Origin: Escallonia rubra
Taxonomy: Eukaryota; Streptophyta; Magnoliopsida; Escalloniales; Escalloniaceae
Assembly (NCBI GenBank): GCA_033065855.1
Contig: JAVXUO010000922.1
Span: 310,001 to 374,000, forward strand
Direction of reading: 5' to 3'
DNA: 64,000 nucleotides
Of this stretch, positions 1-64,000 are shown piece by piece; positions within the stretch are counted from its first letter, which is position 1, and each line of letters opens with the position of its first letter. The translations under genes and the position numbers were made by a program. The notes under the pieces are model-generated. The model worked only from the letters and a program-made list of their open reading frames with translations. It was not told where the DNA came from and ran no database searches.

Positions 1-237
1 AAAGTAGGATTTATTATTGTCTAAATTTGGGGGGCTGTGCCCCAGCCAGCCCTCTGTAATTCTACCTCTACTTATCTCTTGCGTGGGCAAATTGTTGCGA
101 TCATTTTTGCTACTCTTATGTAGGGTATGAAATTGCGATATCAATGATTTTTAGGGGCACTAAGATAACATCACATATAACTCCGATCTGAATGATTTAC
201 TGAAGGAAGAATTTTTTAGAAAGAGCGAAAGCAAAAG

Positions 238-549
238 TGTTGAACCTAGTGTCCAACTAAAAAACATGCTCAAGAGTTGGAACCAGGTACAAGAACCAAT
301 TTCAAACTTTATGTATTGTCGATGTGAGGTTTGACACCCGCCCTCACGCGAAACGTGGGAATAAGAGGTGCTCATCTTGAATAAGAAGTGGTCCCGTTTG
401 AATCGAATAGGGCGGCAAGACGTAGCTCTGATACCATGTTGAACTTAATCGATGTCCAACCTAAAAGCAAGCTCAAGAGTTAAAAAAGTCCATCAAGTAT
501 AAGAAAAATCAATTTCAAATTTTATGTATTATCGACGTGAGACTTGACA
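238..549 (-). mobile_element. TRIM (miniature LTR retrotransposon), complete
   Basis: Two diverged direct repeats, 238-336 (99 bp) and 437-549 (113 bp), both start TG and end CA and flank only about 100 bp. On the minus strand the right repeat is followed directly by a 12-nt site (425-436) complementary to the 3' end of initiator tRNA-Met. A purine-rich tract (337-350, read on minus) precedes the left repeat. This order of LTR, PBS, polypurine tract and LTR with no coding capacity is the definition of a TRIM element. Flanks aaaag and aaaaa are a possible 5-bp target duplication, but too A-rich to be strong. It is non-autonomous and depends on enzymes from other elements. Confidence 0.8.
425..436 (-). 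promoter_or_regulatory. Primer-binding site of TRIM, tRNA-iMet type
   Basis: Minus-strand TGGTATCAGAGC, directly next to the right LTR of the TRIM. This is the standard initiator tRNA-Met primer site of plant copia and TRIM elements. Confidence 0.8.
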
Positions 550-1099
550 AAAAAATTTAATGATAAGTCAACATATATGATATTTAGTTACTTAATCAGT
601 GTTTATATGCTGGTTGAGGCATTGGGGGTGTCCTTGGTTTCCTAGCAATGTAGCCGACCAACAGTTCTCAACCCCAAAATGGTTTTCTATGCTCAAAAAG
701 TTTCTTACTAGTCAACATCTATATTAATTGTATATATGGTTTTGAGTACAAAAGTACTCAAAAGGCAATAATTTTGGTCGAACTTCCTTGAACGTTTCCA
801 ACTTTTGCCAACTCATAGACCTACCCTCTTAACCATTTATTATCTACTCCAGTCTCCAGACTAGCTACCTTACTTTCTACTAACATCCAAACACAACCAT
901 GCATGCAGAGTTCAAACTGTATTCTATGCTCCATATTTATTCTCATACTCAATGCAGTTATTTCTTTCCCTCATTATTCTCATACTTCCTGCATTTTCCC
1001 ATCGCATAAGAGAATTTTCTAAATGCATTATACTCTTCCAATACTCTACCAAGAAGGTAAGATCTCTCTCTCCCCCACCCACCCACCTACCCAACCCCA

Positions 1100-1147
<48 letters not shown>

Positions 1148-1540
1148 GACAAGGATACCATTGGGTTATCACAGCGAAAACATGAGGACCCATCATTTAA
1201 GATTTTACCCAGACAATAATTGACTTTGGTTTCCACCTGACCAGATTGATGTTTTCCTTCTCTGCACTGAACTACTGCACTAACGTAACAGCTTAGTAAC
1301 TTGTGGTATATAGTACGGGGGAAAAGTTTCGTAACTGCAATCCCGTCGCCTTTCACCTCTGATAAAAAAAAAAAAAGTAAAGGGAAAGATAATTATATAA
1401 GATAAAATTGATAAAACTGAATACAATGAGATCTTTATATAGGCAAGAGAAAACTGAGTGGACATGTGTAACTCGTATGACCTCAAGGCAATTGTCATAA
1501 TAATTTCTCTCTGCTCTACGTACGACTCATTTTGCCGCAG
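550..1540. other. Intergenic stretch without recognised gene
   Basis: AT-rich sequence with no recognisable domain in any frame. It contains a (GA)n microsatellite at about 1109-1141, which makes low-complexity open frames on both strands that I do not regard as genes. Confidence 0.5.
1109..1141. repeat. (GA)n microsatellite
   Basis: About 16 uninterrupted GA dinucleotides. Confidence 0.95.
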
Positions 1541-1542
1541 TC

Positions 1543-2063
1543 CTTCATCTTCTTCGATACATCAAGGGTACTTTATTTTATGGCTTACATTTTTTATCTC
1601 ATTCCTCTCTTGAGCTACATGCATATTCTGATACTGATTGAGCTGGAGATCCTACCGATCGACGTGCTACTACTTGTTTTTGCTTCTTTCTTGGTACCTC
1701 TCTTATTTCTTGAAAAAGTAAGAAACAGACCCTCACAGCACGTTCTAGTACGGAAGCTGAATACCAAGCACTGACTGATACATGACCCGTGAGCTTTTAT
1801 GGTTGCGTTGGTTACTTGAGGACATGGGGGTTACACATTCTGCTGCTACACCTTTATATTATGATAATCGAAATGCCATTGAGATTGCTCACAATGATGT
1901 GTTTCACGAGTGCACCAAAAACATTGAGATTGATTGTCATTTTGTGCGTCGGCATGTTGTTCGTGGCACTATTTGCTTACATTCGGTCACTTCTCTCAAT
2001 CAAACGACATATATTTTTACCAAATCTAACAACCAGTATGCAAAAACGAAAGGAGAAAAATAG
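1543..2063 (+). pseudogene. Ty1/copia RNase H domain relic
   Basis: The translated sequence is the C-terminal reverse-transcriptase/RNase H part of a copia polyprotein. It has the RYIKGTL block, the SDTDxAGDPTDRR block with first RNase H aspartate, the TARSSTEAEYQAL block, then ELLWLRWLLEDMG and YYDNRNAIEIAHN. It is dead. Two conserved Trp codons are TGA (1639-1641 and 1711-1713), and a single-base shift near 1780 moves the ELLWLRW part to another frame. No LTR or other polyprotein domain lies beside it, so it is an isolated fragment. Confidence 0.85.
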
Positions 2064-2100
2064 CGAACGACTACATGCCGAGGCAATTTTCAAACATTAG

Positions 2101-3774
2101 GAAAGTAACTTTTCATCTACAGTTTTGTTGCTAAATATCTTATATGCATAACTGAGCAATAGATTAAAACGAAGTTCAAATAACTAAGTTATATATTGAG
2201 TGAAAACATCAATAAGCAAAACCAAAAATCAATCTTGGTCCACAACTTGAAAAAGCTGTGAAGACGTTAGTAAATATGATTCATCGGCATCGGCGTGTAT
2301 ATGTCAAAAATAGAAAGTGTATTTTCCGAACATAAGTTGTCACACACCTCTATTGACAAAATGTAATTTAGATACGGTGGGCGCCACCATGTCATGTATA
2401 CGTGTCCTACTCAATTAACCAATATAATGACCATTTAGAATAAGAAGACCTTTAATTTGTCATTAAATGGAGCGATGCGAAAATAATCATAAGTTTGTAC
2501 AAAAATACACTACATATAAAAATGAATTTGCTGCGGCACGCAAATAAGTTGTCTACGAGATTTCATTCACAGGTTCAGTGTCAGACATAATTCGTTAACC
2601 TTTCTGTAAACATGCACGGTAAAAATATGAAATATTTGGAAAAACTACACCTATAATAAAAATATATCCTAACAAATATATATACAAAGGTAATACAGAA
2701 CACTATTCTTCTCAAATTTTCATCTCAAACCCTAAACAAGGTAACACACTCTAAATTTATGCATCTTAAAATACTATGCACGTCCTCTTCTAATTGTGTC
2801 GGCAGGCAGAAGCTTTAATCGAAATCTACGGAAGCGGCTTCCCGGTAATTCGAGGAGCACCCACAGTACATGCAATGCAAGCATGTACACGTCGTACTTA
2901 CCGCAGCATTACCGGGGATTGCCCGTCCAATCACCTTCTGTTTCGGTTTCCCTCTTGCACACGTCGTTCAAGGCCAGGTTCCAAATGGTTTTCCGGTTTT
3001 TTCTCGTAAACCATGCACAAATGTATGCGCCAATATAACCTGGGTTGTTACTGTAAGAAAAGTCAAATTTCCCTTTTTACCTTTTCTTTTACCACAAGGG
3101 TTTTAGTTTTTACCACTTGACTCCTAGCTACATAACAAGATGAAAGCATACCATTTTTTAAAATATTAAATTTAATTGTATGAATGTTAAGTAACATGAG
3201 AATATCGAATATCGTTTGGATACCTTTTTCCTATACATTTTAGGTCAAAATGGGTGGGTGAATTCAAAAAGGTTAAGTATTTTGATGAAAACGCCCGTAA
3301 TGTGTTTATAAAAAAGCACGATTATATTGAGAATGCAGAACAAAAAACAACATAAAGACTATTGAACAACAGCATGACACACTGACAGCTATTTGGAGCG
3401 TTTGAAAATCACCATCATCTTTTTTTTCACCTCTTTTCGTGGAATGGTTTTTTTTTTCTGTAAAAAAAAAAAATAGGAAATGCTTGTGATATTCTTGTTA
3501 AGATGCATAAGAGAACGACCATTTCACTTCTTAATATGCTAGTTCGTCTTCTCATTTGTCGCTGAAATGTATTTTTTGTGAAAAAAGAAAAGTGGAAAAA
3601 CACATTAAAGAATGAAAATTACATTTCTCAATACAATAGGCAACTATAATGCCACGTTATTGGCAAGAATTTCTGAAATAAAAGTTTGTTTGTGTAGCGC
3701 AACTCTTTATGACTGATTGGTTTACCTCTTTGTATGCATTAATGGGATATACATAAACACTCATTTCAAACACC
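2101..3774 (+). promoter_or_regulatory. Upstream region of the GH3 gene
   Basis: AT-rich intergenic DNA with no coding signal. One TGTCGG hexamer (2797-2802) matches the high-affinity auxin-response element core bound by ARF proteins. It lies about 1.07 kb upstream of the start codon and is a single copy, so its role is only a possibility. Confidence 0.35.
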
Positions 3775-3782
3775 ATATATAT
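3775..3782 (+). promoter_or_regulatory. Probable TATA box of the GH3 gene
   Basis: ATATATAT about 82 nt before the ATG at 3864. The spacing would give a 5' leader of roughly 50-60 nt. No better candidate is seen between this point and the start. Confidence 0.5.
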
Positions 3783-3863
3783 CTCTTTGTTTCCTCTTGT
3801 TTCCTCCACTGCAAAATCTTCTGTCAGTCCCCATCCTAGTCTCCTTTGTCTTATATCAACGCC

Positions 3864-6215
3864 ATGCCAGAAGCTCCAAAGGAGAGCCATGCCAATTGTC
3901 TAGTTGATGAAAAAAACGAGCAGGCACTTCAGTTCATTGATGATGTTACCAATAAGGCAGAAGAAGTTCAGAAGAGGATTCTGAAAGAAATACTTGCTCG
4001 CAATGCCAATGTCGAATACTTGCAAAAGCATGGCCTCAATGGACACACAGACCGAGAAACTTTCAAGATGGTGATGCCTGTTGTCACGTACGAGGATCTG
4101 CGGGGGGACATCGACCGAATTGCAAATGGTGATACTTCTCCTCTTCTTTGTTCTCAACCCATTTCAGAGTTTCTGACAAGGTAACGCTTTCTTGAATACG
4201 GAAATGACATTTTGTTGCTAAAACTAGCAAACGAACATGTAGTTAGGGACAAAACTATTAGGTCACCAAATTTCTCTGAGGCAAAAAAGTCACTTTGAAG
4301 AAAGTTATCCTAGCAACCCTAGAAGAGCTGTGTTCATGATTTTTCTTTAACGTTTTTGCATATTCCTTTGTTGTCACTTGTAGCTCTGGAACGTCAGGAG
4401 GAGAGAGAAAACTGATGCCAACGATCGAGGAGGAACTCGGGAGGAGATCACAGCTTTATAGCCTATTAATGCCTGTGATGAACCAGTTTGTCCCTGGTTT
4501 GGACAAGGGCAAAGGGATGTACTTTTTGTTCATAAAGTCAGAAGCTAAAACACCAGGTGGTCTTGTAGCTCGCCCCGTTTTAACCAGCTACTATAAGAGT
4601 TCATATTTCAAAAACAGGCCTCATGATCCTTACACAATCTATACGAGCCCGAATGAAACCATTCTTTGTCCGGATTCTTATCAAAGCATGTACTCCCAAA
4701 TGCTTTGTGGACTCCTTCAGAACAATGAAGTTCTTCGTGTAGGAGCCGTTTTTGCTTCTGGTTTCATCCGGGCCATCCGTTTCCTCGAAGAAAATTGGAA
4801 ACTTCTTTGTAACGACATCCGAAATGGAACTATTTGTCCCGAAGTGACTGACCAAACCGTGAGGGATGCCGTTATGAAAATTCTCAAACCAAATTCTAAA
4901 CTTGCAACTTTTATTGAGATTGAATGTGGCAAACAGTCATGGAAAGGGATAATAACTAGGTTATGGCCTAATACTAAGTACGTTGATGTTATTGTCACGG
5001 GAACAATGTCGCAATATATTCAGACTTTGGATTACTATAGCAATGGTCTGCCACTAGTTTGCACCATGTATGCTTCTTCCGAGTGTTACTTTGGCGTGAA
5101 CCTGAATCCTCTCTCTAAGCCAAGTGAGGTTTGTTATACTCTCATTCCTACCATGGCCTATTTTGAGTTCTTGCCGGTGAATAGGGAAAACGGAGTAACT
5201 ACACTCCACTCCGAATCAACAAACCTCAGTGCAAAGGAACACCATGAGTTGGTTGATCTTGTTGATGTTGAGCTGGGTCGTGAATACGAGCTTGTGGTCA
5301 CCACTTATGCTGGTAAGTTTTATTAATTGTCACAAAATGTTTGGGTCTAGTTATAATTCTTTTGTGTCTATACCCTTCATTGGGAGCTTAGGGAAATGTT
5401 GTTGCGATGCTACCTTGTGCTTAGATCATGAACAACCTTTTCGTTTAGGTGCTTGATCATCTTTGGGTGTGTGCCCGATATGTGGGAGCTAAGTCATGGC
5501 CTCTTTGTCGGATCAATACAAATTGACTGCCCGAGAAAAAGATGTTAATAGCTTCACATAGTATAAAATATATCTTTAATGATTAATCACGTTACAATAC
5601 AAAGCTTGTTACGTCACAGGACTATATCGCTATCGTGTTGGAGACATACTTCGAGTAGCTGGATTCAAGAACAAAGCTCCCCAGTTTAATTTCATATGCC
5701 GGAAAAACGTTGCTCTGAGTATCGATTCTGACAAGACTGATGAAGTTGAGCTGCACAGTGCAGTGAAGAATGCAGCTAACCATCTTTCCCCATTCGATGC
5801 ATGTCTTATCGAATATACAAGTTGCGTGGACACATCAACCACTCCAGGCCATTACGTCTTATACTGGGAAGTTGCGCACAGCAACACTAGTATTCCTCCG
5901 CCAATATATGAAGATTGTTGTTTAACCCTTGAAGAATCACTTAACAGTGTGTATCGCCAAGGTCGTGTTTCTGATAAATCAATTGGGCCATTGGAGATAA
6001 AGTTAGTAGAAAATGGTACATTTGACAAGCTCATGGACTATGCAGTCACCAATGGTGCTTCTATCAACCAGTACAAGGCACCACGGTGCGTGAAGTTTGC
6101 ACCCATTATCGAGCTTTTGAACTCGAGGGTTGTTTCGAGCTACTTCAGTCCGAAGTGTCCGAAATGGATTCCTGGTCATAAGCAATGGTGCACAAATGAC
6201 TTCAACCAGAAGTAA
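3864..6215 (+). CDS. GH3.6: GH3.6/GH3.5-type indole-3-acetic acid-amido synthetase
   Basis: Acyl-acid-amido synthetase that adenylates auxin and conjugates it to amino acids in the cytosol, lowering active IAA. Three exons, 3864-4180, 4384-5312 and 5620-6215, with GT-AG introns of 203 and 307 bp, give 613 codons, the usual length for the family. The adenylation motifs are intact: [10 protein letters not shown] at residues 106-115 (split by intron 1), YASSECYFG at 335-343 and YRYRVGD at 418-424 just after intron 2. The start was set at the ATG followed by PEAPK, the N-terminus typical of GH3.5/GH3.6 (WES1/DFL1) proteins; an in-frame TTG 18 nt upstream is not a likely start. The [15 protein letters not shown] and WVPGHKQW-like C-terminus also fit group II GH3 enzymes. 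No internal stop or frameshift. Assignment to GH3.6 over GH3.5 is from recalled similarity, not an alignment. Confidence 0.95.
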
Positions 6216-6240
6216 AGAAAGATGATGAATCACTTCTTTC

Positions 6241-6246
6241 AATAAA
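6241..6246 (+). terminator. Polyadenylation signal of GH3 gene
   Basis: Canonical AATAAA 26 nt after the GH3 stop codon. Confidence 0.6.
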
Positions 6247-6433
6247 GAAGTCTTCTTTCATGAATGTTCTATCTCTGATTATTATTGGTATCTTGGGACA
6301 TAGTTGTTATTCATGTGTTGCTATTATCGTAGTAAAGATGTTCGTTTTAATCGATGCAACTATCTCGACCGCGAGTCTAGAATTTTTAAAGAAATTTATA
6401 CCAACATGATTTAGCTCGTAAGCGAAGTATTTA

Positions 6434-7032
6434 GGCTAGGTTTGACAAAAAAAATTCCTCTTTTTTTTTTTCAGTTTAAAAACCAGTTTTTAAACTGAAG
6501 AGTAAAAAAAAAAACTCCAGAAACTGGTTTTTTTTTTCACTTTTGGTTTTTTTTTCTTAGATCACCACCACCACCCTCCCACCGCCGGCAGCCACCTCAG
6601 GCGACCACTGCCGACCACCGGCGACCACCGCCGGAGACTGCCGGCAGCCACCTCCGGCCGCCGGCGACCACCTCCGGCCGCTGGTGACCACCGCCGGAGA
6701 CTGCCGGCTGCCACCTCCGGCCGCCGGCGACCACTGCCGAAGACTGCCGGCTGCCACCTCCAGCCGCCGGCGACTGCCGGCAGCCACCTTCGGCCACCAC
6801 CACCACCACCGGCCACCACCGCTACACCCCACCACCGCCACCGCAAACCACCAAAAAAACAAAAAGTCAAAATAAAAAGGGTTACCAAACACAAAAAAAA
6901 AAAAACCTAAAAAAAAAAGGGGTTATCAAACACCCACTTGTTTTTATAAAAAAAAAAATTTAAGCTGCTCTTTAAAAAACTGCTCTTTAAAAACTGAAAA
7001 CCAAAAAAAAAAATTTGTCAAACGAACCCTTA
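6434..7032. mobile_element. MITE-like element with inverted ends
   Basis: The left end (AGGCTAGGTTTGACAAA) and the reverse complement of the right end (AGGGTTCGTTTGACAAA) match over most positions. Inside them are inverted poly-A/poly-T tracts and imperfect AAACTG/CAGTTT inverted segments, around a GC-rich core. The ends resemble the GGGTTCGTTTG-type termini seen in many plant hAT-like MITEs. No convincing target duplication is visible, so the exact borders are uncertain. Confidence 0.5.
6560..6830. repeat. GC-rich minisatellite (CGCCGG/CCAC type)
   Basis: Variable-length units built from CCGCCGGCGACCAC, GCCGGAGACTGCCGG and CAGCCACCTCCGG. It sits as a GC island in AT-rich DNA inside the MITE-like element. 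Long Gly/Arg/Trp-rich open frames across it are a by-product of composition. Confidence 0.8.
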
Positions 7033-7826
7033 GACTCATTGCTTAAAGCTTGGTAAAATATTTCGCCAAGAATATGTAAGAACCCTAAATTTGTAGGCAA
7101 AGGTCACTGGTTAACTTCACCAAAGAAGTTGGCCAATCTTCTCGGTTAAAACAAGAAAAAAAAAAAAAAAAAATTATGTGACTACCTTAAGGTTGGGTTA
7201 AAAACTCCAAAGAATCCAATTTTTTCTCCCTACGCGAAACCAAAAGAAACAGTTGCGTATCAGACATTGTTTTCCATAGGGGTCTGTAGTCTACTCCCAT
7301 GACACTCTTATAATCATAAACGTACATTACTTGTTATTTTACTTGTGCTACTTGTTTTGATTTTAATGTCAAAACCAACTATCTTTGAGTAGAATAGAAA
7401 ATATTTTTCAGCTTGTTTTAATAATTGTCAATAGAATCTAGTCCACAATTTGTGGTCGCTCCAAGATCGAACATTGTAAAACAAAACCTAGTTACACCAG
7501 ATTGTCCATTTAATTTCCTTTATGCAAGTTGTATGAAACAAAAAAGAAGAAACTATGCATTTTCTGACATAACAATAAAAACATACCCTCACACTACACC
7601 TTAACATGCATCCATGCTCCCATAACTTCTTAGATTCAAGTACATAGAGCCGGTAAGCCAACGAGGCCCCAAAATTAAATTACTTGAGTGAGCTTGGATG
7701 AAAGAAAGTGAAGATGGATGTTTTAACGGCTTGAGCGGAGCTGGAATGAGGGCAAGTAGCTAACACTAAAGGAAAATGTGGCTAAAGTGAAGAAAGGTGA
7801 AAAGGGGGGTGTATATATGGTCGGGC
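7033..7826. other. Intergenic stretch, left flank of LINE
   Basis: AT-rich, no coding signal. The last ten bases (7817-7826) are the left copy of the LINE target-site duplication. Confidence 0.5.
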
Positions 7827-7873
7827 TTTTTTTTTTGGTAAAAAGATGAACTTAATATTAAAACGAAACAAAA

Positions 7874-10800
7874 TTACACATCAATGTTCCGATCTTCTTC
7901 CAAATGTAACAAAAGATTGGAAGATGATGGAACAAATTCGAAAACTTTACAAAAGAAAGCATTTGCCGCTAAATTATGAGCTGCCCGGTTAGTCGATCTA
8001 GGTGAGTGCACAGCATCCCAGCAAGTGAAGTTTTTCAAACAGTTCCTAGCTTGTTCAATGGTTTCTTTAATCCTCCAATGTGGGTCAAGAGATTGGTTTA
8101 AAAGCAAGTTTATCACCAATTCTGCATCTCCTTCCAGGATGATATATTGTCTTCTCTCTAGCTATGCTGTACGAATTGCTAGAAGAGCTGCAAGAGCTTC
8201 GGCTTCCTCAGGATAATTGGTGTTAAGAAGTTCAGTGGACCCAAATTCAAAACCTCCTTCAGAATTTCTGCAAACCATAGCTGCGCATGCTCTATTTCCT
8301 CTGATTGCAGCATCAAAATTCAACTTAGACCAACCAACAGGAGGGGTGGTCCATTGCGTTTGGTTTGGATGCTGGTTACTAGCCTTTTTCTTATTATCCA
8401 GGAGATCTTTAACTGCTGAGTCAATATTTGTAGCCATTTTGATATGGTTGAAGCAGGTCCCTTCATGCACTAGTTTGTTCCTATTAAACCAGACCAAATC
8501 AAGGAGGCAAATTGCAAAATAGGTGTACCTGGCTTGAGCATCAGAGGCGGGACCGGGAGGATTTAGCAGGAAGTTTAGCCATTCAATCTGCGAATTTATC
8601 CCAGAAGGGGGACGACACCCAAAAGTGGAGGCTGCCCAAATAAGCCTCGTCGAACTGCACTCTAGGAAAATATGCGTGGCCGTTTCTGGGCTCATTGCGC
8701 AGAAAGGGCAGCTAGTATCCATTTCTGGCCAAAAGTTTGCTAGATTTTGTCTGAGAGGAAGCAAGTTTCATGCAATGCGCCAGATCAGAATCTTGTGCCG
8801 CTCGCGAGTTTTGATTCTCTAGAGATTTTTCCAGAAGTTCTGAGGAAACAAAGGATTCGGAAGGAATCTGAATTTGTTTGCCGTCAAATAGGCTGATCTG
8901 GTGGTGAATTTGCCATTTGCATTTGGGGTCCAAGCTATTACATCTTGGTGCTGGTTAGAGGAGATTTTAATCTTCAGGATGGCCTCAGACGTTGCCGGAT
9001 CAAAAATGTCTTGGATTTTGGGGATGTTCCAGGACTGGGTTCCAGGGATGAGAAGGTCAGCTACCAGGTTTATGATATGAGAATTTGAGTTTATCTTTGC
9101 ATTACCGAAGCCTTCATCAAACGGAATCCAGAAATCATTCTAGATACTTGTAGATTTTCCATCACCTATGAGAACACTGAGACCTGCCTTGATTATTTGT
9201 TTCGATCTGCATATGCCCTTCCAAAGCCATGAGTCAGATTTCTTTGATTTGTACTCAAGAAATGGAGTACCTCGGAGATACTTTGATTCCATGATGCGAA
9301 CCCAAAGAGAATCAGGGTTTTTTATAACTGTCCAAGCCATCTTAGCGATCAGTGCCATGTTGAAATCATGCATCTTTTTGAAACCCAAACCCCCTACTGA
9401 TTTGGGGGCGCAAATAGAATCCCAGGCCTTGGGGTGAAAATGTTACTTTCCATCTGCTTTGAAACCCCACCAGAACTGCCGCATTATTCTATCCAACCTC
9501 TCTGATGTTTTCTTTGGCATGATAAAGGTGGACATGGAGTATGTTGGAATTGCCATTGCAATGGCCTTTATAAGAGTAGTTCTTCCAGCTTGAGAGAGAA
9601 CCTTGCTTTTCTAGCTAGCAAGTCTTCTTTCAACTCTCTCGATGATATCTGTGAATGCTCTGTTCTTTGGATGGTTTGTGAAAATCGGGAGACCCAGGTA
9701 TTTTGTCTCTTTTGGAGCCGTCTTGAACTCCAATAATCCACAAATAGCTCTCCGAGAATCAGAAGTGAGGTTCTTGCTGAAGTACAATTGAGATTTTTGC
9801 CTATTAATGCATTGTCCCGACCATGAATTATAAGTTTCAAGGCACTCTTTGACATTTTCAGCTTCTGTAACGTTTGCCCTGCAAAAAATAATCAGATCGT
9901 CAGCATAAAGGAGATGCGAAATCGAAGGGCTTCCCATGCTCGGCTTGATGCCATGGATGCTTCCATTGGTTTCAGCTTGAAGGATAAGTCTGGTTAGAAC
10001 TTCTGAGGCAATGATGAACATATACGGAGATAACAGATCCCCTTGGTGCAGTCCCCTTTGTGGTTTAAAGAAACCATACGGTACTCCATTCAGGTTTATG
10101 GAGAAGCTGGTGGAAGTGATGCACTCTTGAACCCACTTAATCCAGATATGTGGGAAGCCTAGATGCTGAAGAATTGATAAGATAAATGGCCACTCAATTT
10201 TGTCATACGCCTTCTCCATATCTAACTTGATAGCCATAAGCCCCGAGCCTTTTTTCTTTCTCATAGTGTGCCAAACTTCTTGAACCATAACGCTATTGTC
10301 ATTTATCAATCTTCCCGGGACAAAAGCAGATTGCATAGGAGATATGATCTTTGCAAGAAGAGGTTTTAGCTTGTTTGCCAGGATTTTGGAGATCACTTTG
10401 TAAATAACATTGCAAAGGCTAATTGGTCTGTAGTGATCAGCTTTGGTGGGGGCTTGGATTTTTGGGATCAAAGCAATGTTTGTGTGATTTATCTCAGCTA
10501 GGGAAGGGTCTTCAGAGAAGAAAGATTGAATTGCCTTGCAAACCTCCGGGTTAACAGATTTCCAATAAGTTTTGTAGAAAAGAGCAGGCATTCCATTGGG
10601 TCCGGGAGCTTTGAGCTTGTCGAATTTCATTAGCGTAGCTGTGATTTCACTAATAGAAGGTATTTCCTGCAAAAAAGATAACTCATTCTCTGAAAGAACA
10701 GGGGAAATGAGTCCATCAAGATCCGGTGGGAACGAGGGATTTGAAGACATGAAAAGATTCTGAAAATGTTCCGTGAAACAGCTTCCGATTTCTTCTCGAT

Positions 10801-11967
10801 TGGAGATCCATTTTCCGCTCTTGTCCTTGATGAAGTCGATAGAGTTCTTCCTTCTTCTAATAATGGTGCTCAGATGAAAAAATTTTGTGTTCAAATCTCC
10901 TTCCAATCTCCACTGAATACGGGATTTCTGATTCCACAACCACTCTTCTCTGCAAACTTGTTCATCTAACTGTTTTTTCAGATTTTCCTCGAGCTCCAGA
11001 TTTCTAATCGATGGTTGTAGTTGTTGCAAGGAATCCAATTCCCCTGATAATCTTTTGATCTGTGTTTGGATGTGTCCAAAATAAGTGACGTTCCATTTTC
11101 GGAGAGCATGACTGGAATTATCAGTTTTCCTGCACAGAATGAATTCCGGAGATCCATACTCAGGCTTCCTCCACGCTGCATTTACCACGTGATGAAAAGA
11201 AAGGTCTCGGGTCCAGGCTGCTTCGAACTTAAAGGGTTTAGGACCAGCTGTAGATGACTTGTGAGTTTTGAGGACTATCGGAAGCTGATCTGAAGATTTC
11301 CCCGGCAGATGAATTACTGAGGCCTCCGGGAATAGAATGCGCCAATTTGGGCTCGCATAAGCCTTATCCAATCTTTCTTTTATGTTTGCTAGGAGTGGCC
11401 TGTTGTTACTCCAAGTAAAAGGATTGCCCGAGAACCCCAGATCAATAAGGTGATGTGCACTGATGAGACCATTTAGGCCTCCAGAAGAAGAAGAAGAGAA
11501 CTGTCTGCCACCTTTTTTTCCGCTTGTCCTGTAATAGCATTGAAATCACCTATACAAACCCAAGGGCCTGCAAAAGCATTTGCAACGATGTTCAAATCTT
11601 CCCAGAAAGTCCTTTTGTTTTTCCAGTGGGGGGGACCGTAAACTGCCGAAAGAATCCATGGGCAGTTTGGTGGATCCGAGAAAACGAGAGCATTTATGAT
11701 GTGGTTGTTTTGATATGTGATCTCAATATCAACGCCCATCTTCCAGGCAAGGCAAAGGCCTCCAGCAGGTTTTTTTGTACCCGAAGGTGGTACACAACAA
11801 TGGTTTGTGAATCCAAAAGAGGTAAGAATAGATGAAAGATATGAAGAGGAGGAGAGAGTTTCAGAGAGAAAGAGAATGTCAGAGTTGAGGTATCTGACGT
11901 CGGTTTTGAGGGCCCTGACGTGCGAGACACGCCCAAGCCTTCTGGCATTCCAGGCATAGATGATCAT
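7874..11967 (-). pseudogene. LINE ORF2: endonuclease, reverse transcriptase, RNase H
   Basis: The start ATG overlaps the ORF1 stop as ATGA (11967-11964). An apurinic endonuclease-like domain (YAWNARRLG to IGDFNAI) ends at a frameshift in an A run near 11515. The reverse transcriptase follows: YRPISLCNVIYK, PMQSAFVPGRLI, KLDMEKAYDKIEW, RGLHQGDLLSPYMF and the catalytic YADD box in LLYADDLIIF. A TAG at 9611-9613 and several shifts between 9.6 and 8.8 kb follow. Next come a zinc-binding linker (CPFCAMSPETATHIFLECS) and an RNase H domain (KLNFDAAIRGN to the RAAHNLAA block), ending at 7874. The catalytic residues of RT are kept although the frame is not. Confidence 0.85.
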
Positions 11968-13436
11968 GGTAGATGGGTGAGCAAGCCATTGCTTGTCACC
12001 TCAGGAGTAATGTGTACAGGGTTGTTGTGAGTGCTGTTAGAGAAGATAGCAGGTTCATGGTTTTGTGATTTTGCAAGTGAGGAGTTTTTAGGAAGTAGAT
12101 GCAACTTCCTGGCTTGATTCTTCAGATTTTTGAGCTTGCAACCTTTAATGGATGGTGAAATGTTCGCGGCAATTTCCTCCGAAAGGTGAAGGTTGACAGT
12201 TAACTGGGGTGGGCAAGGGGGAGAGAGGTGCACGTGGCTAAGGGGAAATTGGTCTACTTTGACTTTTTTTGAGTTTTGTGGGAGGTCAAAAGTATTTTTC
12301 CTTTTGGTGAGGGGGGTTTGTTTTGGGGTCCAGTCGGTATGTTTTGTTTCTGTTTGGTTTGTTTGGGTGTCATCTGGTTGAGGGGGTTGGTTAGAAGTAG
12401 AGGGGATATGTTCTTTGGGAGAGATGGCCTTGAAATGGGGGAAAAAAGGCAGAGGAGGGGTTGGTTCCCTAGGCTTTTCTTCTGAGTTTGGGGGCTGGAG
12501 AGATATCTTGTTGGGTTTTTTGGAGGTTGTTGCAGTGGTAGGTGACAGGCTGCTGGAAGCTATCTCTTTCTCGGGAATCCCGTCAAGAGCAGGAGGAGTC
12601 TTTTCCGGAGGCAGGTCGGAGATGGAGTTTCCGGCAAGATCCGACAACCGTTTGGAGTTCCCTTTCCAAGATTTTTAAACAGCTGGGTTCCAGAAGGCAG
12701 TCGACAGGCAAGGGTCCGAGTATTCCGCACGAAGCCACGGGCCAAAAGGGTTGGACTTGTTTGCCGGCAAAACCAGCGGCGGATGAGGGCAGCCACGGTT
12801 AGTATGACCCATTCTTCCACAGGTAAAATAGAAGTCTGGCAATCTCTCATATTGAAGTCGTGTCCAAGACACTGATATAGAGTCTTTGTGTCTTGTAAAA
12901 CCTGTGAAGAGAGGTTTGGTGATGTCCAACATCACCTGGATCCTCAAAAATCTGAGCCAAGCTATTTTCCCATCTGCAGTAAAATCTATCTCTAGAACTT
13001 TGCCGATCTTGGATCCAATTTTTTCGGCATTTGATTTTGTCATCAGATTTGGGGGTAAACCCGAAATCCGAATCCAGAACGGTGATTTTGAGAAATCTAT
13101 TTCATCCATAGACAGGTGAGGAGGCCAATCACGGACCACTACATGAGAGCTCATAACTGACCACGGCCGAGATTCAAGAATTTTGTTCCTGTCCCATTCA
13201 TGATTCATGGTGATGCGGAAGATGTTCTCCTGTTGGGAATGGATTTTCATGCCTTTGGAGGGATTCCAGGCTTTTTGGAGGATAGCTTGAATTGCCTTTG
13301 AATTTATTTTTCGAGAGCTAATGATCTTTGCCAGAAGAGTGAGTCCATATTCCTTTGAGGCATTTAACTCATCTGGTTCCAAATCGTCCAGCTCTTCACA
13401 ATGGAGAGCAGTGGTCTTGTCAATGAGGGAGTCCAT
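11964..13436 (-). pseudogene. LINE ORF1: DUF4283 and zinc-knuckle nucleic-acid-binding protein
   Basis: Starts at an ATG giving MDSLIDKTTALHCEELDD. An in-frame ATG 48 nt further upstream is also possible. The DUF4283-type region carries the WNPSKGM, NIFRITM and PFWIRISGLP blocks. A zinc-knuckle-like segment follows, FTCGRMGHTNRGCPHP, with Cys-x-x-x-x-His-x-x-x-x-Cys visible and the first Cys replaced by Phe/Tyr. A TAA at 12675-12677 interrupts the frame, and the proline- and lysine-rich tail continues in the same frame to the TGA at 11964-11966. In L1-like elements this protein coats the RNA for retrotransposition. Confidence 0.8.
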
Positions 13437-13809
13437 AGCTTGAAAACATAGTATAGCAAACTTCAAGAATGAGGGTGTTTTCACTTAGCAGATTTTGTTG
13501 TACTGGGTTTGTAATATAAAGGAGATTTTGTATAGAAGAGGGAAAAGCTGGACTAAATGGTTAATGGAGGTTTGTCTGGAGATGGGAAATGGGTTTGTTC
13601 CTTTTAAGGGGCATTTAAGATGGTACAGGCAGGAAGATTTGGAGTGGAAAGAGAGACACAGTTTTGGGTATAAAAGGATGAGATCAGGATAAATGGGTGG
13701 AGTAGTGCGAGTGGTTGATGCTATGAGATCGGAAATGGATGTGGCGGAATGAGATACGCCGAAAACCTTGGAACAGGAGGAACAATGCTACTGCCGAGCA
13801 TGGTCGAGC

Positions 13810-14273
13810 TTTATATATGCTGGTTGTTGTTCACTTTATAATATGACAAATGGGGCGAACAGGAAAAAGCTTGTCCACCTGTGGACAAGAAAAGAGAGCA
13901 AAATAGAGTAGGTCAAGGGATAGCAAAATGGTAAAAAGTCTCATATGTCCTACTATTATAGCCTATGGGGCAAACAAATAAAAACAAATGGAAATTTTTT
14001 GCTACACACCAAGAAGCAGCCTCCTCCTGCTACCCTGCCACGTGGCACCATCTTATAGGTCCAGGAAATCGACCATCATGGAACTTGCACGTGATATAAC
14101 TGGAGAGACTTAACGGACTCTCACCGTTAAACACATCCTTGAAATTTGGGTGGAAACGGTAATCACTACGTTCTCTCTCTCTCTCTCTCTTCCTTCCCAT
14201 CTTTTTCCTCCCCACTTCGAAAACTGCTTCTTCTTTCCCATCTTCAGTCCAAAACAAACAGGTAAAGCATATG
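13810..14273. other. Intergenic stretch between LINE and copia element
   Basis: No coding signal; a (TC)n run lies near 14171-14190. Nothing else recognised. Confidence 0.5.
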
Positions 14274-14795
14274 TGGTGCATGCAAGAAATGAGAGAGAGT
14301 GAGCCGAAAGCCTTGGGAATACTTACAGCAGTTTTATTAAGATTACCACTATTTTGGATAACAAACAGTGATGGAAAGAAAGACAATATGGCTGAGTGTT
14401 CTGGTGTGTGTTTACCGCTGTCTTGGTTATATACAGTGAAGAAGGAGAGTCTTATTTCTCTTGTGGATAGAGAGCAACTTGAAGTCTTCCTTGTGTGCAA
14501 GCTATACATTGTTGCATGCAAGAGATGGTGGCTAGTGAGGAGTAGAACAGCTTGCTTTGTGCCGTTTCCTATGGTGATTTCTCCAACTTGGTTGGAAAAA
14601 AAGTAAGTTGTATATCTCTCTAGCATTTAGCTACCTTAAGCTTAGGGCAAAAAGCTTAAGAAGGCAATTTGTAGTATTTTGTTATTGACATTGGTGCTTC
14701 TCCTGTCACTGTTTGTTTGGCTCGGTTACATTTTAGTTCTTAGCATTTGCTATATTTGCAATTCCCTATCACACAAGACCTCTTCGATCCTAACA
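14274..14795 (+). repeat. Left (5') LTR of deleted copia element
   Basis: Starts TGGTGCATGC, ends CCTAACA, and is followed by AG and the PBS. Confidence 0.85.
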
Positions 14796-14797
14796 AG

Positions 14798-14809
14798 TGG
14801 TATCAGAGC
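14798..14809 (+). promoter_or_regulatory. PBS, tRNA-iMet type
   Basis: Exact TGGTATCAGAGC two bases after the 5' LTR. Confidence 0.9.
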
Positions 14810-14838
14810 CCCGTTTGGGGCGTCTTGGTCGTGATAGG

Positions 14839-16435
14839 ATGGAAGAGTCTCAAGGTACAATGATTAAGTTGGCCGCATTTAATTACGCAATATATGAGCC
14901 AAGAATGGAGGACATTCTTTTTTGTAAAGACTTGTACGACCTAATTGAGGGTGATAGTGCCAAGCCCGCGGGTAAAGATAACAAGGCATGGGAACGGATG
15001 AATTGAAAGACCGTTGGTTGCATCAGGCAGTGGATTGATCACAGCGTGTTTCATCATGTTGCTCAAGAGACAAATGCGCGTAGCCTGTGGACAAAATTAG
15101 AGGCTATGTGTGAGAGGAAGAATGCCCAGAGCAAGGCGTATTAGATAAGGAGACTCGTGAATCTCAAGTTCAAGGAGGGACATTCTGTTGCCGAGCACCT
15201 TAGCGATTTTCAGAGTTTGGTCAATCAATTGGCCACCGTAGAGATGAAGTTGGATGACGAGTTACAGGCATTGTTGTTACTGAGTTCTTTGCCAGATAGC
15301 TGGGAGACATTAGTTGTCTCGCTAAGTAATTCTACTCCAAATGGTAAGTTAACGATGAGCACCATCAAGCACAGCTTGTTCAATGAGGAAGCAAGGCGAA
15401 ATGAGGTTAGTACAAGCGGTGGAGAGTCACAGGTCATTGTTACGGAGAACAGAGGTAGAAATGTGAGCAGAAATTATGATAATCAAGGACATTATGGATA
15501 GTGTAAGAACGATAGAGCTCAGTCACAGTCTAGGTATACTAGAAAGTGTTATAAATGTGGCAAGGTTGGTCACATTCAGAGAAATTTTCGCTACGCCAAG
15601 AGAGAAAAAATTGAGGAAAAAGATCAGAAGAATGGTGACGACGGCAACATGTCAGCGATTGTGTCAGATGAAGAAGTGGTGGTTCTATCAGTTGCAGAGA
15701 CATCACGTGATTATGGTATTGTTGGGGATACTGAATGGATTGTTGATAGTGCTGCTTTGTGCCACGCTACATAAAAAAAAAGGAGTTCTTTCTTCCTACA
15801 CAGCTGGGGATTTTGGGAGAGTAAAGATGGGAAATGATTGTTGTTCCAGAATTGCAGGCGTGGGAGACGTATGTTTGAGCACGGATGTGGGTTGCACATT
15901 GAGGCTGAAGAACGTGCGACACATTCCTGATCTTCGCCTCAACTTGATTTCAGGTATCACTTTGGACGGCCTAGGCTATATGAATGTGTTTGGCAATGGA
16001 AGGTGAAAGCTCACCAAGGGGGCATTGGTGATCGCGAAAGGAGTTGCTTGCAGTAGTTTTTACGAGACTCGTGCCGATGTTTGTTTGGAGCTGGATACGG
16101 TTAATGACGAGTCTATGTGGCACAGTGACGGGGTTTAATTTCTGTCAAGGCCGTCCCTCAATTTTCTTGCCAAAGGTACGTGGTTGAGCCCTTGTGATAG
16201 CAAGCATAAGAAGGTTTCTTTTGACAAGTTTAGCGCACAACCGAAAGTTAGTGCTCCATGTCTCACACCATTACCTTCACCGCTAGAGAGTGGCACAGGT
16301 GGTGGGGATGCGAAACTTTGTGATATAGTTTTGCCGTTGTCGAAAGGTGTTGAGCAGGGGGAACATGCCCCTCAAGAAAAGATTGGAGGATTCGGATCCA
16401 CAAAAATGTATCCAGCTAGATATTTTGTTAATTGA
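14839..16435 (+). pseudogene. Copia gag/protease remnant
   Basis: Begins at ATG giving MEESQGTMIKLAAFNY, a UBN2-type gag start. The rest of gag (HSVAEHLSDFQSLVNQLA, DDELQALLLLSSLPDSWE) follows after stops at 15003 and near 15140. A zinc knuckle, CYKCGKVGHIQRNF, lies near 15550 in another frame. The protease box reads WIVDSAALCHAT instead of the expected VDSGAS-type active site, so the catalytic Gly is lost. A GAG-pre-integrase-like segment (LKNVRHIPDLRLNLIS) ends the recognisable part near 16140. Downstream sequence to the right LTR is not recognisable as pol. Confidence 0.75.
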
Positions 16436-17192
16436 GGGGAGCTTGAAAATGTTTGTGAAGCCCAGCGTTGTGGTGATAACGCTAGTTTAATGGAGGTTGT
16501 GCAAGGAATGGTCAAAGAGGGCTTCGATAATTTTACTACGAAGTTGGCAACAAAATTAGTGGATGTCTTTTACTCCCGCAGGTCAATAGCGGGAATGCAT
16601 TTTGATTGAGACATGCGAAGCTATAATCTCCCTCATGTGGCTGGAAAGGGAGATTGTTGGGTGCCATTGGTCCAGCCCCAAGTTGTTAATACCAATTATG
16701 GGTTTGAGACACAAAGGAAAGTAAAGAATGAAAACCAAAATTTTAAATGGGTCTTGGAATTATCTACATGTATTAAGACTTGGAATGGGACGATTAATAT
16801 TGGCAGGCAGATTCATTTCTTGCATAAAAGAATTGCAAAGGTGGTCTTTGGAAGTTGGTTTGATGCAATAATGAACATGTTGGATAAGGAGTCATTCTGG
16901 TGACTTCTTGTATTCCCACGCATGACATGAACACGTGGAGAAGGAAAAACTTTGGCTCCTACCCAGATTGTAGGAATCTTTCTCCGATCCCGTGTATAGT
17001 GACAATTAATAGTCGCTAAATATTCTACTGACTTTTCTTCTAACACTTTCAGTGACAATTCTTAGCAGCACTTTTTTAGTATCACTAAATAAAAGCCACT
17101 AAAAACATTTAGAGACGATTGCCATGGAGAATGTGCTGGAAGCTTTTATGTGCAGAGTTTTCTGTACTTGTAAGTCCTTATAAAATGTCACT

Positions 17193-17770
17193 TGGTGCAT
17201 GCAAGAAATGAGAGAGAGTGAGCCGAAAGCCTTGGGAATACTTACAGCAATTTTATTAAGAATACCACTGTTTTGGATACCAAACAGTGATGGAAAGAAA
17301 GGCAATATGGCTGAGTGTTATGATGTGTGTTTACCGTTGTCTTGGTTATATACAGTGAAGAATGAGAGTCTTATTTCTCTTGTGGATAGAGAGCAGCTTG
17401 AAGTCTTCCTTGTGTGCAAGCTATACATTGTTGCGTGCAAGAGGTGGTGGCTAGTGAGGAATAGAGCAACTTGCTTTGTGCCGTTTCTTGTGGTGATTTC
17501 TCCAACTTGGTTGGAAAGAAAGTAAGTTGTATATCTCTCTAGCATTTTGCTACCTTAAGCTTAGGGCAAAAAGCTTAAGAAGACAATTTGTACTATTTTG
17601 TTATTGACATTAGTGGATTTGTTTGCCTCGTGGTTTTTTCCTTCTATGCGTTTTCCATGTTAAAATTGGTGCTTCTCTTGTCACTGTTTGTTTGGCTTAG
17701 TTACGTTTTAATTCTTGGCATTTGTTATATTTGCAATTCCCAATCTCACAAAACCCCTTCGATCTTAACA
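17193..17770 (+). repeat. Right LTR of deleted copia element
   Basis: Starts TGGTGCATGC, ends CTTAACA, and keeps a ~53-bp segment absent from the left LTR. It is directly followed by AAAGCATGGTATCAAATGG, which resembles a decayed primer-binding site. Confidence 0.85.
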
Positions 17771-18249
17771 AAAGCATGGTATCAAATGGATATAGCTGTT
17801 TTTCAATATTAGCTTTGTATCAATAAGTTGTACGCTGACAATATTAGGCGAACGTGTTGAAATTTTAAGTTAAGGCTTAGAAGGCTCTCATCTCTGGGTT
17901 TCACAAAGTTAAGAAGCTCGTACAACTTGTTTTTATTTCACTTGGTAGAAAATTGTATCAAACTTATTTAGCTATCGGATTATTTGTCCATTTAGTTAAT
18001 TAGCTTTTGAGATGCCTTATATTACTCTATCTTTGTACGTTTGTATGATTATTCTAGCTGAATCTTATGTACTTATGTTGGCCTTCATTGAAGATTTACA
18101 TACATAAAGAAGAAATCGAAGGAGCCAGCCTTGCTCAACTTCCTTCTTTCTTCTTTGGGTGCCTATTGCTTTGGTAGACCATCACAACCGTGAGGTTGAT
18201 CTATTTTGCATTTTTTTTTATATTTGGAAACCAGAAGATCTATTGTTTA
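17771..18249. other. Intergenic stretch, nothing recognised
   Basis: AT-rich with no domain seen in six frames apart from the PBS-like start discussed in the findings. Confidence 0.4.
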
Positions 18250-18960
18250 ATCGTGAAATTGAGCCACACGGTTGTGTGAGGTGACTTTCCAACTAGCATA
18301 GGGGTAAAAAAAAATCAGCTCGTGGTTCCAACATTGGTAGTCATTTTGCTGATTTTTCGCATGTTTAGCCATGGAATTCGCGCAAAAGTTGGTTCTCTTA
18401 TATACATGAGAGACCCGCACCTGCAACGTGCATTTAAGGAGTGGCCTGCAATCAAAAACCAAAGTTTTAGTAGACGGGGTGGGTGGTTCATCAGAAGTAA
18501 GTAAGCTGACGATTCTCTTATTTTCAACTTCCAGTAAAATATGCTAAGACGCTAACTCGAGGCCATCTCAAACTACCCATCACTCCGTTACCTGACGTGG
18601 TCTGGATGAGGGCACATAAGCGGTCGACCATCCGCTGGGCCTCATGATCCCGGATTAAGGCCACAGCTCGCGCCATTTGAGATTTAGGGTGAGCACTCTC
18701 ATCTTTGTTAAGTTTCGCCCAACTCTTAGGTGGCGGCTTTTAACAAGTAATGATTATCTTTTTGAAATTGAAAGTCTTGTCTATCGTGGTTAATGAAGAA
18801 CAAATAGTCTCGAGCTAAGGTTGTGGATTCTTGTATGAGATCCCTATTATACGAGAAGTTTTCATTTAGAGTCACAAGTTTATTACGGTGATACCAAATT
18901 CGAGAAACTAGGAAGGCAAAAAGTGTGTTCCAGGGAATTTGTGAGCTCCATAAGGACGAT
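18250..18960 (-). pseudogene. LINE 3' fragment: RNase H domain
   Basis: Pieces in shifting minus frames match the C-terminal part of plant L1-like ORF2. VSRIWYHRNKLV is the end of the zinc-binding linker. KPPPKSWAKLN is the start of the RNase H (RVT_3) domain. KTLVFDCRPLLK and VSHVYKRTNFCANSMAKHA are the C-terminal blocks of that domain, and all lie in the expected order. Several frameshifts and stops separate them. No RT domain lies directly upstream, so this is a 5'-truncated or rearranged copy. Confidence 0.6.
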
Positions 18961-19524
18961 GGTAGCTAGTGTTCATTTTGCACCATTTCCGCAAAGAGTA
19001 GCGTTAGTGTCTCTGTTCGCTGTGGCTCAAGTAGAGGGTATCCTATATAACTATGATCTTAGGGCAACTACGAAAAACAATGGTAAACTATTTCTAATTA
19101 CCCGCAACCATGGGGGCAAGTTTTATAAATAAGCCAGTAGAGATTTGCACGGTGGGCCTTGTGCGCACACTTCCAGAGGAGGCTTTGAATGTGAGATGGG
19201 CACTTCGTTTTCCACATTGAGGTCCAGTTAAGTTAGATGTCAATCGTACATTTGCTTAGCAAAATGTAAGTGTACTGAACACATCCAGGTCCAGTCAAGA
19301 GACTCTAGGCATGCATGTAATAAGGCCTCCTCGTATGTCCTCGTCTTCCTATAAGCTAATGCTACCCTACTCTGCATGTGAATAAATCTTCTGCTGCTGC
19401 AAGTGACGGCCAAGACTCAATTCACCGTGCACCATCCACCGGTGAACCCGCAGCAGCTTAATCCAAATTCAAAAACACGTTTAAAATAACTCCAACTCTA
19501 TTACAATCAAGAAATGCAGAACCC

Positions 19525-20200
19525 ATGGCAATGGAAATGGAAGAAGATGTTCAGTTTGATGATGAGCACCAGGACAATTCCAATAAGACCAAAGAAAACA
19601 TGGAAATTCCAACCCTAGTACTTTCATCCTCTTTAAATTCATGGATTAAATAGTCGTGGCAGAAAACTCTCACCGTGAAAGTTCTAGGGCTGTTTTCAGT
19701 GCTTCATCTCTATCCCCTAGACTTATCGGCATATGGCAACCCACCGCAAGATTTCAAATCATTAAGTAAAGTAATGGCTTCCACATCGTGAAATGCACGA
19801 CGGAGGAAGACTACTTACTGGATATAACGTTGGATCCAGAATTTTGACCCTTTAATCACGAAAATATCGAATATGGAATTTTGGATCTGCCTAAAGGGGC
19901 TACCCATCGCATACTTCGATGAAAAGATTCACACCCAAATTAGGAAGAAAATTGGACAACACCTGCGCATTAACCACATCATTTTTCCAATTGCCAGCGG
20001 AAGATTCGCTCGATTATGTGCAGAAATTGACACTACTCAACTGCTCACTGAGATTATCTAAATTGGAAAACACTCTTAGATACTGCAATATGAAAAAAAT
20101 TCCTTCGGTTTGTACCAAGTGTGAACTCATTGGCCATATCATTGATTGATGTCCCAAGCTACCATTGGAAGGTGATGCCTCACTAACTGCCATTCAGACT
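19525..20200 (+). pseudogene. LINE ORF1 remnant (DUF4283 and zinc knuckle)
   Basis: The ATG at 19525 opens an acidic stretch. In shifting frames there follow SWQKTLTVKVLG, KVMASTS/NGFHIVKCTTEEDYLL, EFWICLKGLPIAYFDEKI, SGRFARLCAEID and SVCTKCELIGHIID. These are the DUF4283 and CCHC-type blocks of plant LINE ORF1. At least five disruptions are visible. Confidence 0.7.
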
Positions 20201-21689
20201 TCTTGCTGACTGTTGCTTAGATGTTGTAAAAATCACGACGACGACTTATCCAGTATAGGAAGATAGGGGTTCGATTAATATCAAGGGATGGCAGCTACAA
20301 CCGACCTCCACCATGGCAACTTGGACGTTGGTGACGACCCAACAAGGAGAGGAAAACGTGCCATGGACACCATCTACTACCCCCTAAAATATGTGTCTCC
20401 CTCCTTCAAGCTCCCAAATCCACCCCTGGTCACTACAACCTCCCTTTTTGAATGAACCACATAAACAATAACCTTTCTGGCACTTCCCTTTTTTGGTTAT
20501 CTAAAGACACACGCCAAGTTGGCCAACAACATGCCAAAACCCCCAGCACGTTAGCCATTTATGAATACGAGAACACATTCCATTGCCATAAACAACCACT
20601 GAAACATAGAGAAATAGATTTGAAGCTTATCTCCGATCCCCAAGCCCCCTCAAAATATGGGAGCTACAATGACTTGTTTAGAAACCTAAACGTCATTCCT
20701 TCACTCAACCCCCCTGAACAGTATATGCAAGATTTTGACAGTTGCAATTATAACTCCCACGATGGTTCAACTTTTGCTTTACATATACCGATCACCCACA
20801 AAGAACACCATGCAATAAGGTTCCAATTACAAATATAGGTCGAAGCACTGCTTATCCTGACACTGCAGTCTTACACAAAAATGGTACCGATTTTCATCCC
20901 CAACAATAGGACAATTCTAGATGTCCCTCTACTGATCCCATGTGTGTTAAATCTAAGAAGCTACACCTCAGACTCCTTTGCCGCACCCTCAACTGGAAGC
21001 CCATCACTTTCTCAATCATCCACTCAACCTTGTGGTATCCAATCGTTTTGTCCCTGCTCTGGTCATTTGGGCCTTGTTCATCACCATCCCCATCCATATC
21101 ATATTTCCCTTCCTAAACCATCTCCCCAAACCCCACTGTTATTTGGACACGCCTCCTAACTCTCCTCACTACCTAGCCCCCACTTTCAATCTGATGTTGC
21201 TTTTGACAACAACCATCCCCTTCAATATGAACCAATCCCCACCCCCACCACTATTGAACACTAGCCTACATAATAATCAAAACTAACCTTTGTTATTCTT
21301 GGTAAGTTTTGCCTCTCGACAGGCCACTCTTTGAACATTCAGACGCCGTCCGAGCCACCTCAATCAGCCAAGATTCAAGCCAAGAGCACCTTCGAACACC
21401 TGACATCTCAATCCCCATCCCAACTTGACGAACTAATATTTGGCTCTGGGCAATCTCGAATTGCGACTGCAAATCAAGAAGTGGTTATAAACATTCTTTT
21501 CTTGTACCTAACCCTCCCCATCACTGTTATCATCATGTGCTCAATCGAGCCTGTGGTCGGATGACCAAGCTACTTTCAGAAGGCACAAAGAAGTCTGGGG
21601 AGACTTTTGCCTAGCCCGGATAGACAAAAATTTAGCTTCCATCAAAACCCATGGAGATCAACTTTGAATCCCATGACTTTCCTTAACCA

Positions 21690-24685
21690 AAAATTATGGA
21701 TGTTATTACGTCGAAGTATGACGGAGAGGGAAACAACCGCTTCCATATGCATGCTTGAGACCTTATTATTAGGCACAAACGTCAGGCGATTATCCTGTTA
21801 GAAACAAAAGTTGTAGTAGAGAAGGCCGAGCAAGTGGCAAACTCCCTCGTGTATAGGGTTGATGGTAATGCTTACCGTGGTAGCATCTGCCTACCGTGGC
21901 AGCCTCAGAAAGTTCAGATAGATGTTGTTCATGAATCACCACAGACCACCCACGCTATCGTCCAGGTAGCTCTAAATCCCCTTGGTTATTTTCTAGTATT
22001 TTACGCTTCTCCTATTATCCGTATTCGAGGACATTTTTGGAACGAAAAAATCAGGGTTAGTAGGTCTCAAAATTTTCCATGGTCCATGATAAGCTACTTA
22101 AATGAAATAACTAGCCAAACTGAGAAAAAGGGTGGTTGCCATTTCACGTCAAAAAAAGCTAGGATTTTTTTCGATTTCTTGTCGAGTATTAAGCTTTTAG
22201 ACTTAGGGTTTCACGGTCAACCATATACTTGGGCTAATAGGCACACGTATAGACCTGACCTCATTTTGGAAAGACTTGATCGGGCTTTGGCCACGGATGG
22301 GTGGATAGAAAACCATGCAAATGCACATTATTCACCTTCAAAGAACTCACTCGGACCATCACCCTATTTTACTTAAGTTACTACCCCTTGTCATGTCTAA
22401 TAGTATTTTTCTCTTTGAGATGGCTTCATTCTTTAAAACTAAAGATTATTACAAATTGGGCAGAGTCAATCAATTAAATCTACCTCTTTCAAATGCAAAC
22501 TACGTACTTTAGGGCGCGAACTACAAAGGTGGAAAAAGACTTTTTTTTGGGAGATTACTGAATATAAGACCCAAATTCAAGCTAGAGTAGCTGGAATCCA
22601 AGGGAGTCTCGCACTGCACTACTCGCCTTACTGGTCAATCTTGAAAATAAATTGCAGAGAAGATGCAATTTGTTGTTATAAGAACAGTTTGACTACTGGA
22701 AATTGCATGCTAAAATAAATTGGACTTATGATGAGGATTGCAATACTCATTTTTTCCATATGTCTACCCTCAGTCATCGTAGGATTCAAGCCCGTTATGA
22801 ATGATTAAAATTTCTTGGTTACCAATGTGGACGAGATAAAACAAATATTTCTAAACCATTTGGGGAAGCTCTTTCAAGCTACTACTCTTTTTTCTGGACC
22901 GCCATCTTAGCATAACCCAAATTACCTTAATTAGCTTATCCCCCAAACGATCATGCAATTAAATCTGCTCTTTTTGATATGGGGCGGCTGACATGGCTCT
23001 GGAACTTGACAGTTTCGTGTGTTCTAAAATTACTGGGACATATTCAGCGGGGACCTAATCAAGACTGTCAAAGCTTGTTGTAGGGATTGCTAAATTCCAT
23101 TCGACCTTAACAACGCATTTATTTATCTCATTCCAAAAACCCTCATCCGGAGGTGGCAAGCCATTTTAGGCCTATCAACCTATGTAATACTTGCTATAAA
23201 GCTATTTTGTGTATTCTAGTCAATCGTCTTTGTCCCCTCGTTGACTCTCTTATCCACCCATTTCAAGCTAGTTTACTGTGTGGTCGTTCCGCACCGGAGA
23301 ATATAATTTTGACAAACAAATTGATTCACAATACTAATAAGAAGCGGGGTAGAGGGGAGCTGCTCACGGCTAAGTTTGATTTTGATAAGGCGTATAACAA
23401 TTTACTATGGTATTTTTCTTCATACTCTGATCAAAATGGGCTTTCTACCTTTTGGTTGAACTAGTTATGAGCTATGCTTTTACTGTCAAATATGCAGTAA
23501 TCTAGAATCGATCTCCTATTTCACACTTCTCAACCCCTCTTGTTGGCTGAGGCAAGGAGATCTACTATCTCCCTACCTTTTCAATATGTGCCCAAATGAG
23601 CTCTCTTTTTCTTTCATCCATGCTGAAAATGCTAAAAACATCCAACTATCCCAATTGCAAGATTTGAGATTGGCATTTCTCACTTATTGTTTACAGATGA
23701 CATCCTTCTATTTGGCCATGCTAGGGTAAAAAATTGGGACAAATTTGTGCTGACATTTAACGAGTTCAGCTTTTGGGCTGGGCTGAAAATTAACAATGCA
23801 AAATCTAAACTCCTTCCTTCCAAAAATCACCACGAGAACCGTTCAGCATACCTTTCACCATACTTCCGAGAGGCTACCGAAAAGTTCAACAAATATCTGG
23901 TTGTTCCATTAGCTCAAGGGAAATGGCAAACCCACTTTTAGTTATATCCTTGACTAGAACCGCAACAAACTTACCTCGTGAAAATGTAAGTTCCTTTGTT
24001 TGAGGTTTGCACAACGCTTGTCAAAGCTGCCCTGAACTCTATTTTGACTTACACTATTCAAGCTTATATTCTCTTGATACTATCTCAAAATCAGCTGGAT
24101 AAAACTTAGCAGAAATTTTCTATGGCGTCACAACGAATGGCACGCCCTTAATTGGGATGTTATAATTCAATCCAAACCCATTGGTGGGCTTGGCTTCTAT
24201 AAAACTTCCCCTGCAAATCAGGCTATGTCCATGAAATTTTGTCTGGAGAGTTTGGAAGAATCCTTAGAGCCTCTGGGTAAAGGCATTGAAAGATGGCATT
24301 TTCCCAATGATACTATCTGGAATGCCACACAATGGCAAAACAACTCCTCTTTTTGGAAACACATTATTCAGACCTGGTAAAAATTGCTCTTGTCACGCAT
24401 TGGCACATAGGCAATTAGCACCAAATTTTATTTGGTTACCACAACTGGATGCCTGCCGGTGCACTTCACAACCTTTTTGTGGGACCTGTCCTAAATCGTA
24501 CCGAGTCCATAAGAGTGAATGATGTTATTCTAAACCGATCTTTGGACCTTTCTTTGGACCTTGTCCACCTTCACTCCCTCTTACCGACTAACTTTGTTAA
24601 GCTCATGATTCACAGCATACAAGCTATATGCAAGATACATTTACCTATCTTTGAGGAACTGGATTACTTATCTTTGAAAATATGA
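21690..24685 (+). pseudogene. LINE ORF2 remnant (endonuclease and reverse transcriptase)
   Basis: The endonuclease part shows DLIIRHKRQAIILLETKV and LGFHGQPYTWAN with LDRALA. The RT part shows HFRPINLCNTCYKAI, HPFQASLLCGRSAPENI, KFDFDKAYNNLLW and LLFTDDILLFGHA, in which the YADD box has become FTDD but both aspartates remain. The terminal linker region follows (LGGFGFYKT-like sequence near 24185). The frame is broken many times. Confidence 0.75.
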
Positions 24686-24769
24686 CAGCCTTTTGCAAAG
24701 AATCATAGATGATAGAAAGATGGACAATAAGAATATGAGGCACAACAAGAATATGGAGCTTCATATTTT

Positions 24770-25432
24770 CAGCCTCGACTAAATAATACTCTGAAGCTCC
24801 AGGGCAAACCTTTCCATAGCATAGGCAGGTAAGCACATTGGCACAACAACCCCATCCTTATAGGTGCTCTTATTGTTGAAAGGTAAGAGATAGTTTCCCA
24901 ATCTAGGCATGGGTGACAAGTTACCTTAATTGGTTAGTTCACCATAGGCTGCCTTGCCTTATCCAAAGTCCACATCTTCAAACCCAATACAGGTACGCCG
25001 GAAATAATGTATTTGCCTGCCTAAGGGTATGGAAGTCATTGTCCTATTACTATTTAGGCTATTAGGGACCTCATGTACTCCTCTCTCACATCAGACTTTG
25101 AGCTCCTCACCAAGTCTATAGCATGCTTAAGTGGCCTCTTGCATAAATCCCTAACACTCGACATGGCTGTCGGAGTGGCAAAAGCATTACCATAGTATTC
25201 GAGCGGTAGAGATGGATTGAAACTTGAACGTGCATTGATTATTGGCATTACACCCACGAAATTATCTGGATCCAAGTCTAGGCAATAGTTCGATTGCGCC
25301 AAATGTGCACTACCAACAGATAAAAAATTAAACATTTGCCCAGTTCAGGAGTGATTAGCATGCGAAAAGCAGACAGCTGAGAGTTGCTAAAGAAGAAGGC
25401 ACAATTACTCATGTTATTATATGTTATAACAT
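24770..25432 (-). pseudogene. BAHD acyltransferase pseudogene fragment
   Basis: On the minus strand the following blocks appear in order but in different frames: FFFSNSQLSAFRMLITPEL, HIWRNRTIALDLDPD, INARSSFNPSLPLEYYGNAFA, SDVREEYMRS, a DFGWG motif in which the Trp codon is TAA (about 24958-24973), then VPMCLPAYAMERFALEL. These are the C-terminal half of BAHD enzymes, closest in my memory to benzyl-alcohol O-benzoyltransferase-like members. The N-terminal half with the catalytic HxxxD is absent. No introns are seen. It is a truncated, dead copy of a host gene. Confidence 0.8.
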
Positions 25433-25599
25433 TTGTGGCTTTAGCACTTGCTGCTACATTCAAGTACTCATTGTATGTGTGTTTGCACCAATTTATAATT
25501 TTTTCACTAATAACTTCACTTTAATTAAATGCCACTAAATGACATTTAATCATTATTATTATTTCTGAACAGATAATGGAAGATTCAAACAGGAAGTAG

Positions 25600-26095
25600 A
25601 AGGAACCAACTTCTGAAAATGTGTCTGTATTGATAAGGGATAGTGTGGTTGGTTACTTATTATTGGGAAGTTATTTTCTAAGTGGGTAGTTTATCTTTAA
25701 GTGGGTAGTTTGTCTTGTAATGGTAGTTATTCTCTACAAAGTCTCTAGTATGAATGATGGGTCAAAGAAGGATCATGAATCATCATCAATCAACAAGACA
25801 AAATAAGACTTGTTCAGGTCTTTTTCTTTCCTTCAAGTTTATAAGTCTTCATATGTATCAATAAGGATTCTAGTTTTAAGAGTTGGAAATGTTGTGCTCT
25901 GTAAATATCGTTAACATTAATAAAAGCTTTTCTTTGTCTTCATTGAGTGAGCAATTGTTCTACCTTCAGTTTACATTTCGGTTTTTCATTTTCAGAGAAG
26001 TCCTTAGACCCCTAGAGGCAAAAAAGAACCCGCAATGTTTATCGGTTGTGTTGCAGGTGCACGATCGATAGTGAGTTTGCCTAGTAGCGCAAACA
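25600..26095 (+). repeat. LTR-like relic preceding a primer-binding site
   Basis: About 500 bp that ends ...AAACA directly before a conserved PBS-like sequence. It contains promoter- and polyA-like AT-rich sequence (AATAAAAG near 25919) as expected of an LTR. The left border is a guess because no second copy is in the window. Confidence 0.4.
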
Positions 26096-26115
26096 TTGGC
26101 ACGCCCGGTGGGACC
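26096..26115 (+). promoter_or_regulatory. Primer-binding-site-like sequence
   Basis: TTGGCACGCCCGGTGGGACC. This GC-rich block right after an LTR-like CA end is typical of several plant LTR retrotransposon families. The tRNA was not identified. Confidence 0.45.
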
Positions 26116-26670
26116 TCTTTACCAGAAAATGAAAAATGTTACGTACGAGAATTCATGTTAGAAATGGTGGGATAATCTAATTCAGAGTGTTTAGAGGCCC
26201 CTGTTCAAATGTTGTTAGAAGATGCACATAAATTAGGCGTGCTAGCTTTGTGCGAAATTTTCGAAGTCGTTACTTCAATTGGCTAAAACTTGCACCAAAA
26301 TTGGTGCAAGTACTTTGTATAAACTCAATGAAACGCCAAAATTGGCCACAAAAAGAAAAAGTTGGATAATGTATCCTTTGTTGAGAAAAGTGCAAAGGAT
26401 AATAATATTTCTCACCATGAAATGATCTTTACACCAAAAGAAAATGGAAATAGTATACTGGGCGGTATATCAATGGTTCACAAGATCATAAAATAATTTC
26501 TACACCAAAAGAAAAATTAAATGGTGTTATTGGGCATATTGATGCTCTAAAAATGGTCAAAGAGCAATTATTTATTCACTTTTTAAAGAAGATGATGCCA
26601 AATCACTGGAAGTTCTAAACCAACAGTCTATTTTATCATCATTTGAAAAGTGGCCAAAGCAAGATGATGA
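26116..26670 (+). other. Decayed retroelement interior
   Basis: Follows the PBS-like site. It holds two diverged copies of an ~85-bp unit containing ACACCAAAAGAAAA (about 26430 and 26500). No intact gag frame. Confidence 0.35.
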
Positions 26671-26694
26671 TGTCATACCCCGAAAAATACCGAA

Positions 26695-27025
26695 AATTAA
26701 TCTAACCTTGAGTTTGATTAATTAAGGGGTGCTATTTCTATTAAGTAGCAATATGTTGGTGATGATTAAGTGTTAGGGAGCTAAATAGGGGGTTAGTGTG
26801 GTTTTGGGGGTTGAAATGAAATTTTGGAAAGTTAAGGGGCAAAAATGTAATTTTGAAAAAATATGGTGAACGAGATGCATAATTTTATTAAGTAGCATCA
26901 TTTAGATGATAATGAGGTGTTAGGGGGCTAAAGGAGGGGTTAGGGTGATTTTGGGGTCAAGTTGCAATTTTTCAAAGTCGAGGGGTCAAAATGCAATTTT
27001 GGAAACTTGAGGGGCCAAAGTGCAA
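26695..27025. repeat. Two imperfect ~165-bp tandem units in the solo LTR
   Basis: Both units carry ATTAAGTAGCA, TGTTAGGG(A/G)GCTAAA, GGGGTTAG and a GGGGCAAAA/GGGGTCAAAA tail. Confidence 0.6.
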
Positions 27026-28941
27026 AATTTGAAACTTTGCAAAAATGTGTCATAACCTGATGAAGATAGGCCATGTACGATGGCCACCTCCTGCTTGCCA
27101 TAACCTGAGTCATTGTGGAAAATTATAAAGTATTGATGGATGGAGATTAATGAGGAAATTATAAAAGGAAAATTATGGGGTGGAAAATGGAAATAGAAGA
27201 AATTCGTGAATAGTAGCTGGGCATGAACAGTAAGCGTGAAGAACACAAGAGCAGGAGTAGGAGCGGGAAGGAAGAAAAAAAGAGAAGGATAAAGAGGGAA
27301 AAGGGAGGAAGAAGAAGAAGGGGAAAGAAAGAAAAAGAAAGGATTGAATCTGAACCCTAAGAGGGTATGAATCTTGAACCTAATTTGTGAAATTGGTTGA
27401 ATTCGATCAAGTTTGTGACATAGATACATATATATATACTCAGTTATGTATGAATTTGATTGGGAATGAAGAAATTGGGATGAATTCTTGTTAGAATCAT
27501 GACATAAGACCCTAAATTAACAAGGAAAGAGAAAACGAACTAGGGTTTTGAATTCTGTTTGATTTTAGTGTGCGTGGATGTGTGTTTCAGTGGGTGTTCT
27601 TCATCCATGGTGGGTTCGATTTGAATTGTGGGTGTTTAATTCAGTCAATTTGTGTTAACCGAATGGATTTAGGGTTCTCAAGTGTAGTGTAATGCAATTT
27701 AAGTGGTTTAAAGGTATAAAACATGGTGGAACCATGCATGATTATGGATGAAAATACCCAGGTGTGTCACGGCTGAAGGAGGAAGAAGGCTGTGTGTGTG
27801 TTTAAGGTGTGTTAGTGTCTGTGATAATCTGAATAGTAGATGTAATGGTTGCTAAAAGTGAAATCTTAACAATCAGGTTCTAATCCGAATTTTTAAAAAT
27901 AGCTAGAGCCCGATTTAGCCAAAGTGCAAAAAAGAGACCCTAGGTATTTTTAGGAGACCTGTATCGTGGAAAAGGTTCAGATTTTTTCTAAGAATGGGAA
28001 GGGGGTGAACGGACGCGGGAAGTTTGACACTTTATGGTAAAATTTAAAATACCAAACGAGCGCGGTTTTGCGCAAAATTTTTTATGAGGACTCTATGATA
28101 TTGTGAAGTTCCATTTATTAGAATTTCAGGTGATTCTGAAGTCGTTAGCTATTTTTGGCCGAATGAGCTTTTAAGCGTTCGGTTCAGACACCGATTCGGA
28201 ATTTTTGGACGAAAATTTTCTAAAATACTTTTTAGATTAAGAATGACTTCGGGAGGCTAAAAATAATATTTTTAAGTGTTTTTGAGATTTTTCTGATGCT
28301 GAGAACCCTCAGGGGATATTTTGGTAAATTGCCACCCAGAGAGTGGTATTTTGGTAATTTTTCCGGTAAAGTTTTTCAAATGACTTTTTAGTCCGGGAAG
28401 AGTTGTAAAACACCTGAAAAGTAGTTTTAAAGTGGTATTGGGGTGTTGGAAGTGTAGCGACCATCAGGGGGTATTTTGGTAATTTGCCATGTTGATGCCT
28501 AATTTTAAGGAACGCATGTAATTTAGCGTTCGGAGCAGTGGGAAGTGAGGAATGGTGTTAATATGTTGAAATAATGAGATAGTGGCCATTGCTAATGCGT
28601 TGGTAAGCTAGGTTAAGGATCTAGTTATTGAACCGGATTAACAAGCTGCCGTAAGACGCTATAAACGATTAAATGGGAAGGGGTAGAATAAGGAGTGCGT
28701 ATATGTTGAATGATGACTAACGAGCAGGATATGATTTGACTAGGTGATGCAGGTCATTGCGATCAGAGATTGCGAGTTACTTCGGCTATAAGCCAATCAG
28801 GTAAGGACAATGTGGTTCTGATATGCTAATTCATTGTTCGATTAGCATGCCATGTTGATGACATGTTATTGAATTCTTGTCGTTATGATTGGACACTGGT
28901 AGTCATTGTGACCGGTATATGCATATTTGAATTGTGCTGTT

Positions 28942-29435
28942 GAGGACTTAGGGTAGAATAAATTTTCTTAGTCCGCCCTTTTGATAGAATTTAGCGAGGA
29001 TAATGTGTGTCCTAGTATGCTATGATTCGATTCGATTAACATACCTGAAGTTGATGATAATGTTGTGTAAGGGTTATTGCGTGGTTGTTGTGATATGTCG
29101 GCAGTCACTGATAGCCGATATCTCTTCTATCTGAAAACACTATTGAGGACTTGTGGCAAACTTCTCCCAAGTCCGCCCTGTCGTTGATGATGTTGTTGAG
29201 GTCGTTACGTGTTGTTGTGAAATGTCGGTACTTATTGGTAGTCGACATTTCTCTTATGTAAGAACATTGTTGAGGGCTTGCGGTAATCTTCTCCCAAGTC
29301 CGCCCTATTGATGATGTTACGTTGAACTCTTGTTGTTAAGTCTAAACACTGGTTGATCTTCTGATCCGGTATTCCTTGTTGAGCTGTGTTGTTGAGGACA
29401 TAAGGTGGAATAAATTTTTCCTTAGTCCGCCCCGT
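28942..29435. repeat. Four diverged tandem units in the solo LTR
   Basis: Each unit has TTGAGGGC/TTGAGGAC, then a G-rich stretch, then AGTCCGCCC. They start near 28942, 29133, 29269 and 29391, so the spacing is irregular (about 191, 136 and 122 bp). The intervening parts share the GTCGGCAGTCACTG/GTCGGTACTTATTG theme. Confidence 0.65.
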
Positions 29436-31485
29436 TGATGAAGTCTTGCTGCTTGACTCTAACGTGGTTAGGGAAAGCACTCTAAATGAGTTCCTTGCTT
29501 GTTGACAGTGTCTCTTCTATTTACTTGAGACTGAGATGAACATCCCGTGAAATGGGACATCAATATGGGGAGGACGGACTATGAATTATGATCACTATCC
29601 AAAGAGGATGAATGTCGCTCGAGCAGAGTCTGTCGTGTCCCGTCGAGTCCTATCCATCGTGTCCACGTGCATTGTATTTGATTTTCCTTTGATGTTGATG
29701 ATTTGAATGATTTGTATTTCAATGATGTTTATCTTTACAAACTTGGATTTCGGGTTAACTTGCATAGTCAGTCAATCGGTCAGTCCAGTCCATGAGGAGG
29801 TGGCAATAATGTTGTTCTGTTGGGCCTTAAAGCCGCCCAGTCAAAGGAAAGATAAATTATCATTTGACAATTATGCTGATGTCAAAAATTTATTGGAACT
29901 CTTGATTCATTTCTATCGTTGAGATGATTATTATTCCTCTGAGTCTTTTGAATCATTTGTACACGATACTCATCGTGTTGTCTTTACTGGGTGATTTGTG
30001 CTCATTCCTTATGTTGTATTGTGCGGGCTATAAGGTTGATCAAAGAGAACCTTCTAGAAAGAAAAAAGAAACAAGCTAGAAAAGTTGAGCAAGGGGATCA
30101 GTTATGTGAGGTAAGAACAGCTAAGAAAGGTGGGATAAGGATTGAGTTATGAGATATTTTGTTAAGAGTCCTACGACTACCGTTGCATATTAGGTTGTAA
30201 CCATTCATGTTGTTTAAAGAGCTGAAAGTCTTTCGATGCAGTATGACGTATGTTTGTAAGAAATTTTTTATAAGGACGCATTTTGGAGCGTCTATTAATG
30301 ATGTATGAGTATGAGGATGTAGTTGCTCTGTATTCAGCACAGGGTTTGAATGTGATTATGGTTGATAACTCAGCCAGGTGATGTCACCAGGGTTGAGGGT
30401 GTCACAGATGACATGCCTGATAAATGTTTTAAAAAGCCATTTATGGCCATATGCACATATTATTTAATACGAGTGCATAATGGCATGCTAGTTAAAGTTT
30501 CTCTAAGGGACAGAAAACCATTCAATTGGTTGTTTACAGCTGTTTGCAATGCCATTAATAGTGAAAAGGGTTAATGACAAAATTATCCCCCTGAGGTTTA
30601 CGCGTATTCGCACTTCGCTCCCCATGTTTGCAACTTTGACAAAACTGTTCCCTGAGGTTGAAAAAATCATTGCAAATGAATCCAAAATTGGATGCCATTT
30701 TCGCATGGGCAGATCTGTCATTTCCTACTATCCATCTCCCATTTCTCTCTCTGTTCCTCTACTTCTCTCTCTCTCTGTCTCTCTTTCTCACAGAAACCAT
30801 CAATTCTCCGCCACCGCCTCTACATTGATTTTCTCTTTCACCAACCAACCCATCTTGACACACCGTCACTAGAGACCCCGCCACGGCACCACCAAAACCG
30901 TCTCCTACCATTTGTCACTCTTCCTTAGGCAACCATCGCCACTTCAAGATGATTGTATTTTTATTTCAAGTTTTTTGAATTGATTTTAATAGGCTTTAGA
31001 GACAGAGGCATAGTTGATTCCATTACCAAAAATAAATTGATTTGATCTTCAGATCTGGTTCATTTTTTTTAAGTTGGATGGGTGATGATGGTGATAACAA
31101 TGGTGGTTTGAAGTGCTTAATTGACTGATGACTTGATGATGGTGATAACTATGGTGATAACTGGGTGGACTATGTCGCCAGCGAGCACCGGAGAGCGGTC
31201 AGAAAGTGCGAGAATCACGATCACTGTGCACGAAAGCCTCTTGTATACGTTCATCGGAATGTTCCTCTCTTTAAAAATTGAAGCCAATTAGGGTTCTTCT
31301 TTTTTTGTGGTTTCTTGCCTTTCGATTTCAATGGAGAAAGTGGAAGTGGTGTGTGTTTTTACCTTTGAAAGCACTTTGTCATGACAAGAATGTTGTGTTA
31401 CAACCATCGATTTAGTTTCCTAGTGATTAACACACACACACACATGGGGGGGGGGGGAGATGGGGTAAGGGAAATGACATATCTG

Positions 31486-32037
31486 TGTTAGAATTATTTC
31501 ATTCATCTTGACCCCATAATCAAGATCATTAGAATCTTACAATAGCATAAACATAAGAATAATAGGGTTATGAACTCACCGGAATCAAAGGAAGCCATAA
31601 ATTACCAAGAGCTTTATTCCGATGATGAAAGAACGCCAAGATGCGGAAGGGAACGATATCCCCTTTGGTATTGATCTTCACTACTCTTCTCTATTCTTTA
31701 TGATGGAATATAGTGGTGTATTTTTTCTTTAGTCTAAGAGGCAAAGAGTGGCCAAAACATAATAATACCCTAGCCTCCAGGAAGAAAGATATTTATATAG
31801 AGAGTAGTGAGATCAACTCTAAAGCCTGCCAAATCTCAACCGTCCATCAAAATTAAGAGATTAGGGTTTATAAGCATTTTATACACAATAAATTATTAGT
31901 GTATTGGATGCTAAAATTAAATAGACCCATAATGTTATTTAGCCAATATAATTAATTAATGTCCAAGTCAAATAAATAGTCAACAATAGTATGACCCGTT
32001 AGGCCACCTAATTGGATTGGACCGATCAAATCCAACA
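31486..32037 (-). repeat. 3' LTR of copia element
   Basis: Plus-strand TGTTAGAATT...ATCCAACA; near-identical to 37703-38258. Confidence 0.9.
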
Positions 32038-32661
32038 TTCTCCCACTTGGCCAAGGGTTATACTAAGGTTAATGTCATAAGTTTTGACATAACGAAACAA
32101 AACATCCCGTAAGTTAGGCCAAATTTAACAAAAATACTAAAATGAATCGAGGATAGTATCTGTGCCTCTCAACGCCACAACACCGTTCTCCGGTTATAAT
32201 CTCAGAACTTTTGCCAAATATGACAGTCAAACAGTTTAATAGACATGAACTACATCGTTCCATAATAAATAACAATATGAACGAGTTCATGTGATTTTTA
32301 CATGAGTGTTTGTTTCAGAATACTTCAAATGTGCACTTTTAACGAGAAGTAACAAACCATAATCATAATATCCAGAATCCAAAATAAAAGGTGATCACAT
32401 AAATAAATGTCTTAAATCAAAAACCCATCATCTAAGGGAAAGACTATCAACCAAACCCATGCTAGCAACATGTTCTCGAAAGAGAGTGGGTGTTAAGCCT
32501 TTCGTTATGGGATCTGCCAACATAGCGATCATACTGATATGCTGAATAGACACTATTTGATTCTGAATTCTTTCTCTCACAACAAGATACTTAATCTCAA
32601 TATGCTTCGTTCCACCACTTGATTTGTTGTTCTTAAAAAAGAAAACAGCAGCCTGATTGTC

Positions 32662-35600
32662 TCAGAATATCTTCAGTGGTCTCGAAATTGTGTCAACCAC
32701 TTTAAGTCTCGTAATGAAGTTCTTCCACCATACACCATGACACGAAGCCTCAAAACATGCCACAAACTTTGCCTCCATGGTGTGAGAAGCCACTAATGAC
32801 TGCTTAGCACTCTTCCATGAAACAGCTCCTTCTGCGAGCATGAAGACATAACCTGATGTGGATTTCAGGGTATCTACACACCCTGCATAATCGAAATCGG
32901 AATAACCAATAACCTCAACGTTATCTGACTTCCTATAGGTAAGCATGAAATCTTTGGTACCCTGTAAGTACCACATGACTTTCTTGGCTGCTTTCCAATG
33001 ACCCATTCTCGGGTTTATTTGGTAACGTCCAAGCATGCCAACAACATACGCTATATATGGGTGAGTACAGACTTGAGCATACATGAGACTCCCCACTGCT
33101 GATGCATAGGGAATACATTCCATTTCGTCTTGCTCCAGTTGGTTCCTAGGACATTGTAGCAAACTAAATTTGTTACCCTTAACAACAGGGACAACAGTGG
33201 AAACACAGTTATGCATATTGAACCTTTTCAGAACCTTATCAATATAGGCTCTTTGGGACAATCCCAATATCCCACGAGACCTATCTCGGTGAATCTCAAA
33301 GCCTATAACATAAGAGGCCTCTCCAAGATCTTTCATATCAAAATTCTTAGACAAATTGTTTTTGGTCTCATGCAACATATGCATATCACTACTAGCAAGT
33401 AAGATGTCATCTACATACAAAACTAGAATGATAAACTTACTCCCACTGATCTTTAGGTATATACATTGGTCCACTGCATTTTCTTTGAAGCCAAATATAC
33501 TAATCACATCATGGAACTTAAGATACCATTGCCTAGAGGTTTGCTTTAATCCATATATGGATTTTTTTCAACAGACATTTCATATGTTCCTTGCCTTCAA
33601 CCATAAACCCTTCTGGTTGAGTCATATAGACATTTTTAAACAAGTCACCATTAAGAAATACAGTCTTTACATCCATTTGATGTAGCTCTAAATCATAATG
33701 AATCACTAAAGCCATGACTATTCGAAAGGAATCCTTTTTCGACACAGGAGAAAATGTTTCATTATAATCTATCCCTTCCCTTTGAGTGAAACCTTTAGCG
33801 ACGAGTCTAGCCTTGTATCTTTTGACATTACCTTTAGGATCTAGCTTAGTTTTGTAGACCCATTTACAGCCTACAGCTTTGGCCACTTTAGGCAAGTCAA
33901 TAAGGTCCCAAACTTCATTTATTTTCATTGACTCTAACTCATCTTTCATGGCCTCAAGCCATTAAGTTGAGTGATCGCTCATAATAGCTTCTTTAAAGGA
34001 TGTAGGATCATTTTCTATGCTTAAATTATAGTTAGCCTTATCTAAGTACACAATATAGTCATCAAAGATGGATGTCCGTCACTCTCTTTCTGACCTTCGA
34101 AGAGGTTGCTCATTAGCAGGAATTGGAACAGGATCCATAATAGGGGGCACATCATTAGGTACTACCTCGGGTGCATCGTTGTCCTCTATATGAGGTAATG
34201 ACGCACCAACCTTTTGGATAAAAGGAATAGAAACATGATCCTAAATTTTCTTAAGGTTTATTATTCTTTGCGTACTACTCCCATTATACTTAGCATCTTC
34301 AAAAAAAATACTACATGCCTAGTTTTAACAATTCTAGTGGTATGTGATGAACAGTAAAATCTGAAACCCTTAGACCTTTTAGGATAACCTATAAAATTAC
34401 AACTTGGGATCGAGTTTCTTAGTATGTGGATTGTAGACTTTAATTTGCTTCAGCTAAACAGCCTTACACATGAAAACATTCTAAACTTGGTTTCCTCTGT
34501 GTCCACAATTCAAAAGATGTTTTAGGCACAGACTTACTGGGAACCTTGTTAAGAATATGCACAGCTGTTTTAAGTGCTTCAACCCACAAAAACTCTGGTA
34601 GAGTGCTTTGGCATATCATACTTCGTACCATATCCATGAGGGTACGATTTCGCCGTTCAGCTACACCATTCTGTTGGGGTGTACCTGGCATTGTATATTG
34701 AGCAACAATGCCACATTCTTCCAAATACAAGGCAAAAGAACTAGGGTTACGACCCGTTTCAGAGAATTTTCCATAATATTTTTCGCCTCTATCAGATCTT
34801 ACTTTAGGTCGAGTTGATTTTCAACTTCGGCTTTGTAAGTCTTAAACATGGCAAATAAGTCATATTTTTCATGAATGAGGTAAACATATCCATAACGGGA
34901 ATAGTCATCAATAAAGGTGATAAAGTATCTATGACCACCAATACCCGGTGTAGGGAAAGGTCCACAAATGTCAGTGTGGATAACCTTTAAAAGTCCCGTA
35001 CTTCGAGTGGTACCACGTTTATTGCCTTTTACAAATTTTTCTTTAATACATTCAATACATGTGTCAAAATCTAAGAAATCTAAAGAATGAAGAATTTCAT
35101 CCTTAATGAGGCGTTCCATTCTGCCTGGTGATATGTGACCTAGACGTTCATGCCACAATTTAGCATAACTTTCATTCTCTCTTTTTCTCTTACCACAAGT
35201 TTTAGCAACTACATCATTCACGTTCATTGTTTTTAAGGATTCACTAAAAGAAGCATTCAAAAGTAATTTGTAGAGGTTTCCCTCCAACAAACCAGAACCA
35301 ATAACTATAGAGTAAAAGAAAAGAGAGAAACATTTATTCTCAAACTTAAACGAATATCCATAAGCGCTAAGTCTAGAAACAGAAATAAGGTTTTTAGTCA
35401 TACTGAGAACATAAACAGTATCAACTAAATCCAAATTAAAGCCACTCTCCAAAACTAAACGGAGAGTTCCTACAGCTTTAACTTGAGCTTTCTCTCCATT
35501 TCCTACTAGAACATTACGGTCCTTTTTATTTAACTTCTTCACGGAAAGGAATCCCTGTAATGAATTAGTTATGTGCACAGTTGCACCTGTGTCAACCCAC

Positions 35601-35707
35601 CATGTATTTAAAAGAGCATCAATTGTATAAGACTCATAACAAACGCAAATAGATAAATTACCTTTCTTTTCCAACCATTCTCTGAATTTATGACATTCTT
35701 TCCTCAT
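32662..35707 (-). pseudogene. Copia pol: protease, integrase, RT, RNase H
   Basis: In order on the minus strand: the protease box WWVDTGATVHITN; GAG-pre-integrase LWHERLGHIS; the integrase zinc-binding region and catalytic part (HTDICGPF, FIDDYSRYGYVYL, then [16 protein letters not shown] after a break near 34.8 kb); RT (CKWVYKTKLDPKGNVKRYKARLVAKGFTQ, with HQMDVKTVFLNGDL and, after a shift near 33.5 kb, LYVDDILLA); and RNase H (GYSDFDYAGCVD, SKSTSGYVF-like, VASHTMEAKFVA). The catalytic residues remain. Missing sequence and stops near 34.0-34.4 kb and the shifts make it non-functional. Confidence 0.85.
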
Positions 35708-35836
35708 GTCCTTTTTCCTTACAAAAGTGACACCTGGGACCTGAAGAACCCTTGGTACCAGAAGAGCTTGCCTTGTCAGTCTTGGTTACAGAAGCTCTTT
35801 ATTCCCTTGCACGCTACCTTCGCCAAATTTCTTTCT

Positions 35837-36384
35837 TTATCCTTTAGATGGACCAGTTATGGCAACGTGAGCACTATCAAGTTGTTCAGACTTTAGCCTC
35901 TCTTCTTCTTGGACACACATGGAAATCAACTCGCTCATCTTCCACTTCTCTTTCTGCGTGTTATAGTTGATCTTAAAATGACCAAACTGCGCAGGAAGGG
36001 AAGTCATAATAAAGTGCACGAGAAAACCTTCAGAGATTTTCATGTCCAAACCTTTTAGTTGAGAAGCCATATCATTCATCCATAAAATATGCTCACAAAC
36101 ACCGTTGGATCCACTGTACTTGAGCGTAACCATTTTAGTGATGAGAGTAGTAGCATGTACATTGGAAGAACCCTGAAACTGTTCTTCAATATGAGCAAGG
36201 TACAACTTAGCATTATCCGAATCAGGAATGGCTCCGCGAATAGCAATCGTAATGGAACCTTCATAATCAATGGAGATATGTGGTTGGAACGCTCCCACTT
36301 TTCATAAGTCGCCTTTTGCTCAGTAGAGCTTTCAGCCGTAAGGACAGCAGGCGCGTCAACCCGTAAAGCATAATCCAAATCCAT
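35837..36384 (-). pseudogene. Copia gag
   Basis: MDLDYALRVDAPAVLTAES opens gag (ATG at 36382-36384). A frameshift near 36300 moves the gag core (AKLYLAHIEEQFQGS, LKGLDMKISEGFLVHFIMTSLPAQF, EEERLKSEQ) to another frame. The zinc-knuckle CHFCKEKGH follows near 35720 with a further shift. Gag packages the element RNA in virus-like particles. Confidence 0.8.
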
Positions 36385-36399
36385 AACTCCAACGATTAT

Positions 36400-37688
36400 G
36401 CTAATTTGCTCTTTCTATTTTCTAAGATTGGTGCCGCTTAATGATTTAATAGAGGAAAGATAGCCAGTAATTGCAACAGGACTATACGCTAAATAATAAC
36501 AATAATCATGCACGTTAGTACCGAAAATCCACGCGATGAAGATAGTCAGTTCATCATTTAACATAATAAAATAAATTGAGGGGTAAACAATTTATTTGTA
36601 TGAAAAAGGTAAATACACAAAACATTTCTCAAAAGGAAAAATTAACATATCACTTATAACCTTCCGTTGGGCCAGTTATTAACAGACAAGTGTTTTTCTA
36701 TCCTTAACAATTTAGAAATCATTAAAAGCAACATGAGCACGAATTATATCACTGTTGGGCAGAAAATAATTTGACCCATGCAACTTATTATTTCATTTCT
36801 TTCCGCTTAAAAATTAAAATATAATATTCTGTTGGGCTGATCAATATTTTAATTAATAAGCGTAACGTGATGTGGTTTATCATTATCTCAACTTATAAAA
36901 TATAATAAACTTCCGTTGGGTCGCTTACTGCCAAAATAAGTAAGAACCACTAATTATTTCAAGTTCATTATCATAGTCTAGACATGCCAAACGAAGCATT
37001 AGGTTTTAGCATAATCTCGTAATTTTAGACTAATTCTTGAAATTATAATAATATTGGCACGTTATATTTATCAGTATCCCTAAATAAACCAATATTAAAA
37101 CATAAGGGGCGTTACAAATTTTATTTTGTAAGGCCCAATTAAAATACACAAGTCCTACCAAAAATCCATTTTACGCCAAAACAGGCCCAATTAGTAAGCT
37201 ACAGGCCTACTTTCAAGTGGCCAATAAAAACCCAATTCACTGGCCTAAAGACCTAGCCCGCAAACCTTTAACAGGCCCTTTACGGCCCAATTTTGCTTTG
37301 TAGACAGCAAGCACTTAACAGGCCTTTTACGGCCCAACAACTTCGGCCCACCTAACAAAACACTAGCCACAAGGGCCAATGGCTTCAGGCCACAAAACAG
37401 GCCCAAAACAAGTCTAAATATAATTTTGACTGGGCCAATTTAAGGATCCATTTAACCTTTTTGCTGGGCCAGTCTATTATTCCATTAACAGGCCACATAA
37501 CTTTCCTTTATCGGCCGACCCAATCTTGATGACCCAATATTCTAGGCCAACCAATAGCCACATGGCCGAACAACAGGCCATACAGCCGGCCGTTTCTTTC
37601 TTTCTTTTTGTTTAACGTTAGCATTTAACATAAAAAATTTCAAGAACCCAAAAGAAAATTTTCTATGTTCATGCAATTGATCAGCCTT
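36400..37688 (-). other. Long copia leader with GGCC(C) cluster
   Basis: About 1.3 kb between PBS and gag without a coding frame. From 37120 to 37590 roughly twenty GGCC-containing sites occur, many as GGCCCA or TGGGCC. Earlier parts carry repeated CCGTTGGG(C/T) boxes (near 36663, 36902 and similar). Confidence 0.6.
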
Positions 37689-37700
37689 GCTCTGATATCA
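37689..37700 (-). promoter_or_regulatory. PBS of copia element, tRNA-iMet type
   Basis: Minus-strand TGATATCAGAGC, one mismatch from the tRNA-iMet site, two bases from the 5' LTR. Confidence 0.8.
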
Positions 37701-37702
37701 CA

Positions 37703-38258
37703 AGTTAGAATTATTTCATTCATCTTGACCCCATAATCAAGATCATTAGAATCTTACAATAGCATAAACATAAAGAACAATACGGTTATGAACTCACCGG
37801 AATCGAAGGAAGTCATAAATTACCAAAAACTTTATTCCGATGATGAAAGAACGCCAAGATGCGGAAGCGAACGATATCCCCTTTGGTATTGATCTTCACT
37901 ACTCTTCTTTATTCTTTATGATGGAATAGAGTGGCGTATTTTTTCTTTAGTCTAAGAGGCAAAGAGTGGCCAAAACATAATAATACCCTAGCCTCCAAGA
38001 AGAAAAGATATTTATATAGAGAGAGTAGTGAGATCAACTCTAAAGCCTGTCAAATCTCAACCGTCCATCAAAGTTAAGAGATTAGAGTCTATAAGGCTTT
38101 TATACACAATAAATCATTAGTGTATTGGATGCTAAAATTAAATAGGCCCATAATGTTATTTAGCCAATGTAATTAATTAATGTCCAAGTCAAATAAATAG
38201 TCAACAATAGTATGACCGGTTAGGCCACCTAATTGGATTGGACCGATCAAATCTAACA
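37703..38258 (-). repeat. 5' LTR of copia element
   Basis: Matches 31486-32037; the terminal T at its inner end has become A. Confidence 0.9.
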
Positions 38259-38515
38259 ATCTACCCATGCCAAAATGGCATGTGCACCACATATGTAGAC
38301 TTAACGTCCAAAATTAAATGGACATCCAATTTTAGAGTCGTTTGTAATGGTTTTGTCAACCTCAAGGAACAATTTTGTCAAAATTGCAAACAGGGAGAAT
38401 GAAGTGCAAATACGTATAAACCTCCGAGGGGACAATTTTGTCATTAAGCTCAATTTACATATTCATCATAACAGAACTGCTCAAAACAAAACAATACACG
38501 CAATCCAAATACTAA

Positions 38516-39984
38516 CTATACATGGAGTAATTTTCCAAGCTGTGCAAAGCATTTTGTTGCTACCTTGGCCAGCACAGCACACTGTTTCCAGCTAAAAACC
38601 CTGTGAAGCACCGGTTTTTGAATCACACGTAGACATCCCTCTACAGTTTTCTGATCCTGAGTGAAGATCCTATTGTTCCTGTCATTCCAAATGATAAAGA
38701 CAGTACTAGCTAGCAAAACCAAGTTTACTCAATCTAGCATGAAAGCTTTTATCTCGGAGTTTCCTTACAGCCAGCTGGAAAAATGAGTTCCAAGTTTGCA
38801 TAGGAAAATTTTCCAGCTCGTTCTTAATCCTCAATCCTTGTTTACACAACATTTTATAAGATCATAGCTAACTTAGGTATGTTTCCAACAAACCAGATAA
38901 GTTTCCACCAAGAAACTTTATCAGCAGTAGCCCTCACATCATCCCAGGTTGAATGAATTGCAAACTGCCCATTTTCCAAATAACTTTTATCTTTGTGGCT
39001 GAGGCAGTGGTAATGCAGCATTCGTCATTCCAAATTCCGAATTGTTGGGGATTAAGCATTAGGTAACACCCACTGATCACAATCTATTATATCAGCCACT
39101 TTGCTATTCATTCGTAGACCAGAGTCATAGATGGCCCTGTATCCGAATCTATTAGTCAAAGAACCCCAAGGCATCCCAACATCCAACCATAGCCAAGTAT
39201 CATTTTTTGTACGTAGTTAGATTTTGGACATCTGCTCTTAGCTTCACCAATTTACACTAGGTCCAAGAAAGATTCACAGGAGGTTTAAAATCCCAGAAAT
39301 GACTTGACACCATTTAACACATTATGCGCAAGATCTCAAAGATGCTTTCAAATTGCAGCCTTGTTCCATTCCTCAACTCTTTTAAGGCTAATCCTCTTTC
39401 ATTTTTAAGCAAACACAAATCCTTCCACCACCTTCAACCCTTGCACCTGATATCTTTTCCATGCTACATAAAAGTTGTAATCTTGGCTTCAATTAATATG
39501 GTTAATTATCCTCTTAGACATGAAGATTGAACACCAATACACTTGCATACACTTAGTTATAATATGCGAGCATAACATAGACGTCTATTGGCCAGGTATT
39601 AATTCTAATTGTAATCCTTTTGATAAGAACCTTACAGTCCTTAAAATTCAACTCGGTGGAAATGAGAGGAACTTCAAGGTAGGTGAAAAGGAATTGACCC
39701 TGAGGAATGTCAATAATTTGCAAAATTTGAGTCGAAGTCCTTCTATCAATGCCGGCCATAAAAATGGAGCTCTTTTGCAGATTGGGCGATAATCTAGAGA
39801 GAAGACCAAACTCAGTAATGGCTTGCTTGGTCTTGGTTATGGACTTCGTATCAGCAGCAGCCACGACGAATAAATCAACAGGAAAACATAGATGGTTAAT
39901 GTGTAGATCTTGACATCTTGGATGAAAAATGAAGTCTACGTGGGCAAGAGTCATTGAACGAACCAGAGAAGGCTTCAAATACAA
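38516..39984 (-). pseudogene. LINE fragment (RT end and zinc-binding linker)
   Basis: The minus-strand upstream part matches the reverse-transcriptase C-terminus: FIFHPRCQDLHINHLCFPVDL (the FADD box lost as FPVD), LSPNLQKSSIFMAGI, FLFTYLEVPLIST, DCKVLIKRITIRINTW. The distal part is the linker region with IIWNDRNNRIFTQ. Frames shift between. No endonuclease part is present, so it is 5'-truncated. Confidence 0.7.
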
Positions 39985-40116
39985 GTAAAAACAGGCAAGG
40001 AGAGATTGGGTCTCTTATCGAGATTGGAACTCCACCGGTCGAGTTACCTTAGCAACTAGAGGATCGAGATTCTCATTGAAGCTACACTCCTTTTCTTACC
40101 AATTAAATCTCAATGG

Positions 40117-40450
40117 AACAAGATTAGCTATGATAAAAGAAAGAACCAACTGTACTTCTCAGCAATAAACTCTGCACCCCTGATCCGTATTCTGCATAAG
40201 CAAGCTTTCATATTAGCTGTGCGGCTGAATGACAATTGAATTTTCCCGCAAAATTTAATTCTTAAGTGTAGCTCCAAGAGGAGTGCTGAAAAGACCATAA
40301 AGCAAGTGTGAGCGTCTCACTTTGATAACTGCGGGTTTCCTCCTTGGCTTCATAATTCATGACCTAATATTCGACAAAAAAGCCAGCCTCTTACCTCCTC
40401 GCTGATCACTCAAGCTCCTTGATTGTCTCGCAGATCTGGGAATTCCATCT
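40117..40450 (-). pseudogene. Decayed duplicate of the 3' end of the adjacent DYW PPR gene
   Basis: Sequence matches the last part of the PPR gene 1.4 kb away (about 41515-41895). Shared stretches include GCTTTCATATTAGC/GCTTTGATATTAG, AAGTGTAGCTCCAAGAGGAG, AGACCATAA and AAGCCAGCCTCTT. The match continues past the stop codon into 3'-flanking sequence (AAGAACCAACTGTACTTCT versus AAGAACAAACTGTCCTTCT). It therefore derives from this gene and not from another DYW paralogue. The reading frame has stops and deletions, and only the tail of the DYW domain is recognisable. Confidence 0.75.
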
Positions 40451-41444
40451 CTATAACTCTCCTCATACAAAATTGCAGCAAAAAACTTTTGCATCTGGCA
40501 TAGCTGTGTGCTAGTGATAACTTATCAGTTCCTCTTAATAGAAGAAAGTTGAAACTCAGCTTCCATTAAAACACTCTGAAGGCTGTTCCATATAGTTAGG
40601 GTACTTGTGCTCCGGAACCACAAGCCTTTTACAATTTACAATGAATTTGAACCTTAACCCTGTAAATCTTAAAGAACGAGCAACAAATTCATTCCTATGT
40701 GAAGTCTAAATCTGATGTTGCCTACGTTTAAGCAATAAGCTACATAATGATGTTTGCTAGATTTTCCTTTGATTTCAATCTCATCAGACTACAGCCACTA
40801 AATGAAGGCTAGGTTATTGTTTCCTTTCATGCTATCTAATCCAATGCAGTACTTGCTGCTTCTTATGGCATTCGACGCCAAGATATAGCTAGAATAGTTT
40901 CAAGAAGGAACAAGATATGATGACCATCAGGTGCATCTCCGATCAATAACAGAATGAGGATGATTCGTAAAGCAAATGATCAGAAGAAAAGTTTGAATTT
41001 GTGCCCATGAAACATAGATGTAACATTCCAAGAGTAAACAACATAAGCTAGTGTGCTCATGTTAGGGAGGAACATCAAAGGACTAACTCAACTTATCAAT
41101 TGCAATTAGAACATTTAAACTAACAGGTAGATAAGGAATGATCACTATACCAATTCCCCCATATCAGTATGCAGGAAAGGAGAAACACCGAAGCTGAATT
41201 GCCGTATTGTCCTAGACTAACAAGTGGTACGTACTAATGTCTTTGTATACACTTCAAGCACCAAATGTATCTTTCTATGTAAACATAACGTACAACGTTA
41301 GTTTATGAATATATATATGGCTGCCAAACATCCCAAAAGAAAAGAAAAACAGACGACAAAAACTTAATAATTCTTAATTGGAGGAGTCTGGACATTATTT
41401 TCACAGATGCTTGGGTAAATTTTTAAGGAACAATTTGCTCGTGC
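40451..41444. other. Intergenic stretch downstream of the PPR gene
   Basis: No gene or element recognised; AT-rich. Confidence 0.4.
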
Positions 41445-41450
41445 TTTATT
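41445..41450 (-). terminator. Polyadenylation signal of the PPR gene
   Basis: AATAAA on the minus strand, 110 nt beyond the stop. Confidence 0.5.
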
Positions 41451-41559
41451 TCCATACCTTATGTAGGTTCAGTTAAGGGACACTCCCATGCATGCTTTCG
41501 TTTGAATATCCAGACCAACAAGATCAGTCATGATCATGAAAAGAACAAACTGTCCTTCT

Positions 41560-43755
41560 TTACCAGTAGTCTCCACAAGAACACGATCCATCCTTGAAAT
41601 GATGAAACCTGTTGGCATCCCTGACAACTATCTCTCTCTCAACAAGCTTTGATATTAGTTTTGTGGCAGCATGACAGTTCACACACGCCCGTAGATTTTT
41701 TGTTATCCTAAGTGTAGTTCCAGGAGGAGTGCTGATAAGACCATAAGCAATTGCGAGCCTCTCACTGTGGTTACATAGACTCTCCTCCTTGTCTTCATAA
41801 TTCAAGTCATGCAAAACCGATTCCATATCGGGGACAAAGCCAGCCTCTTTCAACCTCCTCTCTAATCTCTCAAGTTTCTGAAACAACTCGTTTGATCTGG
41901 GATGTGACTTGTCTCCCATTCGAAAGGCTTGAAGCTTCCCGTTAACCTCAATCGTGCTACAACCGAGATCCTTAACTAACCCTTTTTCCTTCATCACAAC
42001 CCTTACGTTCGCTACACCATTCCACAGGCGTCTTGAAGCATATAGATTCGAGAGCTGTACATAGTGCCCAGTATTTAGTGGGTCTAATGCGAAAAGCCGC
42101 TCTGCTGCATATTCTCCGAGTGCCACATGGTGATAAATCTTGCATGCGCTCAAAAGTGCACCCCATACTGTAATAGCTGGTTCAACAGGCATCTTCAAAA
42201 TAAAATCATAAGCCTGTTCCAAATATCCTGCACGACCAAGAAGATCAACCACACAAGCATAATGTTGATGGCGAGGCTCAATCCCATAATCTTTCATGCT
42301 GTGGAAAAAGTCCCAGCCCTCTTGTACGAGGCGTGAATGATTGCATGCTATAAGGAGCCCAATAAAAGTGACGTCATTCGGGCCCACACCAGCTCCCTTC
42401 ATAGAATAAAAAAGTTCAATGGCATCGCGACCACGACCATGCAATCCATATCCCACAATCATGGCACTCCATACAACGACATCTTTATTTGGCGTTTGGT
42501 TAAATACATTGCGAGCGAACTCCACACTTCCACATTTTGCATACATATCAATAATAGCTGTGTTAACAAAAACATTATCTCTAAAGTTGCTGTTATTGAT
42601 GTACTCACCCATCCATTTTGCTTGTCCGAGAGAGCCCACCTGGGCACAAGCTAAGATAGTAGATCGAACTGTGACAGAATCGGGTATTATGTTTTTGGTT
42701 ATCATCTCCCGAAAGAGCTCCACGGCTTTGTCAGCGCAACCATTTTTTGCGAACCCCGAAATCATGGCATTCCACATAATCACATTCGATACCTCCATTT
42801 GATCAAACAACGACTTTGCTACCATCACCTGCCCGCATTTTGCATACAACGCGGTAAGGGCTATCCGTAAGTCAGCTTCAAACTCAAAACCCAATTTTAT
42901 CACACAACAATGAATAGACTGTCCTTGTTTCAATTCATCCAGATCAGTATAAGCGCCAAGAACACTCACAAGAGCAATCCAATCCAGTTCCACACCCAAT
43001 TCTCTCATTCGACGGAAAATCCTCAAAGCTTCCAAAGGCTGCCCATTCTGGGCATACCCCGAAATAATCGAAGTCCATGACACGACTGTCCTATCACCTA
43101 ATGAATCAAAAACAACCCGAGCAAGATTAATCTGACCGCATTTTGCATATAAGGCCACTAGGCCATTCTGCACAAACACATCGGATTCAAACCCATGTCT
43201 AAAAATTTGTCCATGAACTACGCGACCAGTTTTAGCAGCCGGTATGCCACCACAAGCTTTTAGCACGTGAGGTATAGTGAAGCAATCCGGACTAACACCC
43301 ACTTCCTGCATTCTGATATACATCTCAATAGCATCTCTGAACATGTTGTGCCCGGAATAACACCGAATGATGGCATTCCATAGGTGTACGTATGGGTCAG
43401 GAAAATTGTCGAACAGGTGGCGGGCAAATTCAATTTCACCAAGATTCGAGCTGACATTGATGAATTTGGTGACAATGAAGCCATTGCAAAGAAGTTTGGA
43501 TACGAGCAATTGGGTGTGTATTTGGGTCAGGTGTTTCTTGAGGGTAGATTTCTCAAGGAGGGAAGTGTAGTAAGACTCTGGATTGAAGCTATTTTCTTCG
43601 CGTAAGTGACACTGTAGCTGGAGAGGTAAAGAAGAATAACGGCGGAGGAATTTGAAAGTAGGATATTCAAATGGTCGAATTTTGGCGTAAAGGGAGAAGA
43701 AAGAGAGGAGAGTGAGGGTTGGGTTTCTAGTGGAGAGTGAGAGGTACAGAGCCAT
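41560..43755 (-). CDS. MEF22: DYW-class PPR RNA-editing factor, MEF22-like
   Basis: Single-exon 731-residue PLS-class pentatricopeptide repeat protein. A basic, Ser/Arg/Leu-rich N-terminus (about residues 1-45) is a likely organelle transit peptide. PPR repeats run from about residue 70, with motif hallmarks such as [37 protein letters not shown] and [14 protein letters not shown]. The E/E+ region follows, then the DYW cytidine-deaminase domain. HSE at 663-665 and CVNCH at 691-695 are the zinc and catalytic residues, HHF at 716 and CSC at 723-725 the second zinc site, and the protein ends exactly in DYW. It agrees closely with my memory of Arabidopsis MEF22, which edits a mitochondrial nad3 site. 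Orthology and target are inference. Intact, with an ATG shared by no better alternative. Confidence 0.93.
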
Positions 43756-44106
43756 GCAAGACCAAGAGTCAGTGTGTCAAACTTGGGGAACAAAGATGAG
43801 ATTCTGCACACGCGTATTTCTTCATAGCGAAGGACCAAGAAAATCACGTCATCTCTGTTGAACACGGCTGCTCAGTTGGTAATCCTACTCGGAATAGGAA
43901 AGCAAAGACGAGAAAACTGGAAATCGAAATCCAAATATAAGTAGGAGGATAGATCGTTTTTGCCTATAGAAAGAGAACTATTTGCAAATCTATGTCATAA
44001 ACATCACAGCAACTCTTTGCGTAAGAGACGGTGAAGGGTTCCTTCCCTTTTGTTCTCGATCATATTTTCTGATCAACCTTTGCTCGTTCTGTTCTCAAAC
44101 TAGATC
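43756..44106. promoter_or_regulatory. Divergent promoter between PPR gene and small acidic protein gene
   Basis: 351 bp separate the two start codons, which point away from each other. Both 5' leaders and promoters must share or overlap here. No clear TATA box was seen for either, as is common for housekeeping-type plant promoters. Confidence 0.5.
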
Positions 44107-44619
44107 ATGACGGGCTACCGACGATATCATGACAATGCTCGACGGCCCGAAGCTCGTAAGATTTGGAAGCCTACGGTACCTTCATGGGAAAAGGAGTTCT
44201 GTTCTAAAGTGGGATTATTCTCATGGGATAAGTTTGTGGAAGCCAAAAGATATGTACACCTCTCGGACAGAATTATGAAGTGGAACGATTCAGCTGCCGA
44301 GGAAGCATTCAAGAATGCGAAAGCCCGATTTTGTGCTGAGATCAGGGGCCTTCCGTGTGACGATATCCCCGCGCCTAATCCTGATATGTTCATAGATGAG
44401 ATCGACTGGAACGAGGAGATAGATGCTCAGCTTCTGTCCGGATTGGAAATCATGTCCTCTGATGATGAAGCAGAAGAAGATGAGAGCCGGAAATCGTTGA
44501 ACGCGGCATTCAGGATTCCGCTTGAGGCCATCATCCCTACAGGATGGGACGCCCCTGTGGAAACCGACGAGACGCAGAAGGCTAGAATTTTGAGTAGCTT
44601 GATGGTATGCACACAGTGA
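44107..44619 (+). CDS. Conserved plant protein of unknown function, acidic C-terminus
   Basis: 170 codons without interruption. A basic start, MTGYRRYHDNARRP, is followed by KIWKPTVPSWEKEFC, WDKFVEAKR and KWNDSAAEEAFKNAKARFCAEIRGLPCDD. Then comes DMFIDEIDWNEEID and an acidic Ser/Asp/Glu tract around residues 115-128. The block from WKPTVPSWEK to the DEIDWN motif looks like a plant-specific family I have seen annotated only as uncharacterised. No membrane segment or signal peptide. The last codons read LSSLM then GTATGC, a possible splice donor, so the real C-terminus could continue in a further exon downstream. No function is proposed. Confidence 0.75.
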   Translation: MTGYRRYHDNARRPEARKIWKPTVPSWEKEFCSKVGLFSWDKFVEAKRYVHLSDRIMKWNDSAAEEAFKNAKARFCAEIRGLPCDDIPAPNPDMFIDEIDWNEEIDAQLLSGLEIMSSDDEAEEDESRKSLNAAFRIPLEAIIPTGWDAPVETDETQKARILSSLMVCTQ

Positions 44620-44756
44620 TCAACTAGAACATATCTTGTTGAACACGGTAACATGATCAGCGAAGCCATTATTATAGCTTAAATTAATTGAGTGCAACAA
44701 TTGCCATATTTATTCAAATCTTGAACGGTATACCAAGTTGGTTTTTAGTTAATCGA

Positions 44757-44762
44757 AATAAA
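44757..44762 (+). terminator. Possible polyadenylation signal
   Basis: AATAAA about 140 nt after the stop of the small acidic protein gene. Confidence 0.4.
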
Positions 44763-47700
44763 ATTCTCATACTACCTATTTTCATGGTCTCTCTGTAAGT
44801 TATGAAACCACGTGTTATGACTATTCCAATTACAGCAAAAAAAAAAAAAAAACAGAGCAAGAAAGAACGTGGTTTAACTTAAAAATCTCTGTTCACAAGT
44901 GAAACGTGCAGGTCTGCAAGATTCTTTAGTACATATTTTTTGGAAGCCAACATTCGCGTAGAGTTCTCAAATTTTACGATTTCCCGTCCCCCGTCGTAGA
45001 TTGGGCCACAATAGGAAAACACCGCTGGCCGACTCCGGGAGATGAAAATCAGCTATGTACTTCTGTTAGAAGTTGGCATTAGGCTAACATGGTTGCACCA
45101 TTCTACTTCTGCTTGCAAAGCAAGCAGAACACTTGTCCTACGTACTTCAAATACTTGGTCCAAACGGATTGAAACCTTCGATGCTTTGCATATTGCAGCA
45201 TTTCGGTTACTCCGAACTCTTTTCCATCACATAAAGACAGTATTGTGGTGTTGTCTCTTTTCTGTTGTACTGCTATCCATATTGTCAATGAAGGCCTTGA
45301 TTTTTACCAGAAAAACCAATCTGATGGTTATTGTTCTAATCTAAGCTTAATTTTTTTCTTCTTCATGTTTCGGCATCCAAAATGGGTTCGGTATTGATGT
45401 GAATTCTTCGGTCAAAAACGAAATCTAAATCTCCTTTTCTTCTGTATATTTGACTGGCTTCCCTGTTGATTTTCTAAGCCGGCACATGATCCAATATTTC
45501 TGGAGAACTATGACTTTGTCGTGACTGTTACCTGCATTATTCACTTACCATTGTGATTGGGAAATGCAGTGGTTTACCCGTCAACTGGTAACAAAAGCAC
45601 AAGGGCAGAGATATCAACTCATATGCACTAGGCAATTCAAACAATATTCCATCATGTAGTTCTCAAAGCACCGATAACTGGATGACCATGAATCATTCGA
45701 ATGTTAGGTCCAAATCCCTTACATGTAGGAGAATTGAGTGCAAAAGTTAACCTCAACGAGGAAACATTGTCAACTTATAAATCTTAATTCCTCCGACTGT
45801 GTACGAGAAGCAGACAGACGTTTTACCATATTCATGTATAACTTAACAAAGAACAGCATCGCGCACACGAGACTCCCACCTCCGCGGGGCCCAATGAAAA
45901 CTCCTACCCTTGCAGTCCTATTGAAGCTGCTACTGCATTTCAAATACATGACCTGGAGCTCAAAATTCAACAACAATAAATAGAAAAATCCTCTCCCCTA
46001 CTGACCCAAAGGGCAGCTGGAGAAAAGGGAGAAAGTGGTGGTGGGAAAACCGGAAGAGGAGATATTTATGATGAAGAACTGAACGAAACGTGCTGTTTCT
46101 CTTGACACATCGCACCAAATACTAGCTGCTCAGAAAATTTCTCTTTTTTTTTTGGTCGCAGCTCAGAAAATTTCTCACAACCATTTACCTACACTAGTTA
46201 AAATTTCTCATTGGCACAACAAACAACAGGCCTCATCCAGCCTTCTGTTTTACAGTATGACTGCAACATAACAATATGTAACATGGTTATCTTCCACAAA
46301 GTTGAGTGTGATGCACCATATTTTCTAAGGTAGTCTAAATGTAAAAAAATGTGGATCAAATAGTACATGATCCTGGACCATTTGTCCTGACCATATAAAA
46401 CCGCTGGATCAGGGGGGCTGATGTAATAGGAGGGGCTAAGGGAGGAAGAAAAATATTTTACCTTATATTCAACGGTCCTAAAGATGCGGTACAATTGGTA
46501 CTGGACCACTGAATATTTTCACATATAACGTGACTCTGCATGCCCATGAAACTGCATAATAAGAAATCAGCTATGTAACAGACATCCTTCACAATTAATT
46601 CATTGCCAAGTAAAAACTGACCATTATTATCAGTAGCTAAGTGAGACTCAACAAACCGTAGTTTAGTTGGCTGTTTAATTCAGAGCCAAGTTAAAAGAAC
46701 CCATAATCACCAGTTAAGTGAGATTCAACAAACTTTAGACTTGGCTATTCTACTTCAGCTCAATTTATTCTGCAATATCGCAGCCTCCATAGACCGAAGA
46801 TGCATTGACTGTGAACTGTTCATAGAAATTCTTGATGAAGGTTTCCAAAATTCATTATCTTAGTCCCAATACTACACGTGTTCACACTCTCATTTGGAGG
46901 TGGAGGGAGGGGGGGGGGGGGGGGTGGTGTTGACTGAGCAAAAATAAGTTATAAGGGAATTTCCCAAAAGAAACCCTGTCCCTAAGGATCCAGCACTAAA
47001 ATCTAAACCCCAAAGAAACATTACAGATAATGCGTATGTTAATCACATTACAGTCAACTATGCAATGTATCCTTTGAAGCTCATTTGGTCAAAAAAACAT
47101 CCACATCTTTTTGTTTTCAGTGAGGCGAACTAAAGTTCAACTTAAATGGAAGCTCAAATAAGTAGCCACACAAAGGTATGAAAATATGTACTAACTAGAC
47201 ATACAAAAAGCAAACATAGACTTCCATATCTATGGAATGCCATATTCCTTGAGCAACGCAACAGATTTGTGGAAAATTAGGGAAGGTCCATGAGTAGCAG
47301 ACCTGAACTAGGTTCTTTAGGATCACCGAGTATTAACACTTCAATGCAAAAGTCCAGTGATCAAGAAATGTGCAGAATCAGGAAAGATCCTGGAAGTAAT
47401 CTCACTTACCAAGTACGACTACGGAAGGTTTACTAACTCTCCATAGAAATTTATATGGAGGGCACAGGTGGCAAGGAGGGTTACTTTTTATGCTTGGCGA
47501 GCGGCTCATGGTGCTCGGTGAGATCCTCATGAACAGAATCTCAGAAGTTAAAAGAACCATTTCATATGCAATATTAAACTAATACCCCAATCAAAGTGGG
47601 TGGCGCATACACCAAATGCAATTAAACCTGCAGCTATCAAAGCACTGCCTGAAGCGGTCCAAGAAAACTAAGAAGGCGTCACATATAAGAAGGATGATTC

Positions 47701-48656
47701 GAGAGCCAATTGTCTGCTACTTTACTTCAAGGTCTACTAACCTACTGTGGACTATGCCTAAGACGAGTAATTTGCCAGGAAAGCAAAAAACTCCATAGCT
47801 TGATCTCCAGAAAGCAGATAAAGTGAGTCCAGTCAGTCTCATCAAGTAACGACAGAACACGACATACAAATTTCCTTAATGCAAGATGCAGCTCAATAGA
47901 ACCTTGCTCATAAGAAAACAAAAACCCCTCAACCAAGTGACCACCACCTATAAAGCACAATCTCAACGAAGTTTGACTCCCTACAATAATGTATGCAATT
48001 AAACAACCACATCATATGCAGTCTAATGTACTAAGAGTTTGTAACTCCACCTCAATCGACAATCAACAAACAAATGCAAGCTTCACATCCAAAAGTAGAG
48101 TGGTAAATGTGCAAATTCATATGAACTTAAAGCAAAAATTTCTGGGAGCAACTCTAACTCTCGTTAGAATTTTCATTTCAGTTCAAATCATTTTTGAACC
48201 TGACACGGTTGAGTGTTTCACGAGTTCATAGCATAGTTTAGGAGCTATTATGAAGCTTTTGGTTTCACCAAAATATACAATCAATCCAGGAATACAGGAA
48301 CAACGCATTGCATAAGAATCAAATGTACCACAAACAAGATTAACTAACCATAGAGAGTTCTCACTAAACATGATCAAGTGACAAGGAAAGATGATGTGCT
48401 TTGTCAGGTTGAGTGCCAGCCAACTACTAGTTCATATTCCTTGCAACGTAATACCAATGAAATAGAAATTTTGGTCAACAGAAAGAAAATATAAAAGAAA
48501 CCACAGAATATTCAGTCTGTCTAGTTTACTAATTCAATAGTCAATGGTCGCTGTGGAATGATCAATCTAAGTTATCTAATAAGGAACAAATGTCAATTTA
48601 CAATCAACAATCATATGTGCAAAATCAAATGAAGGAACAAAGTCAACACAGAAACC
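44763..48656. other. Long stretch without recognised gene
   Basis: 3.9 kb with only short open frames and no recognised domain. It includes a poly-G run near 46911-46924. It may hold 3' exons or UTR of the flanking genes, but none can be supported. Confidence 0.4.
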
Positions 48657-49349
48657 TCAAGGAGGGACCGTGATTTTCATTATAATCCGGGTCATTCTTG
48701 ATCCCGTCAGCGTGATATTCTTCGCCCCGACAAACCTCGATCTCGCAAACAACTTTGCAACCTCCCCCGCCTCCCCATCCCCGCACTCCTCCACCACCAC
48801 CACGCACACTCCCCCAACCCTCACCGTCCGCTCCATCTCCGCCGCATACCGCGAGGGAAACAACGCCTGGTCAAAATGCGCACTGAACCCCAAATCAAAC
48901 ACATTATCAAAAAACGGCAGGTTATGAGGATCGGCGCGACTCACCAGCGGCGGCGAGTCGACGAGCTCCACGCCAGTGACGTCGTCGACGCCGATCTGGT
49001 TGAGGGCAAGGACGGGTTGGCCAGCGCCGGCGGAGAGGCAGAGGACGCGGGAGTGGTTGGGGAGGAGGGTTAGGTTTTGGAGGGAGGAGAAGAGGGAGGC
49101 GAAAGAGGCGACGGCGCTTTGGAAGGACTTGGTAGAGCGGAGGCGGCGGTTTCTTTTGTGGAGGGAGGTGAAGGGCCGGTGGGTCGCGTCGCAGGTGGAT
49201 TTGGGGAACTTTTGGTGGAAGTGGGAGGTGGGGGTGGAGGGGAGGCAGGTGTCGGGGGTATGGAGGAAGAGGAGGAGGAGGGTGAGGGTGGCGATGGTGA
49301 TGGAGGCGTAGGACAGCTTGTTCAGAAAGGCCTGGATGTGCCTCTCCAT
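48657..49349 (-). CDS. Membrane-anchored SAM-dependent methyltransferase-like protein
   Basis: Intronless, 230 residues. A hydrophobic segment at about residues 14-29 (YASITIATLTLLLLFL) after a short N-terminus predicts a signal anchor. A Ser/Pro/Arg-rich linker follows, and then a small class I methyltransferase fold. VLCLSAGAGQPVLAL at about 101-115 is the SAM-binding glycine-rich loop in altered form. VTGVELVDSPPLV holds the acidic residue after strand 2, DPHNLPFFDNVFDLGFSAHFDQAL is the motif-II region, and EMERTVRVGGVCVVVVEEC the motif-III region. It belongs to the plant methyltransferase-type-11-like proteins of unknown substrate. The coding region is much more GC-rich than its surroundings. 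The start is the first ATG, giving MERHIQAFLNKLSYASI. Activity is not proven by the motifs. Confidence 0.85.
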   Translation of the reverse strand: MERHIQAFLNKLSYASITIATLTLLLLFLHTPDTCLPSTPTSHFHQKFPKSTCDATHRPFTSLHKRNRRLRSTKSFQSAVASFASLFSSLQNLTLLPNHSRVLCLSAGAGQPVLALNQIGVDDVTGVELVDSPPLVSRADPHNLPFFDNVFDLGFSAHFDQALFPSRYAAEMERTVRVGGVCVVVVEECGDGEAGEVAKLFARSRFVGAKNITLTGSRMTRIIMKITVPP

Positions 49350-52051
49350 ATGTGGGGATGTGGGGTAGTTGGCCGGCGTTCCTCGGTGGCAAAAGCGCCG
49401 GGACTGGGCGGTTGGCCGTTGATGACACGTATAAGTAGGACCAAAAAATTGGCGAAAGTTTGTTTAGGTACGGCAGCGAGATAACCCACCCGTAGTCCGA
49501 TGACGTAACATTTTGAAACTTATTGGAAAAAGTGCAAAACCAGATGCAGTTTGGTTTGTCGGCGTCTTTCTTCTTCTTCTATTTTTTTTTTTTGGTTTAA
49601 TTATAAGATTTTTCACCGATCATTCTTATTCCCTTTATATTTATGACAAGAAATAAGAAAAAAACATAAGTCTTGACGGCTCATGACTATTACAACAATA
49701 TATTGACGAATACACTTACAATTAGAAAAATTCACAAGACGACGACGAACAGATTAAACTCTATGGATAGTCGTTTGTCCAAACAAAGAGTACTCGTCAC
49801 AGCAAGATCCATTATGTTCCATTGCCTCCTCCACACATCGGCAGCTAGAAAGGGGAAAAACGATCAAATCCGACAAGGGGGTAATGCCAAATACCTAAGC
49901 ATATCATCTCACTCCACCATCAGAGCTGTGTACCCAATGCAGAATGCATAATCTCCTATCCCCCTTTCCACTACCCCCCCCCCCCCACCCCCCACCCAAA
50001 AAAAAAACCCCAAAGAATTAAGTTGCTACCAAAGGAACCTAAAACCTCTACAGCAAGCCTCCTGCGACCGAAAGACCTTGACACTCATTATTGCTAAATC
50101 AACACCAAAGACAACATTAGAATCATCAGCAATGAGTAACATATCGAGAATCCCAACAGGAAAGAACCGTCGTGCTGTGATTTTGACCAGCTTCAGGTAA
50201 TTATTCTGGCTATCGCCTGTGATTTTTTTGACCATTGTCGACGATGAACAAACCCTGGAAATCAAAGCTTCCTTTTACCATAACAACACTTAACATAAAA
50301 CCACAGTCGGGTATTGTTGATCAAGAGGATCAAGGATATTTTAGATCTGATCAGATCTAGAGAGATCGGCGAGATCGATATATCAGAGCATAAAAAAATC
50401 AACTTGCCACACCAGGTCACATAGATATGAGGAGAATTGTCAGACTCTAGATGTTCCACCCTCAACCCACGATCTTTGCCACCAGCGAGCTAGAATAACG
50501 GCGCTAACGCACGGTGGGCAAAAGCGAGGGGACTCGTCGGAGAAGTCGTCCACTCTTTTAGCGAGAGAGTGGTTTTGTCTTGGTTGTAAAAGATATCTCT
50601 AATTATATTTTTCTCATATGACCCCCCGTGGTGCTTATTATATGCATTGGTAAAAATTTTGAACAGGTTGGAAAAACTATATGTTTTACGCTTTTTGTGT
50701 TTCATCTTCTTCTCTTGATCCAAAAGCCATCAAAACAAAATTCTAGTTGTCACCATTCCACAACTTCATCTCAACCAACCCAAAGACCACCAAAGGCCCC
50801 AGCCTTACCCAAATCGACCCCTGACTGCCCAGCTCCATGCCTCTAACGACCCCAACCCACCCAAGATAATTGTAAGGGAAAAAAAATAAGGAAGAGGGGC
50901 TTGGGCGGTAGATGGGGCGTGATGACGAGAGGGGTCATAAGGAGACCTTCTAATTAAGTTAAAAGGAGGGTATCAAAGAAGTAGACATAATGAAAACCTT
51001 TAATAAACTGTTGATTATGTAAGAAAGAGAAAGATATGATGTAGTGGTACCGTTATGGTGGTGACAAAAAGGGGCGCGATGAATTGGGAAGGGTTATGGA
51101 GGTGACGAGAGAGGTGCTTGGGCTGGTGACGGCGGATAGTGTAGTTGGGGTGGTGGTGAACGAGGCTAGGTTATGGTGGCGAGAGTAAGGGGCTTGGAGT
51201 AGTGGGGGCTTGGAGTAGTGATGGCAACTGGCATGGCTCTGATGGCGATATAGGTGGCATCGACGGGCATAGCTAGGTGGTGATGGATCGGGCTGTGTTG
51301 GTGAGGGTGGTGATTAGGATTTTTTACTTGAAGAAGAGAAGACCTAATGACATCTATGGGAAAAAAAATTGAGGGTATAATAGTCATTTTTTATGCAATA
51401 TGTGCTTTTTACACTCCGTCAACTTGAATAAATTATCTATGGATGCACCAAAATTGGCAACACAGAGTGCCATCTACAACAAATGCAACTAGACGTTTCT
51501 TTTTTCAACGGAGGCAAATTATAAGGCGTGTTTTTGCACTTTTTCCAAACCTATTTATCCCCTAGTTTTGAATAATGTAGTTTTAAGTTACTATTTCAGT
51601 TTTTGAAAGTGTGATATATGAATACCTTTTTTCAAAAAAAGTACAATTTCAACAAATTTCTTCATTTATTAAATTTTTAGGGTTAAATACACTTAGATCC
51701 TTGAGATTAGGATGAAATTATGGTCAAAGACACAAAATTTGGAATGGTAACATTCTGTGAACCAAGACAATTGATGGGTATTTCCCTATCACTATCGTTA
51801 TACAGTATATAAAGGTTGTGTTTGGCGCGCAGGATAAGACCCGAATAGGATAAAAATAATCATATCCGGAGTTTGGAAACGCATTTAGTCCCCGGATAAG
51901 GTGTCCTTTGGACTTGTTTTATCCCCCTTGAGTGGGATAAAATAATACATGGGGGGGGGGGGGGTATAAAATTAGTCCAAATCAGTTCGGACTAAAATGA
52001 ATGGGACCCACCTCACTTTTCTTCCTCTTTCCCTTCAGCGCCATATATACA
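49350..52051. other. Intergenic stretch without recognised gene
   Basis: Contains a poly-C tract (about 49974-49986), Pro/Thr-biased low-complexity frames near 50.75-50.87 kb, and a fragment near 51815-51950 with the GTTTGGCGCGCAGGATAA start typical of small MITEs, followed by a poly-G run. No gene is supported. Confidence 0.4.
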
Positions 52052-52085
52052 TATACATTGTATATATACATATACATTGCGCGTG

Positions 52086-52131
<46 letters not shown>

Positions 52132-52189
52132 TACACACATATATATATACATATATATATGTGTATATATGTATATATGTGTATATATA

Positions 52190-52272
<83 letters not shown>

Positions 52273-52454
52273 ATATATAAAAATATATAGGTATACATAT
52301 ATATACTAATATACCTATATATTTTTATATATATACACATATATATATATGTGTATATATATAAAAATATATAGGTATATTATACACATATATATGTGTA
52401 TATATATAAAAATATATAGGTATATTAGTATATATATGTATACCTATATATTTT

Positions 52455-52551
<97 letters not shown>
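52052..52551. repeat. Long palindromic AT/GT microsatellite
   Basis: The order is (TA)n, (GT)n, a core, (CA)n, (TA)n, which is symmetrical. In the core, TATATAAAAATATATAGG and its complement alternate, and the right part reverse-complemented repeats the left part nearly base for base. The whole tract is one imperfect palindrome of about 470 bp. It stops abruptly at 52551, where unrelated DNA begins. Confidence 0.85.
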
Positions 52552-52553
<2 letters not shown>

Positions 52554-52598
52554 GAGCTGATCCGTTGAGAGCGTTAGCAAAATAGGAGAAGTTGCAAA

Positions 52599-52643
52599 CG
52601 CGATCTGACCGTCCATCCCGAAAGATGGACGGTCCAGATCGCG
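52599..52643. repeat. Short perfect hairpin
   Basis: CGCGATCTGACCGTCCATC pairs with a downstream GATGGACGGTCCAGATCGCG with a one-base bulge and a short loop. It lies about 50 bp inside the left border of the multi-gene unit. Confidence 0.7.
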
Positions 52644-52665
52644 CCTTTTTCAAAAGCTGTCAGTC

Positions 52666-52940
52666 GTCCGCCATACTGTATGGCGGACATGTTTTTTTAC
52701 CAAATTGCCCCTCCGCGCCTGTCCGCTACACAGTACCGCGGAGGACATTAAAGTCCTGATGGGAGACAGCCAAAAGACGTCTGCGATACTGTGTAGCGGA
52801 CGTCTGACCCCTGACCCCTGCCTGACACGAGACAGCAAAAAAGGTATCCGCTATACAGTGTAGCGGACCTGACAGCTGTCAGGTTATTTCTGCACGTGTC
52901 AGAGTGTCGGGAATAATTTTCACTATACAGTATCGCGGAC
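52666..52940. repeat. Five diverged copies of the 23-bp dyad, upstream of FAR1-like gene
   Basis: Dyads at 52666-52688, 52721-52743, 52779-52801, 52846-52868 and 52918-52940. They are variants of GTCCGCTATA-N3-TATAGCGGAC. In the first copy both half-sites carry the same change (GTCCGCCATA and TATGGCGGAC), so pairing is kept. Confidence 0.8.
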
Positions 52941-53524
52941 AGGCGCTTCCCGTATATCCCAAAGTTCCTGATTCTCAGCTCTTTCCGCAAAATTTTCTTC
53001 TCCTTTGGATTCACTTGCTTCCATTTTCGGCTCCCCTCAAGCTTCGAGTAAAACTTGCTTCAATCTTCTTCACTCAAGCAAGGTAAGTTTCTGATCTCAA
53101 ATATTTTCTGGGTGGATTGACTGATAAAGTATATATTTGTTTTTGGGCAAAAAAATATAGATTTTTGATGATGTTCTAGAAATTAATTTGTTAACTTTAA
53201 AGAAGTTTATTGTAGTTAATTTTGATTTTTTTGAGGGGCGCTAACTTCGGCACATCTATCCTATTTAAATTCGAATTTTTTGAGATACGTTTGTTGTATT
53301 TTGGCATGATGAATTTGTCTAACGCTCTTAGTAATTTTAATTTGTTATGTTCAATAAATCTATAATTAGCAAAATGGGAGACTTTTGAGATTATGTATAT
53401 GGTATATTTGTCATCTTAAATTTGTCTATTCGTCAAGATAATTTTAAGGTAATATTTTCAGTTGAAAATGTCATTTGATTGTTCAGCATAGTCTATATTT
53501 CTACATATAGGGAGCTATTTCACA

Positions 53525-55822
53525 ATGTCTGATTTCGTGTCGAGCTCCAACACCCCCGTAGATGCTAGTGATCCGTATCTAGGACGAACCTTTCAAACAT
53601 TGGAGGAAGCTGGAGAATGTTTCCGAGCGTATTCATTGAGGGTTGGATTTGGCATTAGAATAAAGACTTCAAGAACAAGCAACATAACGAGAAAGATATG
53701 CTCTCGCTTATACGAGTGCCATAGAGGCAGAAACCCAGTGCAAAATGAGACACGCGTAGGCAACGAGGACAGTGATGTCGAAATAGGATATTCGCGCAGA
53801 AGACGGGACTTCTTTGCGCGAACGAATTGCCAGGTCAAGATATTCGTAAGCTATAAAGCCAAGCAAGATCATTGGCTTATTACCAGCCTGGAACTGGCAC
53901 ACAATCACCCGTTAGTAAACCCTTCTAAGGTGAGTTAGATGCATCAACACAAGAAGATGGGAAAGGTCGCGAGGAGCCTCATTCACACAATGAGCGATGC
54001 GCGGCTAGGACCTACCGACATGATTAATGTTCTTGCTGAACAGGCCGGGGGAATTCAAAATTTAAACTTTAACACGACAGACATTCGCAACGCGGTCCGA
54101 ACCCATAGACGAGCCGCGTATGACCTCAATGATGCTCAAGCCACAATGAGCCTATTGAAGCGGATGCAGATGGAGGACCCGCAATTTACCTTCGATTATA
54201 AACTTGACGACGAGCATCGAGTTAGCACAATTTTTTGGGTCGACGGTCGTTCTAGGCTTGCTTATAAGCATTTTGGGGATGTCGTGACTTTCGACACCAC
54301 ATACCGTACCAACAAGTACTCGATGCCGTTTGCCCCTTTCACGGGGGTCAATCATCATTATCACTCCATCCTGTTCGGGTTCGCCTTGTTAAGGGACGAG
54401 AGCGAGAGTTCTTTTGAATGGTTGTTTAGTGTGTGGCTGGAAGCCATGAACTTCAAAGCACCCAACGTTATCATCACCGATCAAGATTTGGCAATGAAGA
54501 AGGCTATTGCCACCGTCTTCCCAGATACTCGACACAACTTGTGCACTTGGCACATAAGCAACAAATACCCCGAACGTTTGCATCACGTGTACGCAAAGTT
54601 TCCAGACTTTAAAGAGGATTTTGACACGTGCGTTAGCAAGTCGTTAACGATTGAGGAATTTGAGGAGAGGTGGGAAAAGCTTGTTTAGGATTATTCATTG
54701 CAAGACAACGGGTGGCTCCAGCACTTGTACGAGCTCAAAGAGCAATGGATTGGCGTTTACACGAGGAGGCATTTTTCTGCGGGCATGAAAACGACGGGCA
54801 GGAGTGAATTTATGAATGCCACATTCGATAGTTGCGTGGGTACAGCTACCAATTTGAAGAGTTTCGTCACATCCACACAGAAAGCGGTTGCGTCGTTGTT
54901 CGTGAAAGAAAAGGCTGCAGACTTTGCAACCACGTACAAACAGAGGAGAAGGTTGCTTGAGACCCCGCTGGAGCTGAACGGTGCCAAAGTCTATACGAAG
55001 GAGATCTTCTTGCTATACCAAGTAGAGCTGCAGAAATCGGGACGGTACTGTATAAACAAGGTGGCAGAGAAGTCTACGCGTGAGTACAAGGTTTATTCGC
55101 TCGTGAATGACCTCGTTCCTGAGAAGCTGCGCAGAATGTATACGGTGAGCCACGACACATTGACGGACTCGGTGACATGTGTTTGCAAGAAGTTTGAGTT
55201 CCATGGCATCCTGTGTAGACACATTCTGCGCTTTTTCACCCAGAAGAATATCAGGACAATCCCGGATAAATACGTCTTACCACGGTGGACGAAAGGTGCT
55301 AACAGGTTGCACGGTACCATTGCCTTTCCGGAGCACCCGTATACTGACTTTGAAGAATCGGAGACGTTGCGGTATAATCATCTGGTGACGAGTTTCACCC
55401 GTTTGTCCGTAAAGGCTGCTGCTTCAATGGTCGGTTATAAACATCTCCTCGAGGTAGCTCAGCAGCAAGAGCCCATCGTCGACCAGTTGGAAGCAGCTTC
55501 AGTCACCAATGCGATTGACACTGAGCCTACGACGGGGGTATCAGAAGATGACGAGCCGGAGGAGGAAGACGACAATGATATCCGTTTGTTGGATCCAATT
55601 ATATCACAAACAAAAGGCCGCAAGAGATCTACGCGGATGAAAAGCTCTATTGAAACGGCAACTCAACCTAAAAAGCTGCGAAGGTGTGCATTGTGCAACA
55701 AAATGACCGACCACGACAAGCGGAACCATTACAAGGCACTGGGGATAAGTTCAGGGGGTTTGCAAGACGGGGAAGAAGGTGACGCCGAAGATGAGGACGA
55801 ACAAGCTGCAGTGGACCTTTAA
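53525..55822 (+). pseudogene. FAR1/FRS-family MULE-type transposase gene with two in-frame amber codons
   Basis: One continuous frame of 765 codons, broken only by TAG at codon 138 (53936-53938) and codon 388 (54686-54688). Domains in order: the FAR1 zinc-chelating DNA-binding domain (about residues 25-132, with the Cys residues in ICSRLYEC and TNCQVKI and the final HNH); the MULE transposase core, with D257 in FDTTY, D319 in TDQD and E428 in SEFMN forming the expected DDE set; then a SWIM zinc finger C552-x-C554...C564-x-H566. An acidic, basic-patch C-terminus ends with a CxxC. A 5'-UTR intron (53083-53510, GT-AG) is likely. FAR1/FRS proteins are transcription factors derived from Mutator-like transposases; this copy could be either. 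The ambers suggest recent loss or read-through. Confidence 0.85.
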
Positions 55823-55966
55823 TTTTTTGTACAACTTTATGACATTTGTAATAATTTTCGGAGGGATAATTTTTCGACCGAATACTGGAATTTTTAAAAA
55901 ATGGACCTATGAGAGGCCATCGAATCAAATCTAAAGTCTTTATTTCATTTTTTTTTTGTAAGCCCC

Positions 55967-56323
55967 GTCCGCTATACAATGTAGCGGACGTCATCGCAAT
56001 AAAACTTTTGGTCTTTTTTAAGTCCGCTATACAATATAGCGGACGGCATCGAAGTAAAACTTTTGGTCTTCTTTTACGTCCGATATACAATATAGCGGAC
56101 GTCATCGCAGTAAAACTTTTGGTGTTCTTTTATGTCTGCTATACAATATAGCGGACGTCATTGAAGTAAAACTTTTGGTCTTCTTTTACGTCCGCTATAC
56201 AATATAGCGGACGTCATCGCAGTAAAACTTTTGGTCTTCTTTTATGTCCGCTATACAATATAGCGGACGTCATCGAAGAAAAACTTTTGGTATTCTTTTA
56301 TGTCCGCTATACAATGTAGCGGA
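55967..56323. repeat. Tandem array of seven 56-bp units, each with the 23-bp dyad
   Basis: GTCCGCTATA-CAA-TATAGCGGAC units start at about 55967, 56022, 56078, 56134, 56190, 56246 and 56302. The spacer, GTCATCG(A/C)AGTAAAAC then TTTTGGTCTTCTTTTA, is also conserved, so whole units were duplicated. The array lies between the FAR1-like stop and the B3 gene. Confidence 0.95.
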
Positions 56324-56503
56324 TAACTCTATCATATGATATATATTAATCATATCGGGCAATCGGCTGTTATCAGTCCTATCTGAGGGCACTCTCTCTG
56401 TCTCGAACATCTAGCCCAGGCCGCTACTCCATCACTGGCGACCCACATCTCCGGTGACCCACAACTCCGGCGATAAACCGTCATCCCCTCAACGCCGACC
56501 TCG

Positions 56504-56974
56504 ATGGCTTCTGGATCGGAGACCACATACGATTTTATTGGCAACTTGCACCTGGCAGGCAAACACTTTTTCAAAGTCATGATGCCGGGGTTTGAGAATG
56601 AACTTGTAGGCTATCCCTCTTTCTCTGTATTTTCGTGTGTTAAAGGTTTGATCTTTTGGTTAAAAACTAACCTATTTTTTGTGTATTGTGGTTGTTAGGA
56701 CATACCGGAAGCCTTGACCAATCAATTTACAACAATTCATGAGAGTGCAAGATTATATAGCCGCAAGGGGGCATGGCAGGTTGAAATCAAGCTGAAGCCC
56801 GGCCGACCCCAAAAAAACCAATTCGCAGAGGGTTGGAACGTCTTCGTGCACCAGCATGGCCTCGAACTCGGGGACTTTGTAGTGTTTGAACACCTTAGGT
56901 GGTGGGATTTTCAAGTTCTAATCTTTGATCGGAGCACGTGTGAAAAAATTTCTTTCCCCCAATGTGAACCCTAA
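56504..56974 (+). CDS. Single B3 DNA-binding-domain protein
   Basis: Two exons, 56504-56605 and 56699-56974, separated by a 93-bp GT-AG intron, give 125 residues. The spliced product is essentially one B3 domain. HFFKVMMPGFENEL is joined by splicing to DIPEALTNQF, and these form the first strands. ARLYSRKGAWQVEIK and FAEGWNVFVHQHGLELGDFVVFEH follow, and FQVLIFDRSTCEK ends the fold. B3 domains bind DNA in the nucleus; single-domain short forms belong to the REM-like group. It starts at an ATG giving MASGSETTYDFIG. No activation domain or second B3 is present. Frame and splice sites are intact, unlike the FAR1-like and PMD neighbours. It lies between two groups of the dyad repeats, and may be a regulator or site-recognition factor of the unit (inference). 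Confidence 0.8.
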
Positions 56975-57009
56975 TTTATTATTAATAAAATAATTTATGT
57001 TCTTGTTGA

Positions 57010-57310
57010 TTGTGTTTCGAAATTTTTCCTCGCTTAATTGTGCTTAATTGTGTCGTTTGAGATTCCCTCGATATATTGAGATCGTTGATTGTGAATCGTA
57101 CGTTAATTGTGTCGTTTGAGATTTCGTCGGTATATTGAGATCGTTGATTGTGAATCGTACGTTCTTTATTGTTTATCGATATTGAGATTGTTGATTCTAA
57201 CGCCAAAACAAGTCTTCGGGGCGCCAATTTATTAAAACAGCATTATGCTACAATGCGACTAAAACAAGCCTTTGGGCGCCAATTTATTAAAACTGCAGTA
57301 CGCTACAACG
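57010..57310. repeat. Two adjacent short tandem duplications
   Basis: A ~61-bp unit (ATTGTGTCGTTTGAGATT ... GATTGTGAATCGTACGTT) occurs twice plus a partial between 57045 and 57190. A ~58-bp unit (AAAACAAGTCTTCGGGGCGC / AAAACAAGCCTTTGGGCGCC) occurs twice between 57205 and 57310. Confidence 0.75.
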
Positions 57311-57333
57311 TCTAGCTCTACTACATAGCGGAC

Positions 57334-57422
57334 ATAAGGCCTCCGCTTAGGCCGGGGTTCGGGAAGGTCGGAACTAAGTGTCTGGTTCGTGCCAACCATT
57401 TTCTGGTCCAAGTTGCAGACAA
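57334..57422 (+). repeat. Left arm of 89-bp inverted repeat
   Basis: Pairs with 57590-57678 with about two mismatches. The loop is 167 bp and contains two of the 23-bp dyads. Confidence 0.9.
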
Positions 57423-57473
57423 TGATCTGCTGCACCACTATGACGTAAGCTTGGTCATGTATTCTGCGGGGCT

Positions 57474-57572
57474 GTCCGCTATACTCTATAGCGGACCTAG
57501 ATAGGAGGAAAAAAAAAGTAAGTGTTGGGGACTTTCCCTCTGCGGGGCTGTCCGCTATACTATATAGCGGAC
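57474..57572. repeat. Pair of dyad units inside the hairpin loop
   Basis: Dyads at 57474-57496 and 57550-57572, 76 bp apart. The spacer (GGAAAAAAAAAGTAAGTGTT, then GGGGACTTTCC) is the reverse complement of the spacer in the large array at 59.5-60.1 kb, so this is an inverted relative of that array. Confidence 0.85.
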
Positions 57573-57589
57573 CTAGGAGAGAAAAATGG

Positions 57590-57678
57590 TTGTCTGCAAC
57601 TTGGACCCGAAAATGGTTGGCACGGACCAGACACTTAGTTCCGACCTTCCCGAACCCCGGCCTAAGCGGAGGCCTTAT
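57590..57678 (-). repeat. Right arm of 89-bp inverted repeat
   Basis: Reverse complement of 57334-57422. It ends 22 bp before the stop codon of the minus-strand small gene, so it lies within that gene's likely 3' UTR. Confidence 0.9.
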
Positions 57679-57699
57679 AGCCTTAGAAGAACTCGATCT

Positions 57700-58131
57700 T
57701 CAGTCATCTTCATCTGAAACTGGAGCATCGAAAACATTTCCTTCTTTGAAGCTCATGTTCCAGTATACTTGTGCTTCATTGTTGTTGCCATCTTCATGTG
57801 CATCACGTGCCATACGACGTAAGTTATGCCTACTTTGACGAACTCTCATTCTATTATTTTCCTCACGTATTCGATGCAGTGCCCTTTCAAGCTCTATGTG
57901 CGTAATTCGAGGCATGTTGATTGCCTTTTGTCGAGGTATGGGTATATTCATGCTCCGTGAATCAGCTACTAAGACCTCGTGTTCATTCATCCGATAAGAC
58001 CATTCTGCACGTAATGTATTAACATAGCTTGATGAGTAACGCAAACTTGGACGCAAAGAATAGTGAAATTCATCTTCGCCCGCCCAGTAACGACCCATTG
58101 CTTCAAAAATATCTCGTGGAGTATATGACAT
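57700..58131 (-). CDS. Small protein A of a divergent paralogous pair, unknown function
   Basis: 143 residues, ATG giving MSYTPRDIFEAMGRY. The middle shares a pattern with the protein at 58521-58955: LRxEWxYRxxExE (residues about 40-52), PxPxR/Q then MxR (about 64-75), and IxEENNRMxxRxxR (about 87-101), with an acidic end (VSDEDD). The ENNRM region is charged and heptad-like and may form a coiled coil. No known domain is recognised, and no membrane segment is seen. The gene is head to head with its paralogue, 389 bp apart, and has a TATA-like TATATATA about 70 nt upstream. The intact frame and the kept pattern argue that it codes for a real protein. Confidence 0.7.
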   Translation of the reverse strand: MSYTPRDIFEAMGRYWAGEDEFHYSLRPSLRYSSSYVNTLRAEWSYRMNEHEVLVADSRSMNIPIPRQKAINMPRITHIELERALHRIREENNRMRVRQSRHNLRRMARDAHEDGNNNEAQVYWNMSFKEGNVFDAPVSDEDD

Positions 58132-58520
58132 TTCCAGAGTTGTTATGAAATTGGGAGTATATCACTCTATGCCCTTTGCCCTTCGTTCAATGCATGTACT
58201 TATATATACTTTGAAACGGGACCACTTTATGAAAGAGCTACAGGTTCAACTTTATGAGATGTGACAAGCCTTTGGCAATAGACTACAGACTTTTCTTGTC
58301 ACCAAAGAGAATTGTCTTGTCACCAAAGACTTGTCAACTTTATGACACGGGCATGCTATTGTCTCCAACTATTGTCATCTTCAATGTCCAGAGACTTGTC
58401 TTGTCACCAGAGATGGACAGACTATTGTGTAGCTATCACACCAATATATTATGTATGTGTGTGTGGGCTTATTTATATATGTCAGCCATGCTCATCGCTT
58501 TAGAACCAAAACAAAGTTAA
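58132..58520. promoter_or_regulatory. Divergent promoter of the small paralogous gene pair
   Basis: TATA-like boxes at 58201-58208 (for the minus gene) and about 58474-58480 (for the plus gene). Three direct copies of CTTGTCACCA(A/G)AGA lie at about 58295, 58316 and 58400, possible sites for a regulator. No other gene fits in this gap. Confidence 0.6.
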
Positions 58521-58955
58521 ATGGCAGGAGTTCCTGGGAGTTCTAGTCTGCGGGGACGTGAGACTGTGTGGTTGTTGTGTGAAAGGAACGACGACTACAA
58601 AGAAGTGAAGTACACGGATCCCAGAGAGTATTATTGCGGTTTACGGAGAGAATGGGCATATCGAGTTAAGGAATCAGAAGCGCTACACCAAGATCTCACC
58701 ACGCTGAGAGCACCTGTGCCGCAACGTCGTTCACTTACTATGTCGCGGCGTAATGTTAAGCAGTGTAAGAAAGATGTGCGCCAAATTAGTATAGAGAATA
58801 ACCGGATGTTGCTGCGTAGAAAACGATTTTATATGCTTCAACTTGCGGAAGAAATGGCCGAGGTTAGTGGGAGGCAGCTCAAATCAAACGAGAGAAACAA
58901 TATTTTAACCAATGATCAGTACTTATCTGATGAGTATATGTCAAATGAAGAGTGA
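58521..58955 (+). CDS. Small protein B of a divergent paralogous pair, unknown function
   Basis: 144 residues, ATG giving MAGVPGSSSLRGRETVW. It aligns by eye with the minus-strand protein A: LRREWAYRVKESEAL, APVPQRRSLTMSR and ISIENNRMLLRRKRF correspond to LRAEWSYRMNEHEVL, IPIPRQKAINMPR and IREENNRMRVRQSRH. Both end acidic. Identity is low overall, so the duplication is old. The central part is strongly basic and suggests nucleic-acid or protein binding, with a possible coiled coil. No family is recognised. The gene is followed by the 170-bp repeats and the largest dyad array. Confidence 0.7.
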   Translation: MAGVPGSSSLRGRETVWLLCERNDDYKEVKYTDPREYYCGLRREWAYRVKESEALHQDLTTLRAPVPQRRSLTMSRRNVKQCKKDVRQISIENNRMLLRRKRFYMLQLAEEMAEVSGRQLKSNERNNILTNDQYLSDEYMSNEE

Positions 58956-59100
58956 TATATATATCTCTTCCTACTGCATGTTAGGATTTCATTCCAACCG
59001 GCACTTATCCACATGTCATTCTAATTAGCGAATCCCGTCTTTTGAAGCATGTAAAATGCTGGGAATATATGTTTCTAACTACATCCGTCATAATATAATG

Positions 59101-59490
59101 GGGTAACTAGCATGCCTAAGGTGCAATGAGCAAAAAAAAAGTGACAAAGTGGACTTTCAACATTTTTCGCAAGCTATGAATTTGGCGCTAAAGTGTGCGC
59201 GAATAGGCCCTTCATAGGAAAATCAAAAAAATAATTTATCTCGTTTTTCGCCGAAATTCATAGAAATGGGCTATATAGCGTGCCTAAGGTGCAATGAGCA
59301 AAAAAAAAAAAGTGACAAAAAAAATTACAACATTTTTCGCAAGCTATGAATTTGGCGCTAAAGTGTGCGCGAATAGGCCCTTCATAGGAAAACCAAAAAA
59401 ATAATTTGTCTCGTTTTTCGCCGAAATTCATAGAAATGGGCTATATAGCGTGCCTAAGGTGCAATGAGCAAAAAAAAAAGTGACAAAAAA
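59101..59490 (+). repeat. Tandem ~170-bp repeat, 2.2 copies
   Basis: TGCCTAAGGTGCAATGAGCA recurs at 59113, 59281 and 59451. The body, with CGCAAGCTATGAATTTGG, TGTGCGCGAATAGGCCC and TTTTTCGCCGAAATTC, is nearly identical in the first two. Units 2 and 3 begin with CTATATAGCG, which resembles one half of the dyad. Confidence 0.9.
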
Positions 59491-59502
59491 TTACATATCT
59501 AC

Positions 59503-60065
59503 GTCCGCTATACTATGTAGCGGACAGCCAAGCAGAAGGAAGACTCCCCAACACTTAGTTTTTTTTTTCGGCCCTATCTACGTCCGCTATACTATATAGC
59601 GGACAGCCAAGCAGAAGGAAGACTCCCCAACACTTAGTTTTTTTTTCGGCCCTATCTACGTCCGCTACTATATAGCGGACAGCCAAGCAGAAAGAAGACT
59701 CCCCAACACTTAGTTTTTTTTCGGCCCTATCTACGTCCGATGTACTATATAGTTGACAGCCAAGCAGAAAGAATACTCCCCAACACTTAGGTTTTTTCTT
59801 GTCCTATCTACGTCCGCTATATAGTATAGCCGACAGTCAAGCAGAAGGAAGACTCACCAACACTTTTTTTTTTTTCGGCCCTATCTACGTCCGCTGTACT
59901 ATATAGGGGATAGCCAAGCAGAAGGAAGACTCCCCAACACTTAGTTTTTTTTCGGCCCTATCTACGTCCGCTATACTATATAGCGGACAGCCAAGCAGAA
60001 AGAAGACTCCCCAACACTTAGTTTTTTTTCGGCCCTATCTACGTCCGCTATACTATATCGCGGAC
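59503..60065. repeat. Tandem array of eight ~77-bp units, each with the 23-bp dyad
   Basis: Dyads begin near 59503, 59582, 59660, 59735, 59812, 59889, 59966 and 60043. The common spacer holds AGCCAAGCAGAA(G/A)GAAGACT, CCCCAACACTTAG, a T run, then CGGCCCTATCTAC. Some copies have decayed half-sites (for example at 59735 and 59889). It is the inverted counterpart of the pair at 57474-57572. Confidence 0.95.
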
Positions 60066-60312
60066 AGCCAAGCAGAAACAGTCTCACTTGGTTTTTACAC
60101 TTTGTTTCCCCCTGGTGAAAGCAAATCACACAGAACAAATAAAACACTCAACTCAACAACACAACGATATCAGTGAATCAAATCAATCGCATTCAACAAC
60201 GATCACATCTCAGTCAACACAGATGAAATCATCAATCGCATTCAACGATAAGATTCAAGAAGTTTAAGGACAATTAAAAAAGTGAATATAATGTTATTAT
60301 ACGCAAACATTG
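60066..60312. other. Gap between array and PMD-Ulp1 gene
   Basis: AT- and CA-rich sequence with short repeats of CATTCAACRA and ATCAATCGCATTC; probably 3' UTR or flank of the minus-strand gene. Confidence 0.4.
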
Positions 60313-63300
60313 TCAATTACACGGATTTACAATAAATCTAATAGCTCTAAGCCGGCCATTGATAATTTGCCAAGCCATCCTATACCTAAAGCAGTCTATG
60401 CATTCTTGGCTCCAGACGGTCTTCTTGAGGCTCTCCGACCGACAGATGTAATCCATGTACATGCAGACGAAGACGCCGCAGTCCGAGGTATTAAGTTGCC
60501 TTGGCCTAGTCCTCTTCAATCGGAGAACAAGTTGCGTATCGCCCGGTGCCCTCCCTCGACCCTCTCGAGCACGCTCTCTATTGACCATGCCAGCAAATAG
60601 ATTCTGCGAGAAACAGGATAAGCATTAAACATTTTATATGCTTAAATAATAAGCATTAAACATTAAACACAACAAACATAATAAGATTAATCACTTCTAC
60701 AATATGCAAGTTACAATAAGAAGTAAACAGGATCTTACCATAGCATCCAACATCCCTAAGCCTCAGTACATTTCAATCACACCAATCATGGCGGTATCAT
60801 CGTAGAGACTGTCGAGGACTGATACGGTATTCGTGTGCGGCTCATAGCAAATCAAGAACCAGTGGGCATTCACTATAGCTGGGAGTAGAAACACATCCGC
60901 CACACTTGCCCTCTCTGGACTCGGCCGAGCAATATATGCTTGTAGGTTAGCGGACGGTTTCCACTTGAGCTGGACCTTCGCCTTTTTCGCCTGCTTCAAC
61001 GCCTTGTCCCAGTCGTTATACTCCTATACTAGCATGCCATGAAAGTAAGCATCGAGGATAAAAATGCGCGGACCGTAGTTAGGCTACTCCCGACTCCTTT
61101 CCGCAGAATTTGCACGTAGTGCGAGATGACAAAGTTGTCTAACCAAATTCCCGACGCCAGCGAGGACAGTTCTCTCCACGAGGCATTGTAATCCAAGCCC
61201 TGCGGGTGATCCACGTCATACGACGCTCCGTCTGGGGGGGCCCGCTAAAATAACGGTTTCGGATTAGGTCATGTTTATGCGGCTTCAGAGGCCTGGCTGG
61301 ATGCCCTTTCGGATATTGCCCTCGGGGGTCGACCGGTTGCTCTAGGCCTCCGCCGGGGGGCAAGAGCAACGAAAGAAATTGGCCTCTAAGCCTTAACGGA
61401 TCGGCCGGCTGATAATCCCCTTGGGGGGGCCCGGCCGGCTGATAATCGCCTTCGGGGGCCCCGGCCGGCTGATATTGCTCGCCGGCCATTTCTTCCGCCG
61501 GCTGATATTGCCTTTAGGGGCCGCCAAGTGGTCCCGTCCACGGGACAATGGGCAGTGCCTCGTTGAAACCGTAAGGCCATTCTTGCGTGACTTGACTCTG
61601 AGAGAGGGGTTGGGGTTCCGGGAACAAATCGAAGGTCGGGCCGCTGTAATCGGCCCACGACGCTTGAGCATGTCCCATCCCCGGTACAGAGGGACCACCA
61701 ACTCCCTGGCTCACCCCTGAAGCTTGCCCGGAGGGATCAACGTTATACGGGCTGGCGCCCGTATAACCCATTCCTGGGCTGTCGACCGAAGACTGTCCCG
61801 ATGCTTGCCGCACAAAATTCCCGCAGCCTATAGCCAGTTCAGCAGCCTGTTGGCGAAGATCCTCGCCCATTGCGCTCATCAGATCCTTCCGCTCACTCAA
61901 CTTCTGGACGAATGCAAGCGAGGCATTAACCTACATCCAAAGAGATAACAAATAAGTAACTTTAATCAGACATTTATATTCAAGACAAGTTGGGCAACTT
62001 ACGAGATTGTATGCCATACGCTCGTCGATCTGACCCCTAGGCGCATACCTCGCCCCGCGTTCAAAGTTCACTGGGGCTACTCTCCTCCGCGTGATGCGAG
62101 ACTACCACTCATCGTACTCCGCGATGCTGATAACGGGGTCCGGCTCCGAGACGATGGCCGCCAGTGTGTCATGCCAAGAAGTCCAGAGCTCTAGTTCGGC
62201 CGCGCACAATTCTTGCGCATTGGCCTTGCCAAACCTCCCGACATCCGGTGGGTCCCTGTTAACCCTTATATCTGGGGCACCGGCGGGCAAACCGTGCTCC
62301 AACTCAAAATGGCGCATTGCTCGGTCTGGCAGCTGCCACTCTGTGACCTCGAAGTGGATGAGGGGTGTGCGCTGCAACCTAGAGAGCGTGAAAATGAACG
62401 ACTCTTCTACCCGTCGCGCCAAACGTATGTACGGTGCCCAACGCAATTGGCCCAGAGATAGGCGGTCGAACTCCCCTCGATAAAACGTGATGTTGTGATG
62501 GGGATCGACTCTCCTGCGGTAGTGGCTATTCTTCCGGCTGTACTCCCAAGCATGCAACCGAGGCCACACTCTATCGGTTCCATCCCTACACGTCGGTGAA
62601 CCGGGAGCAAGGTGTTCATAAGACCACACCTGAGAACATGGGCCAATTATATTTATATCGTCGATTCAACAAAAGCAAAAACAAAAAAAAAAACAATAAC
62701 GAAGACAGGATTTATATGATATACCTGCAATAGCGAGAGACATGCACATATGGCTTTGGAGTCGGGCCTCGTTGCCTTGTGCAATGCTTGGTACAGATAC
62801 AAAAGAACCGCTGCACCCCATGCATAATCTCCAACCTCAGCCAGGTTACCCAACAACGGTAAATATTTCACGCTGGCCGTGTTCTTCGACGTCATTGGGA
62901 ATAAAATTGCCCCCATTACCCACCAAAGGAAGGCTTTTGTGTAAAGCACAAGCTCATGGCCCGTATAGTTTTCCGGCAATACCCCGTACGTATCTACCAA
63001 CCACTTCAACTTTATACCACCACTGCTAAATCCATCCCGGGGTATCGAAGTGAGGAAGTCCCTAGCGGTTCTCGTCTTCGTTGCTTCTGACGGAGGAGCA
63101 ATTACCGGCAGCCCCGTCACCGGCAACCCTAAGATGAACCCTACATCTTCTAGGGTAATTGTCAGCTCTCCGAGCGGGAAGTGAAACGTATTCGTTTCAC
63201 TTCTCCACCTCTCAACAAGGGCACCTATCAAGGCCCGGTCAAGCTGTTGAAATATCTGCCCATGCGTGAAAATCCCAAACCCAATTCCACGCAGTATCCT

Positions 63301-63522
63301 CTTCTAGGCAGTGTTCAGTTTCCACGATGCTATATGGCGAGATACTTCTACGGTGTTGAGAAGTTCTCTTTCCTACTAATTAATAAATACAATTTAAGCA
63401 TAACAAACGGTATGTACAACGTTCGTAAGCGATAGAAAGTCGATAAATAATGTATCTTACACCACCATCCCATATGAGCGTACTGATATGGTTGGCTTGG
63501 TCGTATAACACGGATGGGTCTT
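60313..63522 (-). pseudogene. Plant mobile domain (PMD) – Ulp1/C48 peptidase fusion gene, disrupted
   Basis: Minus strand; exons inferred at 63522-63461 (cut by CACTA), 63303-62725, 62629-62003, 61930-60739 and 60603-60313, all joined by GT-AG introns in phase 0. The N-terminal half is a plant mobile domain: DPSVLYDQANHISTLIW, LDRALIGALVERWRSETNTFHFPLGELTITLEDV, then WLVDTYG and LLYLYQALHKA. Exon 4 has a Pro/Gln-rich linker with repeated YQPAG units. The C-terminal part is a C48 cysteine peptidase. Its triad His (codon 60862-60864), Asp (60811-60813) and Cys in SDCG (60478-60480) is retained, with the Gln of PRQLNTSD before it. Stops at 62102, 61514, 61024 and 60763 and frameshifts near 61.1-61.5 kb disable it. 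PMD-C48 fusions are known in plant mobile elements. A C48 peptidase would cleave SUMO-like conjugates. Confidence 0.85.
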
Positions 63523-64000
63523 CACTACAAGAAAACAAGCTTTTAGCGACGGGAAATCCGTCGCTAAAAGCCTAAAATCCGTCGCTAAAGGAATTAGCGA
63601 CGGATTCACCGTCGCTAAAAATCCCTCGTATAAAAGCCCGTCACTAATAGTTTAGCGACGGAATTTTTAAATCCGTCGCTAAATATGTGATTTTTACCGA
63701 CGGATTTATTTTTCATTAGCGACGGAATGTCCGTCGCTAATTATATTTTTAAAATTTTAATTTATTTTCTTTTTCGTCCAATTAGCGACGGATTAAATAT
63801 TTAGCGACGGAATATTCCGTCGCTAAATATTTAATTGAAAGGAATATTTTAGCGACGGAATAAATCCGTCGCCAAAAGTCAATATTTTTTTAAAATTTTT
63901 TTTTTATTTTTCAATTACCTAAACCTGTACAGAAATAAAAATCTCAACAACAACGCGCAATAAAAGAAATACAGAAAAAAAATATATAATCAATTAGAAA
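63523..64000 (+). mobile_element. CACTA (En/Spm) transposon, left end
   Basis: Starts CACTACAAGAAAA, the canonical CACTA terminal inverted repeat. Then come about fourteen copies, in both orientations, of TTAGCGACGGA/TCCGTCGCTAA, the subterminal repeats to which the CACTA DNA-binding protein binds. The three bases before it (CTT, 63520-63522) would be one copy of the 3-bp target duplication. The other end lies beyond the window. No transposase is visible here. Confidence 0.9.

Follow-up and report, generated by a model that had tools for sequence, protein, structure and literature searches.

Some transposons counter silencing with a DNA-reading protein of their own, as the VANDAL elements of Arabidopsis do; among the FAR1-type Mutator-like elements (MULEs), which include Hop and Jittery, Jittery has long terminal inverted repeats (TIRs). 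The VANDAL systems concerned are VANDAL21 (Hiun) with VANC21 and VANDAL6 with VANC6 (PMC5735166, PMC10398659), the Hop/Jittery group is named in PMC6446971, and the Jittery TIR is given as 181 bp (PMC4486113).

We analysed a 64-kb stretch of the Escallonia rubra genome, hereafter the window, in which five adjacent genes at 52552..63522 almost certainly belong to one mobile Mutator-like element. The closest functional parallel may be VANDAL/VANC anti-silencing. Like VANDALs, the Escallonia element is a MULE that combines a conserved transposase gene with additional genes; its noncoding parts contain tandem arrays of a short motif specific to the family, the copy number of which changes fast, and a related family differs in motif and has a diverged accessory protein (PMC5735166, PMC10398659). 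Unlike VANDALs, which are non-TIR MULEs (PMC13317346), it has TIRs of about 250 bp; VANC proteins contain DUF1985/DUF287 whereas the Escallonia element encodes PMD-C48, and the VANC21 motif YAGTATTAY is non-palindromic whilst the Escallonia motif is a 23-bp dyad (PMC5735166, PMC10398659). No Pfam match to DUF1985 was obtained in the gene pieces scanned, PMD and C48 being matched instead. The (TA)n preference, the B3 gene and the small-protein (SP) pair are features of the Escallonia element for which no VANDAL counterpart was found in the available parts of these accounts (PMC5735166, PMC10398659).

By target, the closest known systems are (TA)n-targeting MULEs such as MuTAnT; SaTar, Micron and TAFT are further examples (PMC5907723). 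Variable (TA)n flanks, a 9-bp duplication at non-TA sites and many short derivatives are shared with MuTAnT/AutoMuTAnT of Medicago (PMC4486113), and stacking in microsatellites with SaTar (PMC5907723), but AutoMuTAnT is 4.9 kb long with one gene (PMC4486113), compared with about 11.8 kb, five genes and dyad arrays here. A Ulp1-type (C48) gene is also carried by KIU/Kaonashi and by grapevine and melon MULEs (PMC13317346, PMC2528002); in the Escallonia element, unlike these, C48 follows PMD in one gene according to the predicted exon model, and the available parts of those papers make no mention of a B3 gene, SP pair or dyad arrays for Ulp1-carrying MULEs (PMC13317346, PMC2528002). The FAR1-MULE-SWIM protein resembles that of Hop and Jittery and the long TIRs those of Jittery; the accessory genes are a difference. 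Pack-MULEs are without a transposase, and here a transposase with open frames is present. No description of the five-gene set was found in the literature searched.

Ends, target sites and copy number

The sequence-only reading had placed the limits of the unit at 52552 and 63522. The former is the terminal base of the element; the latter is not an element end, being instead the insertion point of a later CACTA element (63523..64000 in the window, extending to 68571; + strand), which lies outside the five-gene unit, is flanked by a 3-bp target duplication (CTT) and is missing from all eight other loci that span the site. The right end of the element lies beyond the window. Matching TIRs of about 250 bp, which that reading had proposed looking for, are present at both ends of the window copy: the left TIR (52552..52802, + strand; 251 bp) is 98.8% identical to the right (C1395:379196-379446). 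In the nine of nine loci with both ends, the TIRs measure 251–296 bp and are 84–100% identical within an element. With the CACTA insertion discounted the window copy is approximately 11.8 kb (about 12 kb) long, and it is itself broken.

The family is young, recently amplified and present in high copy number, with 3,912 occurrences of the terminal motif in the 566-Mb E. rubra assembly (control, 0). Short derivatives are also found; all six examined, from at least 16 short end pairs listed, retain the TIRs and 3–11 dyads.

The element inserts into (TA)n microsatellites. A TA/TG microsatellite (52086..52551) lies just outside the left end of the window copy, and approximately 3,511 of the 3,912 element ends have an A/T-rich flank. 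A TA run of at least six within 20 bp was found at 32 of 32 flanks (16 elements), and of at least eight at 31 of 32, against a background of 0.11%; the left flanks of C1824 and C68 and both flanks of C201 are not plain (TA)n and stand outside this count. Because the flanks are (TA)n, the target duplication is unreadable in most copies. In the three pairs compared it was 9/9 at C326, 8/9 at C201 and none at C68, where one side is TA; the anticipated 9-bp duplication, a length within the 8–11 bp of MULEs, is thus perfect at the first locus and differs by a single base at the second. Together with the recurrent gene set, the TIRs and the high copy number, this duplication upholds the interpretation of the locus as a mobile unit, and the many near-identical copies make the family suited to studying microsatellite choice by MULEs.

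Coding content and its recurrence

The earlier gene assignments (a MULE-type DDE protein with a SWIM finger, a separate B3 DNA-binding-type protein, a PMD-Ulp1 peptidase and a paralogous small-protein pair) were borne out. The transposase gene (53525..55822, + strand; stop-to-stop frame from 53492) matches FAR1, MULE and SWIM in Pfam, the MULE match being 2.8e-32 on the open 776-aa frame. In the window this frame holds two in-frame TAG codons (53936 and 54686); readthrough by design is ruled out because the 776-codon frame is open in the other nine of ten loci. Catalytic D, D and E motifs, at what we take to be the catalytic positions, and the SWIM finger occur in all ten.

The B3-domain gene (56504..56974, + strand; Pfam) has exons at 56504-56608 and 56699-56974, separated by a 90-nt GT-AG intron, and encodes 126 aa. 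SP1 (57700..58131, − strand; 143 aa), which has no Pfam match above cut-off, and its paralogue SP2 (58521..58955, + strand; 144 aa) are divergently transcribed; in a single comparison they share 32% identity over 78 aa (E 2e-13). Structure prediction for SP2 from two sequences was poor (mean pLDDT 56).

The PMD-Ulp1 gene (60313..63522, − strand) matches both Peptidase_C48 (exons 60316-60624 and 60766-61023) and PMD (exons 62105-62665 and 62733-63303) in Pfam, with a middle portion at 61517-61930. Its first exon is cut at 63522 by the CACTA element, and the predicted exon model leaves four TAG and one TAA in its frames, the stops at 61933 (TAG) and 60765 (TGA) being counted by this model as outside the exons; the gene is thus broken in the window copy. 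The C48 exon resembles SENP2 (E 1.3e-8), and the H, D, Q and C motifs, whose positions are presumably the catalytic ones, are present at ten of ten loci.

As the sequence-only reading had anticipated, the genes recur together: all five occur in the same order and on the same strands at ten of ten loci, nine picked by the transposase only plus that of the window. The accessory genes are broken in some, with an in-frame stop in four (C833, C1121, C335 and C2162) besides the breaks of the window copy. The transposase, PMD-Ulp1 and dyads recur, whilst B3 and the SP pair are optional modules, missing from some dyad-bearing relatives. One with both ends present, L030, contains the transposase and PMD-Ulp1 genes only, and the partial copies L039 and L040 are like it, with dyads kept.

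Among young copies pN/pS was 0.20 for the transposase, 0.25 for SP1, 0.61 for B3, 1.02 for SP2 and 1.13 for C48, from comparisons that leave out SP cross-matches below 60% identity, the second C1995 PMD-C48 copy and C1121 matches below 55%. Purifying selection at this timescale is thus weak on B3 and absent from SP2 and C48. The values for B3 and SP2, and the loss of B3 and the SP pair from some family members, are what would be expected if these genes were host pieces captured in the manner of Pack-MULEs, carried along as passengers that play no part in transposition. We regard this as unlikely, though it deserves some weight: the full B3 frame and its splice sites are conserved at eight of ten loci, SP2 is open at 141 of the best 150 places listed, SP1 has a low pN/pS, and both SP genes have been kept despite their divergence. 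B3 and the SP pair are probably auxiliary regulators, and the element may, as had been proposed, carry its own regulators.

Dyad arrays and their candidate readers

The dyad, GTCCGCTATACNATATAGCGGAC, occurs at 17 places in the window at up to three mismatches, all within 52666-60065, with no match in 100 dinucleotide shuffles of the window. Allowing four arm mismatches, and including one copy with a 2-bp deletion, 22 dyads were located, in the four intergenic groups described earlier (5 + 7 + 2 + 8). Group 1 (52666..52940) comprises five dyads with unrelated spacers, the first three lying about +115, +170 and +228 from the terminus, at set places in the TIR alignment. Group 2 (55967..56324) is a 56-bp tandem array of seven. 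The two dyads of group 3 (57474-57496 and 57550-57572) lie within a foldback (57334..57678) whose 89-bp inverted arms (57334-57422 and 57590-57678) are both present at ten of ten loci. Group 4 (59496..60078), which follows a 170-bp tandem repeat of 2.3 copies (59097..59490), is a 77-bp tandem array of eight (59503-60065); its unit and that of group 3 are reverse complements of each other (about 80%).

Across the genome the dyad matches 19,674 places on the forward strand and 20,096 on the reverse, with none in the control. The earlier proposal that it is tied to the gene set held in our sample: all 12 dyad-picked loci, drawn from the first 100 exact places, fall inside family members, and none was found apart from the family. 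Within the set of eight 3-kb dyad loci, L002, L003, L005 and L006 cluster with L001 and L004. The dyad, transposase and SP2 had no match in the viral contigs searched, nor the dyad in a separate collection of genome contigs. None of the 269 dyads in the ten loci, a count restricted to the elements themselves at C1995 and in the window, lies inside the transposase, SP or PMD gene spans. In 25 TIRs (31 minus those more than 97% alike) the outer halves of the dyads are 92.8% conserved, compared with 75.0% for their neighbours, a value reached by 0 of 154 circular shifts.

The overall explanation that we favour, on balance and with reserve, is a young (TA)n-targeting MULE whose transposase would read the terminal dyads and whose PMD-Ulp1 protein would act against silencing at the internal arrays. 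The FAR1-MULE transposase would bind the dyads in both TIRs and so mobilize full elements as well as the short derivatives. As for the internal arrays, they may label the noncoding stretches of the element for recognition by one of its own fast-evolving proteins. PMD-Ulp1 is the most likely candidate, and would shield copies from silencing as VANC does for VANDAL elements. This assignment of readers, transposase at the ends and PMD-Ulp1 inside, is plausible but held tentatively. CG and CHG transitions are in excess in the transposase gene, as would be expected if silencing acts on it. Pooled CG transitions are not clearly rarer within dyads (17/102) than outside them (60/275), and hence leave no clear footprint of hypomethylation; the difference of PMD from the DUF1985 of VANC, the lack of purifying selection on C48 and SP2, its weakness on B3 and the in-frame stops in accessory genes at four loci also stand against the favoured explanation.

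The dyads could instead be transposase sites only, the internal arrays being by-products of duplication or a means of tuning transposase level, with no anti-silencing. The set places of the three TIR dyads, their retention in short derivatives and the occurrence of transposase and dyads in every element type examined agree with this, but arrays in the noncoding gaps, that between SP1 and SP2 excepted, with unrelated or barely related spacers (mean z 0.1 for group 1 versus 2, and −1.0 for group 1 versus 4), exceed what terminal binding needs, and array size changes quickly (2–16 dyads in group 4 among loci); we consider it unlikely. That the dyads serve the element's own B3 protein as a promoter-type regulator is improbable. 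B3 proteins bind DNA, the gene adjoins an array and its 126-aa frame is intact at eight loci, but L030 has 22 dyads without B3, L039 and L040 are similar, and the divergent SP1–SP2 gap contains no dyad in the window or in the ten-locus mapping. Where B3 and the SP pair are absent from dyad-bearing relatives they are not obligatory readers, unless other copies supply them, and that role is ruled out for both.

It is more improbable still that the dyads act at the RNA or cruciform level, as hairpins or small-RNA sources. The palindromes are perfect or nearly so and double changes are seen at pairs 7 and 9, but among distinct dyads no more than 65% and 56%, respectively, are paired at these positions, and pairs 2–6 hardly vary (86–96%), a pattern better explained by recognition of the sequence than by pairing alone. 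That unrelated elements came to be nested here by chance has practically no probability: a CACTA element is truly nested at 63523, but such nesting is ruled out by the common gene set and order at ten of ten loci and by 96 of 150 SP2 places having a listed transposase place 3.9–4.7 kb upstream on the same strand (two controls, 0; best 150 of 3,145 and best 150 of 1,343 candidates).

A second family in the same genome combines a diverged PMD-Ulp1 with a different dyad (2,383 matches on each strand and none in the control), the pairing of the two being seen in copies at one locus. With two families differing in both dyad and PMD-Ulp1, co-evolution of protein and motif is directly testable. A more far-reaching proposal, which we consider unlikely as it stands, is that MULEs with TIRs and a (TA)n target evolved, independently of VANC, a second sequence-specific means of anti-silencing of the same kind, each PMD-Ulp1 lineage reading its own palindrome across the noncoding DNA of the element, with B3 added and an SP1/SP2 cassette that could flip between inverted dyad arrays. 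If the anti-silencing proposal were true, this strategy would not be tied to VANC and could employ palindromic arrays, PMD and modular extra genes. A 165-bp repeat in the second family resembles, on comparison by eye, the 170-bp repeat at 59097..59490.

Recurrence and gene content of the element

Pfam agrees with the domains proposed by the sequence-only reading for the genes from 52552 onwards (FAR1, MULE, SWIM, B3, C48 and PMD), and sequence comparison establishes the small proteins SP1 and SP2 (143 and 144 aa) as paralogues. The suggestion that these genes form a unit predicts that they recur jointly, and they do: 96 of the 150 best SP2 places have a listed transposase on the same strand 3,853–4,658 bp upstream, against none on the opposite strand and none on the wrong side. 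Ten loci were compared in full, nine selected by the transposase only (from its best 150 places) and the window copy with the following 20 kb; every one of them has the five genes (transposase, two-exon B3, SP1, SP2 and PMD-Ulp1) in identical order and strand, the locus on contig C1824 being truncated by the contig end. The best 150 of 3,145 candidate places scored for the transposase middle part all have 97–100% identity, roughly three-quarters of them in frames of at least 700 aa, and the best 150 of 1,343 SP2 candidates have 94–100% identity, nine with an internal stop; with the best 150 taken for each, both counts are lower bounds.

All ten loci retain the catalytic residues of both transposase and C48. 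Nine have an open transposase frame (the window copy is the exception), and eight an open 126-aa B3 frame. In-frame stops occur in PMD (C833), SP2 (C1121), B3 (C335), and PMD and the middle part (C2162); B3 is also interrupted in C833. Pooled pN/pS over the ten loci, whose pairs are non-independent, is 0.20 for the transposase, 0.25 for SP1, 0.42 for the middle part, 0.59 for PMD, 0.61 for B3, 1.02 for SP2 and 1.13 for C48. Against more distant members the ranges are 0.19–0.36 (transposase), 0.27–0.66 (PMD), 0.27–0.61 (SP1), 0.33–0.58 (SP2), 0.45–0.87 (middle part) and 0.46–0.94 (C48), with B3 at 0.66–0.76 for C1 and, from a very small number of changes, 1.29 for C17. Judged by these ratios, the transposase and SP1 are clearly under retention, and C48 and B3 are fast-changing.

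The gene set is modular. Only transposase and PMD-Ulp1 are found at L030 (both ends present, 8,439 bp, 22 dyads) and at the partial loci L039 and L040; B3 lies ahead of C48 without the SP pair at L007, L038 and L044, a type that L041 resembles while stopping short of C48. The SP1/SP2 cassette is inverted relative to C48 in C1 (L029, 5757–6984) and C9 (L004), and oriented as in the window in 12 loci having both SP and C48 (the ten, L042 and L043). Because the C1 flip points lie within or adjoining inverted dyad arrays, recombination between these arrays is the likely cause. All six short derivatives read (276–1,945 bp) retain terminal inverted repeats (TIRs) and dyads.

Constraint on the dyad arrays

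The 23-bp dyad is genuine: 17 places in the window match at up to three mismatches, all inside 52666–60065, compared with none in 100 shuffles. That one dyad is common to the four groups (52666–52940, 55967–56324, 57474–57572 and 59503–60065) is upheld by a between-group mean identity of 76–90%. In its spacers group 1 bears no relation to groups 2–4 (mean z 0.1, −0.8 and −1.0), similarity is at most weak between groups 2 and 3 (z 1.5) and groups 2 and 4 (z 3.2, each against one-letter shuffles), and groups 3 and 4 are built on a common unit that is inverted between them (mean z 10.5). Across the plant genome that holds the window (566 Mb in 3,222 contigs) the dyad is matched 19,674 times in the forward and 20,096 times in the reverse direction; within the window both strands match at most sites. 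The reversed control gave none. Dyad loci elsewhere fall within family members in 12 of 12 cases drawn from the first 100 exact places (C1, C9, C17, C23 and eight others).

Pairs 2–6 (TCCGC/GCGGA) are intact in 86–96% of 188 distinct dyads (of 488), a set whose selection by similarity inflates conservation; variation is seen at pairs 7 and 9 and includes double changes (T-A, C-G and G-C at pair 7). An alignment of 25 TIRs is a fairer test, yet one with dyads placed by consensus: conservation is 92.8% in the dyad outer halves, a value reached by 0 of 154 circular shifts, 77.0% in the inner part and 75.0% in the neighbours. Array size varies from 4 to 8 dyads in group 2 and from 2 to 16 in group 4. 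Where the C48 exon is diverged (78–83% to the window; six loci), group 4 dyads have a variant form, and where C48 is at least 93% identical (four loci) they are closer to the usual form, a grouping drawn after the data were seen; as these dyads adjoin the C48 exon, linkage of neighbours alone may explain the co-variation.

Termini, target sites and neighbouring elements

The TIRs sought around such loci are present, with within-element identity of 84–100% (98.8% in the window copy; 296/296 in C2355), a sign that many copies have moved recently. Of the other loci compared, eight retain both termini, and these elements measure 11,212–12,136 bp. The window copy is longer (16,895 bp) owing to a nested 5,049-bp CACTA element (window 63523–64000, on to C1395:378571; target duplication CTT), which lies in the first exon of PMD-Ulp1, carries TTAGCGACGG-type subterminal repeats and is absent from all eight loci spanning its insertion point.

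In 16 elements having both ends, a TA run of at least 6 lies within 20 bp on all 32 flanks, and one of at least 8 on 31, compared with 0.11% of background positions for the latter (window 1–51900). Outside these 32, four more flanks depart from plain TA, namely the left flanks of C68 and C1824 and the two flanks of C201. Genome-wide, the ten-base flank is A/T-rich at about 3,511 of 3,912 ends (90%), an approximate figure because mismatches were pooled over flank and terminal motif; among the listed, first exact end matches the flanks are nearly all TA alternations. The anticipated 9-bp target duplication is seen where flanks are not plain TA, in C326 (9/9) and C201 (8/9); C68 has no duplication, and TA on one side. 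In C1995 (L009–L010) a second copy of the family lies head to head past a (TA)n stretch, elements thus stacking in microsatellites.

Two inverted copies of a (TA)n-linked element of a second family adjoin the C1121 copy at its right flank (L014, L045), 87.6% alike over 2,557 bp, with a PMD-Ulp1 30–52% identical to the window exons. Within the first 545 bp of the right copy lie five palindromes like CAACCGCAACA-nnn-TGTTGCGGTTG, and the left copy has a variant palindrome; this dyad has 2,383 genome matches per strand (control 0). A tblastn search of 15 kb at the C1121 flank did not find the other window genes beside this PMD-Ulp1. By eye, a 170-bp repeat at window 59097–59490 resembles a 165-bp repeat of the second family.

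Relation to known systems and possible traces of silencing

By its transposase, TIRs and target duplication the element is a MULE. Like VANDAL elements it combines a conserved transposase with a fast-changing accessory protein and with noncoding arrays of a motif specific to the family, but it differs on both features taken here as defining VANDALs, absence of TIRs and presence of DUF1985. In their rapid change C48 and B3 are like VANC, which is fast-changing relative to VANA (PMC5735166); the target behaviour is like that of MuTAnT and SaTar. In the literature surveyed, which takes in few subscription journals, we found no description of the five-gene set with dyad arrays.

Transitions in the transposase gene are more frequent at CG (18/284) and CHG (11/179) than at CHH (21/663) and A/T (14/1,198), the pattern expected of methylated DNA. 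The window copy has seven inferred premature stops (53936, 54686 and the PMD-Ulp1 exons), six of them TAG, which is in line with decay through CHG methylation. CHG changes are fewer in dyad columns (5/58 versus 43/214 outside, pooled); CG changes are close to those outside (17/102 versus 60/275, pooled), so no protective effect of the dyads is established.

CpG observed/expected is 0.86–1.03 in the element genes (window 53492–63303) and 0.47–0.48 in the window's LINE-like and copia-like stretches. A copia-like retroelement, recognised by eye at 31487–38265, has end repeats of about 560 bp that are 95% alike, and a 423-bp direct repeat at 14274–14696 and 17193–17615 is 95% identical.
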